Shown one piece after another: positions 1 to 64,000 of a DNA stretch of 64,000 nucleotides; position 1 is the first letter of the stretch; each line of letters begins with the position of its first letter. This DNA is from Xiphophorus maculatus. Lineage: Eukaryota > Chordata > Actinopteri > Cyprinodontiformes > Poeciliidae. The stretch is taken from contig NC_036462.1 in assembly GCF_002775205.1 (NCBI RefSeq), positions 27,283,084 to 27,347,083 on the forward strand, in the 5' to 3' direction. Position numbers and translations under genes: made by a program. Below the pieces are notes generated by a model. It saw only the letters and a program-made list of their open reading frames with translations. It had not been told where the DNA came from and did no database searches.

Positions 1-239
1 GTTATTTGCTGTGATGTATTTGTGAACAAACACAAAGATTACACCATATTGTAGCCATGGTAACACAACTATCAAAATGATTCTATAAACTTTTACAAAG
101 TAAACTTCCTAATTAAATCCTAAATGTACTTTTTTTTTCTCTGCTGAATGCATTAAATAAAATGTAATAACATTGTTATTCTCTATAAATGATGCTACAG
201 GTTTAGATCTATGATCTGTGTTACAATTAAACTATTTAT

Positions 240-783
240 AGGGGGCCCTGAATGTCTGGAGGCCCCTGAATGGCCCCTACTAGCAGCTACTGAGTTTTCT
301 TTGCCTTGATATCTCAGTCTTATAATTCTAGGTCTCAGAGGTTTAACATCAAACTATTATATAGAGTTAACCCCTTTGAGCTTTTTTGATCTATAAATCA
401 GTCTGCAGCCAGGTTGTTCTAGAGGTTAAATAGATATTATTAGGGCTTAATTAGTAAAAAGGTAGCAAATTAGCTTATTTCATAACTTTATAACCTTTGA
501 CCTTCTCTGCTCTGGTCTGTTTAACAGCTACAGTCTCAGATCAGCTCAGCCCTCCAGGACTGTCAGCAGCAGAAACAGAAACTTTATACCTGTTGGGGAA
601 AATATAGACTATATTTGCTTTGCATTGTTCCTGCATGATGGCAATGATATAATAGGATCCAATTAAATTCTTGATCAACATGGGTTGTTGCTGTGTTGTT
701 GTTCGGAGTTTTAAGATCTTGTTCAATGTCCCCTTTTTAACTTTGAGCCCCTGCCCCTCCAAAGGTCTCTGCACGGCCCTGCT
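240..783. mobile_element. Probable inverted-repeat DNA element (remnant)
   Basis: The left edge (GGGGGCCCTGAATG...) and right edge (read in reverse, CAGGGCCGTGCAGAGAC) are G-rich and roughly inverted, as in the CAGGG-ended hAT-type MITEs common in fish. No transposase is visible. The edges are approximate and no clean target duplication was found. Confidence 0.4.
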
Positions 784-912
784 GCCCAGTATGGAGTTGA
801 GTGTTTAATGTACATGTGCTATTGTTGAAAGTTGCTGGTAACTTAAGTGCCGTTAATGTCAGTGGCTAATTGTTTTATGTTGAATTGGTCATATTGTGTA
901 ACATCTAGCCAT

Positions 913-1325
913 TACAGTTGAGCTTAAAACTATTCATACCCCTGGAAGATTTGAATTTATAGTATTTTTATTTTACATTAAGCGAACTGGAAGAGAAACT
1001 TCTTAAGTGGCTGAGCCACAGCATTTATTTGAATTCGGAGATTGAACTAAACATTAGGGTGATGGCAACGAGGCTCTCCAAAATCAGAGACATGGAGCTC
1101 AAGAAACAATATCCACAAAAAATGCAAAGGCTGGTTAGCAATTATAAGGGTTTGATTGGCTTAATACAAATAATTGTTTTAAGTTGTGATATGCTATTTA
1201 TAATTGGAGACCTATTTTTATTTTTTGAGAAATATTTTATAAAAACAAGAAAGTTCTCTGCTTATCAAAAAGGAACCCGAATCTAAATCTGCCAGGGATA
1301 TGAATAATTTTGGGTTTAACAGTTA
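913..1325 (+). mobile_element. Tc1-like element remnant
   Basis: The ends are inverted: TACAGTTGAGCTTAAAAC.ATTCATACCCC on the left matches the complement of the right end near 1300-1325. The interior at about 1060-1170 resembles the 3' end of a Tc1 transposase gene (a codable GLIGLIQ-type tail) but is interrupted. Lies downstream of cdh26. Confidence 0.75.
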
Positions 1326-1668
1326 TTCTCTCCACAAAAAAAGCAGGATCTCTGTTTTAAATTTAGTACAATAAAGCTGAAAAAATATGCAAACACCTAA
1401 TTCAAACATTGAGAATGCACTAACGTTCATAAAATAGTGTTCACTGTTGGCTTCAGCCTCTGAAAACAACCATTCTGGATCTATGCATCTATGTTAGTTT
1501 AAGAGTCGTCTACTATAAGTGAGATATTAATTTTAACCTAGAAACAGAATCTCGCAATCTCACTTTTGAAAGGCCAAAATTACAAGTAGCATGTGTTTAT
1601 GAGGAAGAAGTAGCCGTTGGCCAAGAAGTCGAGATGTGTAGATGTGAATCTCAGAAGGAGCAGATTAC

Positions 1669-4600
1669 CTTGATCCAGTGTTTACTGCTCCTGGATATAG
1701 TTCTCGTCCCGTACCTCAATGAGTCGTTACTTTTGAAGCTGTCTCTTCTACCCTGTGGAAGTGAGAGACAAACATCAGTCAAACTTTATAGACTGACTTG
1801 AAAAAATAAAGTAATTTCCTCTCTACCTACTTTCCGATTGTCTTGCGTAAACCTCAAGTTTTCAGATTGGGCATGAAGTGGCAATTCCCCTAACTTTGCA
1901 AGAAACAAGAAACAGTTCATGAGATTTGTACTAAAATAAGTCAAATTTTTGAGTGTTTTCCATGTGTAACCTCAATCTCACTCCCTGGTGCTTCAGTGTT
2001 TGAAGTCACTAGGATTCCATTAACCTCAGAGTCTACATATGCGGGGATAAACACTGTTTTGCAGGAGATGTGAAATGCAGCCAACAGCGCCACTGCAAAA
2101 AAATAAAATAAAAGTCATTTTTTAGGAGTTGTCACATTTCCAGGATGGCCTAAAGATAAGTGCTTTCATTTTTTACGCAAGAATAAAGCCACTGCAACCA
2201 GTGCGATGCCTGCAGCGCCGTAGCTGCTAATCGTCCCAGAGTTCCGATTGCGGCAGTGGCGTACCACCGAGCAGGAGCACACGGTGGCGTTCAGCCAGTA
2301 AATGCCATAAGTCCCCTGCATGTCTGACACCTTCACTCTAAGAGTGTAAAGACCACCAGGTACACTAGAATCCCTCACCAGGCCAGCTGTGAAACCTACA
2401 AGAACAAAAGCAAAGCTCTTTGAGGTTGGATTGTGTCGCTGTGAGATTGTTCTACATTTTATCACAGTTTTACCGTAAGATGGATCCAGTTTCCATCGTC
2501 TTTTGACGTTCCCAAGCAGCTCAAAGTTGAAAGGCCCTCCATACGGAGCACCGTCTAGATCATTGGCTGAGATGTTGGTTGGAGTTTGGCCGTCGGACAT
2601 GCAGACATCCACATGGTTCACGTCCAGTTTTGGTACATTGTCATTCACATCAATAAGGTGGATCTGCAGTGTAGCTGTGCCTGTCATTGGTGGCTCACCT
2701 GTTAAAAGTAGAAAATAGTGCTTTCACAATGGAGATATTTAATGCTACAATGAGAATTATAGAAATTGTGATTACCTTTATCCACTGCATGCAGCATCAG
2801 GGTGTAAACGCCGTTGACAACATGGACGGATTCCCTGTCCACCATCTTTCTGGTAGTGATGTTCCCAGTTTGGGGATTGATATTCATCCAGCCTGCTGGA
2901 TCGTGTCCCACTTTGTAGCTGTTGACAAACGCAACGCACTTTAATGCAAGAAGATGCTAAATTGAAATTCAAAATGCAAATGTTCAGAACAATCCGAATA
3001 CATGAACAGTTGTGATCGTGACATAAATGACGCCCTGGCAGTTGCTTCCTAGCACACCTACCACACTACCATTACCTCCCTCCCAGTGATGGCCAGTGCT
3101 CTGAATGCCTGCGTTCATGAATGTAGGTCACATTCTTCACAACTTTGAGCTGAATGATAGTGGTTTTGAATTTGAAGCTAAGGTTTATACTGGGATTTTA
3201 GGGACACGTTTATACATAATATTCCTTCGAGGGGGAGTTCTGAGTGACTGTTGAGCAAGGGGCTGGCTGGCAGTCTGTCCATTCTGGAAAAGTCCACAAC
3301 GATTGTCATTTTGCCTGGTTCCTGAACTTGGTCTAAAGGGAAGCAGAGAAGAAGCCAAATCCACAACGCAACTTTCCTTTGAAGCTGGACTTCATAGTTC
3401 TTCAGTTTTCCGCATCTCTCTCTAGGTTTTGTTTTACAAATTGTTTTGCAGATTGTTCAAACACTCTAAACTCTATAACCTCAAAGCTGTTGGCCATTGC
3501 TCCCCATGTTTACAAAAAGAGCCACCTTACATGAAGTCTCTTGAAGCAGTGGCGTCTCGATCCACAGCAGTCACTGTCTCCAACCAGGTTCCGATCGGCG
3601 CGTCCTCCTTCAGGGTGGCCTCTTTGACGGTCACGACAAAGTTCGGGGGGTCGTTCACGTCCTCTACCTCGATGACAACTGTTGTGGTGTTATGCTGAAT
3701 GTTCTTGCCACCGATTTGCTCTTCGGTGAAATCAACATCCCACAGGCCCGCGGACGGCCGCCTTTTCACTTTGCAGGAGAAGTATGGCGCCTCATTTTCG
3801 ACCGATATCTTCAGCTCCCTCATTGCTCCATTTTCAAAGTCTAATGGCTGAAAAAAATATATATTTTTAGTTGAATTGCATTTCAAAAACATTTAAGTCA
3901 AATAAAAAAAAATTAGAAGCAATATCGTCAAGTACAAAGACTTCTTACTTTCACAACAGTCAAAATCCCATCATTAGTCTCTGCGTTTGTCTCTATCTTG
4001 AAGTATCCTCCCTTGTCTCCTTGAATGGTGTATTTGGCTCTCCAGGCTTTGCTCTGTGTCATGTCTTTGTCCATCACATGGAGGCGCAGAGGAGAGACTC
4101 CAAACTCGTTTTCCTTCACTTTGCCTGAGCCCTGTTGTTTAAATTCAAGGTAAAGGTGATGGTAAACATTCAGAGGTAAATAGGAGTGTCTCAAGTTAAC
4201 CGACTAAACATGTTAACCTTAAGAAAGTCAGGAGCACATAAAGGACTTCACATAAAGATACTGACTTGGAATTTATCTGACTCGAGTGCCAAGGTATCTA
4301 AACTGTGTGTTTGATGTGCTTGGGTTTAAAAAAAATGTGCAGGTGTAGGGTGCAGCGCTGGTCATGTTTATTGAAAAAGTATTTTTCCCTAAACCTTCAT
4401 TCTTGCTTTTGGATTTAGGGTTGGAGTGTTTTTTGCCGAAAAGCTCAGTCTAAGTCCACAAAACTGTTTTTTTTTCTTTCGCTGCATTTTGACATATGAA
4501 AAACATTTGCTGCATTAGTGTACATGTGAGGACGTCAGCAGCGGGTCTAGAAAATTCTACATGTATCGACAAAGGAATGGCAATCTGGACGTGGCAGAGG

Positions 4601-7600
4601 CCAAATAATGCATACAACAGTTTTGAATGTAAGATAAGAGATAAGATAAATCTTTATTGTCATTATCACAGGGACAACGAAATTCAAAGGGTGCCATCAG
4701 TCAGTGCACATGCCCAAAAACAAAAAATAACTGTCTCACAACGCAAGAATCATCAAACAACAGGCAAAAAAAAAAAAAGTAAGAACAGCCACATTCTTAC
4801 ATACATCATTTATGATGATTAATGGTTGTTTTTGATGTGTCGGAAGGTAAAGTAAATGTGTCACTTCCTGAAGCAAAAGGCTGATGTGCAATAATACAAC
4901 AGAAATATTAGCTTTGTGTGGCCTAACCGCAGGACTTCAGCTGAAGTCCCTGTAGCGTTTAGCAAACTTGATATGCTTTCTTCTGTGTTTGTAGGACAGA
5001 AAAAAATGGCATCACTACCAACCCACCAGTTTGCATGTGGATAGCATCAATAATAGTTGTCATGGAGATTTTTGCCCACCTAATGACACTCTTTTTTTGA
5101 GTTATTTAGCTTTGGACACATTTTTTTTCCTTTTTTTAAAAATCTTTTAAGTCCTCACTGTGTGTTGAAAATATAAACATGATCCCTTATCCAACCTAAT
5201 GGCAGACAGTAACAGGCCTTTTTGTCCAATGCAGATTTATTCCCGTAACATGAAGTCATGGATTTCTGTGGGTCAATTGCATATATTGGAAACATATTAG
5301 TGCAATTGGATACGACAACACTGATTTTGTTAAAAATGTATTTGTGGTTTCTTATTGTGGATTTTTTTTTCTCTGTTTGATAACTAGGATCAATTGAAAT
5401 GCATGTGTGATTTAGATTTTTTTTTTTTGTAAAGTGCCTTGAGACGGCATTTGTTGCAATATAAATAAACTGAATTGAATTAATTGTAGGCAAATTTAAA
5501 CTCTGGTTATTCTAAGAATTTTAATTGTGAGATTATCCCAATGTAACAAAATATTTCAGGGTTTCGCACATCTGTCCCTATGGTCTCAGTATATGTCACT
5601 GGCTTTGCAACATCTCTTGATTCTGGTAGAATTTCAACCGGACCAATAATCGACAGAAGGGCGCCAATTTTCTGCCTGTTGTTTTAGCAATGGCAGCGGA
5701 GGAAATGAACAAAACAGTTCAGTCTATGTTGGCCATGCTTCCAAACGTTTAATTAACATTAACGGCCATCGTGCGTGACTTGGCACTCTTCACAGTCAAC
5801 AACTGGGTAAAATTGAAAACTTAACAGAGTCCACTCCACGCCTCCAGCAAGCAGTCTTTTCTCAATAGCAAGGCGCCAAAGGGTAGTTGGTTTTAACAAC
5901 ATCATCTCCAAAATGAAAGCCAAAGTAATTATAAAACCAGTAGGAGTAAGAGGTCTTTATGAAAACATTTAAACACTGTTGGCTTCTAAACGTTTGTTGA
6001 AACACGGTTGAAAGCCCATGAATGTCTCAAGGATGATCAGTCTCAAACCCACGCAGGTTTGATAGAATAGAATAGAATAGAATAGAATAGAATAGAATAG
6101 AATAGAATAGAATAGAATAGAATAGAATAGAATAGAATAGAATAGAATAGAATAGAATAGAATAGAAGTACTTTATTCATCCCAGCAGGGAAATTACTTC
6201 GCAGTTACAGCATAGAGACAAGACAAGAGACAAGACACAATAACAACGTCCGGGTGTTGAGTCTGGAGAAGGAAAAGGTGACCTACCGATTGACCTGTGA
6301 TGACTGGAAGGTGGTCATTACCGTCCTCCACATAGATGATGGCTGTAGTTGAACTGGACAACTGGACGACCTCACCATGGTCTATAGCCTCTATCACCAA
6401 CGTGTGCTTGCTGGCCACCTATGATGTAAGAAGAGACACCCTTGTTAGCATAAAGGGTGTGGTGGAAAGAAAAAGGTATTTTTCTCTGGAATTCTGCGCT
6501 CCTCCCTCAGACAAAGATAAAGAGCGATGCAGCAGAAGAAAGGTTTTCCCTCCAGGTAATTTTCGTTCTGTATTGTCAGACAGTACTCACAGTGAGCACA
6601 CCCTCAATGCTGGGATACATACCACATCTTGTAAATAGTTTTCTTATCAGGCACAATCTAGGCAAACTGGAAATAGCTATGCTATTGTTTACCTTTCAAT
6701 GTAACTATTCATTATTCGTTTAGAAAAAGGGAGTGTCTTACCTCATGATCAAAACAGCCTTTAAATGACAGCGCTCCAGTTTCTTCCAGGATGAATTCGA
6801 TGTTCGAAGATTCTGGGGAAACCGATTTGATGGCATAGTGGAAAGTTGAGTTGCGGGTATTTGGCTTATCTCTGTCAAAGGCTAATACGGTGAGGAGATG
6901 AGAGCCTGCAGAGGATCATTGATTTAAAAAAAAGGCTTAGAACAAAGTAAAAAAAAACAAAAAAACAGGAGGCCTGCTCAACCGTTTTACCTTGAGAAAG
7001 AGCCTCATCCACCGTGACTTCATACAGAGGTTCCTCGAAGAGTGGCGGGTTGTCATTGATGTCTCGAATTGCAATCTCAACTCCTAGTTGAGTGTCAATC
7101 GAATGGTCCTCCGGCTTCTTGGCTGCAAAACTTAGCTACACATCCACAAAGAAGCAAAGTTACCAAAAGTAAACAAAAGACTTCATAAGATGCTGATTCT
7201 GTCCACCAATTAGATGCAGATATTTCTAAGTCAAGACCACATTTAAACCAAGCAGTTTTGCACCTACAAATCAATTTGTTTATCCAAGTTAGTCAATTAG
7301 AAGGAAAGCTTTCAAAGCTACCAAAATAGTCTAAAGGCTTAAATTCAAACTGGGCAAATTTATTATTTTGGTTATATTATTGCTTGAAAGAGAATCAATT
7401 TTTGCTTAGCGCAAATATGTTATCAAAAATGAAGACATCTTTCCGGCGATGTACTGTAGGGCAAAATGAATCAACACATTTCTATGCGTCCATACTTTTT
7501 GCAGTATGCAGGTATGGTCCTGTAGGATCCATGCATGTTTGGTTATAATTAGACTTTCTCATCCAAAAGTGCAAATAAAAAAACAATACACATTTTTATT

Positions 7601-8720
7601 TTAAAATTTGAAAAAATAAAAATAAAAAAACAACTTCAAGCTTATTTCGGCTAAATGGTTAAGTAAAGAAAATCGTTTTGAATTTCACAATAACAATTAT
7701 CCATTATTTTTCCCTTTGTGCAGGATATGCTCTGAGATCCCAGTTAAGTCCAACTAAAACAAAAACGCATTTATTCTACAAAATATATAGCAGATTGGTA
7801 TGAGTGAGAAACTGAAAAGTTCATGGATCACGGCCCCTGAGGTGCGAATTCTGACGCCTGCTGAAATGCAGAAGTCGTTGGCCGTCCGAGATGTTTTGTG
7901 TAGGGTCTGTAAAAAACTAACCTTTAGCACTTGGTACTCCTCGAAATCCACCGGCCCATAGGCAAGAATCCTGCCCGTCGACTCTTCGATTCTGAGGACT
8001 CCCTTCGGGTCCTTGTCCACTCCTTGGCCTTTCAGGTCGAAGAGTACTTGATATTTGCGGTCGATAGTCACCTGCAACACGACTTTTGTTTTTTTATAAT
8101 CTGCTTTTACGAGAATGAACATTTCCTTAAGTTATTAAGTTTAAAGCATATCCCTGTATTTGCAGTGAAAATAGCTGAGTTGCATTGCTGATAGCTCCTG
8201 TGTTTTCAAGAGGAGGATTGTCGATTCGTTTGCACCTTGTTTTTTCACATGAAGAAAGACTTCTTTACCTTGCCCAACACGTAAGGAAAGGGCCCCGGGT
8301 GCCCTTCTTCTATCTCGTAAGAGTCGATGATCCAGGCTCTCTTCTGGCGGCTCTGCGCCACTGTGCATGACGGACCAGGCAGCAAAAATATCTGAAAGAT
8401 AAAGAGCCAAACAAACCAGTAGGGCAGTGAAAGCCGCCGTCTACGCGCCAACTATTTCTGCTCTGCTACACGCTTTCTGTCTGTCAAGTGACAAAGAAAA
8501 AGGCCGACTGGAAATATTTCCTCTGAGTAGCTTGAAGTATTTCTTTTTAGTTAACGTAACCAGAAACAAACACAAAAAAAATTGCTTAACATTTAAAACA
8601 TCTACGTTTCCTAAAAGAAAACAAGATTCAAAAGATAAACTTATGTAAAGCAGAGCCTCTTGAGTAAAGCCTGAAATCTTTAGTACAGGTGCTACATACC
8701 AGCAGGGGTAAGAGAAGCAT
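1669..8720 (-). CDS. cdh26: Cadherin-26-like adhesion receptor (14 exons found, C-terminal end unresolved)
   Basis: Single-pass calcium-dependent adhesion receptor. Minus-strand exons: 8700-8720, 8269-8391, 7922-8071, 6991-7135, 6742-6905, 6287-6418, 3949-4131, 3531-3847, 2776-2918, 2474-2698, 2177-2395, 1971-2092, 1831-1893, 1669-1752. All phases join into 697 codons without a stop. Residues 1-20 are a signal peptide. RQKR at 22-25 is a furin site, leaving Ala-Trp at the mature N-terminus, the Trp2 position used for strand swapping. Linker calcium motifs are DINDNPP (123-129), a degenerate EDGNDHLP (232-239), DVNDPP (369-374) and DVNDNVP (476-482). The membrane segment is about 593-616, split by an intron. 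Short stretches such as AWRAK and HDPA.W match CDH26 rather than classical cadherins. The last three exons are short cytoplasmic-tail exons inferred from splice sites and phase. No convincing terminal exon was found left of 1668; it may be unrecognised or absent. Confidence 0.88.
4621..4790 (-). mobile_element. LINE 3'-end fragment
   Basis: (AGATA)n followed by ATCTTTATTGTCATTATCAC and GACAACGAAATTCAAAGG, the typical inverted 3' tail of a fish non-LTR element. It sits in the cdh26 intron between exons 6 and 7; boundaries approximate. Confidence 0.55.
5425..5490 (+). mobile_element. LINE 3'-end fragment
   Basis: AAAGTGCCTTGAGACGGC followed by TATAAATAAACTGAATTG, the usual 3' end and short tail repeat of a fish L2/Rex-type LINE, here on the plus strand. 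In a cdh26 intron. Confidence 0.55.
6061..6210 (-). repeat. (GAATA)n satellite tail of a LINE 3' end
   Basis: About 21 tandem GAATA units (6061-6166) run into ACTTTATTCATCCCAGCAGG, the inverted 3' tail of a non-LTR retrotransposon. The expansion sits about 120 bases downstream of cdh26 exon 6 within the intron. Confidence 0.75.
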
Positions 8721-8999
8721 GATGCTTGTTTAGTCCCTCCAGCTCAGAGAGTGTGTGTGTGTTGACAATAAACCTGGACTCCAACCTTCACACACACCCA
8801 CATAATGTTACAGTCACAGGTTACAACTGTCTCTTCCAGCTTCCTGCAATCTTTTTTAAATTATGGCTTTAAAGACGTCACGGGGGAGGGGATCTGCTCC
8901 CATTACTGAGCAGACAAACAGGTTTCGGCGCATAACGCATACATCTGTGGCGTCGGGCCAAATTATTTGCGGAGTGTTTCGTTTAGCAGGATGAGTTTC

Positions 9000-10180
9000 A
9001 TGGAAACAACTCACAGCTGTTAAAAGGAAATGGATTCGTACATTTTTAAGGAAGTAAAAATCAGACAGAAGAGGGATATGTTCTTTCTTTTCCCTTTGTT
9101 CAGTCAGATTGGATAACAAAATGCTTGCATATTTGGGGGCAAACGGAGTTCTGCCAGGTTAAATTACAAAAATATGGGGCTCTGGTAAAATAAGCTTCAA
9201 CACCCAGAAATGCTGTCTTAGGCCACACACTACACACTGTAAAAAAAAAATTAAATAAAGTCAAAAGGGCACTTTTAGAGGAGAAAGAGCAAGTGCTCTA
9301 CCACCACCAAGTTTCTATCAGTGCACCTCCTTGAGGATGAATATGCTGTACTTTTTTGATTTAAACTTATTTCTATAAAAAAATTATTAGTCATGTATTA
9401 TCCTCAGTTAGGAACTACATTAAACCCCATAAACTGTATGAAGCTTGTGGATTTATTATGACAAAATTTACCTTCAGTTGTACAATTGCTATATACAGTA
9501 TATATAAAATATGACTAAAGAGAAATTTGACTTAATAATTTAATGCCTTGAAATGGGACCTCTGTGTTTTTAAAAATCTGAATCTCCACCTTCAGAAAGT
9601 CATCAGAACATGTCTCCTCTATTAAGCTTTTTGACAACGTCTTTACCACGCACTGAGAAGTAGCTTGTATAATGAGCTCAGCTGATATGCAGCTCCACCA
9701 GGCGTTTGCTAATTGCTGCTAGCTAGTCTGAAGGAGCTGAGTGGAGGAGTTGCAGGGGAGGGCTGGGAACTGCAGCTCCGAGGAGGAGCTTCGTCCCACG
9801 AAGGCGGAGCTAGATCCACCCAGGCATTTTAGCTGAATGGTTGCTACGGGAGATTAAAGGATTTCTCAAACATGCATGAAAAAAATCAAGGCAACACTCC
9901 AGATATGCTTTTTTGTATAAATTAATAACACAATATGATGTAAAGCTAAAAAAGAAGTTGGTTTAACATACTACTGCCCTTTGATAATGTAAATGAACAC
10001 ATTTTCAGTGCTTCAAATTACTCTTAAGCCTATGTTATCTCTTTTTGTCAGTGTGGATACATGCTGACATGATGGCCTGCAGAAAGCTCTTTTGTGGAAA
10101 AAGCCTTTTTGAAGTCTGACTGTAGCGCTTGTGAGTTTTGCCTGGAGCGCATACTTTTTAATTGCGGTCTGAGGCTGAGC
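9000..10180. other. cdh26-dbndd2 intergenic DNA, no gene seen
   Basis: AT-rich DNA with a GC-richer patch at about 9700-9800 rich in CTCC/GGAG. No open frame with gene-like content, and no RNA gene recognised. The cdh26 promoter must lie near 8721-8900; no TATA box is convincing. Confidence 0.4.
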
Positions 10181-10378
10181 ACATTCTCACATTAATCCTA
10201 CAAAACCAGAACCGGCTCCATTACCGCCTTCCTTTATTTTCAGTACAACACACAAGTTGTAAAATGCCAACTTAAGCAAGTCCTTGTTTGCTTTGCGGCG
10301 TCTCGGTGCTTTGCTTTCTAAATGGAATAAAATAAAAATAAAAAACGATAGAATTTCTGTCGTCTCTTGTTTTAGAGT

Positions 10379-10384
10379 TTTATT
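10379..10384 (-). terminator. Candidate polyadenylation signal of dbndd2
   Basis: AATAAA on the minus strand about 200 bases after the dbndd2 stop codon, in the right orientation. Other AATAAA-like sequences occur in this AT-rich DNA, so this is only the nearest good candidate. Confidence 0.4.
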
Positions 10385-10582
10385 AATACTGTACAAAAAC
10401 CATTATTTTTTTCACACTGAAATGACAAGAAGGAAGACCAGTCTAAGCAGAATCGGCATATTTACACTCAACACATTCTCAGGCCCGCGCTATAAAAAGT
10501 ACACATCGGGTTACCATGGAAACCTACGGGGGGTCAATTAAAAAGTCTTTTCTCAACAACGTCCTCTGTTAAAGCCTCCGCG

Positions 10583-12377
10583 TTATTTCGTACGGGAGGT
10601 TTCTTCGCAGTAGGAGCGCACACTCCGAGCTCTCTGCTCTCCTTCCCCCGGCGACACGCCTCTCTCCGCCGCTGCGCCGCTCGGCGTCTCCTCGCTGTCC
10701 GACCCGACCAGAGGGGTGTCCCCTCCGTTGACGTTGGCGGCCTGGCTGTCCGAGGAGCAGTCCGAAGACGTGGAGGACATGCGGGACTTGCCGTCCAGAC
10801 GCTCCAGGACGTGGCGGAACAGCCCGTTCCTCACGGCCGCCTCGTCGCTGCTGTGGCCTGCTAATGTTTGGAGGTAGGAAGCACAATGTTACTGGTGGTT
10901 CAAAGTCGCTTTTATTTTTTGTTTTGTATGAGCCACACTCTAAAAAAAAAAAAAAACGGCTATATGGGCATATTATAAAACATTTGAGCAACATTTAGTT
11001 GTCTACTGACTTAGTCAAAAAAATATATTTTGAACTTACTGCAGTAAGTCATGTCAAATTTTTTATTAATTTTGTCCCATCTGTTGAGTAAAGTAGGGAT
11101 TTTAGGTTTGCACTTAAAAACTGAAACATGAAAAAGGCGGGAGTGGAAACAATTTCCCAGGGTGCTTAGCGGCATGTTGTAATGTCCTGCGTTGCACCAT
11201 TAGTGAGGTGGAAATGTGTTGCATGCCTCCTATATGGAAGAGTGCTGAAGACATTTAAAAGTAAGAATTCTGACTTCATTCTCAGAATTTTGACAGTTTC
11301 ACAAAATTCTGGCTGATCTCAGAATCATTTTTGTCGGAGTTCTGGCTTCAATCTTTTGAGGGAAAAAAAAGTCTGAATTCTGAGATAAAAATCTTTTATT
11401 TAAAGTGCTCATTGTGGCAAATGTCAATTTAAATACAAATAACAGCAACGATTGAGGAGGAGAATGTCTTCTAATGTTGCTTAAGTCCAGCTCAAAATAA
11501 TACACTGACCCAACAAATATTTTGCTTAAGTACTTTAATAGGGATGCTAGAAATACATGTAATTTTCTATAGGGATAACGTAAATTTTTGCTATATTTGG
11601 TGACATATTGATCACTAAATACTGTCAAATGTAGTAAATTAAGTAATAAAAATCAGTTGTTAAACACATTTTTCAGTAGGTCATTGGTAACTTTGAAGTT
11701 AAAGCCTATAAATGTTTTGAATTTTATTTAATTATGCCCTTTGATACTTTCAGCTCAGCTTTTCAATCTGGTTCACATAATACCTTTAGTTAATCTACTC
11801 AATTGATGAGTAGATTAACAATTTAAGAAAACTTAAATGGTTAAGATGTAATTAAAAACATAACTTACATTTACTTACTACAAATGTTTTGTTCCAACCA
11901 ATCTGAGGGCATTCAAATAAACTCAATATTTTTACTTGTAAAAATGTTATTGCATGTTACTAAATTTAATTAGGGTATAATTTTTTTAGAGTGCATTACG
12001 ATCCAGTTTCAATAGTTTTAATACCCGGCAGCGGCGAGGACAGCAGCCCCTCCTCCCCCACGGAGCTGAAGAACACATCCACCGGGTCTGGGTCAGAGAG
12101 GTCGATGAGCTCCATCTGGTCCAGGAGATCCACGTTCACCTCCATGGAGGAGATGCTGCCGATGGGCGCTGTAAAATCAGAAGAAAAATAACCAAAAACA
12201 ATTAGAAAATTTTTATTCGTGGACGCAGAAAGCCCTCTACGAAACGTCCAGCTTACGTCTCCTGTAGTCTCTGATGCACAGGTGTGCCGAGGACAGGTAG
12301 ACGTCCACTTCGTGCTGGAAGACCTCCTCGAAGAATCGCTGTCGCTCCCTAAGCTTGAGCTGCTGCGCTGACTCCAT
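10583..12377 (-). CDS. dbndd2: Dysbindin domain-containing protein 2
   Basis: Small cytosolic protein of the dysbindin-domain family; human DBNDD2 binds and inhibits casein kinase 1. Three coding exons on the minus strand, 12257-12377, 12025-12168 and 10583-10857, splice in phase 1/phase 1 to give 179 residues. Residues 7-17 (LKLRERQRFFE) and 42-54 (PIGSISSMEVNVD) are the family signature and match DBNDD2 rather than DBNDD1, which lacks the first. An acidic segment follows, then a Ser/Asp-rich stretch with TPL and SDSEE, typical casein-kinase-type sites. The start is the ATG at 12377 because human DBNDD2 begins at the equivalent Met just before the Gln-Gln-Leu motif. An open frame continues upstream, so a longer isoform is possible. 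The 3' part is GC-rich. Confidence 0.9.
10932..11995. mobile_element. Inverted-terminal-repeat element filling a dbndd2 intron
   Basis: Begins CACTCTAAAAAAA and ends TTTTTTTAGAGTG, perfect inverted tips. The interior is AT-rich without a transposase. It makes up about 91% of the 1167-base intron between the second and third dbndd2 coding exons. Confidence 0.65.
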
Positions 12378-14335
12378 GTCTGGAGGCCTCTGGGCATGCT
12401 CCGTCTCTGCTGGGAATCGCAGGATGCAGCAGGACAGGAAGTCAGACGTTGCTGCAGCACATTTCCCATTTACAGGTTTAATGTCAACAGGAGTGATGTG
12501 ACTCACTGCCCAGGGCAGCAGTCCATTAGGGAGCGGCACGGAAACAAAAACAAAACATGTTTCTGCAAATTACACCGTACCAATCTGTTATCTGGTACTG
12601 TATTGTCATCTCTTGGTGATTGACGATTGGTTGCCCGCGTGTGAGTCAGAAAATAACTAACGACGCTCAAGTTGGCACACGGCTCAAGGACAAACAATCT
12701 GGAATCACTTCTGTCAAATTCGAACTGGATTATTCTTCTTCAACAAAGACTCTTAAAAACACTTTCAGATTACTGAGACTTTTATTCTATTTTTGGCAAC
12801 ACAAAACATTTGCATTTTCCAGAGCTGTTTTGACATCGGGGCGGGGTTTGTCGCTTGTCTAAATACTTTGTTATATGAACAGATTGCATGGGCATCAGAA
12901 AATCGTCACCTTCCTAAAATAAGTCATTTTTTGCTAAAAGTGTTTTTTTTGTTGTTGTTGCCTAAGTTATCTTTAGACAGTAAAGAGGTTGTGATTCTTT
13001 TTTCTTTTCCAAAATCATTTTAGGCCATTATTTTAAGATGACTAAATGTAGCTTGCTACTAGTGTGTATAAAGTTCATGAGAGGTTCCTGCTTGTCTTCT
13101 AATGACTCACTGTCAACAGACCTCTCTGCTTGTTCTGTACATCCTTGTGTCTTGACTCCTGACCAGTGCATTGCTGAAAACTCATTTCAAAGCGCTCACA
13201 GCCCAGCAAGCCAGAAGAGGGCGACATTGAGCTGTAGCCTAGAACGAGATTTATATTCCTTCTTCTGTTTCTGTAGAAAGTAAGCACTAAATATGACAAC
13301 GCCAGGCATAAAGTGATGCGCATGTTAGCAGTTTTATTTTTTCCGCTACTCTGTAAGCATACATCTATGAAGAGCCAGCGTTTTTAAGTCCCCTGTATTC
13401 ATCATTTGTATGAAAAGCTTTACCGAGCGCATGAACGGAAATTAAAGACAGCCGCACTCTGCTCGCCCACACATTTTCAGTCTTGCTGTTAAGATTCACA
13501 GGGCGAACTGTGAGTCCTCTCGCTAAGTTAATCCTGTTTGAGGAAACCGGGTGATCCCATTTTCCTCCTCATCAGCATCACTGTAACCCGAACCGGAGTT
13601 TAAGTGGAGACCAGGCTGAAGAGAACCGAGGTTCTCTCTTTTTAGATTACTAATCTTCTATTGAAATAAAGACAGGTAGATAGTTGAACTGAGATCTATG
13701 AATCAGTGGATTTACTGGCAGCTGCTATCATCAGATGAGTGTCTGAGATCCGAGCAGCGATTCCAGCCCGCAAACAGGGATTGAAGTAATTGGATCAGCC
13801 GTCTGATTCATGTCTAAACTGGGAGGAAAGTCAAGCTTATCTAGTCAGCGTAGGGCTTAGCGACCTAAAAATGCACCGGCGAGTGCAATTTAGACCGGAT
13901 GAGTCATCGCTTGTGTCAATATGAGGACGCTCCTGTGATGGCAGGTTTTCTGTGCTACTTTATTAAGTCAAAGTAGCACAAAAAGTGCTGCAAAAGAAAA
14001 AGAAAAAAAGAATCCCTCTTTGGAAGTGCTAAGGCAGCAAAGCTGATCTAAAAGAGCAACAGGTTGGCCTGTCTGGCGTGCTGCATCAGCACAGTGCTCC
14101 CCATGAGTCACGGCCAGGCGCACATCTGCGACGGCGACATGACAGGAGCCTGTCGCCGCAGCTCCTGTCTGAGCTGACAGCTTGTTGACGGAGAGAAACA
14201 GAGAGCTTCACAAGGAAGACTGAGGAGGACATTTTAAAAACCCCAGGGTCATCGGAAACAACAATCAGCTGAACCTGCTTTCTGCTTATTTACATCCGTA
14301 ATAAGGAAATATTCATTCCTGCTCACTGCGTAGTC
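12378..14335. other. dbndd2 upstream region, no gene seen
   Basis: Presumably contains the dbndd2 promoter and 5' leader exons, which I could not place. No coding stretch with codon bias or recognisable domain. Moderately GC-balanced DNA at 13,450-14,280 looks less repetitive than its surroundings. Confidence 0.35.
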
Positions 14336-14339
14336 AGGA

Positions 14340-15125
14340 TGTGCGACACTGGGAATTTTTGTATCGATATGATAGGAAGTAAATACAGGGCTAGTATCGC
14401 CGATACTGATACCAATACTTAAAAACAATAATTAATGAATAATTTGGTGATTTGACTTCAGTTAGTTGATTATAAGTGTTATGAAAAGTGTTTACTAACT
14501 ACAATAGAAAATAATTTAGCAGTATAGAAATAACTGAATTTCCTTATTATCGTCTACTATGCACTTACTATAACTGAGTGTGTAACTAATCTGCCAAAAT
14601 AAAAATACCTTTTCCCCCTCAATAGTTGATATTCAGCCATATCGACTATTGATATGGTCGATATGGCCATATCTATAACTATAGATATATGTCTATAGTT
14701 CAGACATATATCTTTACATAAATGTGTATTTTGAAGTTCCACTAATATATTTTTTCAGCTGCCTGAATAGATAATGATAAAACTGTGCTTATGGTGTCTA
14801 CCAGAACTTAACGAACCCAAATAGCCACCCCACCAGTGAGTTTAAGTTCTTGTCCCAGTTACTAGCGGACAGAGCAGTGGGGTGCTACATGGGGAATTAA
14901 ACCAATTGTATTTGAAAGAAAGCAGACATTTTGAGTGTGAACATTATGGAGGTATTTAATCCTTCTTTCCAAATGTAAACGTTCGCTCTTGGTATGAACT
15001 CTATGAGGAAATTTGAGGGATTTACTGGACATATGTAAGAGGAAACAAAAGTATCAATCTTATCACGCTAGTGTCGACCCGATACCAATACTCACCTTGG
15101 TATCGATATTTAGATTGATACCCCC
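14340..15125. mobile_element. Probable inverted-repeat element with GATACC-rich ends
   Basis: TATCGATA...GATACTGATACCAATACTT at the left and GATACCAATACTCACC...GGTATCGATA at the right form long imperfect inverted ends. At 14,630-14,715 the interior is a set of nested AT-rich palindromes. No transposase. Confidence 0.5.
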
Positions 15126-16009
15126 AGCCTTACTCGGTGGCGTCAGATTTTATACGTTGAATATTAATGTTCTTCAACATTTATTAATGTTGAAAGAAGT
15201 AGGTTGTAATTGTCTGCATGAAGATGGAGGTGGATTTAGACCAGCTTCTTTTAGTTCAAATGGAACCCGGTGTTTTGATGGGTTGACTTGCAAAATTAGG
15301 ATTGGCCTAATTTTGAGTTAAGACAACCCAAATATGGATACCAAGACACCAAATGGATACCGAGCAGAACACTGTGAATTACACACCCTCGGTCCCAAAA
15401 AACATGCACCATTCAGAACAGCAGTGTGTGAGTACAGCATACGTCAAAGATGTTCCTCAAAATGCCCTTAATTTGTCCACGTTTAGACCCATGCAACAAG
15501 CTTTTCAATACACCAGCATACATGGTAAAGTAGGAAACAGTGCAACTCAAACTACTACAGCTGGAGCGCTCATTTGACTATAATATGTACAAATTTACTC
15601 TTATTACTCTGACATTAACAGGTGTGGACTAAGATGGTCATGTTTTATTTTGCTTTTAATAAATCAGTAGTGTGTAGACTTAAGCTGGACATAGTCTTTT
15701 TTTTTGGTTAGTGGTTGGTATTAGACTTAAGTTCTTTCCTCTAAAAGTTAAAGTTAAGATGTTCATTTTACATGTTGAATCTTTTAAAATTATTTTAATA
15801 AATATTTACCCTGATATTTATGCTGAGAAAACATAACTCTCCTTTATTTGAGGAAGCTTAACTCTGGGCAGATTAAAAATATCTTTTGGGAAGGTTTTTG
15901 AGAATCTTAATATTGATTTTTGTTTTTTAAATAAAACTTAAAATAGGTCATCAATGATACATATTTTAGTGTGTATACTTAATCAAATTTGTAATCTGTG
16001 ATGATTTGC

Positions 16010-16150
16010 CAGTGTCAGAAAGAGCAGGAGTTTCATAAAGAGACATTTTCTTAATTTTTTTTAAATATCTGATATATACAACAAGTGAAGTTAACATACC
16101 TACTTTGTTGTGCTGTAAAATGCATAACACCGCCCCTTTAAGTATTCTAG
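16010..16150. repeat. Interspersed repeat, copy 1
   Basis: Shares CAGAAAGAGCAGGAGTTT and a GCCCCTTTAAG end with 57,390-57,590. Looks like a diverged MITE; family not named. Confidence 0.5.
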
Positions 16151-17094
16151 AGGGACATTTATAATTGTTACACGATCACAAACACAGTTTTCCTCAGAGC
16201 TGTAACGGGAGGTGAGGGTTGCAGGGTTGACAAAGCGATATGTCTGACACAATAAGAAGCGGCCTGCTTGACATGTGACTAAATGTTTGCTGCGTCCAGC
16301 TGAGAGCAGCGTGCCGGAGAGAAAACACAGGGTTTTGTTTTGGAAAGCAGCTAACCTGAGCTGGATTAAATTGATTCTCTTTAAGGCTGCAGGTTTAAAT
16401 ATAGCTGCTGCTTATCCTGGAGTGTTTTCCCACCCAGTTAAACACTGATTGATCACGCCATTGATTGTTTCCACTGAAAGCCTAATGCCCCAGGGCAGCT
16501 AAAGGTTAGTTACAGACGTATATCCTCACATTGATTTTGCTTCCTCATCCAAGAGTTCGTTTTTTTGGCCACTGGCGACCCTGGTGACCCCTGAGTAGCC
16601 CAGGAATTCAAGTGGGCAAATCTTCAGTAAAAAAAAAGAAAAAAAAAAAAGGTGATGAGATTACATGTCTATTGTACATCAGTTCCACACAACGAAGTCA
16701 TTAGTTTCATGGTGGAAGGAAGGAAGAATGTGAAAGATTTCATTCACTCAGTCTTTTCTGGCTCTGTTTTTCTCCCCCTCATCTTTCCTTCCTCTCTCTC
16801 ACCCTGGGACTTGAGAAGCAGAGGTCCATAAGACCAGCTGGACACACAGAATGACTGGAACAGACAGAAAAGTGTTTGCTGCAGACGGAGGAGGCCGGAT
16901 GTGTTTGCATGCCACCCCGTCTCCCCACATAAAGACAAACCCAGATCTTCAGCTCAGGCAGCAGGCAAATAAAGGGCCCTTTCAAGGCAAACACAAAGGC
17001 AGAGATGTAGCTGAATGGGACTGACTGCTCTCCTTAAAGATAATGCAAGTTCCTAGAGTGGGTAATTTGGACAGATTTAAAAAAAACAAAAAAA

Positions 17095-18215
17095 CACTAA
17101 AATTCCAGACAGAGTGACCGGATAAAAGTAGAGAACCTAGCAAAAGTCTTCATGTCCCTTGAACTTTTCCCCATTACTTTTTCCACATAATGTGTGTGTT
17201 TGTTTTTTTTTGTCAGTTTTATGTCATTGATTTTATTTTATTCTTTTTGCCAAAAGTATCTGAAAAGTGTGGAGCGCTTTTGAAGTCGATCCCCCCTTGA
17301 GTCCAAGCTCTTCAGAACCGCGACTCGCTGTAGTTACATCTGTATGTTTTTGGTGACGTCTGTAGATTGAGATTTTTCTTCTTTGCAAATTGGCTCAAGA
17401 CCAGTCCGAGCTGCAGTTTTCAAACAGATTCTCAGTTGGATTCAGGTCTGAACTTTGACTGGACCAACACATGAATAATGCTTTGATCTGGTTTATTTCA
17501 TAACAGCTCTGCTGGAAGGCAAACCTCCATCTCACTTTCTAGTGTTGTGCAGCTTCTAACAGGTTTTCTTCAAAGATTACCCTGTACTTAATTCGCTCCA
17601 TCGTGCCATCATCTCTTCCCTGTCTTATACAATAATACGCTTTTGCATCGGGACTAAGTGGTTTTTTGGCTGCATCGAAATTACTGTAATGCAATTGAAA
17701 TAATTTTTTCGCATCACTCGAGTCATGTGATCCAACAATTGGATGCTACTACTGCTGGAAAAACGAAGAAGACGACAGGAAGTGGTATGAAAATGACGGA
17801 GCGGTGTGTTTTTTAATGACTTATCCTGTGAACAAATTTATTCACATGTGATTTTAATTGCGTTTTTTATTACATGGAAAAACCGTAATTACAACATTTT
17901 GTTTTTTCATCATCATCAGTGGAATATTGACAAAGTTTTGCGCAGGTTTTTAATGGAAATGCATCAACGATTTCATTAACCCTGGGATTAGAGTACACAC
18001 AGGTCGACTCTTTACTTGTTTTGTGAACTCTGAATTAATTGGTGATGTTGAATTTTACTTGCAATCAGAAACAGTCTACACTTTTCCGTACTTAGCTACA
18101 CTTACTACTATTTATTAAATCTATGGCAAAGAAAAAAAAAATCAGAGTAAAATACATAAGCTTGTTCTAACGAGACGTTTGAAGTAAATGGGTGTGAATA
18201 CTTTCGAGAGGCAGC
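17095..18215 (-). mobile_element. Tc1-like transposon relic, interrupted
   Basis: Starts AGCAAAAGTCTTCATG.CCCTTGAAC and ends GTGTGAATACTTTCGAGAGGC, the inverted tips of the common fish Tc1 family. Between them lies degenerate transposase (antisense), including CAGATTCTCAGTTGGATTCAG at about 17,430-17,450. A second repeat (17,640-17,950) is embedded. Confidence 0.75.
17640..17950. repeat. Unclassified interspersed repeat nested in Tc1 relic, copy A
   Basis: Related along its length to 35,990-36,320: shared CATCA.ACGAGTCA.ATGATC, ATGCTACTACTGCTGG, GACAGGAAG, and ATTTTAATTG.G. Not coding. Confidence 0.55.
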
Positions 18216-18219
18216 GTGA

Positions 18220-20800
18220 GTGCGCCCTTGTTGGGATTAGCATGAAGAGCCTGAATTATACTGTTGTCACATTTTCACAAAAACTGTGTCATGATGAGGC
18301 TGACCACATGAAAGGGCTCAGCACAGCATCTGAGAAGTAAAACCCATCATCCCTTTTTGATCATTTAGAGCTCAACTAAATCTCGTCATCTCCTCACGGC
18401 ACAGCTTCAAGTACACGTACTTAAATGAAAAAGAAAAATCAGGTCACTCTTTGTGTCTGTTTAATGTGTGGATGCCGCATGTTTCTCTTCCCCCTTGTTT
18501 TCTCTTTCTTTTTTTCTGTGAGGAGCCGCCCGCTGAGATACCAGGTTAGAACCGTCAGCTGCCGCAGCAAAGCATTGATCCCTGAGCTAAATGAAGAGAT
18601 AGGAGGGCTCGGTGTCGCCCACAGGCTCCCATTAGGCCCATCAGTGAGCTGGAGGAAAATGTGAGCTCACATGAAGCTCCCCTGTGACAAAGAGAGGGAA
18701 GGTCAAGGCCAGAAGCAAACACTTCTGTGGAAACATTTTCCCGTCGTTTTGGAACAACAGAAAAATATCGGCGGAGAATTAAAACTTCTGGGAATCACTG
18801 CTTTCTTCTCCACTTTAATTACAGAGTAGCTTGCCACACTCCAACTTTTGTTCTGTCTGAGCTGGGAAGTGGTTTTCCTACCCAAGTGGATCAAGTCATC
18901 CACTTGACTTGAAGTCATCTTGACTTGAATGATGCCTATATAAAAGGCCAATTCAAAACAAAGTATTTGGACTTTTGTTATAGTTCTTGGTACACCCAGT
19001 TCCTGTCTTAAAATTTGGATTGTTACAATAAAGTTAATATGAGCGCTTGTGATGGTACCAGTATTGGTACATGTGTTGTCAATATGGGTGTTTTCACCTG
19101 TTAGTCTAGTAAACTGGGTTCGTTTGGGGACAAAAATTGCAACACTTGCTACATTTTCAGCTAGTCTGGTTCGCTTTCACACTGCACTGTGCCAAACGAT
19201 CCAAACCCTTTGAAAAATCTGTTCTCCTCTTCACCTGTGGTGGCGCTGCACCTAGTACCACTGAAGGATGCGACACTAAAACATCTGAAGAAGACCAGTG
19301 CAACTTTCTACTTTGTAAAATGTGAACAAAAATGGAGCCATATTTAACTTTGGGTATGAGGTTATCACTCTGAATCTCCTCTGACCAAAAGCACATGGGT
19401 CCAGTTACGGTCCCACAGTGTTTAGGAAACTCTGGATGTTTACATTTCTGGTGGTAGGGTAGGATAGAAAAGGGTTTTAGAACTTGATGACCCAAAGATG
19501 CTACTTTTTACTCCAGTATTTTCACAGAAGATTGTTTTTTTCCCCCCCACATTTACCAAAATCAAAGGCTTGACTTTCATTGATTTTATTGTAACATGGT
19601 GTTGTAGCAAATTACTGATACAGTCCAGGGCTTTTCAAAGTGTGGGGCGTGCAGAAAAAGTAACTGCAAACATTTAGCCAACGTCACCCAGCCTATGTCA
19701 GAAAAATGGACTGATTTTTAGTTACTAGCGCTACAGTCAGTAAGGAGGCAAAATAAGAATAAAAAAGATGAAAGTATGACCACAATTATTTAAAGTGGGG
19801 GTTTTTCATGGGTTGGATGTGAACATGCTCCACTGCTATATAGTTGTCTGCAAAGCACTGGGAAAGTCTTTTTCCAAAACCCTAAATGAACTGTGGCCAA
19901 ACAGAGGGTAGTTCATACTTTTAGCACTTTGAAAACCCCTGATATAGTCCAAAGCTTTTTACAGCTCTCTGTTATTTTTCAGTCTCTTACATTTTTAGAG
20001 TCCATATACGGAGGAGTGAATGATCTTTTCTGTGACCTCTTAGCCGGTCCACACTCCAGATTTTGAAACATGGGGATCTACCTGAGGTGGAACCTGGCCT
20101 TGAATGCCCTGGGCGTCCTGTCCAAAGATGAAAAGATTGCATCACTCTTTGACCTTTGTCCTACCGCAAGAAGTCAGGATACAGACGCAGGCCTCAAAGC
20201 AGTTTGAGACCAAAATCCCTCTGCACTGCTCCCTTCCTCTCTCCTTAAAAATGAAGTGGAGCAGTCAGACTTTCATTCTCAATTTTTTGGCCGGAACACT
20301 AAAAAAGCTCCCGCTTTACAAGAATCGGGTTGCAAAGTTTGTGAATTATTAACGACCCCTGCTGATGCTTGGTTATATTTGGGGGGGTCTTTCCACCGTC
20401 ATATTAGCTCAGGCTATGTTTTCCGGGACAAAGCTGTGTCCAGCACCGTCCATCAGCGCTGACATCATCAGCGGGAGGCCTCTTCTTGGTCCCACCATGA
20501 CTGACAATAGGGCCGTTTATAGGACGTTGTCCTGTCCCAGTCCCCTCCACACGTCCACCGGCAGGCTGTCGTGAGTTCTGATTAACACAATAGGCTTTAC
20601 CAGATGATAAAGCTCTGATCCATGTTTGTTTCCTGCACTGGCAAATCCTCTTAGGCAGAATGGTTACTGCTGAACAGCAGAATGACTGCATTTAGCTCCA
20701 ATTGCCACTTGTTTCAAACAAAGTTCATGGTTGGTCTGTGGGGAAGAGCCAGTAGGAAGTTCTCTAACTTTAATATGTTTTGGAAACAGAATCATTCAGT
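18220..20800. other. Intergenic DNA, no gene seen
   Basis: Non-repetitive-looking patch at 18,500-18,700 (GC-balanced), then DNA at 19,060-19,500 with MITE-like character (GGTTCGTTTGGGG..., TTCGCTTTCACAC). No supported coding region. Confidence 0.35.
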
Positions 20801-20805
20801 TGTCT

Positions 20806-21192
20806 AGCCCTGTTGCAATAAGCAATAAATCAATTAATTGCATGATATATTAAAAAGAGCTTAATTATTTCCATTTGTATGGTTTATAATTGTTCTCTTA
20901 AAAACCTTCAGTATCTCTGGTTTATTGGTCTCAACTAGTCCCTTTTTTGATGGACAATATTTGTTGTTTCTGTTGTTTATTTTGGACATTTAAAATGTCT
21001 TCCAGTTCCATTATTAAATGCTCATTGGAATTTAAAGTTTACTGATCTCTGAGAATATTATTTTTTGCAATATTATGCCATTTTCCATTATATTACTTGA
21101 AAATGGTCTCAAAACAACAGTATTATCGTTTATCATAATAACTTCTGGGACAATGTATCGCCCAGCAAAATTTGTTATCGTGACAGGCCTGG
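20806..21192. mobile_element. MITE with GTTATCGTGACAGG ends
   Basis: Left end AGCCCTGTTGCAATAAGC and right end TTGTTATCGTGACAGGCCT are roughly inverted. The interior (AACAGTATTATCGTTTATC, TTCTGGGACAATGTATCGCC) is the well-known fish family of this type. No coding capacity. Confidence 0.6.
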
Positions 21193-21199
21193 TTTTATT

Positions 21200-23530
21200 C
21201 CAAACCAGAAAAAAAGAAAAAACACTATTGTGAAAAACTAGTTGCTATTTCACAAGCTGCAACCCAGACCTGATTACTGCAAGAACTGCAGAACAAATAT
21301 TTTATATGCAGCGTTGCTGAAATAATTAAGACCGCTAAGAGATCTCATAAAGCTGCCTTCCAGTGAGGTTTAATTAAAGCTAGTTTACAAAAACCAGTGG
21401 TGTTAAAGTTATCACAAACTTTTAATGGTAGCAAAAATAGCGCAAAAAAATTGAGCCTGGTTGATTTAAGTACCTTTATCCATTCATGAAAATAATTATT
21501 TCAAAATTTATTCAGGTCTTAGTTTTACCATCTTTATCTGACATCAAAATATGCCTTATGATCAGAAACATTTAAGTTTGATTTTTTTTTTTAAAAAAAA
21601 AGCAGGAGCAGAAGATATATGTAAAGGAGCAAGAATGTTTTCATACCAATGTATGTATAAAAGACTTTAACTTTTTTTTTAAATTCCCACACCATCATGT
21701 TTTCCTGGGTTGCATATTCTGGTGTCTGCTGTTTCGTTTCCTAGTACTTTTGAAGCAGCTCAAAGTTATTTTAACACAACCCAGGAGAACGAGAGGAATG
21801 TTCTGTTTAACCAATCACAATGACTCAGACGTTTTTTCATTTTGATTTAGATTGGAGTTGGAAGGTTTCACATTGTTATTGAAAAACAATAACAAGTAAG
21901 TAATTCCACTTACTGGAATTTACTAAAACAGCCAAAAAGAAAAAAAAACACACTTGTGTAACAGTGATTAATAAACAGATGAGCAAACTGTGTCTTTGTC
22001 TCAGAAAGATTGAGCTGACATAGTTGAAATTTCAAATATTACAGCAAGAACTGTCAAGAAACTATTTAACATGAAATAGTTTCATGAATGGATTGCGGTA
22101 AAAATGTTCGAGGAAGAAATACAAATCGTTAATAAAAATCTGTAGAGGGGTTGTAATAACTTCAGCTTTTTTTCTTTCACAAAATGGCTGTGGCTTTTGT
22201 AGAGAAGAGCTGGCCGTTTGAAAAATGTCAAATTTTGATGAAAAACTTTGATGTTGCAGCTGCAGTGAGGTAACGCAGTGAGCAAACCAAAAGAGCAGGG
22301 CAGTGAAACCACAGCCCTGAGGTTTGCCTGTGGTGGCTCTTGACCTTAAGCGTCACTGTGTCAGGAACAAGATTTGGTGATGGAAGTGATGAATTGAGAG
22401 GACCGTTCAGTCTTTCACACAGTGCTCTCTGGCCAGGTCGCTTCATACTTAACAAGAACTGAAGTGCAGAACTCCTGGGAGGTCGTCATCTTCCCTCCCA
22501 CTGCAGCTTTTGTTAGTTTTGTGACTCACTTTTTTTTTTCTGACACTTATTAACTTCAGAAGCAAGTGTTTGGTCATATAAGTGCTGAATCAGCAGTCAG
22601 CATGTCTGATCACTCTGGACAACCACAGAGACTGTGATAATCCCACACTGTGAGCCTGGCTTCAGGTCTCTTTTGTTGCTGTGTATAGTCAAGTTTCTTA
22701 AGAATTCAGTTTATTTTGGTACTATCTGATTTAAAAGATTTTTTCTCAATTTTTGGGGGAGAAAAAAACCATAAGGAAATGCAAGCCTTTTTCTTTTTTT
22801 CTTTTACCTCAAATTGCAAATTATATTACATTTAAATGAATTCACAATTTAAAAGTATGAAAGTTTTCTATGAAAGTTTTATTTCTGATGTTAGGAGGAG
22901 GTCGTCCCTGAGGTGGGGTCACATTTTCAGCTTACTCTTAACCAACAAATATAGATTTTACTGTAGTCTGAATTGAAACTTTGTGAAGCAGAGAAGCAAA
23001 CCCATCTCAAATTTATTCACAGAATCTACTTCTCAAATAATTAAAAAAAAAAAAATTCCAAGTCCCAAAAAATAAATAAATGCGTCCAACTAACTCACGT
23101 CACTGTCATATACTGTAGTCAACATATGGCATTCATTGTTGTCTTAGCAACAATGAATGCCAAGACTGATGCTTTCTCAAGTCACATCCTGCCCGGGGCC
23201 CTGCTTACCCTCAGACCGGCCCTGTTTCTAAGTAGTGGTGTCTGAGTTCACCTGCATTAAAGTATTTAGTTTAAATTTAGGTAAGTTTTTGACATAAAAA
23301 TATTTAATCACACAATTTACCATTCAAGAAAAACACATATAAATAAAAAAAGAGGCCTTATTTATCATCAGAGTCCAAATATTAAACCAAGTCATAATTT
23401 AGGGTATGTCCTGATAAGGCCTTGTGCAACACTTTTCATGACCCCGAGTGGAAAATAATGTTGTGATCAAGTTTAAACTTTATGGTCAAACATCATGGAT
23501 GGACCTGGATTAATCCTTCGGATCTTTACC
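21200..23530. other. Intergenic AT-rich DNA, no gene seen
   Basis: Homopolymer A/T runs and diverged repeats. CAGGGCC-type repeat end at about 23,190-23,225. No coding region or RNA gene recognised. Confidence 0.35.
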
Positions 23531-23534
23531 TATA

Positions 23535-23771
23535 TACACTGCTCAAAAAAAATAAAGGGAACACTCAAATAACACATCCTAGATTTGAATGAAAGAAATA
23601 TTCTCATTGAATACTTTGTTCTGTACAAAGTTCCATTTGCACAACAGCAGGTGAAATTGATTGTCAATCAGTGTTGCTTCCTAAGTGGACAGTTTGATTT
23701 CACAGAAGTTTGATTTACTTGGAGTTATATTGTGTTGTTTAAGTGTTCCCTTTATTTTTTTGAGCAGTATA
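23535..23771. mobile_element. Non-autonomous Tc1/mariner element (ACTGCTCAAAAAAA ends)
   Basis: TACACTGCTCAAAAAAA.TAAAGGGAACACT and its complement bound 237 bases, with TA at both edges. The interior keeps only subterminal parts of the autonomous element (GTCAATCAGTGTTGCTTCC), the transposase being deleted. Confidence 0.85.
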
Positions 23772-23829
23772 TATTTTTTGCTTGTCTTTCTTTTTACTGT
23801 GGACACCCTAGAGGAGAATAATGGGTGCA

Positions 23830-24035
23830 GCTGATCTGTTTCCATGGGACAGCAATGTTTAAACTTCTCAGTTAAACTTATTAAATCGTTAATTAGTGCT
23901 TGTTAAGCAGAATTACACGCAGTGACTAAATAATCACTCGATTGTCACAAGACATTGCTTGCGGCAGAGCAATTAGGGTGTAATCTAAGCATTGATCCAC
24001 GTTATCTTTATTGTAACAATCATTCATGCAAATAT
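23830..24035. promoter_or_regulatory. Possible conserved non-coding (enhancer-like) stretch
   Basis: Low-repeat DNA with several homeodomain-type cores (TTAATTAGT, CAATTAGG, TTAAACTTATTAAATCG) and no coding potential, surrounded by transposon debris. Only a guess from composition; conservation was not tested. Confidence 0.2.
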
Positions 24036-25531
24036 ATCCTTAGGCATTGCTGGCAAGAAGAAGCCAGCTATTATTTATTTTCTTAAAAATAAAATATTTC
24101 CCATTGTGAAACCTGAAAACAAAACTCCAGGTGTGGTTTAAGTGATGTAGCCAGGGTTGTGACAGATAGATTTAAAGAAGCAACTTCAGAGAAATATCAC
24201 AGAGAATCCAGCTAGATTAGAAAAAGTAAAGCAGCTTCAATTCAAAGCTTGCTTTCAATTTCTCGAAAATATCTTATAATTTTCCAGAAGAATCAAACAA
24301 AACAGTTCTTGTGTTCTTGGTCACATTCTGAACAAGAGGCCCGCCTTTTGGCACACACAATTTTTTGAGCATCATGGAAAAAATGTGTCATTTTCAATGC
24401 AATATTTTGCAAGTTTTCCACATACGTGATTAATTGGAACCACAATAAATATATTATGAATGACAGCAGACCTAATGTCATGTCTCCTTCAGCAGCTGCT
24501 ATATTTTCATAAAATGATTTATATGCCCCAGTGGCTTCCTAAGTTTTGATAGCTTTGTTTATAGCAAGTTCAGCAGCACTGTGTAGACCTTCACTTAAAC
24601 ACTGAGCAGTGCAAATATGCTTCACATTTTTCTTCACAGTGCCTCATGTTACTGTTCATATCCCTTGATTTTTTTTTTTTTTTGTAGTGTTTCACATCAC
24701 AACCTTTAATGTATTTTATGGTAGTCTTATGTGATATTTGAGCATAAAAAACCTGGAACGTGTGGCATGCATTGTATTCAAGCCCCGTATAGTCTGATGC
24801 CCCAAAATTAAATCAATTAATTGGTTAAAAAAATAATTTTAAAAATTTATTATTAATAATAATAATAATAATAATGCAGATGTTTTATGAAGAAGCAGGA
24901 GAAAATTTAAAATTTTTTGAAAACCATAAACATTCCTTCTACTTTACAATTATCACCCAGCATTTCAATAAAATCCATCGAAGTTAGTGGCTGTAACATG
25001 ACTTTTGCAAGACTCTGTAGCTTGTTCAATAATTTATTTTTACTTCTACTGCGCAAGTCTTAATCTCCTAAGCAGAAAAAGCATAAAACACGGCAACAAA
25101 TACCTCAATGTGATCTGGGAGAGTTATGCTAAGCTATGATAAAGGTTTTCATCCTCTGTTTTATGCTCATTAGGCAGCATCTCGCGTCTCGGCGCAGTAT
25201 CAAGCTCCTTCCCTCCAAACACGGCACAGTGGATCTCTCCGGCTCATTCACACAGAAATCAAAACGTCATGCAGCCGAATACACGGGAAAAAACAGGCAC
25301 AACAACAGATGGGCGATGCCTTCTCCAGAGCCAGAACCCTGATCCATTTCAGTCTCGTGAAATCTCTGGACTCTTTGGGACTAATGCAGTTTCAGGCCCT
25401 ATCTGGGTCGCTTCGTCTCTGAAAACAGACTGCGACGAGTCGATTCTGACGAGATCTGCAACCGCAATCCCATTAAGAAGGAGAGATCTTTGTCTGTAGT
25501 TGTGCTTTGATCCCAATCCAACTTTACCTGT

Positions 25532-25533
<2 letters not shown>

Positions 25534-25578
<45 letters not shown>

Positions 25579-25616
25579 CGGGCGTGTGCGTGCGGGCGTG
25601 TGCGTGCGTGTGTGCG
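25534..25616. repeat. (TG)n microsatellite with GC-variant tail
   Basis: About 20 TG units followed by GTGCGGGCGTGTGCGTGCGG; potential Z-DNA tract in intergenic DNA. Confidence 0.9.
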
Positions 25617-26245
25617 TTCCTGACAGAGTATGACCTGTTCATCTGGTAGTACTCAATATGACTTAGAGTGATAAGTCAACATTCCTTTCAGATTTTTTGG
25701 CACTTGAAGTTCTTTGTTCCGTCTTACCAGAGAACGTCAACGCAAAGGCAGTTATTAAAACACCGGCTGAGCCGTCACACCGGCTCCCATGAAAACATGA
25801 AGCACAAAGGGAGCTTAGTCTTTACAACAATACTATTGTAAATGACTTTAAGATCTATTTCCAAAGTAAATATACGAAGGAAGCACCATCACTCCCTTGT
25901 TGACAGAAACTGTTATGTGTCTAATGCTGGCTTTACTCTGTTAGGATACGTTTAACCAAAAATTGGGGTCAAGAAGTGTGACCTACATTATTGGGATGGA
26001 CACAAACAAGCAGCTCATCATTCTTACTAGGCGGCCATTTTGCACTATACAACAATTTGATAAGACAGAAAAAATGCTAAGGCGGTAAAATAATGCCGTG
26101 GAATGATATAAATGGACAGGTGGATTATGTTCATTACTTTACACAAGAGAACCAGTTTGTTCACTGAACATCACATTAGGCTTTTAGCGCCAAGTGTTCA
26201 GTGATCCTAATTAAACAAAACAATTGTCAAACAATAAAGTCAATA

Positions 26246-26639
26246 TACAGTACAGACCAAAGGTTTGGACACACCTTTCTAATTCAACGGGTTTTCTTTA
26301 TTTTCATGACTATTTATAAGGCAAGAAATCCCACTTATTAACCTGACAGGGCAACACCTATGAAGTGAAAACCATTTCAGGTGACAACCTCTGGAAGCTC
26401 ATCAAGAAAATGCAGAGTGTGTGCAAAGCAGTAATCACAGCAAAAGGTTGCTACTTTGAAGAAACTAGAATATAAGGGGTATTTTCAGTTGTTTTACACT
26501 TTTTTGTTTAGTGCATATTTCCACATGTGTTATTCATAGTTTTGATGCCTTCAGTGTGAATCTACAATGTCAATAGTCATGAAAATAAAGGAAGCTCATT
26601 GAATTAAAAGGTGTGTCCAAACTTTTGGTCTGTACTGTA
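26246..26639. mobile_element. Non-autonomous Tc1-like MITE
   Basis: TACAGTACAGACCAAAGG.TTGGACACACCT and its complement at the right end bound 394 bases at TA sites. The interior keeps fragments of the Tc1 parent. No transposase. Confidence 0.88.
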
Positions 26640-26916
26640 GGTATGCAAGGTAGTGTTCCTACTTAATATTTCTCATAAATGTGTTTCAACAAATTAATGT
26701 TTTTAGTTGCATTATTTAAAAATGTACGTAAAATTACTCTCTTTTACTTATTGTCCCACGCATAATGTCAAAAATGTGTCAAAGTAATAAAGAAAGTAAA
26801 GTCTTTGTCTTTCACTGTTGATACGTTGCTGTTTTGTGACGTTTGTGAATTTGGTAGAATTCACCGTGTCGTACTAAATCAGAAGGGTGTTGACTATATT
26901 TGCCATAACTCTGCCA

Positions 26917-27054
26917 TAATTTCCACCCCTGCTTATAATCGGAACATTTTGGCTAACGCCTTGAATCTGATCAAACCAAAGTTTTAAAAAGAAACTTACA
27001 AGGTAGGCGTTTGCTTTGAAGGTTGGCCGAGGAGGAGCTCATGATGCTGGGAAA
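26917..27054 (+). repeat. 138-base direct repeat, copy 1
   Basis: Nearly identical (one substitution, one indel) to 28,573-28,711. Begins with the last 15 bases of the hAT element's right end, then the target duplication CTTATAAT, then 116 bases of flank ending GATGCTGGGAAA. Confidence 0.9.
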
Positions 27055-27236
27055 CTGCCATAACGTGGGCTTCTTGTTTTATTTATTTCCAATAATTTAA
27101 AAAAAGAATTTGCTAGTTTAACAAAATAATCAATCAGGTTGTCTTAACCCAGCAGCCTCTTTTTGTGGTCCATTTCAATTGGCAAAGGTAAAAAAAAATA
27201 ATAAACACATAGACATGCAGACAAGTTTCTTATAAT

Positions 27237-28587
27237 CAGGGGTGGAAATTAGCACCCGCCACCGGGCAAATTGCGGGTAAAAGTATGAAGTGGCGTGAAA
27301 ATTTTAAGCAACGCACCGCCACTGTGGCGGATTGACAATTTAAACAAAAAAAAGCTGCATTCAGTTTGAACTTCTGTCCAGGGGAGGACTGACCGTCTGG
27401 AGTCCAGACTGATGCATTTACTGTCCATGTCTGGCGGCCCTAGACTGTCATAATATAACAAAAAAATTATATTGAATCTAATTTTTATCGACCGCGACAG
27501 CCCATTGGCTGATTTTATTGACGGACATTGGGCTTATCCAATGAAATCCCTCAGTCCTCCTTGGCCCGCCCCTCCCCTCTGAGGTTATAAATAGAGCCAT
27601 TTCAGCTAACGGTCGCTGCTAACAGGAGTCCGAGAAAATGAGGGGATACGAGACGGGGCGGGTCAGAAAAACTTGCTACAAAAACTAAAAAGCGCATAAG
27701 CCCATTCAGAGAAATGTGTCAGACTAACCGATATGTTAATTACCATACTAACTTTGACCGTTGGAAGAGATTCAGTAGCGGACAAGGAGAGGAAATTAGC
27801 GATTCAGGGGCTTTAATATCGATGGAGGATGATGATGAGAGAGACGTGACCAGGGACAGATTGAGGAAGAGTTCAGGTTAGCTGCTGCTGCCCGGTAAGA
27901 AGGAGTGAAAGTGTTCATAAAGAAAATGTTTCATGCAGGCAGGAAGGCAGGTGTATGAGAGGGAGAAGCTAACTCTAAGCCCCAGGTAGTAAGAAAAACT
28001 CTGGAGTAACACAAGAATGATGATGATGGTGATGATGGCGGCCCGTGGAATTAATAATGAACACCTTCTGAGATATTTTAGTAGTAATTGTTCATTTCAA
28101 TAGAAAACGTAATAAGTGAGGGAAAACAAATAAAACAGTTAGAAAACAGTTATTGATACAATTTAAAAATATTTAAAAAATGACTAGACACATCTTTAAT
28201 AAATGCTATCAGGGAGAGTTGTTGCCAAAATGTGGAAATGTTCAACATATGATTGCAAGAATGTTAGGGTTGTTTAGTTAAAGTTTGCCGTTAGTGATTA
28301 CTTCAAATTAACTTATTGCACTATGACCCTGTTAAGGTGTCCATGCTTTGTATCAAATTATTCTGTATAGGCTATATACATCTGTATGGTAAACTTATTG
28401 TCAGTAAACTGGTTTTCAGAGAGTCAAGCATAAATCATACGTTTTCTATCATTTGCTTGTACTTGTGGGGTTTGTAGTCGAAAGACAAAAAAATACAGTG
28501 GCTGGTGAAATGTCTGAGTGGCCGGTAAAAAAAAATTCTCTACTAGCCACTGTGGCTGGTGGAGAAAATGTTTAATTTCCGCCCCTG
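27237..28587. mobile_element. Non-autonomous hAT element, 1351 bases
   Basis: Inverted tips CAGGGGTGGAAATTA and TAATTTCCGCCCCTG, with a perfect 8-base target duplication CTTATAAT at 27,229-27,236 and 28,588-28,595. No transposase frame is visible. Contains a TATA-like TTATAAATAG near 27,585. Confidence 0.9.
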
Positions 28588-28711
28588 CTTATAATCGGAA
28601 CATTTTGGCTAACGCCTTGAATCTGATCAAACCAAAGTTTTAAAAAAGAAACTTACAAGGTAGGCGTTTGCTTTGAAGGTTGGCCGAGGAGGAGCTCATG
28701 ATGCTGGGAAA
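28573..28711 (+). repeat. 138-base direct repeat, copy 2
   Basis: Second copy of the 26,917-27,054 segment, overlapping the hAT right end. Extra A in the A-run is the indel. Confidence 0.9.
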
Positions 28712-31700
28712 GTTGTTGGAAACAAAACCATCAGTCAGACGTGACGACAGGGTGAGGAGACGCTACCAGGCAGTCAGAGTTGAACCAAAATCCTGACGCG
28801 CATCCCCCACCTCCTCCGCTCTCTGCAGCCGCTCCAAAGTATCCGGATATAGATCGCCTCCCCGCTGGTCCTTCTTCCCTGCTTCTCTCCTTCCTCCCCG
28901 AGGGCAGCGTGAGCCACTTGGATGAGAGCGAGGACAACTTTGTGGCTCTGTTGATTCGACCAGCTGACCAATGACTGGGAGGAAGGAGGAGCTGGAAGAG
29001 AGCAAGGAAAGCAGGGAGAGGAGGGAGGGAGGAAGGGATTTATTTAACAGAGTGGAAAATACCAAGGAGGAACAGACACATGCCTCTGTTATTTTTGTCT
29101 CTCTGCTCCCCTTTCCTTTCCTCTCCTTCACCTCCCTATTTGTGTCTTTTTGTCCTCTTCTTCTCCTTGTTTGCTTGTGTTTTGAAATTGAATCCGCTTG
29201 AGTTTCACAATTTGATAACCGTTATTGTTTTCCCCTTTTTTAAAAAAAAAAAAAAGTGGGAAAGTTAAAAATGTTAGAAAATATTTTAACTATGAAGGAA
29301 ACAGAAGAAAATGACTTACAATTCTGTTATTGTGTCTTGGTAGATATTTGTCTAGATTCTTTTATCATACATTCAAATCTGCTGTTAAGTCATAAAATAC
29401 TCTAGTTTATTTATTAAATCAATCAGTTCTGATACAAATATTAATATTTAATCTCATCTAGTGATTAGACAAAATACAAAGATGCTGGTAGGAGAGTCTT
29501 TTCATAATTTGCACCATGAGGCCACTCTGTCAGGAAGAAGGTGTTTCCAAATGTGCAACAATCCAAACCCTAATCTCAATCCCACAGCACAACTGGAAAG
29601 ATTTGTGTGAGCTAATAAACCTCAGTTAATTACACAAGTTTTGTCAGGAGGAGAACTTCTCAATTTGAAGAAAAGTTGCAGACGTGTTGTATTTTTTATC
29701 AGGCATATGCAAACTATATATGATTTTCTCAAAGTTAGGCTGCCGACATAAACTGTGTTAAGAGGCCTTGTCTAGTCTTGCTACAGGAAGGCCTGGTCAC
29801 CCAACATGTTGATCGGGTTTTGGATGTGGCTGTTATATTTATATATCTTTCCCTTCTTAAGAGTAATTTTAAACATCGCAGCTCAGTGTTAGAGTTGAAA
29901 GCCCCGATTTTTAGGCTCCTAAGCTGTTGAACTCTTTACAAATGCAACGTCTTTCATGACTTTCATAATATTTTGAATGTTTCCTTCTTCATAATAAAGC
30001 TTCCCTTTTGTCTGAAGAAGTACAGTACGGGTGCAACAACCAGTTTTGTTTGTGGTATATGGTTTTGTACACCTGTGGTTATATAATAAATAATTTTAGA
30101 ACCAGGTGAAACCATGTTATTATGTTGATACTAGTAAGGGAGAATTGTTCCAGTATCAATGAATGGCAAAGTTTTAAAAAGTTACAGTTTCAAAACAGCT
30201 GAAATTTGTCCTGCTTCTTCAGTGATTTAAAGTTATTTTAATGAAATGTCGAACAAAGTGCCAAAGAGACGAAGGTTTCCTATATCTTTAAGTAACACAT
30301 GTTAAAAGATAGACATTAAAATGAGAAATAACTGAACTAACTAAATAATTGCTTAAATAATTCACAGTTGTATTATTTTGGGAGTTATATTCTTTTTTTT
30401 TTTTATCATGTATCCAGTACAAATGTAAATAATTGTATTAATGTTTCAGCTTATGATAAATACATTATTTCAATAATCATGATAGTTTTGTTTATTTATT
30501 CAGTCCATTAATTTCCAAGATTAATCAAATTTTCACATACAAATTTACTTAAAGAACTTGGTGAAAAATTGTGGCACTTTTGGTCCCGGATAGAAACGTA
30601 AAAAAACCCCCCGTAAAAACAAAAGAAAGAAAATAAAAACATACTGCTCACTTGTCGCCACCTAGTGGACAAAATATGTTATTTCCAGACTAAATTCCAC
30701 TCAGGAGTTTAAAGCTTCATATTTGAAAATCTCTTTTTTTTTCTTTCTTATTCCAAAACACAGCACTGAGATCAACGAGAAGCTGTCACGCTGTCTTGTT
30801 TCAGTTACGTGGAGGAACAAATAGCGATTGTGAGTCAACGCAGGAGAGAGCAGCGACACGAATCAGTACGAAGATACACGACATGATGGTTACGAATATA
30901 TTCCTTCTGAATTCCTAGAAGAAGCCATGTATTTATTGATAAATAAAACAAACTCCTTTTGTCTGGTATGAGAACAACAAACCTGTCCCTACCACAGCAT
31001 GGGGGAAATAAAGAATCGCGAGTGAAACTCTCACTTTGGTCTGTGTGCCAAGCTGCAAAGGGAAACTGCAAGTACAAGCTGTTGTGCAGCAGTTGGGAAG
31101 TGGTGGGAGTGACTGGCGATTTCTATCAATAAAAACACATTGGTTATAAATGTCACCGGTTGCTGTGGTTCAGCCTAAATATGCTAATCGTGGCAAAGGC
31201 ATGCAATGCAAGCTCTCACCATTGCCATGAAGCTCCATCAACCGTGTGTGTGCGTGTGTGTGTTCGTCAGTAGACAAGAACCAGAGAATTGAAGAAAAGA
31301 GGCACAGAAAGAGAGAGTGGGCAGAGGAAGCACAGTGTGAGTCAAAGTGAGAAATCCTCTTCACCACATAATAAATCGTGCGTGGGCTTTCTCATGACTG
31401 GGGGTTCACCTGCTGAGGCCCTGCAAAATCAATAGCTGAGACAGAGGCTGGCGGAGCAAAAGACATGTCCTCTTTCTTCTACGAGATAAAACAAACAGCG
31501 AGTTTCCTGCACCACCATGAAAAGGGCTTTCTTTCAGGGGTTTTTTTATCTGTAGCTTGTTGGAATCTTTGATGTCAACCTTTCAGTGATTTCAACAAAA
31601 GCAGTCTGAAGGACTTTCTCGTTTATTCACTCGTGAAACAATATTAATTCACAGAAGTTCCACCAATGAGAGAAAAACAGGAAGTGTTACAGCAGGAGAA

Positions 31701-31955
31701 ACGATCGGCAGGTCAATGTCATCACACACCAAAGTCATTGGGTAGAGATTTTTTGGTTATTCGTAACACGCAGCGCAATCATGTTGCACCAACTCAATGC
31801 ATTTAGGCATGAAGAAGTCTCTGTGCCTTAAACCGTGCTTCAGGACGGAGATGAAAGAAGTTTGGCTTTTTCAGGTTCAATATTCTGATAGTTTGGTCAG
31901 AATTTGGTGTAGCAACATGAAAGTATTGATACCATTATGTCAGACAGGTGGAGGT
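28712..31955. other. Intergenic DNA with one GC-rich patch, no supported gene
   Basis: 28,730-28,980 is GC-richer, with a 64-codon open frame from 28,780 (Pro-rich start, acidic end, no family recognised). The rest is AT-rich without coding signal. Confidence 0.3.
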
Positions 31956-31959
31956 GGTG

Positions 31960-32012
31960 TAGTCAAGTCAAGTTTATTTGCATAACACATTTCAGCAACA
32001 AGGTGCTTTACA
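31960..32012 (-). mobile_element. LINE 3'-end fragment
   Basis: GTCAAGTCAAGTTTATTTGC...CAGCAACAAGG.GCTTTACA is the inverted 3' end of the same LINE family as at 47,600. Confidence 0.65.
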
Positions 32013-32569
32013 TCATAAACTTGTGTGACAGTATGGACTGTATCTTCTTGGCACGATTTGGTCTGTTGTACCCACTGAGCACCATAGTCTAGCTGAGTGT
32101 TGTCACTGTCCGTTTCCATCACTTTCGGACTACAGTTTGCTCATTTTCTGACAAGATAATGAGTCATGTCACAAAGCTTACTCAGATCGTCTGGTTTCCT
32201 AAACGTGACAGCGAGTTCACGCTACTCCAAAAGCCTCACCAGACCTCCGTCCAGTAGAGCACCTTTGTTATGTAGTGAAAGTGGAGATTTGAATCATGAA
32301 TGTGAAGAGATGCTATCTTGTGATTATTAGTAAAACAAATCTCAAAGAAATGTTTCCAACGGCCTGTTGCGTCTACGCCACGAAGATTCAAGAGAGTTCA
32401 ATCGAACGAAAACGCTGTTTCTTTTTTTTTTCATGAATGTTGGTGTCCACCCCGGTCTGAAGCAACTTACTGAACCGGGCGCATCGCCAATGCCATCAGG
32501 CAATCATACGCCTACCATCAGCCAAGGAGTTGCACAACACTCTCATCTCTAATTATACACCCGACAACA

Positions 32570-32900
32570 GCACGGCGTGGAGCGTGCACAACGGCGAAGA
32601 ACAGAAGGGTTGATTGCGAACGGAGGAGAGGTTCAAGAGCAACAGGGTGAGCAAGTTCAGACGGGAGAGACTGAGAGAGAAAGAGAGCACGAGATGGGGA
32701 ATCTGTCTGAGAAAGGTTAACAGGACTGAGTGAGTGAGTAGAGTGGGAGTGCAAAAATGTAAAAGTGAGTAGGAGGGAAGAGAGAGAGAGAAAGAAAGAG
32801 AGAGGAGAGAAGGAGTGTCTGGTGAGCTCGTCTGGATGCCTGTGCTCATTCTGCTTTCTCACCTGCAGTGTGTGAGCATGACACAGGACACACAGGTGTG
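32570..32900. repeat. Purine-rich low-complexity tract
   Basis: GA-rich DNA (GAGAGAGAGAAAGAAAGAGAG at its core) that yields a misleading long Ser/Leu/His-rich frame on the minus strand. Confidence 0.7.
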
Positions 32901-33714
32901 TGTGTGAAGGGATGACTGATGGACATGCAGCATGAAGACTAGAGGCACAGGTGTGTGGAAGAGGCAACATGTAAGTAAAACCAGTTGATTTTTTTTATGT
33001 ATGCATGTAATTATGTTTATATACGCATCATCTTCTTGACTAAGACAATTGTGATGTGTTTGAAAAGATGCCTGAGTCAGTCTGACAGTCACAACCAGAG
33101 ACTGAACTCCCTTATCTCCCTTCTTCATAGAAGGAACCATTAAACTGACCAAGAGCAATATTGCCACTACCGATATGCAAATAGTTTCATCCACAGTCCT
33201 GATTAGCTTCAGAACGATGGCAGCAAACACACAAAACACTGATGTGTTTACATGTCATTTCCCTTAGATAGGCAGGCTGTAGTGATCAGCGTCTCCTCTT
33301 ATGGATGCAGAAGGCTGCAGAAGCCTGACATCACTGGCATGTTCGAGTCATGATGTGACCATACCTGTGCAGATCACACTGTGAGAGTGTGGAGCCCACA
33401 CAGCAGTGCAATTTGAATGAATTTACATGCAAACTGCAGGCGTTCAGCTGACAAACACTTGTCACGGTGAGCGTGTCTATGCGAGACGGACTGCTCACAC
33501 AGGGACGTGTCTGTGTGAGGACACAGTCTCATCACACACAAGTTTGTATTCCTACTCACATTAAGACTTTGTATAGACTTGCATTCATTTTAGTCACCGC
33601 ACTTATGGCTAACACTGACATTGTTTTCTAACCCTGAGATTTCATTCACACCTTAATCTCTCCCCTAACCCTGAAGAATTGGATTCACCCTGTTAGGACC
33701 AAGCATTGGTCCCA

Positions 33715-34133
33715 TCGGTAGTGGTGGACATTTATCATATCATTTATCATTTATTGTGATAAATTTTGATTTATTGTCACAAAAAATTCCAATTAATGAT
33801 TAAAAATGCCTAAAGCTGTTCACATTGATTATTTTTCTATTTTTCTCCACTGTTTATCAATGTTAATATCAATAGATTTGGACATTTGTTTAAATGCAGT
33901 TACTGTGAACAGCTTAGTGATACAAATCACAGTTCTCTATGTGTCTGATGTTCTAATGAAGCGCATTACAGACGTTTTTCAAGAGTTGTATACGTGTTTG
34001 TGCGGTTATGACTGATGGCCATGCAGTCAAATCCGTAGTTACCTAGAAAAGGTGATATGTAGTTCTTACTGTCACGTTTGTCATTATCACAAGTATTAAA
34101 ACGTGACAGTCCAGATCGCCCAACCCTACCCAT
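33715..34133. mobile_element. Probable MITE with TTATCGTGATA-type ends
   Basis: TTTATTGTGATAAATT..TTTATTGTCAC at left and TTTGTCATTATCACAAG...CGTGACAG at right are related, inverted ends. Possibly a diverged relative of the 20,806 element. Confidence 0.45.
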
Positions 34134-34384
34134 CAGTCTTCAGAGGGTTAGTACATGTCCCAGAAATGCTCCTGAATAGGATAGGTAGACAAGTACACAC
34201 ACACATCACACACCCCATTCAGAACTCACACCAGAAACTTGCAGGGCTGTGATAAAAGTAGTCATACACCAAGAACGTTTTCCTATTTTGTGATGCCTCA
34301 ACTACAAACTAAGGAAAATGTGTTTTATTGGGATAGTGGATGGGAGGGAATAATTCAGCCAATGCATTATCAAAACCCATTTGT

Positions 34385-34690
34385 CCTTGCAGTCATCGAG
34401 AGGCAAGGTACATCCTAGACAGATCGTCAGTCCATCATAGGGCAACATAGTCACACAGTGGGCAACCATGGGCGTACACTCACAGCTCAGGACGATTTAG
34501 AGAGACTAACTAACCTAACAGTCCTGTTTTTGGACTGTGGGATGAAGTTGGAGTACCCAGAGGGAACCCACACATGCACAGACAGAATATGCAAACTCCA
34601 TGCAGAAAGACCCCTGGCTGGGATTCAAATGCATGACCTTCTTGCTGCAAGGCAACAAGTGCTACCAACTGAGGCACTGTGCAGCCCAGA
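34385..34690 (-). mobile_element. Old tRNA-derived SINE copy nested in Tc1 relic
   Basis: Same family and orientation as 38,548-38,920, more diverged: TTTTTGGACTGTGGGATGAAG, CATGCAAACTCCATGCAG-like block, and decayed pol III boxes at the right end. Confidence 0.75.
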
Positions 34691-35989
34691 AATAATACAA
34701 AATAATACAAGGTTTTCAATTGAAATTAAGTTTTTCAGTATTTTGTAAAAACCACCTTTCACTGGAATTACAGCTTCATGTCGGTATGAGGTTTCTACAC
34801 AAGCTTTGCACTTCTAGAGACAGATATTTCACTACAAAAACAAAACTTTTGTAGTGAAATAATACATTTTTGGCCTAGTTTCTAGTGCAAATATATTACA
34901 ACAATTGAACTGAGACAAAACTGACTCACACCAGTACTAGTCCCAGTGGCAGATTACTTCACGTGTGACGAGATGTAATAAGTAGAACCTATAACACAAT
35001 TTTATAAGTTTGACTTATTGTGTTATAAGTAAAATAATCTATCAGTAGGACTGGTACTTTTTCATCAATATTAAGGAATCATTGACTTCTATTTCTTGCT
35101 GAAAGTTAGCTTTGCCTTATTTCACGCACACTAAGATATTGGCACTAAAAACTAGATGAAAGTGCTTGGTAAGGTTTTGTGTTTTTGGCAATGTTTGCCC
35201 ACTTTTGTTTAGCAAAATAGCTACATTTTAGCCAGATTGGATGGAGAACATCTGTTGATGTCATTTTTCAAGTCCTGAGGCAAAATCTTAAGCATATTTA
35301 TTGTTCTGGCTTCATGTTAGTTTGTTGTCCAGGTAGAAGGTAAACTCCCACCTCAGTCTAATTGTTCAGCAGCCTCAGAAGACCCAGGTTGTCTTCTGGG
35401 TTTACCAAATATGTAGCCTTGTCCATCACTGGTCCCATCAACTCGAACCAGCTGAAAAAGAAAAGTTAGAAACAACACAATGCATGTGGTAGTCCACTGT
35501 TAAACTTTACATTAGGCCTAAAAGCTTCTTGCAGAGCCCCTGGCTTGTATTGAGAATTTATAATTATTTTTTCTAGCAATGGGTCCTCGCCACTCGTCCA
35601 TAAAAGCCAGATTTAGAGAGAGTATGACTGGTAGTTGCCATGCCAACGGATTCTCCCACCTGAGTGCTGGATCTCTGCAGCTCCTCCAGAGCTACCATGG
35701 GCTTTTTCTGTTACTTTTCTCATTGTTGCTGTACTTATTCTCCCTGCTGGTTAAGATGAACGGCCTAAAGAGAAAATTTGTCATGAAACTTGCTCTAATC
35801 TTATATTCGATTAGCTTATTTAATTGAGTCGGATTTCTTAAACATTTGCATTACTGCTGGGTTTGTAATTTTTTATTTTGCAATATTTTATCAAAATAGG
35901 TTTCTCTTGTAAAATGTGATCCTGGATCTCAATGTCTGCGTTTTCATTGGTCTTAAAATTGCACAAATTAGATTAACGAAATAAATTTG

Positions 35990-36320
35990 TTTAATTAGAA
36001 GCATGCAGATTTCGAAAAACAGGGTTTTCGACAAGGTTTTTTTAATAGTGTATTTTGGAGAACTGCAACAGAAATCCTTTTTTTCTTCATCACACGAGTC
36101 ACATGATCAACAACCCGATGCTACTGCTGGCGGAAAAGACAAAGACAGGAAGCAATAAGAGGATGGTGGCGCAGCATGATTTTTTAAAAACTCATTGCGC
36201 AAACAAACTTATTCACAACTGATTTTAATTGTGCATCTTATTTAATGAAAACACCGCAATAGTGAAATTGTGTTTTTTGGACATTATCGGAATATCAACA
36301 AAGTTTTGCACACATTTGTA
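35990..36320. repeat. Unclassified interspersed repeat, copy B
   Basis: Diverged partner of 17,640-17,950, also lying inside a Tc1 relic. Confidence 0.55.
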
Positions 36321-36599
36321 ACCAACCTGTAGAAATAAAGGTCAAATAAATTCTTTATAAATACCTTAACATTTTAAAATGGTAGTGACACCCTTTCCAT
36401 GAACAGAGCATTGTGAGATATTCAAAGGTAAAGATAACATTAGGTTGTTACCTAACTCTGCTTTAAATTTCTTCCAGACCTGAATGGTTTATTCTTTGGT
36501 CTTCATGATGCTGTTTGTTCCCTAATGTTCTCAGTCGAACCTCTGAAGTCTTCACAAAACAAATGCAAAAACAATTACACACCTTTCCGTGTCTTCTCT

Positions 36600-38535
36600 T
36601 CTTAAAAGCATACATCATCTTTCAGTCGCTTCATCACTGCGCACAACTTTACGTTGAAATCTCAATGACATGCTGCAGTTTTTGAAGTTTGACACCAGGG
36701 GTGTACAGGCTTGTGAAGCACTCTGCCAGTCCTGGTGGTGAACAAGGTCTTAATGAGACGAGGTTTGTGCATTGACAGGCTGTAAAAACAATAAAACGGC
36801 CAGTGCTGTTAGCCACGTTTATCTAAAAACACGACACACAGTCGTTGATTGCAACACACTGTGGTGTTTCTGGCCACAAGGTTCTTATATTTATCCCACC
36901 GAAGTGAGCTGACTCACTGTGCGAGCGCTTACGGTAGATGAAGAGGGATCTATGGGTGTTTCAGATGCAACCTGGGTTTGTGTGTTTACCACCATACGTT
37001 TATGGCGTCGTTTTTTTTTTTTTCTTCTTCTTTTCTATTGGAAAATGTTACTTTCGCAACCTCAAGGGGTGTGAAAAAATACATTCTAATCTGACCTCTA
37101 GCTTCACACCCACTACCCACATTTTTACTCTGCCTTGTTCTCTCCGCACTCTTTCCTTCATCAACCACACTGCGGAGCACTTTGTAACCATAGTAACTTC
37201 TCTTTTTTTTCTTCTTCTTTGCAAAGGAGTTGGTATATGTCCATCAAAAGAAAAAAAAAACTTTCAGAACAGCAAATTGTGGTTGGAAAGCTGTAATTTG
37301 GAGCTGATGGTGAAGTCATTGTTCGCACGTCAAGGGGATATTTACAGGCAGTGATCTAACTGCATGTTACTTTTTGTTGGGGAAAAAATGTTCTCTCACT
37401 CCTAACAAGACGGAGAAAAGAGAATCTCCTCTTTTATTTGCAAAGTTTGACATATCCGGAGATTATATAAAACTTAATGACAACAGGATGTGAGCAAGTG
37501 CCAATTTTAAGCTGCCAATATTTACTGAAGGTGGGGGGGAGCCAAAATAGAAAACCAGCATGGAGGAAATAATTACTCCCATATTTAAAAAGAATAATAA
37601 AGCAACTGGAACTTGTACAAACATGTTTCACCATTTGTTAATTTTTCTGAGATTTGCTGTGTTTTTCTGGAGGACTTTCTGACAAAGCATCCAGAATCAT
37701 TTTATTTTATTTGCTCATAGTTCCAGATTGTTTTCTGTACAAAAGGAGATTGTGGCTAATTTAGTAAACCAGCTAACGAAACCCAGATCATCACCCTTTC
37801 AGTAGCATGCCTAACAGTTAGCATGAGGTATTTCTGGAGTTGTTGTTTCTCAACACCAGTAAACCTTTTCGATTTGTAATGACATGAGTCCACAAGTCTT
37901 TCGGTTCTTTCAGATGCAACTTTACAAATTCAGTCTGTGCTGCCGTGTTATCTTTCATTAAGATAAATTCTTTGCCTAGGAAATGCTTCCAAGGGATCCA
38001 TAATTCTTATGTTTGTTTTTTTTACAAGAACCAACTTGAACTTTAAGTTTACTCACCGAGGCCTACAGAGCCTGAGACGTAGCTATGTGCGGATTTTTGC
38101 AATTTTCCTGAGTTTCTGCATGCTTTGTTGGGATGTCCCCAGCTGGCAAGATCAGCAGACACTTTCAAACTATTATCTTGTGATTTTTTCCCGCACTGTT
38201 CATACACTACAAATCTAAACTAGAACAATCACCATCCCTAGATGGTGCAAAGCTGGTAGAGACATACCTTTGAGGACTTGCAGCTACGATTGACTGATTT
38301 TTCCACTTTTCAGATTTTTCTATCTAAAGATTTTAAAACTCATGTAATCATGGCTTATCACATAAAACATTACAATACTTTGGATCATGGCTGCAACATA
38401 GAAAATGCATAAAGATTGAAGAAAACCGGGTGATTTCTCAAAGCGTTGTTGATGCCGTGTTTTTTTCCTACGTACTAATAATTCATTTTTAAAACCCTAA
38501 ACGTGCTCTTGCACTTTCCTGTGCCTTCATGGGAG
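36600..38535. other. Intergenic DNA, no gene seen
   Basis: AT-rich DNA with T-runs. Leader exons or the promoter of the ataxin-1 family gene may lie here but cannot be placed. No coding region or RNA gene recognised. Confidence 0.35.
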
Positions 38536-38547
38536 GGATTTAATTAA

Positions 38548-38920
38548 TCCATCCATCCATTTTCTGTTCACCCTTTGTCCCTAATGGGGTCAGGAGGGTT
38601 GCTGGTGCCAATCTCCAGCTACGTTCCGGGCGAGAGGCGGGGTTCACCCTGTACAGGTCGCCAGTCTGTCGCAGGGCAACACAGAGACATACAACCATGC
38701 ACACACACACACTCACACCTAGGGAGAATTTAGAGAGACCAATTAACCTGACAGTCATGTTTTTGGACTGTGGGAGGAAGTCGGAGTACCCAGAGAGAAC
38801 CCACGCATGCACAGGGAGAACATGCAAACTCCATGCAGAAAGACCCCGGCCGGGAATCGAACCCAGGACCTTCTTGCTGCAAGGCAACAGTGTTACCAAC
38901 TGCGCCACTGTGCAGCCTGG
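38548..38920 (-). mobile_element. tRNA-derived SINE, well preserved
   Basis: Read on the minus strand it has an A box (GTGGCGCAGTTGGTAAC, 38,892-38,908) and a B box (GGGTTCGATTCCC, 38,852-38,864), a conserved central body and an (ATGG)n tail. The target duplication TTTAATTAA is at 38,539-38,547 and 38,923-38,931. Ends 55 bases before the acceptor of the ataxin-1 family exon. Confidence 0.9.
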
Positions 38921-38975
38921 GTTTTAATTAAACTTGACTAAATGAAACTCATCAATATCTGTCTCCTTTGCCTAG

Positions 38976-41900
38976 ATCAAGATGACCTCGAGTGTGTGAC
39001 AGTTGCCAAGAGACTAATGGCGGGTTTGACACACGATCTCCGGACCAGCTCTATCTCAGCAGAAGGCTATGTATTCTTGGAGTGAATGACAGGCAAGGTG
39101 AGGCAATGAGCTTCACAACAAGCCCGGCTCTGGTCCCACACAGGGACAGCCTCCCGTTTAAGAAGAGAGACCAAAGAGTGAGCTCCCCTCAGCAGCAGCA
39201 GCTGCTGCAATGCGACGCCACAAACTTCAAGGCACCCTATCCGTACAAGAGCCACACCGACTTAAAGACGAACCACATGGGTCTGTTTCGGCCTGTGCCG
39301 AGGCGGGTCACGGCCCTGTACCAACCCTGGATGCAGGTACAACCCCCTCCCAGGCCCAAACAGCACATCCCGTCCGCCTTCAGAGAGCACCACGGCTGGG
39401 CAGAGTGGAGAGACTTCAGTCCTCTGCCTCCCAGATGGGACTTTTCCCATCAGTACCAACTGCAGAACCATTTATCCGGAGCACGGGCTCTCCACTCTGG
39501 ATATCCAAACTATGTCTCTAGACTCAGCGCGGGGTCTCTGATGTCCGAGGGCATCCAGAGGGGGAGCGGAGGCTGGGAGAGGCTCAAAGTGTTAAAAGAC
39601 AAAACCTATGGCTCTCACAAAGGTCCCTATGCCAGGAGAGGAGAAAGAAGAACTGATGATTTGCACAGAGCTGAAAGAGGAGGCGCTTACCTACCTCACT
39701 CCACGCATGAGGACAACACTTTGAAGCACAGTTCATTGTTCAACTCTACAAAAATTACATCTGGACAATCCCTCATGAGAGTTTCCCCCAACAGCCTAAA
39801 CGGCACAAGCACTCCCATGAAAGAAAACAAGCAGAGGTCTCCTGTGGTGCCCCTGTCCACTCCCACCGGCCCTAACCGCTTCCCCTGGCTGCTGCCCCAC
39901 TTCGTCGCCGGGTCCCTGATTGAGCTCAGAGATGGCCGGCTGAGGAGGGTGGAGAACCTGCAAACCGAGGACTTCCTGCTCGGCTCTCTGGCCTGCCCGG
40001 ACCTGCGCCTGAGCTGCTGCACGGTGCAGAGCATCTCCCCTTCAGCCGCCTCCTCCGTCTCCCGCCTCCTCATCCTGCTTCACGAGCAGCAGTCCCAGGT
40101 GAGGGGAAATCACTCAGTGGCTATTATTATTATGCACCGTGGCCGGCGGCCCCCGCACAAATAGCTGTTAATAGTCCTTTTATACGGCGCGTCAAGCCTC
40201 TTTCACTTCATCGCAGTTGCAAGATGAATCATTTGAAATATCGCAAGTTCTTTTACGCTTTTGAAAATGAGCCAACAAAAGAAACAGATTGACACTTTCA
40301 AATATAAATGTAGATTTTAGTAACCAAACCCCGCTAGCATCTCCTATAATATCCACCTACATTCAACACTGACTGCAAATTGAAACTACAGCTGCTGCTT
40401 GGAAAAAACAAGTCAAACAAGAACAGATGTCATTGTTAAATACAACCAAAATTACAAGTGGTTTCTCCAAATTGAACACAAAAATTACACTTTTAATTAC
40501 GAGCGGTCGCCGCTTGTAAAGTTAGACGGGAAATACATAATTAACAGCAATAGTTTGGTCCTACGTTTTCAGATAACACGCTGGACGTGTCGAGAGTGAA
40601 AGAATCGAAGATTTAAGGAATGAAGAAAATATTACCCGAGCGACAACTAAAGCGGTTCAGTCTCGCCAGCAGCAGGAAAATATTTAAAGTTCTCAAAACC
40701 CAGCTTTTGTTTTAACAGTCCACTTCCGCTTATCGGCAGGTTAATTAAAACATTAGCTAAATATTTAGCTGGCAACCTAAACATTTAGCAAGCTAGATAT
40801 TTTTGGTTTGAGCTCAATATTTAGTTTGTAAGACCAAACTACACATTTAGATTAAACATTATATGTTTAGTTTAGATTAAGTTAAATTAAGTTTTTAGTT
40901 TGGAAAATAAATAGTTTGTAAGCTCAACTATGATATTTATAAATGCATGAAAATGAATGACACACATTACCTACTGTGAATAGTGGTTTCATAAAATGTA
41001 TATATATATTTTGTTTTAAGTGTTGCTTCTGCTTAAAATGAGTATTTTATAATGATGCTATTTATATATCTTTTCATTTTGAGTCTTTAAAATACCATAA
41101 TATGCACTTAGCTACTTTTTTGTGTGTCTAATTATGTCATTTTAAAATGATAAGTCAGACTTTCTGATCAATTACTCCATACTTTAGTAGCTTTTTTTCA
41201 CAGTACCTTTTCACTCTCACTTGAGTAATTTCTAATTTTTACTTTTACTTGAGTAAAAATAGAACAAAGTGGTGCTACTATTAGAATATTTTGGTGCTTG
41301 GGGGTTCCTCTTTCTGCCACCAGGTGGCGTAAGTACTGTTCCTTTAACTTCAAACATGAACTGTGCTTCCCAAGTATCATTCTGGTGTCAGGTCCATTTT
41401 TGTGTTTCCTTTTCCCTGCAGTGAAATGTGACTGTCACCAGTCCAGATATTTGAGGTGTCTCAGTCTGAGACCACAGCTGGTTTGTGATTGTGTATTTTT
41501 ATAAGGATTTCTACTTAAAGTAGGATTTCTTGTTGAATTTATATGATATTTAAGTAAATTTAGATAAAATATTTAAACTGTTTTAGTTAAATGTATTTAT
41601 TGCTACATGAACCAAATTTGCTGTTTGGGTTAAATCATTGTAGCTGCGTCTGTAACATCATAGCAGGTAAGTTTAGTGCTCTAACAGAGCAACATTGCAC
41701 ACATTATTGTGTAACTGGCTTGTGTGTGTGTGTGTGTGTGCGTGTACGTCCTCCCTTCAGGAGCTGGTGGATGTGTACGTGGAGTACCCTTTCTTTGTGC
41801 GCGGGCAGGGCTGGTCGTCCTGCAGCCCCCAGAAGACAGCCCGTCTTTGCGGCCTGCAGTGCCGTCAGCTCAGTGTGGGAGACGTCTGCTTGGCCCTCAC

Positions 41901-42099
41901 GCCCGTCTCCGCTCCCGAGCCGCTGCCATCAGACTCCCCACGGCCAAAAACTGCCCCCAAAGAACCCGAGGACAGTCTTGATTCCCCAGAGGCAAACGCT
42001 GCGCTGTGCAGCCAGGTTCTACCTGAACCGAAGGAGCTCTCAGGGGAGCAGAGAACGGGGACAAAGGCGTCCCGCAGGAGGCACTGTTCGGCCCCGTGA
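38976..42099 (+). CDS. Ataxin-1 family protein with AXH domain (compact, no polyQ)
   Basis: Putative nuclear RNA-binding transcriptional co-repressor of the ataxin-1/ataxin-1-like family. Coding exons 39106-40098 and 41761-42099 join in phase 0 to give 443 residues. 38976-39105 is probably leader, after the acceptor at 38975. Near the N-terminus, residues 14-20 (SLPFKKR) resemble the ataxin-1 start region. The AXH domain runs about 258-385: LPHF..GS at 263-269, VENL.TEDF, then VEYPFFVRGQGWSSC and LSVGDVCLAL. The intron splits the AXH domain where I recall the ATXN1 intron doing so. The protein ends in RRRHCSAP, related to the RKRRWSAP motif that binds 14-3-3 and U2AF65 in ATXN1, but without the Trp. 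There is no polyglutamine tract, only QQQQ at about 28-31, and it is about half the length of human ATXN1 (815). The start is chosen because an in-frame stop lies at 38983. HBP1 also has an AXH domain, but no HMG box is present here. Confidence 0.87.
41170..41300. repeat. TTACTTGAGTAA-type MITE fragment in intron
   Basis: TTTTACTTTTACTTGAGTAA and related blocks, found again inverted at about 42,295-42,420. Diverged, family not named. Confidence 0.4.
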
Positions 42100-42133
42100 A
42101 ATTCAACCACTAGGGACGCGGTTTTCAAATGAT

Positions 42134-42950
42134 ATATTGTGCCTTGCAAAAGCATTCACACCTTTTGAACCTTTTTACACTTTGTCACATTAAAACCACA
42201 AACTTAAGAATAATTTCCTAGTGACTGACCAATACAAAGTAGCACAAAACTGAAAGTGGAAAGAAAACAGCAGGCGATTTCCATTATTGTCAGAGGTGGG
42301 TTACATTTACATGAGTAACTTTTTTAGGGAAAAAAATGTATAGGAGTAGTTTTAGCTGACTGTACTTTTTACTGTTACAAGTAATATGAACTATTGCTAC
42401 TTTTTCTTTTTTAGATTTATTTTCCATTTAAAGAAACTGACTTCAGAGATAAAGATTTTTAGATTTCTGCTACGTCTGAGCTAACGGTTATACTAATCTG
42501 AGCATAATTACTCAGTTTTGTCTTACTGCTTAAATTAAATCCTCCTTTTACTGTGTCCCCCAGCAAAATTCCTCTGGAGCCAGGTCTGGTGCACCAACAC
42601 TGGTTCCAGCCCAGGGGCCCACATCCTTGTAAATCTGGCCCCAGTGGTAACACTTGGAAATTTCTGATCGTAGACGGTCTGGCTGAGCTTTAGCTGTTCT
42701 CACAAGAATAATTATCCAGAATTTGCACAGATGATAGAGACATGGCCCAAAAAAATTTCAGCTGTAATTGTAGCAAAAACTACAACTACAATTTGTTTTA
42801 TTTCTAAAACAAAAACAGAACATGGAAACCATCAGCATTTCTTTTTGGTCCACCACACAAACTCCTAAAAAAAAAAAGGCACTTGTGGTTGTAGCGTGAC
42901 AAAAATCGGAAAAATTTCAGGGGTGGGAACGGTCTTGTAAGGCACTGTTG
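42134..42950. mobile_element. Tc1-like relic
   Basis: Left end TGTGCCTTGCAAAAGCATTC and right end GGGAACGGTCTTGTAAGGCA are inverted tips of the common fish Tc1 family. The interior has lost the transposase and carries another repeat (42,295-42,420). It begins 35 bases after the stop of the ataxin-1 family gene, so may supply its 3' UTR. Confidence 0.7.
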
Positions 42951-43800
42951 ATCTGGGATTTCTTTGGATTTGTGCTGTGATCAGCGTCTTGTCTTTCTAC
43001 CTCCTGGATCATGCTTCTGTGCTTGACTTGTCATCTTTATTGGCTTTTAAGTAGTCTCAGCTAAAGAGGACAGCTACGGTGAGCTCACCTCTCAGGGTTA
43101 AAGGTCATGTAATATGTCGTTAAGTGATAACGGAGAACCAAAGCATGAACTGATGTTGCCTTGGTGAGTTGCACTGTTCCGACTTAAACTCCTTTTCTTG
43201 CAATTCTGACGATATCTGCTCCTTTGTGGGATTTATGCCTCTCAGGTCTTTCACTGCATCTAAAGTTCAACTCTCTACTGCCAAATAACATGTGAACCGA
43301 CTGATTCTGAACTGCAACACTTGTAAAGCTTCGTTCTACCTCTCTCTTCAATGTAGGATCTGTGTTTCTGACTTGTGTGGGCTGTGACGTGACACGACGG
43401 AAGCACCAAGCAGAGATACTTGATTTTTTTTTCTGGTTCTTTCAAGTTGAAATTGTGTAAAAAACCCAAAAAAAACAACACCACACAAATAATTTTTAAT
43501 GGGATGAAATTAAAGAGTGAATCACGTGACTTCATCTGTAAGCATTTGCACCCACTTGTTATCTCTCTTTGTTTTCATTTTGTAGCTGACAACAACTGGA
43601 TGAAGAAAGCGTTTATGATCTAATACAGATAAAATGGAAAAATGCAACAGCGACGAGTTTAGCGAACAAATTCCATTTGAGTTAGGAGTAGGACGAAATA
43701 TCATGTGATCAGTTTTTATTCACATGCATAAATAGGGCTGGATTCCCGTCAAAAATAAAAATACTGACGAGCAGGTGTAGTTTTTGACCCGGACAAAAAC
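42951..43800. other. Intergenic DNA, no gene seen
   Basis: Between the convergent ataxin-1 family gene and bmp7; no coding region recognised. Confidence 0.35.
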
Positions 43801-43804
43801 TACA

Positions 43805-44103
43805 ACTTCACACCAAACGCATCTGACGCTTCAAGTTTGACGTGTGTGCACTTTGAATGCAGACATTTTGCTCTACACCTAGCGTTAGCCGTGTCAAACG
43901 TGTCAAAATCCCTCAAGCCGTTGTTTTCCGTTGCCGGCCTATTTGTGGCACACATTGGACGCTCTTTACGCGCCAAACGGTTCAAATCGCGCCATGCTAG
44001 AAGCCTAAAACGCTCCATGACGTGGCCTCGACGTGCCTCCACATAGACTTTGAATGTTAGCCAGACAAGCCTGGCGCTCAAAACACGTTTGATGTGAACG
44101 CAC
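43805..44103. mobile_element. MITE with TTCACACCAAACG ends
   Basis: TTCACACCAAACGCATCTGACGC at left and the complement of AAACACGTTTGATGTGAACG at right are inverted, 299 bases apart. GC-richer than its flanks; no transposase. Confidence 0.65.
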
Positions 44104-45503
44104 CAGAAGAATATAAATATTATTAAATCACGTTTTCAGCTGCGACCAGATCCACATTTTTCGTTGCGTGCAACTATGCTAACTAAGTGTAAGCGCTATT
44201 AGAAAATATGGCTGCGCATGAACCTAAACAGCAATGTTGAAGTTGAGGCCTAATTCAAGACCTCTAAAGAGATTTTACGCTGGGTTTTTTTTTTTTTAAA
44301 TCGCCAGGTCGGCATCTGATCTCTAATTCAAAATCTAAGAGTTACTATTCATTGAACTATTCCATGCTTTTATTATTAATCCGTTAATCTTTCTCTGCAC
44401 ACACAAAAGAGTATATTTTCGCAGCATTATTTTATTTTGTTGCCTAAGATTGAGATCAGTCTGAATGATTCGACACCACTAACATATTCTTTTTTGAAAT
44501 CTTAACTCCATTTGCTGAAACATAAAAAGAAGAAAAATTTCAAACTGAGCCATCCATCCAGCTAGATGGACTCCAATTTCACAATTTCTAACCATTCTCT
44601 TATATTTGACCTTTTGTTAAGATTTGCAATGATTTCCATAACTCACCAAAGAGCTGATTTGGTTCACGTCTCTGCAAAACTAACTCACAGAGAGGTTTTC
44701 AATCCACCTTTGCTTTGTCTCCCTCTTCATTTCTTGAGCTCCTGATTGAGGAAATGGCACCACCTGCAGCTTTTTGTTCAATAAATACTTCACAGAACCC
44801 AGGCGCAGCAGTAGATTTTCCATGTTGTTCTGCAAACAAACACACATGAAGAGTAACTCTCTGAGCCGATAGGGTATTTAGCTGGGTCCAGTTACATAAT
44901 TAACTTAGTTTTTGTTTTTGTGCCATTTCTAACCCAAAAGGACCATGTGTGAATGTTCTTGTAGATAAAAACACCGCCTGCATCCGCTGTTTCCAGTTGA
45001 CCTTTTTAATCAGGCAAAGTTAAACCTCTGCAGCTTTGGTTTGATACTTCAGGGCAACTGTTGTTTACAGGTAATGGACACTATAAAGATGAATCACTGC
45101 AACCTTGTCCATCTACACTGCCAGGTGGAAAACATGTCATCAACTGGACTTAACAAAGAAAATAGGTAAGAGCCTCCCACCGGATAATTACAGCGTGGAT
45201 TGTAAGTTTAAAGCAGGTGGCAAGTTATTTACCCTCAGTAGTGCGATGAGTAGCATCTCATTTCTTGAACAACCATGTAAGAAGGCGCATCATGGAAAAT
45301 GTGGCGATGGGCTCCAGGAAGCTCAAATTATTGGCCTGTATCAAGCAAAGGCAAATGATCGCTGGAACTACTGAAATGGAGTCAACAACCGTCCAACGCA
45401 TTTTTAAAATTGGGATCAATATTAAGAAGAACCATCATTTTTATGTAAAAAATATTTTTGGAAAAAATTATCACGATTGTTTTCTTTCATAGAAAAAGAT
45501 TAC

Positions 45504-46057
45504 TTAAAGCTAAAGTATGTCGCTTTTATATGTATGTACATATAGAAAAAGATGTTTTTACATATTTGTTTAAGTTATCACCCTGTGACAGATAATCTGT
45601 GATAAACTCTCTCCTCTGTCTTCTCCCAGTGTTCCCAGTACTAACTGCAGAAATACACCACTCAGTCAGAAACAGCCAATCAGAGCCCGAAGGAGGGTCT
45701 TAGCGCTGTCAATCACTCATGTACGAATGCCACTCACACCCTTCCGCTTTCTCTCTAGACTGGTTGACCACATAGCCTGCCATGAATGCTGAGGCTAGCT
45801 AACATGGGCTTCGATGATGGTGAATAAATGGTTTTCCTGGAACGGTAAATTGTTTCTCCGCCATTAACACATTTAGCAGCACGTAGACGAGGATGATAGA
45901 CAGCACTAAGACCCTTCTCCTGTCTCTGATTGGTTGTTTTTGACTGGGAGAGGTGCATCTCTTCAGACAGCAACGGCAGCACTGGGAGGAGTTTGATCGT
46001 TTCATAACAAATACGGAAAAAACTTACTTTTGTAAAAGTTACATCCTGTGGCTTTAA
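45504..46057. mobile_element. MITE flanked by TTAA, piggyBac-like
   Basis: Inverted ends AGCTAAAGTATGTCGCTTTT and AGCCACAGGATGTAACTTTT (complement of right end), each directly next to TTAA, the piggyBac target. 554 bases, no transposase frame. Confidence 0.65.
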
Positions 46058-46209
46058 GCTTTTCATGAAATTAAATTGTTAAAAAATAAAACAACTCAAG
46101 GCTATGTTCAGTTGTAAAAGTAAAAAAACATTTCCACACGCACAACGCGAAGGAAAATCAAGGGATTAGAATTAAACAGCTGTGTCCCCTTAAAAAAAAA
46201 TTGTTTTTA

Positions 46210-46440
46210 AAAAAGCAATCATCCAAGGATCCATTGGGTTCAAATTGTGCAAGAGTAGTTGCGTGCGGTCAAACCTTAACTCAACAGAGAATCTTTGGGA
46301 TGTGCAGAGCAGTGTGACTCTCCCATCATCTCTAAAATATGGAGGTACAAAAGTTAGGCAAATCTGGACAAACTGCGGAAGTTTTCAGACGACGAGTGCC
46401 GTAAAGCTAAAGGCGATCCGGCGTGACTAATTTTTTGGCT
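46210..46440 (+). mobile_element. Tc1-like transposase fragment
   Basis: A frame around 46,245-46,430 reads SNLNSTENLWDVQ, close to the Tc1 DLNPIENLWDV motif. Degenerate. A possible HTH-like fragment of the same element lies at 45,290-45,430. Confidence 0.5.
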
Positions 46441-46786
46441 GGGCAGTGTGGGCAGCTGTCAAACGTTGCACACCTGACCCAGGAAACCCAGATTCATTCA
46501 GAAGACTGCAAATCCAGTACGTGATGCTTCAGATCCAATCTCTGCAAACTGTTAACTTCCTCTAAGTTTGGTTTGTGCTCCAAAAGTCTTCAAAAGTCTG
46601 AAATTTTCTCCTTTTAGACATAGTCTGCTGTAGCTGCTCCTTGTCATAGCGATTCACCACTTTGGCTCAAGCGTTTGTAGACCAGAGAGTCCATCTTCTC
46701 TTGCGTCCAGCCACTCCACTCCTCTTTCTGCCCCATGACATTATTTTACACTTGCAGAAGTCGGGCAAAAGGCATTAAAAAAAACG

Positions 46787-49700
46787 TTAATGACAGCCAC
46801 AGGCTCTGACCACCATGTTGCGGTACTTCTTGAGGATGACGTTGGAGCTGTCGTCAAAGTACAGCACCGAGATGCCATTGAGCTGCGTTGGGGCGCAGCA
46901 GGGCTGGGGGACTGTCTCCGGGTTGATGAAGTGCACCTGCGGTTAGAGGAAGTACGAGTTAATCTGCAGAGCACGTGGAGGCTGTTGTGAAAGTACCAGC
47001 GATCAGGGACTGTTTGGGACTTACCAGAGTTTGCACGATGGCGTGATTGGTGGCATTCATGTCGGAGTTGAGAGGGAAAGCACACTCGCCCTCACAGTAA
47101 TACGCAGCGTAGCCCTCCGGCGCTATTATCCAGTCCTGATCAGAGGAAAACCACAACCACAGTAACTGACGCTGCCTACAATAAAACTGCGTGTAAAATG
47201 ATATCCTTTGCTTTGTACCTGCCATCCTAAGTCTCTGAAACTGACATAGAGCTCGTGTTTCTTACAGCCCTCTTTTGATAATCCGAAGGCATCTGAAACA
47301 TGCAAACCCAAGGTTTTAGCACAAAACATCAGGGAGACCATCGCTCCATGCTGGCAATATTTAACGTCTTAAGTACCAGTTCCGGCCTCTGCTGCCCTCA
47401 GTGCTTCTTGGACCGCTTTCTGTTGTTTGGAGCGGTTTGACTGCCGTCCTTTTTGGCCGGGGGCCGAGCGAGCGCCACGGAACCGCACCTCGTTGACTTT
47501 AAAAAACACAACGAGAAAGGGCTGCTTGTCTTTAGGCTCACTCCCAGTCAGCAGCCCAGCTCTTCTGGGATTCCTCTTCTGGCCTTTGCAGGGCAAGATT
47601 TAAGTCAAGTCCAGTTTATCTGTACAGCACATGTCAGCAACAAGGCAGTTCAAAGTGCTTTATGTCATAAAAACATTGTAGCCAATTTGTCAAAAGCCAT
47701 CATCAAAATCATCAAGCAAATACGCACCAAATATGTTGATCAACAACAGCTGTCTGATTTGTTTAGGCAGTGCGGTTACAGTAATCAGTGCCACTAAACA
47801 GGATATTGGACCTTTGATTCTATAAATGTTCTTCAGCTGATAGAAGGCCGACTTTGTAACTGTCTTTGTGTAGCGATGAAGGTTCAGGTCAGAGTTCATC
47901 GCTACACCCATATTTCAGGGCTGATCGCTAGTTTCCAGCTGTAATAACAGAAGCTGCATGCTGACTCTTGAACTTTCCTCTTTAGGTCCAAAGCTGATAA
48001 GTCCAGTTTTGTTTTTGTTCCACATCAGGAAGGTATGGCACATCCACACACTGACTAGTTCTAAGCGTCTCTTCAGTGCATGGATGGGTTCAAAGTCACC
48101 TGATGACGTTGTATTGTAGAGCTGTGTATCATCTTCATAGTAACGATACCTAATCTTATTTTAAAGTATAAAGAGCTGGCTAAATGTGGCAAAAATACAC
48201 ATCTAAGCTCCAACAAAACTGGGAATTATTCTTCTACACTAAATGTGAAAAATGCACAGATCATCTCAGATCATAGGAACACTGTTTTATAAACCCTTGA
48301 ACTTCAATAACTGGCTTTAATGGTGATATCGACCAAAGTTTATTGGTATTTACACAAAGAACTGGCAGTTATGGTTCTGCTATTATTAATCTTCCAGTTC
48401 TTGTAGCTCCCAAAGCAAGAAAAAGTGTAAAAATGAACAAAGTAGCTTTTATCCAGATTCCCTTTAAATTTTTAGCTCTGGTTCCATGTATCTTCTGTAA
48501 ATACAAACTTTGCGATGCCCGTGCAGGATAACCGTTGGTACTGACTGTTGTTGTCCTCGAGAACCAGGTGCAGTCCCAGGTTCTGCTCAGGGCTGAGCTG
48601 CCACAGGGTGCTGGTAGCGGTCAGATCAAACACAAGCCATCCGTCATCTGAAGCCCAAACGTCTCGCTGATCCAGAAGTAGCAGTGCCACATCGCTGGAA
48701 GAGCAAAAATGTGATGTGATATTCAATCAATAACATTAATGTTTCTGCACGCTGAAGCGTTTCCACCTGTTGAAAACATTTGGGGGGGGGGGAAAACGTC
48801 GACAAGAACGTCGACAGCGTTCTTGTTTTAAAGCTGGTAGACTCCACTCAACAAAAAGGGAGAAAAGAGGTTACAGATGAATAATCTAAACGTAATCTCA
48901 CATTAGAAACCCAGGGACTTTTACTCTAAAATAAATTCAGTCTCACTTGGGCTTTAAACTTGGCAAAGTACAACAAGCATTTTCAAGTAAAAGATGACAC
49001 ATCCAGTTTTTATTGCTGAGAATAGCAAAAAATATTTTATTTTATACACCAAGATAATTGAAGATTTAAACCTTTCTTGGGTTGAGAAAACATGCAAGAC
49101 AGTGACGTTTAGATACCTCCTTTATTTAACAAAAACAAGCTTGTCTTTTAAAATGTATAAAAAAAATATTTGGTGTTTAGATTATAATATACAGCTCTGG
49201 AAAAACTGAGGAGCCCACTGCACTGAACCCCATTGAAAACCTGCTGGTTATTCCACCAAATATTGATTTCTGAACTCTTCCTGAGTTAAAACATTAGTTT
49301 TGTTGTTTCTAAATGAATATTAACTTGTTTTCTTTGCATATTTGAGACCTGAAAGTGCTGCATCTTTTTTTTTTTTATTCGGACCATTTCTCATTTTCTT
49401 CAAATAAATGCTAAATCTTTGGTTGGAATTTCAGAGACATGTTGTCAGTAGTTCAAAGAATAAAAGAGCAATGTTGATTTTATTCAAACATAAACCTATA
49501 AAGAGCTGTATATATGATTTTTAAGGGAAAAAAAATCTAGATCAATCTCCAAAACCGGTTTTCACATAAACAGGGATTCAGCTCTCAAACCTCTTGTCTT
49601 TGTAAGGAATTTCAAAGACAATTGAGCTGCTTGCAGACGTCAGGGTGACTTGTCCTGCTGCCTTCGGGTCTGTTTGGGGTTGTCTGTGAATGACAATGGT

Positions 49701-52700
49701 GTTATTTTACTACCATCGTCAGACTGACTGACCCAAATCAAACACCTAAGTACCGACCTTCTGGCACCACAATGATCACCCTTTTTTAATGGAAATGAAG
49801 GTTTTTACTCTTATTCATGCTGTTGGCTCTTTCCATACAGAAAGGCTGAATGTCACTGTGGAACAATTTAGAATTAGTTCAAAATGCGCATGTTGTACGC
49901 AGATGATGTTGTTCTTGAACGTTGATACCGTAGTCGCATCAACTATAAAACATTTTGCAACAATTGCAGCTGCAAGTCTCTGGCGCAATGTCTCCACAAA
50001 CTTTGCCTATTTAACTGTTGTCCGTTCCTTGTTGCAGAGCAGCTAAAGGTCTAAGCTAAAGCTAAAGGCTAAATACATCTACGAGAATCAATCTTCAGAT
50101 TATAGAGGAAATGCTAAATTGGACTTCGGTCTCAATCAATCTAAATCTACTCATGCGACTCCCGTTGTTGTTGTATGACTTGGTACAAATGTTAGATGAG
50201 ACTTTTCATGGCTTTCTTTCAACTTTTCCCCCGTAAAAGTCGGTTTTCTTAAGGACAAACAGTTGTCAGGTTAACCCGTTCTCAGATCTCTGCAGCTCCC
50301 CCACCGTTACCTTGGACCTCTTCTCTATGATTAATGCTCCCATTGGTCCACCTGTCAGTTTAGGTAGAAGGTCATGACTTGGTATGTTTGTGGTTGTGCC
50401 AAAGTCTTTCCATTTTCAGATGAGTCGTCAAAACAGTGCTATGTTAAATGTTCGGAGTTTGGGATTCTAATTTACAACCCAACCCTGACTTAAACTAGTC
50501 CACAACTTAATCCCTGACTTGTCTGCTGTGTTCCTTAATCTGGCATGTGGTCATTATTGTTCTCTAATAAACCTCTGAGGCCTTTGCAGAACAGCTGGGT
50601 TTGTGGATTCTGCTTCCCAATGAAGTGGCTTTTGAAGACAGTTGGTTGCTTTGGATTTTTTTTAAAGAAGTTCAGGGAAAATAATCCTTCTTTTAAGATG
50701 TTTACAAGTGAAAATCAGGTATGATTTGTCTTACGATTAATAATTAGGCACTAATTTGTGTTGATACACTGGCATAGATAAATATAGCGTGAGAATGACT
50801 TCGGAAACATTTTATATAGAAGTAGCTACATGTTTGAACATTTTCTTCAATCATTTTTTACCCTTTGCCTGTGAGGATAACGTTTCAGTCTTTCTATTTT
50901 CTAACTAGCCTTTTGTATGTGTTTTCGTTTAAAGACCGACAGAAAATATAAATTTTTAAAAAAATAAGGTCATTACTGAATCACCCCTTTTGAAAAAAAA
51001 AAAAACCCTAGTCAACGCCAAAGAACCGAAAAGAATAAAAATATGTTGTCTATTCCATCGGAGAAGAATACCACAAGACAATTGCTGATTGTTTTGTTTC
51101 AGCATGAAAGAAATGATTGCTCAAATTGCAACTTTTTACAAGACTTGTTCCACAGAACAGCAGATTTACTGGGATTCGGAGGGCGGGGGGGAGCAACGCA
51201 AAAGCTCAAGACCTCTTTCATCCAAACGTTACAGCAACGGTTGTGTTCTAAGTGCCTGAGGTTTAGATTAGTCCGAGAAGGTGTAATTTTAGGAGTTGCT
51301 CGTCGAGCTGTAATTAAAGTCGGTATTTTGAATATCGAAAGTGGCAAAGAAGAAGCAAAACAGAAGCTGGCAAACAAAACACAGCAAGCAAGACCGGCAA
51401 AACGAAGGAGTAACTACATGTGACGTCCAAGGGATATTTGGTATCACTTGTGGTGCGAGGAGTGCGGCGAAATTGCAGGTCTCCTGAGAACAGTCCTGTT
51501 TGGATACGGCGAGGCCAAAAATTGCCGTAGAGAAAGTCTCTGTGTTTTCTGCAATTAACACTAATGTCTGTCTGCTGAAGCATTTGGGCTCTGACATTCA
51601 CGCGAGCTGAAGTGGCATGTGTGGGGCCCGGGTGCTTATCTAGACCATCTGAGGATAATCGGACAAACCGATCCGACGTTTATAGCACTTTAAAGGTCAC
51701 CTGGAAAATGTTTTCCATTCGTTTTGCTAAGCGCGAGCGAGTTAAGGGACTTCTACCTCGTCACGATGGAAGCACCACCCTGCACAATGCTGAAGTCCAT
51801 CCCGTCTGAGAGAAATTAAACGTATCCTCATGTTAGCACTATTTATTTTTCTTTTTAAATTGCGATAAACAAGTCTGGATCTCGTTTAAGTCAGACCCAA
51901 CCGATTAAAATCCAGTCTGCTCGTCCCCAAAACTGCAGAAAGTTTTGACACAATCATTAATGAAAGAGTGATGGAAAACAAGACGCTTAACTGTCTTGTG
52001 GTTAGCACTGTCAGGGCATTGGGGAGGGGACAGAGGGAGGGGTGGCGTCTATGAAATGTGCTGAGCAAGAATGAAGAATGTGACACCAGGACATGTTCAC
52101 CTGTCTGGAGGCTCCTGGAGGACTTGGTAGACACTGACTCGGAAGGTTTCGTTCCCGTCACGCTCCCGGATGAAGTCCTTGTAGATCCTGAACTCTGCGG
52201 CAGTGATGGCCTCGCCCTCTGGAATACGGGAAATATCGAACCGAAACGCCTGCGCGTGCGGCCGGTCCAGGAGGTCACGATCCCCATCGACTGGCAGGTG
52301 GAGAAAGGGAGAGAGAGACAGTCGTGACAGAAAGCTTCTGATTTAAACTTCGTCCAAATGACGATGCCACTACTCACACATGCAGGTTCTCTTCAGAGAA
52401 TTAGCCTAAAATTCATCCGTCTTCCCATCAAGTTTGACCTGATTCCCTGGCAAACAGAAGCTTCCCCACAGCATGATGGTACCACCACCATGCTTTACCT
52501 TCTAAATGGTGTGTTCAGGATGATCCACCTCCAAGCCTCGTCTGTTCAGAGAGCCTTGCTCTCCACATTTGCTGTTTCTCTGCAAACTGCCACTGGAATT
52601 CCTTTTTTGTTTGTTATTTTTTTATGCAACTCAAGCTTTATACCTCTCATTTTTTTCCCCTTTAAGGCAAAATTTGGTTCTGCACCAATAATCTCCACAA

Positions 52701-53889
52701 CTTTGACTCTCAACTGTCTGTGTTGCGCGCTCTGCATGATACTGTTGTTTCATCAATCTCCTCTAATAAAGCCCCCGAGTCTTTACAGATCTGCTAATAA
52801 GATGTTTTAATTGCATGAATGTTTGTAAAAATAAATAAATAGTATTAATAATAATTAATTAATTTAAAAAAAAAGTTATATTAGATTACAAACTTTGTAC
52901 TTTGTTTTTGCAATTTTGTTCGCAAAGACTGACTTCTTTATGGGAAAAATGTGTTTAAAAAAAGAATAAAATAGAATAGACTTTATTGTTTCCCAACGGG
53001 AAATTGCTTATTCATTGACAAGCTACTTTATCCAATGTGTTACACATTGGATTTATTTATACTTATATAAATAAATACAATAGTACTTTACATATACAAG
53101 TGACAAATTATTTTTTTTAATTATAGATACATAAGTGTGATATTGTAAGCAATTTAAATATGACTAAATATATATATATATAAAAACTAAATAAAAATAA
53201 GACAAGGACAAGCATGCACATTAATCTACGAATGAATCTATAAATTAGTCCATGGAAAACTTAGATTTAAAGACTCAAAATCAAAATCTGAAGGCTACAG
53301 GCAGAGGTGATCTCCTGTGGTGCATTTTGGTGTCATCAGTCTCCAAAATACACCATAGAGTGCCACAGGATATTATTATTATTATTATTATTAACTTTTT
53401 ATGCAAGTTACATTTTTTCTAAAATCACCCAAAAACAAAAATTTAGTTTTTATTTTTTAATTAAAAAATAAAAACAAATTTCCTGTATTACACATGTATA
53501 AAAGTTGGTGTTACCCTTTTAAATTTTTTTTTTTTTTTTTTTTTTAGGAGAGTTGCAGATATTTGCAGCTCTGATCCAATTGCATATCATCAGACCGAGA
53601 GGCAAATAAAGTGCTTTGGATTGTGAAAGGTGGTGACCCCAGGTCTGCCCTATAAAATCCCAAATGAGATACATTCAATTGTGGGGGGGGGGGGCATGTG
53701 GCAATAAAAGGCATAATAAAAAGCAGTTTATTATGGCAAACCAGTCAGCGGTAAACTTGTTTATTTAAACGTCCCTCTGCTGGGTGTTCCGCTTCCCGCA
53801 AGCTTGGAAGCGCTCTGTCAGGGAAAAAAAATAAAAATCCTACTTCCATGAGTGGAATAATGACTAATGTAAACATTATTTAACTCAAC

Positions 53890-53938
<49 letters not shown>

Positions 53939-56237
53939 CCACACACACCCTCACACACACCTTAAATGCCACTACGGGGGGTGGAGTGAAGATAAAAACA
54001 CATTCGTGGCTCGCCTTGGCTCTCCGTTTAAAATCGCACACATGTGCTGACCACAAGAAAAGGCCTCGCTCGGGCTCTGCCCGGAAAACCGCAGCAGCAA
54101 GTGCGCTTCCTCGAACGCGCAACACAAAAGTACGGAAAGCCACACGGCAATTTCATGCGCGCCCTCGCCGCCTGGGTCGGCTCCCGCCACACCTCCGTAA
54201 TCATCTCGCAATGCGTCGCCGCGCAGTGATTTCCTTTTGATTGGAGAGAAGAAAGCGGAAAAGCGGTAACCGGTGGCACCACAAAGGTTTCCACCCATCC
54301 TGAAGAGTTTTTTGGGTTTTTTTCCCCTCCCCAATAGTTAAAAAAGAAATAAATAAAAAGCAGGAAAAAAGCGGTGAGATGTTTCTTTAGCAACCAGGTG
54401 CGCCCTTGAGAAGTAGAGATCTCTCTCGCCCTTTTAGTTTGAAGCGCCAACCATCCATCCATACCGATGACATCATCCGGAGATCCCACGGACGGTTTGC
54501 GGATATCTGAGAGGAACATCCTTACATCTTGTCATGGCCCCTGACGTTAAAGAAGAAGAAGAAGAAGAAGAAGAAGAAGAAGAAGAAGAAGAAGAAGAAG
54601 AAGGAAAAAAAAAAATCCGGAACGTTTCTTTTACGGCACCGCACGATGACTCACAGTCCTCTAAAAACTCCTCTTAACAACATAAAAACACACACATGCC
54701 AGGAGCCCCGAGTGCCGCATTCTGAACCCTGCTAGTCATTTGTTTGACCGCAATTAAATGCTGCAGGGGGAACGAGGGGTGATTTTATGAAAGCAATAAT
54801 TGCTTGTAAGGACTTGGTGTGTTTACGTTTGGGCCCATTAGCTGCACAGATCAGACCTCAGATATGCAAACTTCCCTCTGGGAGACATTTCGACACTACA
54901 GATTGCTCCCGACGCTGCGGGGCCACACAGCAACACGGCTATAATGAACCTATATGGACTTTTTTTCTTTCTTTTTTTCTTTTTTTTACACTAAATCAAT
55001 TTCGTCGCAAAGTCTGAGGTCGTAATTACGCTTCATGAAAGGTTATTATTTGATAAGTGAAGTGAATTGTGAAATTTCTTATTGATGTAGAACTCCAAAC
55101 ATCCTGGTGAAAGTGGCGTCGGCCTCCTTCTGGAAACTTTGACTATGATGTTTGATATTCATGCAAAAAAAAACGACGACAACCATTAAATAAACCACAC
55201 ATAAATCGAGTAATAAATAAGTAGGTGCATGAAGTTTTATAGCACAATTAAAGTAAATATCAAAATGACCCATTTTACTATCGTCTAAGCTTGTTTCTTC
55301 CTGCTTTGGTTCAAAAAGTATTTCTCGATTCTTCTGCAACTCGTCAGCTGCATCTTCACCAGATATCATAAATTCATACGGTTCATGTGGAGAACACCGG
55401 GTGAAGTTTTCAACCAAAAATAAAAGGTTAAAATGACTAAACAGTCCTTCAGTTGTTAGGATTTTCAAGGAGTGATTCTGAAAGGTTATTCAATTAATCG
55501 TCCCCTAACAATATGAGACAGACCTCACGTTAAGGAGATTTTATAAATTTTTGTTTTTTTGAAAAGTAGACCAAATCAATTGTCACAACCAGCCTTTAAT
55601 CATCAGAGCGCTTATGAAATCCAACCGGAGGGTGCTGGTTTGTTAGATCTCCCACCTACTGATTACCGCCTTCATGACTTACTGCTTTTGCTGGCACCGC
55701 ATAACAGCGCGACCACGCACCGAAGTGTTTATTTACAGCATGCCTGTTTGCCATTTATGTCCCATCTCAAACCATCGGCAGCATCGGCGGGCCACGTTTG
55801 GAGGGACGTCTTGAAACGATTGCAAAGCCACCAGGAAACAATGCCTTCAGTCAAATGCGGTGGAGAAAAACAGCTGGGCGAAGTGAGCTCGAAAGAAGAA
55901 ATGCCACCCACTAATTGTCTGTATTTTGTCTTTTTTTCTCCCGCTCCTGCCTCAGAACTCTCCAAATGTGAAACCGCATGAATGTGCCTTTGGTGTTTGG
56001 AAACATATTTCCACATCTCGTTAGCTGCAGTGAAAAGTTCACCGTTATAGCTGCGTGGAGTGGGACGTTCTCACGACGTCCGATTGTTTTACCGTTGACT
56101 TAGGGTGAACATTTTGAAACCCGCTGCTGATAAGAGAGGTGGCAAAAACTAGTTTCATTCTCTCCACCCGGTCCGCGCCCCGAGGCAGGTTTGCTAGTGT
56201 AACAAAACAAGCACAAACACCATACCGCCTGCTGCTT

Positions 56238-56273
<36 letters not shown>

Positions 56274-59245
56274 CGTGGCTATCTTTGTGGGGACTTTCCA
56301 TTGACTTCCATTCATTTCTTCACCCTAAACCTTACCCTCATAAGGGTATCCTAACCCTAACCAAAACTCAATTCACACCTTTGTCCTAAATCTGACCCCT
56401 GACCCAAAAACAGCGATTCCCCTTGTGGGGACCAGGCTTCGGTCTGGAAGGCTTCAGTCCCCACAAGGAGCAGCGGGTCCCCACAACGTAGGGGACCCGC
56501 TGTCAGGAAAATGGTCCCCACAAGGTATTAGAAACAAACACACACACTTCAGAGCTTTCCTCCTCTAAGGCAAACAAGTTGGATTCCTCCCTTTATTAAC
56601 TCAATGCCACTTCGGTTTCCCCGACTTTTCATCTGTCCCCGACTGATCACAAACCGCTGGAGCACAATGCACAGCGGCGACTCTGATAACTGCAGGAAAC
56701 TGACAGTCACACGTTAAGTTGTAAGGTTGAGCAGAGAAATCTGATGTATGCATGTGGCCACAACGTGTGCAGCATGGCAACGATTTATCCCAACGAACGT
56801 GACCCACGGGTAACAATGTACAGGTATATGTTTTGAAAGGAAGTACACTGTCCTTTAATTATACAGTTTGCAGTTTCAGGAATCAATAAGAACTGGTTTC
56901 TACCATGTTCCAAATTCATTTGAATTTAGCCTCAAAACCGCGTGACAGCTCCCACACCCTCAATATCTGATAGTCCCTTAATGGGGCAATATTAAGTTTT
57001 AAAATTATTATTTAGAGCTTTACGACATGTAATAATGTTATCCCCTTATCAAATCCACACCTGCGGTATTGCCTTCATTCTTTCATGCATGTTTAAGAAA
57101 TCCTTTAATCTCTCATGGCAACCATTCAGATGTACCAAACGCCTGAGTGGACGTAGCACCGCCTTCGAGGATGAAGCTCCTTCTCTTAGCTGCAGTTTCC
57201 AAGCTCACCTTCAGAGCAGCTATCGTTTGTATCTCCCCCACTCAGCTCCTTCAGACTAGCCAGCAGCAATTAGCAGGAGCTGTGCATTTGGTCAGCACTT
57301 TAATCAAGCTACTTCTCAGTGAAACTTTGGTAAAAACGTTATTTAAGGGTTAATAGAGGAGCCATGTTGTGTTGACTTCCTGAAGGCAGAATTTCAGAAA
57401 GAGCAGGAGTTTTTAAAGCGACAGAGGCCCAGTTTCAAGGCACTGAAACACAAATTCAGATGTCTTTTGAGTCACATTTAATACCTTCAGCATTTCTATA
57501 GCAACTGAAGGGAACATAGTTACTTGATTGTGTGCTCTAATGTGGCATTATGTGCCTAGTTAATTCATGATGCTGCCCCTTTAAGAGCAAAGGAATCAGG
57601 TGCTGCCAAGTGAAAATCAGCAATTGTAATCACCTCAGCAAAAGTGCAAATGTTCTCCTTTCGATCATCTCGTGAATTAACACACGAGATAAAACGTGTG
57701 TTACCAAGAACAAAAGACAACAGCGTGAGCAGTCTTAGAGGAGAAATTCAACATGGAGCGAGTTTTATGATCACAATTATTCTTCACACAGAAAGATGAT
57801 TTACGAGCGCAAGACATTTGAAACAATCTTCCCAGGCATGGAAAGGCCATCGCCAGAGTATCCAACTCTCTTCATACATCACTTAGCATGTTAAGAAAGT
57901 TGAATTTAATGACAGTACAATTACAAAGAACTCCAAAAAAAGAAAGTCATGAAAGACGAACGGCTGTTTCAGCAGGAATGCCACAATAAAAGAGTCTTCT
58001 CTCCAAAACGACTTAAGGGCCGAACATTGTGGGTTTGCCCAGCTGCGTTGTAATGAACCACAAAACTTCTGGAACAATGTTCTTTGAACTGCTGAGACCC
58101 CCCAAAAAAACGAGAAGCCCGGCTGCTCAGAGCACAGCCTGCACCAGGACCAACACAAATGTCAAGCACGGTGGTGGAGTGCTGATGATTTGGCCCTGGG
58201 CTCTGGAACTCACTGGGAAATGACCTAATCTGTATACCAATGAATTTTTTTAAGTAAAAAAAAGAAAAGCCATTGATCATAAATTTAAAAAAAATAAAAA
58301 ATTAATCCAAAATATTGCTGTTAAAAGAGGCTGAAAAAGCTACTGAAATGTGGATTTTCTTTGTTTTTCCCACACATTCCGACATTAATTTGGCTTCATC
58401 AAAGGTTATTTTTTAAAAATTATTATTTTGTTCTGCTTTTTTTGATGTTTTATTGGGATCTTGCACGTAAACACTGACAAATGATAGAGGATGTCCTTTC
58501 TTTACGTATGAAACGTTTTGTTGTTATTTATGGATGACGTCATATGGCGTCACCGTCATAAAATAATGGCCTAAGAAGTGATTTTTTTTTTACTTATTTT
58601 TTTTTTTATGTTTTTTTGTTGTTTTTTTTTTTTTGCCTAAATCATAGTTTGGGGGAAACATTTGTTTGCTTTTTGTTTTGTTTTTTCAAAATCACTTTTG
58701 GGGGGGGATCACTTAGCCCATCAGGAATGCGCTGGTATTAAATATGAACTTGCTGTAATGTTTTCCAGATTAAACATTTCCATGTCTCACACACAGCAGC
58801 AGCTTAATTGTTACGATAGTAATAATAATAATAATAATAATAATCAGTGTGAGCGCTCACCGAGGTTGACGAAGCTCATCACCGTGTCCGCGTCGTCCAG
58901 GAAGCGGCTGTCCTGCTGGCTCACCGCCGCCGACGCCTGACCCTGCAAAACCGCCCTGTACCGCGAGACAGCGCGCGGCTCTGCCTCCGTGGACACGGTG
59001 TTGTACAGATCCAGCATGAACGTCGGCGCGGCGTTGTGCTTGGTGTGGGCGTGCGGCCGCGGGCGCTGTGGCAGGCCCAGGATGGAGAGGATCTCCCGCT
59101 GGATCTCCCTGCGCTCTTGGCTCCGCAGTCTCCGGTGGATGAAGCTGGAGCGCGCCTCGCTGTCCACGGAGAAGTTGGAGAAGGAGACGCGCGTGGCCGA
59201 CGCGCAGGATCCCCAGCACGACAGCAGGAGCAGAGCCACAAGCAT
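46787..59245 (-). CDS. bmp7: Bone morphogenetic protein 7 precursor
   Basis: Secreted TGF-beta superfamily ligand acting through BMP receptors and SMAD1/5/8. Seven minus-strand coding exons: 58861-59245, 52101-52290, 48546-48694, 47377-47583, 47219-47292, 47025-47135, 46787-46936. They splice without a break into 421 residues (human BMP7 is 431); exons of 149 and 111 bases equal the human sizes as I remember them. A signal peptide begins [13 protein letters not shown]. The prodomain shows [15 protein letters not shown] and [16 protein letters not shown]. The furin site RGAR ends at residue 280, giving a mature chain of 141 residues with all seven cystine-knot cysteines ([32 protein letters not shown]). 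BMP5/6/8 are close relatives; neighbour rae1 and the body of the protein favour BMP7. I cannot tell which teleost duplicate (a or b) this is. Confidence 0.96.
47598..48150 (-). mobile_element. L2/CR1-type LINE fragment (reverse transcriptase end and 3' tail)
   Basis: The minus strand reads [19 protein letters not shown] (the YADDTQLY active-site region), [20 protein letters not shown], then a break and a [20 protein letters not shown] segment. It ends in AAGCACTTTGAACTGCCTTG...AAACTGGACTTGACTT. Degenerate; sits in bmp7 intron 3 and stops 15-18 bases before exon 4. Confidence 0.85.
49190..49511. mobile_element. Tc1-like MITE (TACAGCTCTGG ends)
   Basis: TATACAGCTCTGGAAAAA at left and AGAGCTGTATAT at right, with the GGTTATTCCACCAAATATTG interior of a common fish Tc1-derived family. 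In bmp7 intron 2. Confidence 0.8.
49870..50660 (-). mobile_element. Tc1-like transposon relic
   Basis: Antisense transposase debris: CAGCTGCAAGTCTCTGGCG, ATCTCTGCAGCTCCCCCACC, CACCTGTCAGTTTAGGTAG, TAATAAACCTCTGAGGCC. Frame destroyed. In bmp7 intron 2. Confidence 0.75.
52440..52560 (-). mobile_element. Tc1-like transposase fragment
   Basis: CCCCACAGCATGATGGTACC and TGGTGTGTTCAGGATGATCC are antisense Tc1 transposase (HGGG.IM region). Lies about 150 bases upstream of bmp7 exon 2, in intron 1. Confidence 0.7.
52960..53020 (-). mobile_element. LINE 3'-end fragment
   Basis: AATAGAATAGACTTTATTG followed by CCCAACGGGAAATTG, same tail type as at 6061-6210. Confidence 0.5.
53889..53960. repeat. Poly(C) plus (CA)n compound microsatellite
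   Basis: 18 C residues then about 16 CA units in bmp7 intron 1. Confidence 0.9.
53990..54250. promoter_or_regulatory. CpG-dense block in bmp7 intron 1
   Basis: Many CG dinucleotides in an otherwise AT-rich intron, giving open frames on both strands by composition alone. Could be an alternative promoter or enhancer; no TATA or start site can be assigned. Confidence 0.3.
54549..54603. repeat. (GAA)n microsatellite
   Basis: About 18 GAA units, a triplex-prone purine tract, in bmp7 intron 1. Confidence 0.92.
56243..56540. repeat. (CA)n plus GTGGGGAC-rich fish repeat
   Basis: CA tract, then GTGGGGACTTTCCATTGACT, CTAACCCTAACC, and repeated GTCCCCACAA/TTGTGGGGAC in both orientations, including a near-palindrome around 56,474-56,502 (GCGGGTCCCC...GGGGACCCGC). 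Interspersed family common in fish. Confidence 0.65.
57360..57592. repeat. Interspersed repeat, copy 2
   Basis: Partner of 16,010-16,150 (CAGAAAGAGCAGGAGTTTTTA; TGCCCCTTTAAGAG end). Confidence 0.5.
57960..58235 (+). mobile_element. Tc1-like transposase fragment
   Basis: Plus-strand frame reads [12 protein letters not shown], the Tc1 VKHGGG..MIWG motif, next to a AACAATGTTCTTTGAAC block. Broken; in bmp7 intron 1. Confidence 0.75.
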
Positions 59246-59560
59246 TTTAGTTTATGTTTCTTTTAAACTCTCCCAACTTTTACGCACGGCTCTAATCCTT
59301 AAAGGAGACGCCGGAGATGCGATCTGTTCCCCAGGCGGTCCTCGGACATGTGCAGAGAGTTAAAAAAAAAAAAAAAAAAAAAAAAAAACACGCCGCCCAC
59401 TATCAACGCCGTGTGTCATTCATTCATTCATAATTCCCAGTTTGCGCGGCAGCGTGCAACCGTGATACAGCCGCGCGCGCTCCTCTGACGGCTCCACGGG
59501 GAAAAGATTTTTATGACGGCGCTGCGTCAGAGGAGGGGCGCGAGCGGTTCAGGAAAGGAC
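59246..59560 (-). promoter_or_regulatory. bmp7 5' region, candidate core promoter
   Basis: GC-rich DNA just upstream of the bmp7 ATG. A TATA-like CATAAAAAT on the minus strand lies near 59,508-59,516. It sits within a 10-base perfect inverted repeat TCCTCTGACG (59,481-59,490) / CGTCAGAGGA (59,525-59,534), whose TGACG cores resemble CRE half sites. A 27-base A run (59,362-59,388) would lie in the leader. Confidence 0.4.
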
Positions 59561-60299
59561 CGACACGCGACATTTAAACAACAAACTCTCCACAAGGTTT
59601 TCTAAAGATTTAATCCAGTAAAAAAAAAAAGATACACGTTTAACAGACGAAAGACACCAAAATAAATGGGTTAAATTTCAACCATTTTTGTTCACAGACG
59701 TGAACTAATGTGAATTGAACTAAATTTTCTTCTCCTAACGTCTCATTGGATTTTTTTCCCCCACTGCTTTGTTTAAAAGAAACCAAAATAGAAGAAGGTT
59801 TTAAAAAATCTTCTCTAACAAGGGTGACATATCGGTCATTTTCCTGACGATTCGGGGACAAATCTTGTTGTATTTCCGAAATAAATCCAACTTACAAACA
59901 GAAACGATGACGCAGTTCGAGTGTTAGGGCAGTTCTGCGCCTTTGCTAAGTGAATTTATTTTTCACTGATGATAAAACTCTTCACCTGCTGCTTGGATAG
60001 GTACGACAAAAATAAGAATTACAAAAAAAAAAGTGTGTGTGTTAAGAATTTTTTTATTATTTTTTTTTAATTTTTATTATTCTTTTTCAAAACACAAATG
60101 AGCTCATTGTGATACAATTGAACTGTTAAATATTCCATTCACAAATTAAAATACCAATTATTTTGATAGCCAGCATTTAGTACCCTCTAAAACTTAAGTT
60201 TTTACAGTGCACGGAGGAGCGGATGGAAGACACAAAGTGCCATTTATCTTAAATGAATGGGTGTGAAGCTTTGATATTCCGTTGAAGGCTCGGGGTCAG

Positions 60300-60680
60300 A
60301 GTGCCGTCTGGTTTGGATGAGGCTGCTTCAGGTGCTGCTTGTTTAAAGCCGGATCAAGTAGTTCGGCATTTAAAGTCCTTTTCTTGCATTTCGGGACTCT
60401 GAGGCCAGCTCTTACACAAACCCCCTCCTATCTGTCTATCATAAAGTGGTTTGAATTGTTGTGAACAATCTGCATTGAAAAAGGGGCAAATCCCATAATC
60501 CCCTTTACGGCGCAGAAATTCTTTGAACCGAGACAATAAAGGGAGGCCCGCCCTAATTGCTGAGTGATCAGCGGTAGTCTGGGTGCATGACGGGACATGC
60601 AAATGTGCTTCCAAAGAGACGCCGCAGCTCCGCTTTCACAGAGCAGGGGAGCAGGTGAGAAGCGAGGCCAGCTTTACTGC
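60300..60680. promoter_or_regulatory. Possible conserved non-coding element between bmp7 and rae1
   Basis: Low-repeat, evenly composed DNA with an octamer-like ATGCAAAT (60,597-60,604), TAATTGCTGAGTGATC, and GAATTGTTGTGAACAATC (two inverted ACAAT cores). No coding potential. Conservation untested. Confidence 0.25.
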
Positions 60681-60879
60681 GGCTTAAGTAAAGCATGAGA
60701 GGAAACACCGCTGCTATTTGTACACCTTCAATTTAGTTTTTCCACATTTGTCACATGTCACCTGTTGCCTTTGTTGCGTTTTTCGTGAGGCTTTATGAGG
60801 TGAACCAGCACAAAGAAGCACATTATACTCTGCGGAGAAGGCATGAACTCTGAAGTCACTTTAAAGTACAAATCTAAAG

Positions 60880-60961
60880 TACACTGCTCAAAAAAATAAA
60901 GGGAACACTTAAACGGGTGTTTAACACTTAAAGTGTTCCCTTTATTTTTTTGAGCAGTATA
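60880..60961. mobile_element. Miniature Tc1/mariner palindrome (82 bases)
   Basis: ACTGCTCAAAAAAATAAAGG... and its complement form perfect arms of 28 bases around a loop of about 20. Same ends as the 23,535 element; TA at both edges. Confidence 0.88.
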
Positions 60962-61125
60962 TTATATGTGCATGTGTATTTATTTCAAGTATTTTGAGCT
61001 TTACCAGGTTTGCAATTCTTGTTTTTTTTCTCCATTTTTTTCTTTTCATACTATTCTCAAACTTAAGGTTTACGCAATCAGAATTAGGTCTCTACTTTGA
61101 CTAGGCCGCATGCTTTGAACTAAGC

Positions 61126-61349
61126 CAGGGGTGGGCAATCCTGGTCCTTGAGGGCCGGTGTCCTGCAACTCTTAGACGTCTCCCTGGTCCAACACGCTTG
61201 AATCCAACAGCTGAATCACCTCATAAGTGCAGTCAAGTTCTCCAGAGTCCTGCTAATGACCTCATTATTTGACTCAGGTGTGTTGAAGTAGAGATACATC
61301 TAAAAGTTGCAGGAGACCGGCCCTTGAGGCCTGGAGTTGCCCACCCCTG
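61126..61349. mobile_element. hAT MITE, 224 bases
   Basis: Inverted tips CAGGGGTGGGCAA and TTGCCCACCCCTG with a perfect 8-base target duplication AACTAAGC at 61,118-61,125 and 61,350-61,357. Internal inverted arms (GGCCGGTGTCCTGCAACT / AGTTGCAGGAGACCGGCC). Confidence 0.93.
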
Positions 61350-61359
61350 AACTAAGCCA

Positions 61360-62910
61360 TCAACGCAGCTCTGGAACAGTGTTCAAGGTCTCTGCCCTAA
61401 AAACAAATACCCGTATATTTCACGCCAACTGTAAAATTGAGACAGGAAAAATCAGTAAACGATAAAAAAAAAAAAAAAAAAAAAACATAGAACTATAAAT
61501 ATGATATGAAGTTGCAGTGAAAACAACGATTTGTACATTTGTTTTAGAAATTTTTTTATTTTTCCTTAAGTTAAAACGTTTCATTTAAAGTAAAACATTG
61601 ATTCCAGCACCATTCATAACCATAAAATCAACAAAAACAATGCCATGTAAACATGAAAGCAAAAGTGTTTTACCCGTAATTTTACCACAGCTGAAGCCGA
61701 TTTTTACTGTAGAATTTACTTTTTTCCCCCATCCTTAAGCAGACAGATTAACTTTAAATTCAAAAAAGGCAAAACAATGAATAAACGAGGCGGTATCGTC
61801 ATGGCAAAAGTAACACACCCTGTCATCTTGGCAGAACACTGTGACTTCCACAACGTTGATCCCAATACTCGCCTACTATTCATTACTGGAACGCACGAAA
61901 AACAACAAACACACTTCAGAGCCGTAACAGGACATAACAATGGATTTTAATTCAAGTCATCAGTGTAACTGGTGCTGAAATATTTATATTCATAAAAAAA
62001 AAGTTGTAAGCCATCTTTTTCTTTTCTTTTCACAATTATCTACTGCTTTGCATTGGTTCATCTAATAAAATCCCCATAAAATAAAACAAAATTTTATGTT
62101 ATCCTCAAAATGTGACTTTCATGAGCAGCAGCTTCTGAATTGGCAGAAAACTCGGTTTGAGCCGCAGCAGACATTACGCAGCTGAAGTTGTTTACACATG
62201 CAGGTCACGTAATGTGACTCGTCCCTCGTAAACTCAAATTAACTCACGAGTCGTCCAAGTGGGACGCAAACATTTGTAAACCTCAGCATCCCCTTAGCTG
62301 TAATTATTTAGACTACAGTTTGTTCCTCTAAATTGATTTAATTATCTCTGGATGTAAACAGACACAGCTACACAATGTAAGGCAGACTTTTCTGTTGTTT
62401 TAAGTGATATAAACACAACATTTCGTACCTTTTTTTAAATCATATGCTGATATCTTTAGGGAGTTAGTATCATGAATTTAAAAAAAAAACAGATTCTACA
62501 TAATCTATGAATAATATTTTGCATTCATTAAAATGTAAACAGTATTATGTAATATAATAAAATATGAAAGAAATTGATATGTTTTTTTTTTATTATTATT
62601 TTAATATAAAAATCTGAAAAATATCATATGCATTCGTGTTAAGATGCACCGACACATGCAGGTCACGGTGCCCTAAAATTAAAGTCAGAGCCAAGTCACT
62701 TAAATCTAGTTTATTCTCAGCTAAAATTAACACTCATCCTGGCCGTGAACACACCATGCCTATAGTGGCACAAGCACAAATTTGAAGAGCACCGAACCAT
62801 TTTCAAAAAGTGAAGGAGCCTGAATACCTATACACACACCAAACCTTTTAGACGACAGGTTTTCCTTCTCTTTCAACTCCTTTTGAAACATGTTGAAGTT
62901 TGTAGTTATG
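61360..62910. other. DNA upstream of rae1, no gene seen
   Basis: AT-rich, with A/T homopolymers. A pyrimidine stretch TTCCTTCTCTTTCAACTCC at 62,863-62,881 could mark the rae1 transcript start. No SPO11-like coding sequence seen. Confidence 0.3.
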
Positions 62911-62914
62911 AAAT

Positions 62915-63728
62915 ATGCGAAACGCTTACAGAAAAATTAGGACAATCCCAACACTGTCGTTCGGGAAAATCATTCAACTCTTAAAGGAGAAGCTTCCGGA
63001 TATTTTCAGGGATTCCTTTCGTCTTTCACATTTCAATCCAGCAGGCGGCGATAATGAGGCTACCAGCTGGTTTTCGAACATCTATGGAATCGCCGAATTA
63101 AACGAGGTCATCAAACTGCGACACAGACGCACTGCAGTGGTGAGCGCCACACCTTTGCTCTGTAATAATGTATGTTTGTTATATTTAGACCTTGTGCTAA
63201 TGATCTAATTTAACCCATTAGAGCTTCGTTATTAATACAGCTTCTAGAAACAGCTGCTAATATTAAAATGATGAATGAAGAAGTTAAAAATGTATTTAGC
63301 CCCGCAGCTACAGGCGGACGGAGCTAGCATTAGTGTCTGAACTGCTCATTCGCGTTTATTTCTCAACTTTATTAAACCAAGACTAGCTTCATATACCTTT
63401 ACGTCTTTAAGTGCTATTTATAATTGGTCATTTATTATTTTATTTGTTTAAAAGAGTGTTAGAGTAAACCATATTCAGTCGGCGCTTGACATGTTGTTAG
63501 CAAGACCGTTACTTTAGCTGTAAAGCTAGTCCATATTATGTCATGAAATTACCTTCTGGTTTCACCTGTGACAACATTCGCTACATATGATTGTGTACTG
63601 CCTTTTGCGAATGTATTTTTAGTCTGTAATGGATCATTTAAATAGTTAAAATGAAAATAATGGGTTGTTTCTCATCTCTGCGCCTTTTCCCGCAGCCGTA
63701 CACTCGGTGCGCCTTTAACGCATTATGA
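62915..63728 (+). CDS. Predicted 85-codon upstream ORF spliced into the rae1 leader
   Basis: Hypothetical. An ATG at 62915 (A at -3) opens 75 codons up to a consensus donor, GCAGTG/GTGAGC, after 63139. Joined in phase 0 to the rae1 exon at 63696 it adds ten codons and stops at TGA 63726-63728, so stop and rae1 start overlap as ATGA. The peptide begins [15 protein letters not shown], basic and amphipathic like a mitochondrial targeting segment, and contains a compact middle ([16 protein letters not shown]). I do not recognise the family. Alternatives: a plain non-coding leader exon of rae1 with a chance open frame, or the first exon of another gene. Upstream there is a short competing ATG frame from about 62890 that ends within this ORF. 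Confidence 0.4.
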
Positions 63729-64000
63729 GTTTGTTCGGAGCGGCTTCCGGCTTTGGAACAGGAGGGACTGGTGTTTTTGGAAGCACGACAACCGACAGCC
63801 ATAATCCCATGAAGGTGAACGGAAAGAACTCGTTGGACGTGGTGCAGTAATCGTGACTCCCGTGCATCCCTCTCTCACCTGTTCGCCGGATATTCTCTTA
63901 CAGGATGTCGAAGTGACCTCGCCTCCAGATGACAGCATCAGCTGCATGGCGTTCAGTCCTCCAACCATGCCAGGAAACTTCCTTATTGCGGGATCCTGGG
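63696..64000 (+). CDS. rae1: mRNA export factor RAE1, first two coding exons (cut by window end)
   Basis: WD-repeat protein that binds the GLEBS motif of NUP98, acts in nuclear mRNA export and in spindle assembly, and sits at the nuclear pore. An acceptor (pyrimidine tract then CGCAG) places an exon start at 63696. The start ATG is at 63725. Coding exon 1 is 63725-63814 (30 residues, beginning [16 protein letters not shown]). Exon 2 starts at 63904, runs to the window edge and encodes [10 protein letters not shown] and GNFLIAGSW, the start of the first WD blade. The match to human RAE1 is nearly continuous. The gene is divergent from bmp7, as the same neighbours are in human. The rest lies outside the window. 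Confidence 0.95.

Follow-up and report, generated by a model that had tools for sequence, protein, structure and literature searches.

A candidate third ataxin-1 subfamily gene beside bmp7 in a teleost genome

Spinocerebellar ataxia type 1 is caused by ATXN1 and modified by the ATXN1 paralog ATXN1L. In the human genome, ATXN1L and DBNDD1 lie on 16q, and DBNDD2 and BMP7 lie on 20q. The excerpted text of PMC10676324 places ATXN1L at 16q22.2 and mentions it as the one paralog of human ATXN1, and that of PMC8583371 describes three zebrafish genes, atxn1a, atxn1b and atxn1l. The dysbindin-family gene dtnbp1 is a neighbor that marks both the human ATXN1 locus and the zebrafish atxn1b locus (PMC8583371, excerpt). 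Ataxin-1 has already been counted among the early-vertebrate ohnologues in work on 14-3-3 binders (PMC3411107, excerpt), so the new part of the present study is the third member of the family. In the titles and abstract openings of open-licence PMC articles, we found no description of a third ATXN1-type member or of linkage of such a gene to bmp7 and dbndd2.

Here, we analyze a window of 64,000 nucleotides (the whole stretch G000:C20:27283084-27347083) on contig C20 of a teleost genome, and in particular its AXH gene, which we call the window gene. We consider it likely, with a probability of roughly 0.77, that this gene represents a third vertebrate ataxin-1 subfamily, an early-vertebrate ohnolog which was duplicated in teleosts and lost on the human side.

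Structure and relatives of the window gene

The window gene has two coding exons, whose coordinates are given in Table 1 together with those of the neighboring genes. The open frame of the first exon spans 38986 to 40164, and its first in-frame ATG is at 39106. The donor (CAG/gtgagg, after 40098) and the acceptor (cttcag/GAG, before 41761) join the exons into a product of 443 aa with no internal stops, ending at the stop codon 42097-42099. A reading made earlier from the sequence only had started the gene at 38976. We correct this start to 39106; position 38976 lies just past a plausible splice acceptor, and the region from there to the ATG would be 5' UTR. A dispersed repeat at 38543-38923, with similar stretches at several places on C1, stops some 50 bases before the acceptor of the start-codon exon.

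Table 1. Features of the window, with positions counted from its first nucleotide
Feature	Position	Strand	Details
Coding exon 1 of window gene	39106..40098	+	SLPFKKR motif, linker, first part of AXH domain
Phase-0 intron	40099..41760	+	within AXH domain, gt...ag
Coding exon 2 of window gene	41761..42099	+	remaining AXH domain, tail RRRHCSAP, stop
Altered NLS/ULM/14-3-3 motif	42073..42099	+	RRRHCSAP-stop, versus RKRRWSAP in C1, C13 and C3
bmp7	46790..59251	-	exon ends approximate; matched open frames 46790-46942, 46962-47261, 47129-47368, 47372-47599, 48475-48726, 52100-52342, 58847-59251
dbndd2-like dysbindin-family gene	12014..12404	-	exons 12014-12169 and 12255-12404; Pfam PF04440
Cadherin gene	2169..8451	-	nine open frames matching C1

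That the two exons encode a complete AXH domain, as the sequence-only reading had proposed, is borne out by Pfam, in which residues 266-378 cover positions 1-115 of the 116 in the AXH model (E 2.2e-31; score 109 bits, cut-off 33). The best solved-structure match is the AXH domain of ataxin-1, 1oa8 (E 3.2e-31), and the domain is closer to those of ATXN1 and ATXN1L than to that of HBP1.

A profile search with PF08517 over the 704.3-Mb genome (101 contigs) yielded at least 13 exon matches at seven places, on contigs C20, C1, C13, C3, C4, C17 and C2. The first five of these carry at least five ATXN1-type genes, which are named below by their contigs. C17 is an hbp1-like locus, with a piece that matches HBP1 at E 8.5e-40, and the C2 locus, whose list of open reading frames holds none of 140 aa or more, is taken to be hbp1-like as well. 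The C13 protein (800 aa) and the C3 protein (825 aa) show the complete ATXN1 architecture, including RKRRWSAPE and the C-terminal tail, and the C1 protein has 675 aa. We take C4 to be ATXN1L/atxn1l by its likeness to the human sequence.

A phase-0 intron interrupts the AXH domain at one aligned position in four of the five genes (C20, C1, C13 and C3), and in C4 the domain lies in a single open frame without an intron. The splice site of the window gene matches that of its paralogs C1, C13 and C3, in line with what had been suggested. An N-terminal LPxKKR-type motif is present in all five genes, and the SLPFKKR of the window gene, previously noted as resembling the N-terminus of ATXN1, does align with the LPPKKR of the four paralogs. 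Over the first 60 residues, none of 2000 shuffles was as good as the alignment of C20 with C1, compared with 397 for C20 with C13 and 293 for C20 with C3, which is chance level; C1 itself aligned with C13 and C3 at 1 and 0 of 2000. The whole N-terminal part showed a weak likeness between C20 and C1 (33 of 500 shuffles as good). The GC content at third codon positions was 0.70 in the window gene and 0.46-0.49 in the three paralogs that share its intron.

Clade membership and the shared bmp7 block

We computed an AXH tree over 120 columns from eight rows, six of ATXN1 type, one of which is the ataxin-1 chain of the PDB, and two of HBP1. C1 and C20 paired with support 97/100. Forcing C20 onto C13, C3 or C4 cost 28-33 log-likelihood units and was rejected by the AU test (P = 0.0008, 0.0003 and 0.0009, respectively), as was moving either C1 or C20 singly into the ATXN1 group (P = 0.0009 and 0.0018). 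The initial proposal that the window gene is neither ATXN1 nor ATXN1L therefore holds at P < 0.001 against grouping with C13, C3 or C4. The tree leaves the C1 and C20 pair as sister to ATXN1, as sister to ATXN1L or outside both; the best tree adds C4 to the pair with support of no more than 51/34, and rival placements against ATXN1 and ATXN1L, of which three were tried, were 0.06 log-likelihood units lower (P ~ 0.5). The branch leading to the pair is long, at 0.7 changes per column, and within the pair the C20 branch measures 0.52 versus 0.25 for C1.

It is very improbable that the window gene is the atxn1a, atxn1b or atxn1l of this fish at another address. Such an identity would explain why it has an AXH domain, intron and N-terminal motif in common with atxn1, and zebrafish Atxn1b is nearest to Atxn1l in a neighbor-joining tree (PMC8583371, excerpt), so the usual naming of atxn1a and atxn1b is not clean. 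However, the corresponding roles are already filled by C13 and C3, with their length, motif and tail, and by C4; C20 is rejected as a partner of each of the three; and the dtnbp1 neighbor found on C13 is absent from C20. Zebrafish atxn1b itself was considered as a candidate identity and rejected, having 827 aa and the neighbors dtnbp1a, mylip and jarid2 (PMC8583371, excerpt).

To examine the neighborhood, we compared the open reading frames of the window with a 200-kb stretch of C1. The window carries, from left to right, the cadherin (-, 2.2-8.5 kb), the dbndd2-like gene (-, 12.0-12.4 kb), the AXH gene (+) and bmp7 (-, 46.8-59.3 kb), with bmp7 convergent to the window gene at a distance of 4.7 kb. 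On C1, we found bmp7 (+, 21.282-21.313 Mb), the AXH gene (-, 21.327 Mb), the dbndd2-like gene (+, 21.372 Mb) and cadherins (+, 21.385-21.429 Mb). The two blocks have identical order and relative orientation of the four gene types, with the whole inverted. The identity of the neighbor as bmp7, as originally read, is supported by its three mature-domain exons, which when joined by hand scored 232 bits against BMP7 and 211 bits against BMP6, in a comparison of these two that leaves BMP5 and BMP8 outside. Pfam Cadherin matched four of the nine cadherin frames, exceeding its curated cut-off in one, and none of the other five; among ten long open reading frames of the window, eight had no Pfam family at E 0.01.

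Because C1 repeats the same four gene types in order, the linkage to bmp7 is not private to one locus and predates the duplication of the block. In the AXH part, 32, 33 and 71 of 118 codons differ between C20 and C1 at positions 1, 2 and 3, and the NG86 estimates are dN 0.35 and dS 1.97 (dN/dS ~ 0.18), with dS close to saturation. The excess at third positions and these two rates indicate that the protein of the C20 and C1 genes is under constraint. The shared block and the near-saturated dS together have the appearance of a teleost whole-genome-duplication pair, and this is most likely how the block was duplicated.

Two further features emerged from the comparison with C1. The window cadherin has several matches along C1:21.385-21.429 Mb, which suggests that the cadherin of the C1 block has expanded locally in tandem. 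Within the bmp7 span, window positions 49151-49521 match C1:21.3196 Mb, a place outside the C1 bmp7 gene. The match recurs in several frames and on either strand, and the stretch is probably a dispersed repeat.

Dysbindin linkage and the proposed origin of the gene

A genome profile search for the dysbindin family detected five loci with nine exon matches in all, and each of the five contigs with an ATXN1-type gene has one of these loci. The distance between the AXH and dysbindin genes is 27 kb on C20, 43 kb on C1, 88 kb on C13, 1.3 Mb on C4 and 17 Mb on C3. Judging by the human sequences, we take the dysbindin genes of C13 and C3 to be dtnbp1-like, that of C4 to be dbndd1-like and those of C1 and C20 to be dbndd2-like. 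On this naming, atxn1 is paired with dtnbp1, atxn1l with dbndd1 and the window gene with dbndd2. A dysbindin tree, which has five short rows and no fork at the full support mark, unites C1 and C20 at 94/97. On C3, the dtnbp1-like locus (C3:32845870-32846291) is a divergent second copy 17 Mb from the atxn1 gene, in which a stretch matching PIGSMSSMEV was not found.

The probability of the contig pattern arising by chance would be 1.5e-5 only if the five pairs were independent, which they are not. Because C1 and C20, and probably C13 and C3, are duplicate pairs, we instead use figures for three ancestral blocks, for which, assuming 12-13 ancestral chromosomes, the contig pattern has a chance probability of about 0.003. 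For two of the three blocks to show close linkage within 100 kb, the chance probability is about 2e-6 at the present genome size. The five shared contigs and the matching of AXH types to dysbindin types fit an early-vertebrate ohnolog, and the co-linkage on all five ATXN1-type contigs lends support to the early-vertebrate block origin that had been put forward from the sequence. Other members of the neighborhood are more scattered: on C13, a BMP gene sharing the bmp7 exon pattern lies at 13.118 Mb and a TFAP2 gene at 14.67 Mb, megabases from the AXH gene of that contig, and on C20, bmp7 lies at 27.33 Mb and a TFAP2 gene at 11.19 Mb. These linkages are loose. TFAP2 matches were absent on C1, C3 and C4, and BMP matches with the bmp7 exon pattern were absent on C3 and C4.

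Another explanation, which we consider unlikely, is that atxn1 or atxn1l gave rise to a copy that landed next to dbndd2 and bmp7 in ray-finned fishes, after the split from tetrapods and before the teleost duplication, and that mammals lost nothing. The sampling here is teleost-only, the tree fits several placements relative to ATXN1 and ATXN1L about equally well, and the 0.7 changes per column on the C1 and C20 branch fit fast evolution after a small duplication as well as great age, all of which accommodate an insertion. On the other hand, a given dysbindin locus would fall within 100 kb of an AXH gene by chance with a probability of about 0.0009 (any of three AXH genes) or 0.0014 (any of five), and the matching contig with atxn1l and dbndd1 would be left unexplained. 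Duplication of an atxn1-dysbindin block in one piece would explain the linkage, but it would predate the tetrapod split because human has DBNDD2.

We therefore return to the third-subfamily reading, in which an ancestral ATXN1-dysbindin block would have been multiplied in the early vertebrate whole-genome duplication, producing ATXN1-DTNBP1, ATXN1L-DBNDD1 and a block with the window gene and DBNDD2. The teleost duplication would then have copied the third-type block to give those on C20 and C1, and the third-type gene would have been lost on the human side (20q). We infer both the early-vertebrate dating and the mammalian loss from a comparison that covers this one teleost genome. The earlier statement that the gene was kept in fish and lost in mammals is borne out in part: its presence is seen in this fish, and its putative absence from human follows the naming of a single paralog, ATXN1L, in the excerpted text of PMC10676324.

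Partner-binding residues and comparison with known genes

The NLS/ULM/14-3-3 motif, as defined in PMC2791216 (excerpt), is intact in C1 (RKRRWSAPD). In C20, the ULM tryptophan is lost (W to C), RxxSxP is kept and the tail is cut off. A conserved C-terminal end is a feature of the ATXN1 family (PMC8583371, section 2.1, excerpt); this tail is common to C13, C3 and C4, different in C1 and absent in C20, which stops after SAP. Because C1 is also without the tail, its absence marks the subfamily and is compatible with kinship. The carboxyl end S-A-P of the C20 protein also resembles what we take to be a motif for 14-3-3 docking at protein C-termini.

PMC3796545 (excerpt) names sixteen AXH residues in contact with, or lining, the site of the Capicua peptide, and in the numbering used the PDB chain matches this list at all 16. 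C13 and C3 each keep 16 of 16, C4 keeps 13, and C1 and C20 each keep 12 of 16. In the pocket for Capicua Trp37, formed by A584, S602, L609 and L686 (PMC3796545, excerpt), C20 has A584R and S602G, both unique to it among the six rows, C1 has L609F and C4 has L686I. Since C20 is without the ULM tryptophan and has two pocket changes, we infer that its protein should have no affinity for the UHM domains of splicing factors and that its binding to CIC may be weak; its 14-3-3 site is predicted to remain. The putative role of the third-type protein would be that of a nuclear AXH adaptor, which forms dimers and offers a docking site to partners that include the repressor Capicua (CIC). Of the two copies, that on C1, with its full NLS/ULM/14-3-3 motif, would be ancestral-like, and that on C20 derived.

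These same losses, the length of 443 versus 675 aa and the longer branch could also mean that the C20 copy is a decaying pseudogene and C1 the working third-type copy. We regard this as rather improbable, as the 443 codons contain no stop or frame break, the splice sites are canonical, and the AXH part has the third-position excess and a dN/dS of about 0.18. We lean toward the broader view that vertebrates started out with three or more ataxin-1 genes, every one in linkage with its own dysbindin gene, and that the third survives as two fish copies, one freed from splicing factors and partly from Capicua.

If true, a third ancient paralog would complete the history of the ataxin-1 family, and it would caution that the number of ATXN1-type genes in a fish model can exceed the three known from zebrafish. 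The C20 gene would then be a natural separation-of-function ataxin-1 that has been lost from human biology, and natural variants of this kind may separate the binding of Capicua, splicing factors and 14-3-3.

Among the known genes closest to the window gene is ATXN1 (zebrafish atxn1a and atxn1b; C13 and C3 here), with which its AXH domain is 44-47% identical (C3, C13 and the PDB chain). It resembles ATXN1 in its AXH intron, LPPKKR-type N-terminus and the dysbindin gene on its contig, and has the NLS/ULM region in an altered form, but it falls in a separate clade, is shorter, has neither the conserved C-terminal tail nor the ULM tryptophan, and sits in a block with dbndd2 and bmp7 instead of dtnbp1. 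Its AXH domain is 44% identical to that of ATXN1L/BOAT (C4), which likewise has an LPPKKR-type N-terminus and a dysbindin gene on its contig; unlike the window gene, C4 has no AXH intron and keeps A584 and S602, and C20 groups with C1. HBP1 (C17) has the AXH fold family in common with the window gene, whose domain is 27-36% identical to the two HBP1 rows, but it is an HMG-box protein that lies far outside in the tree.
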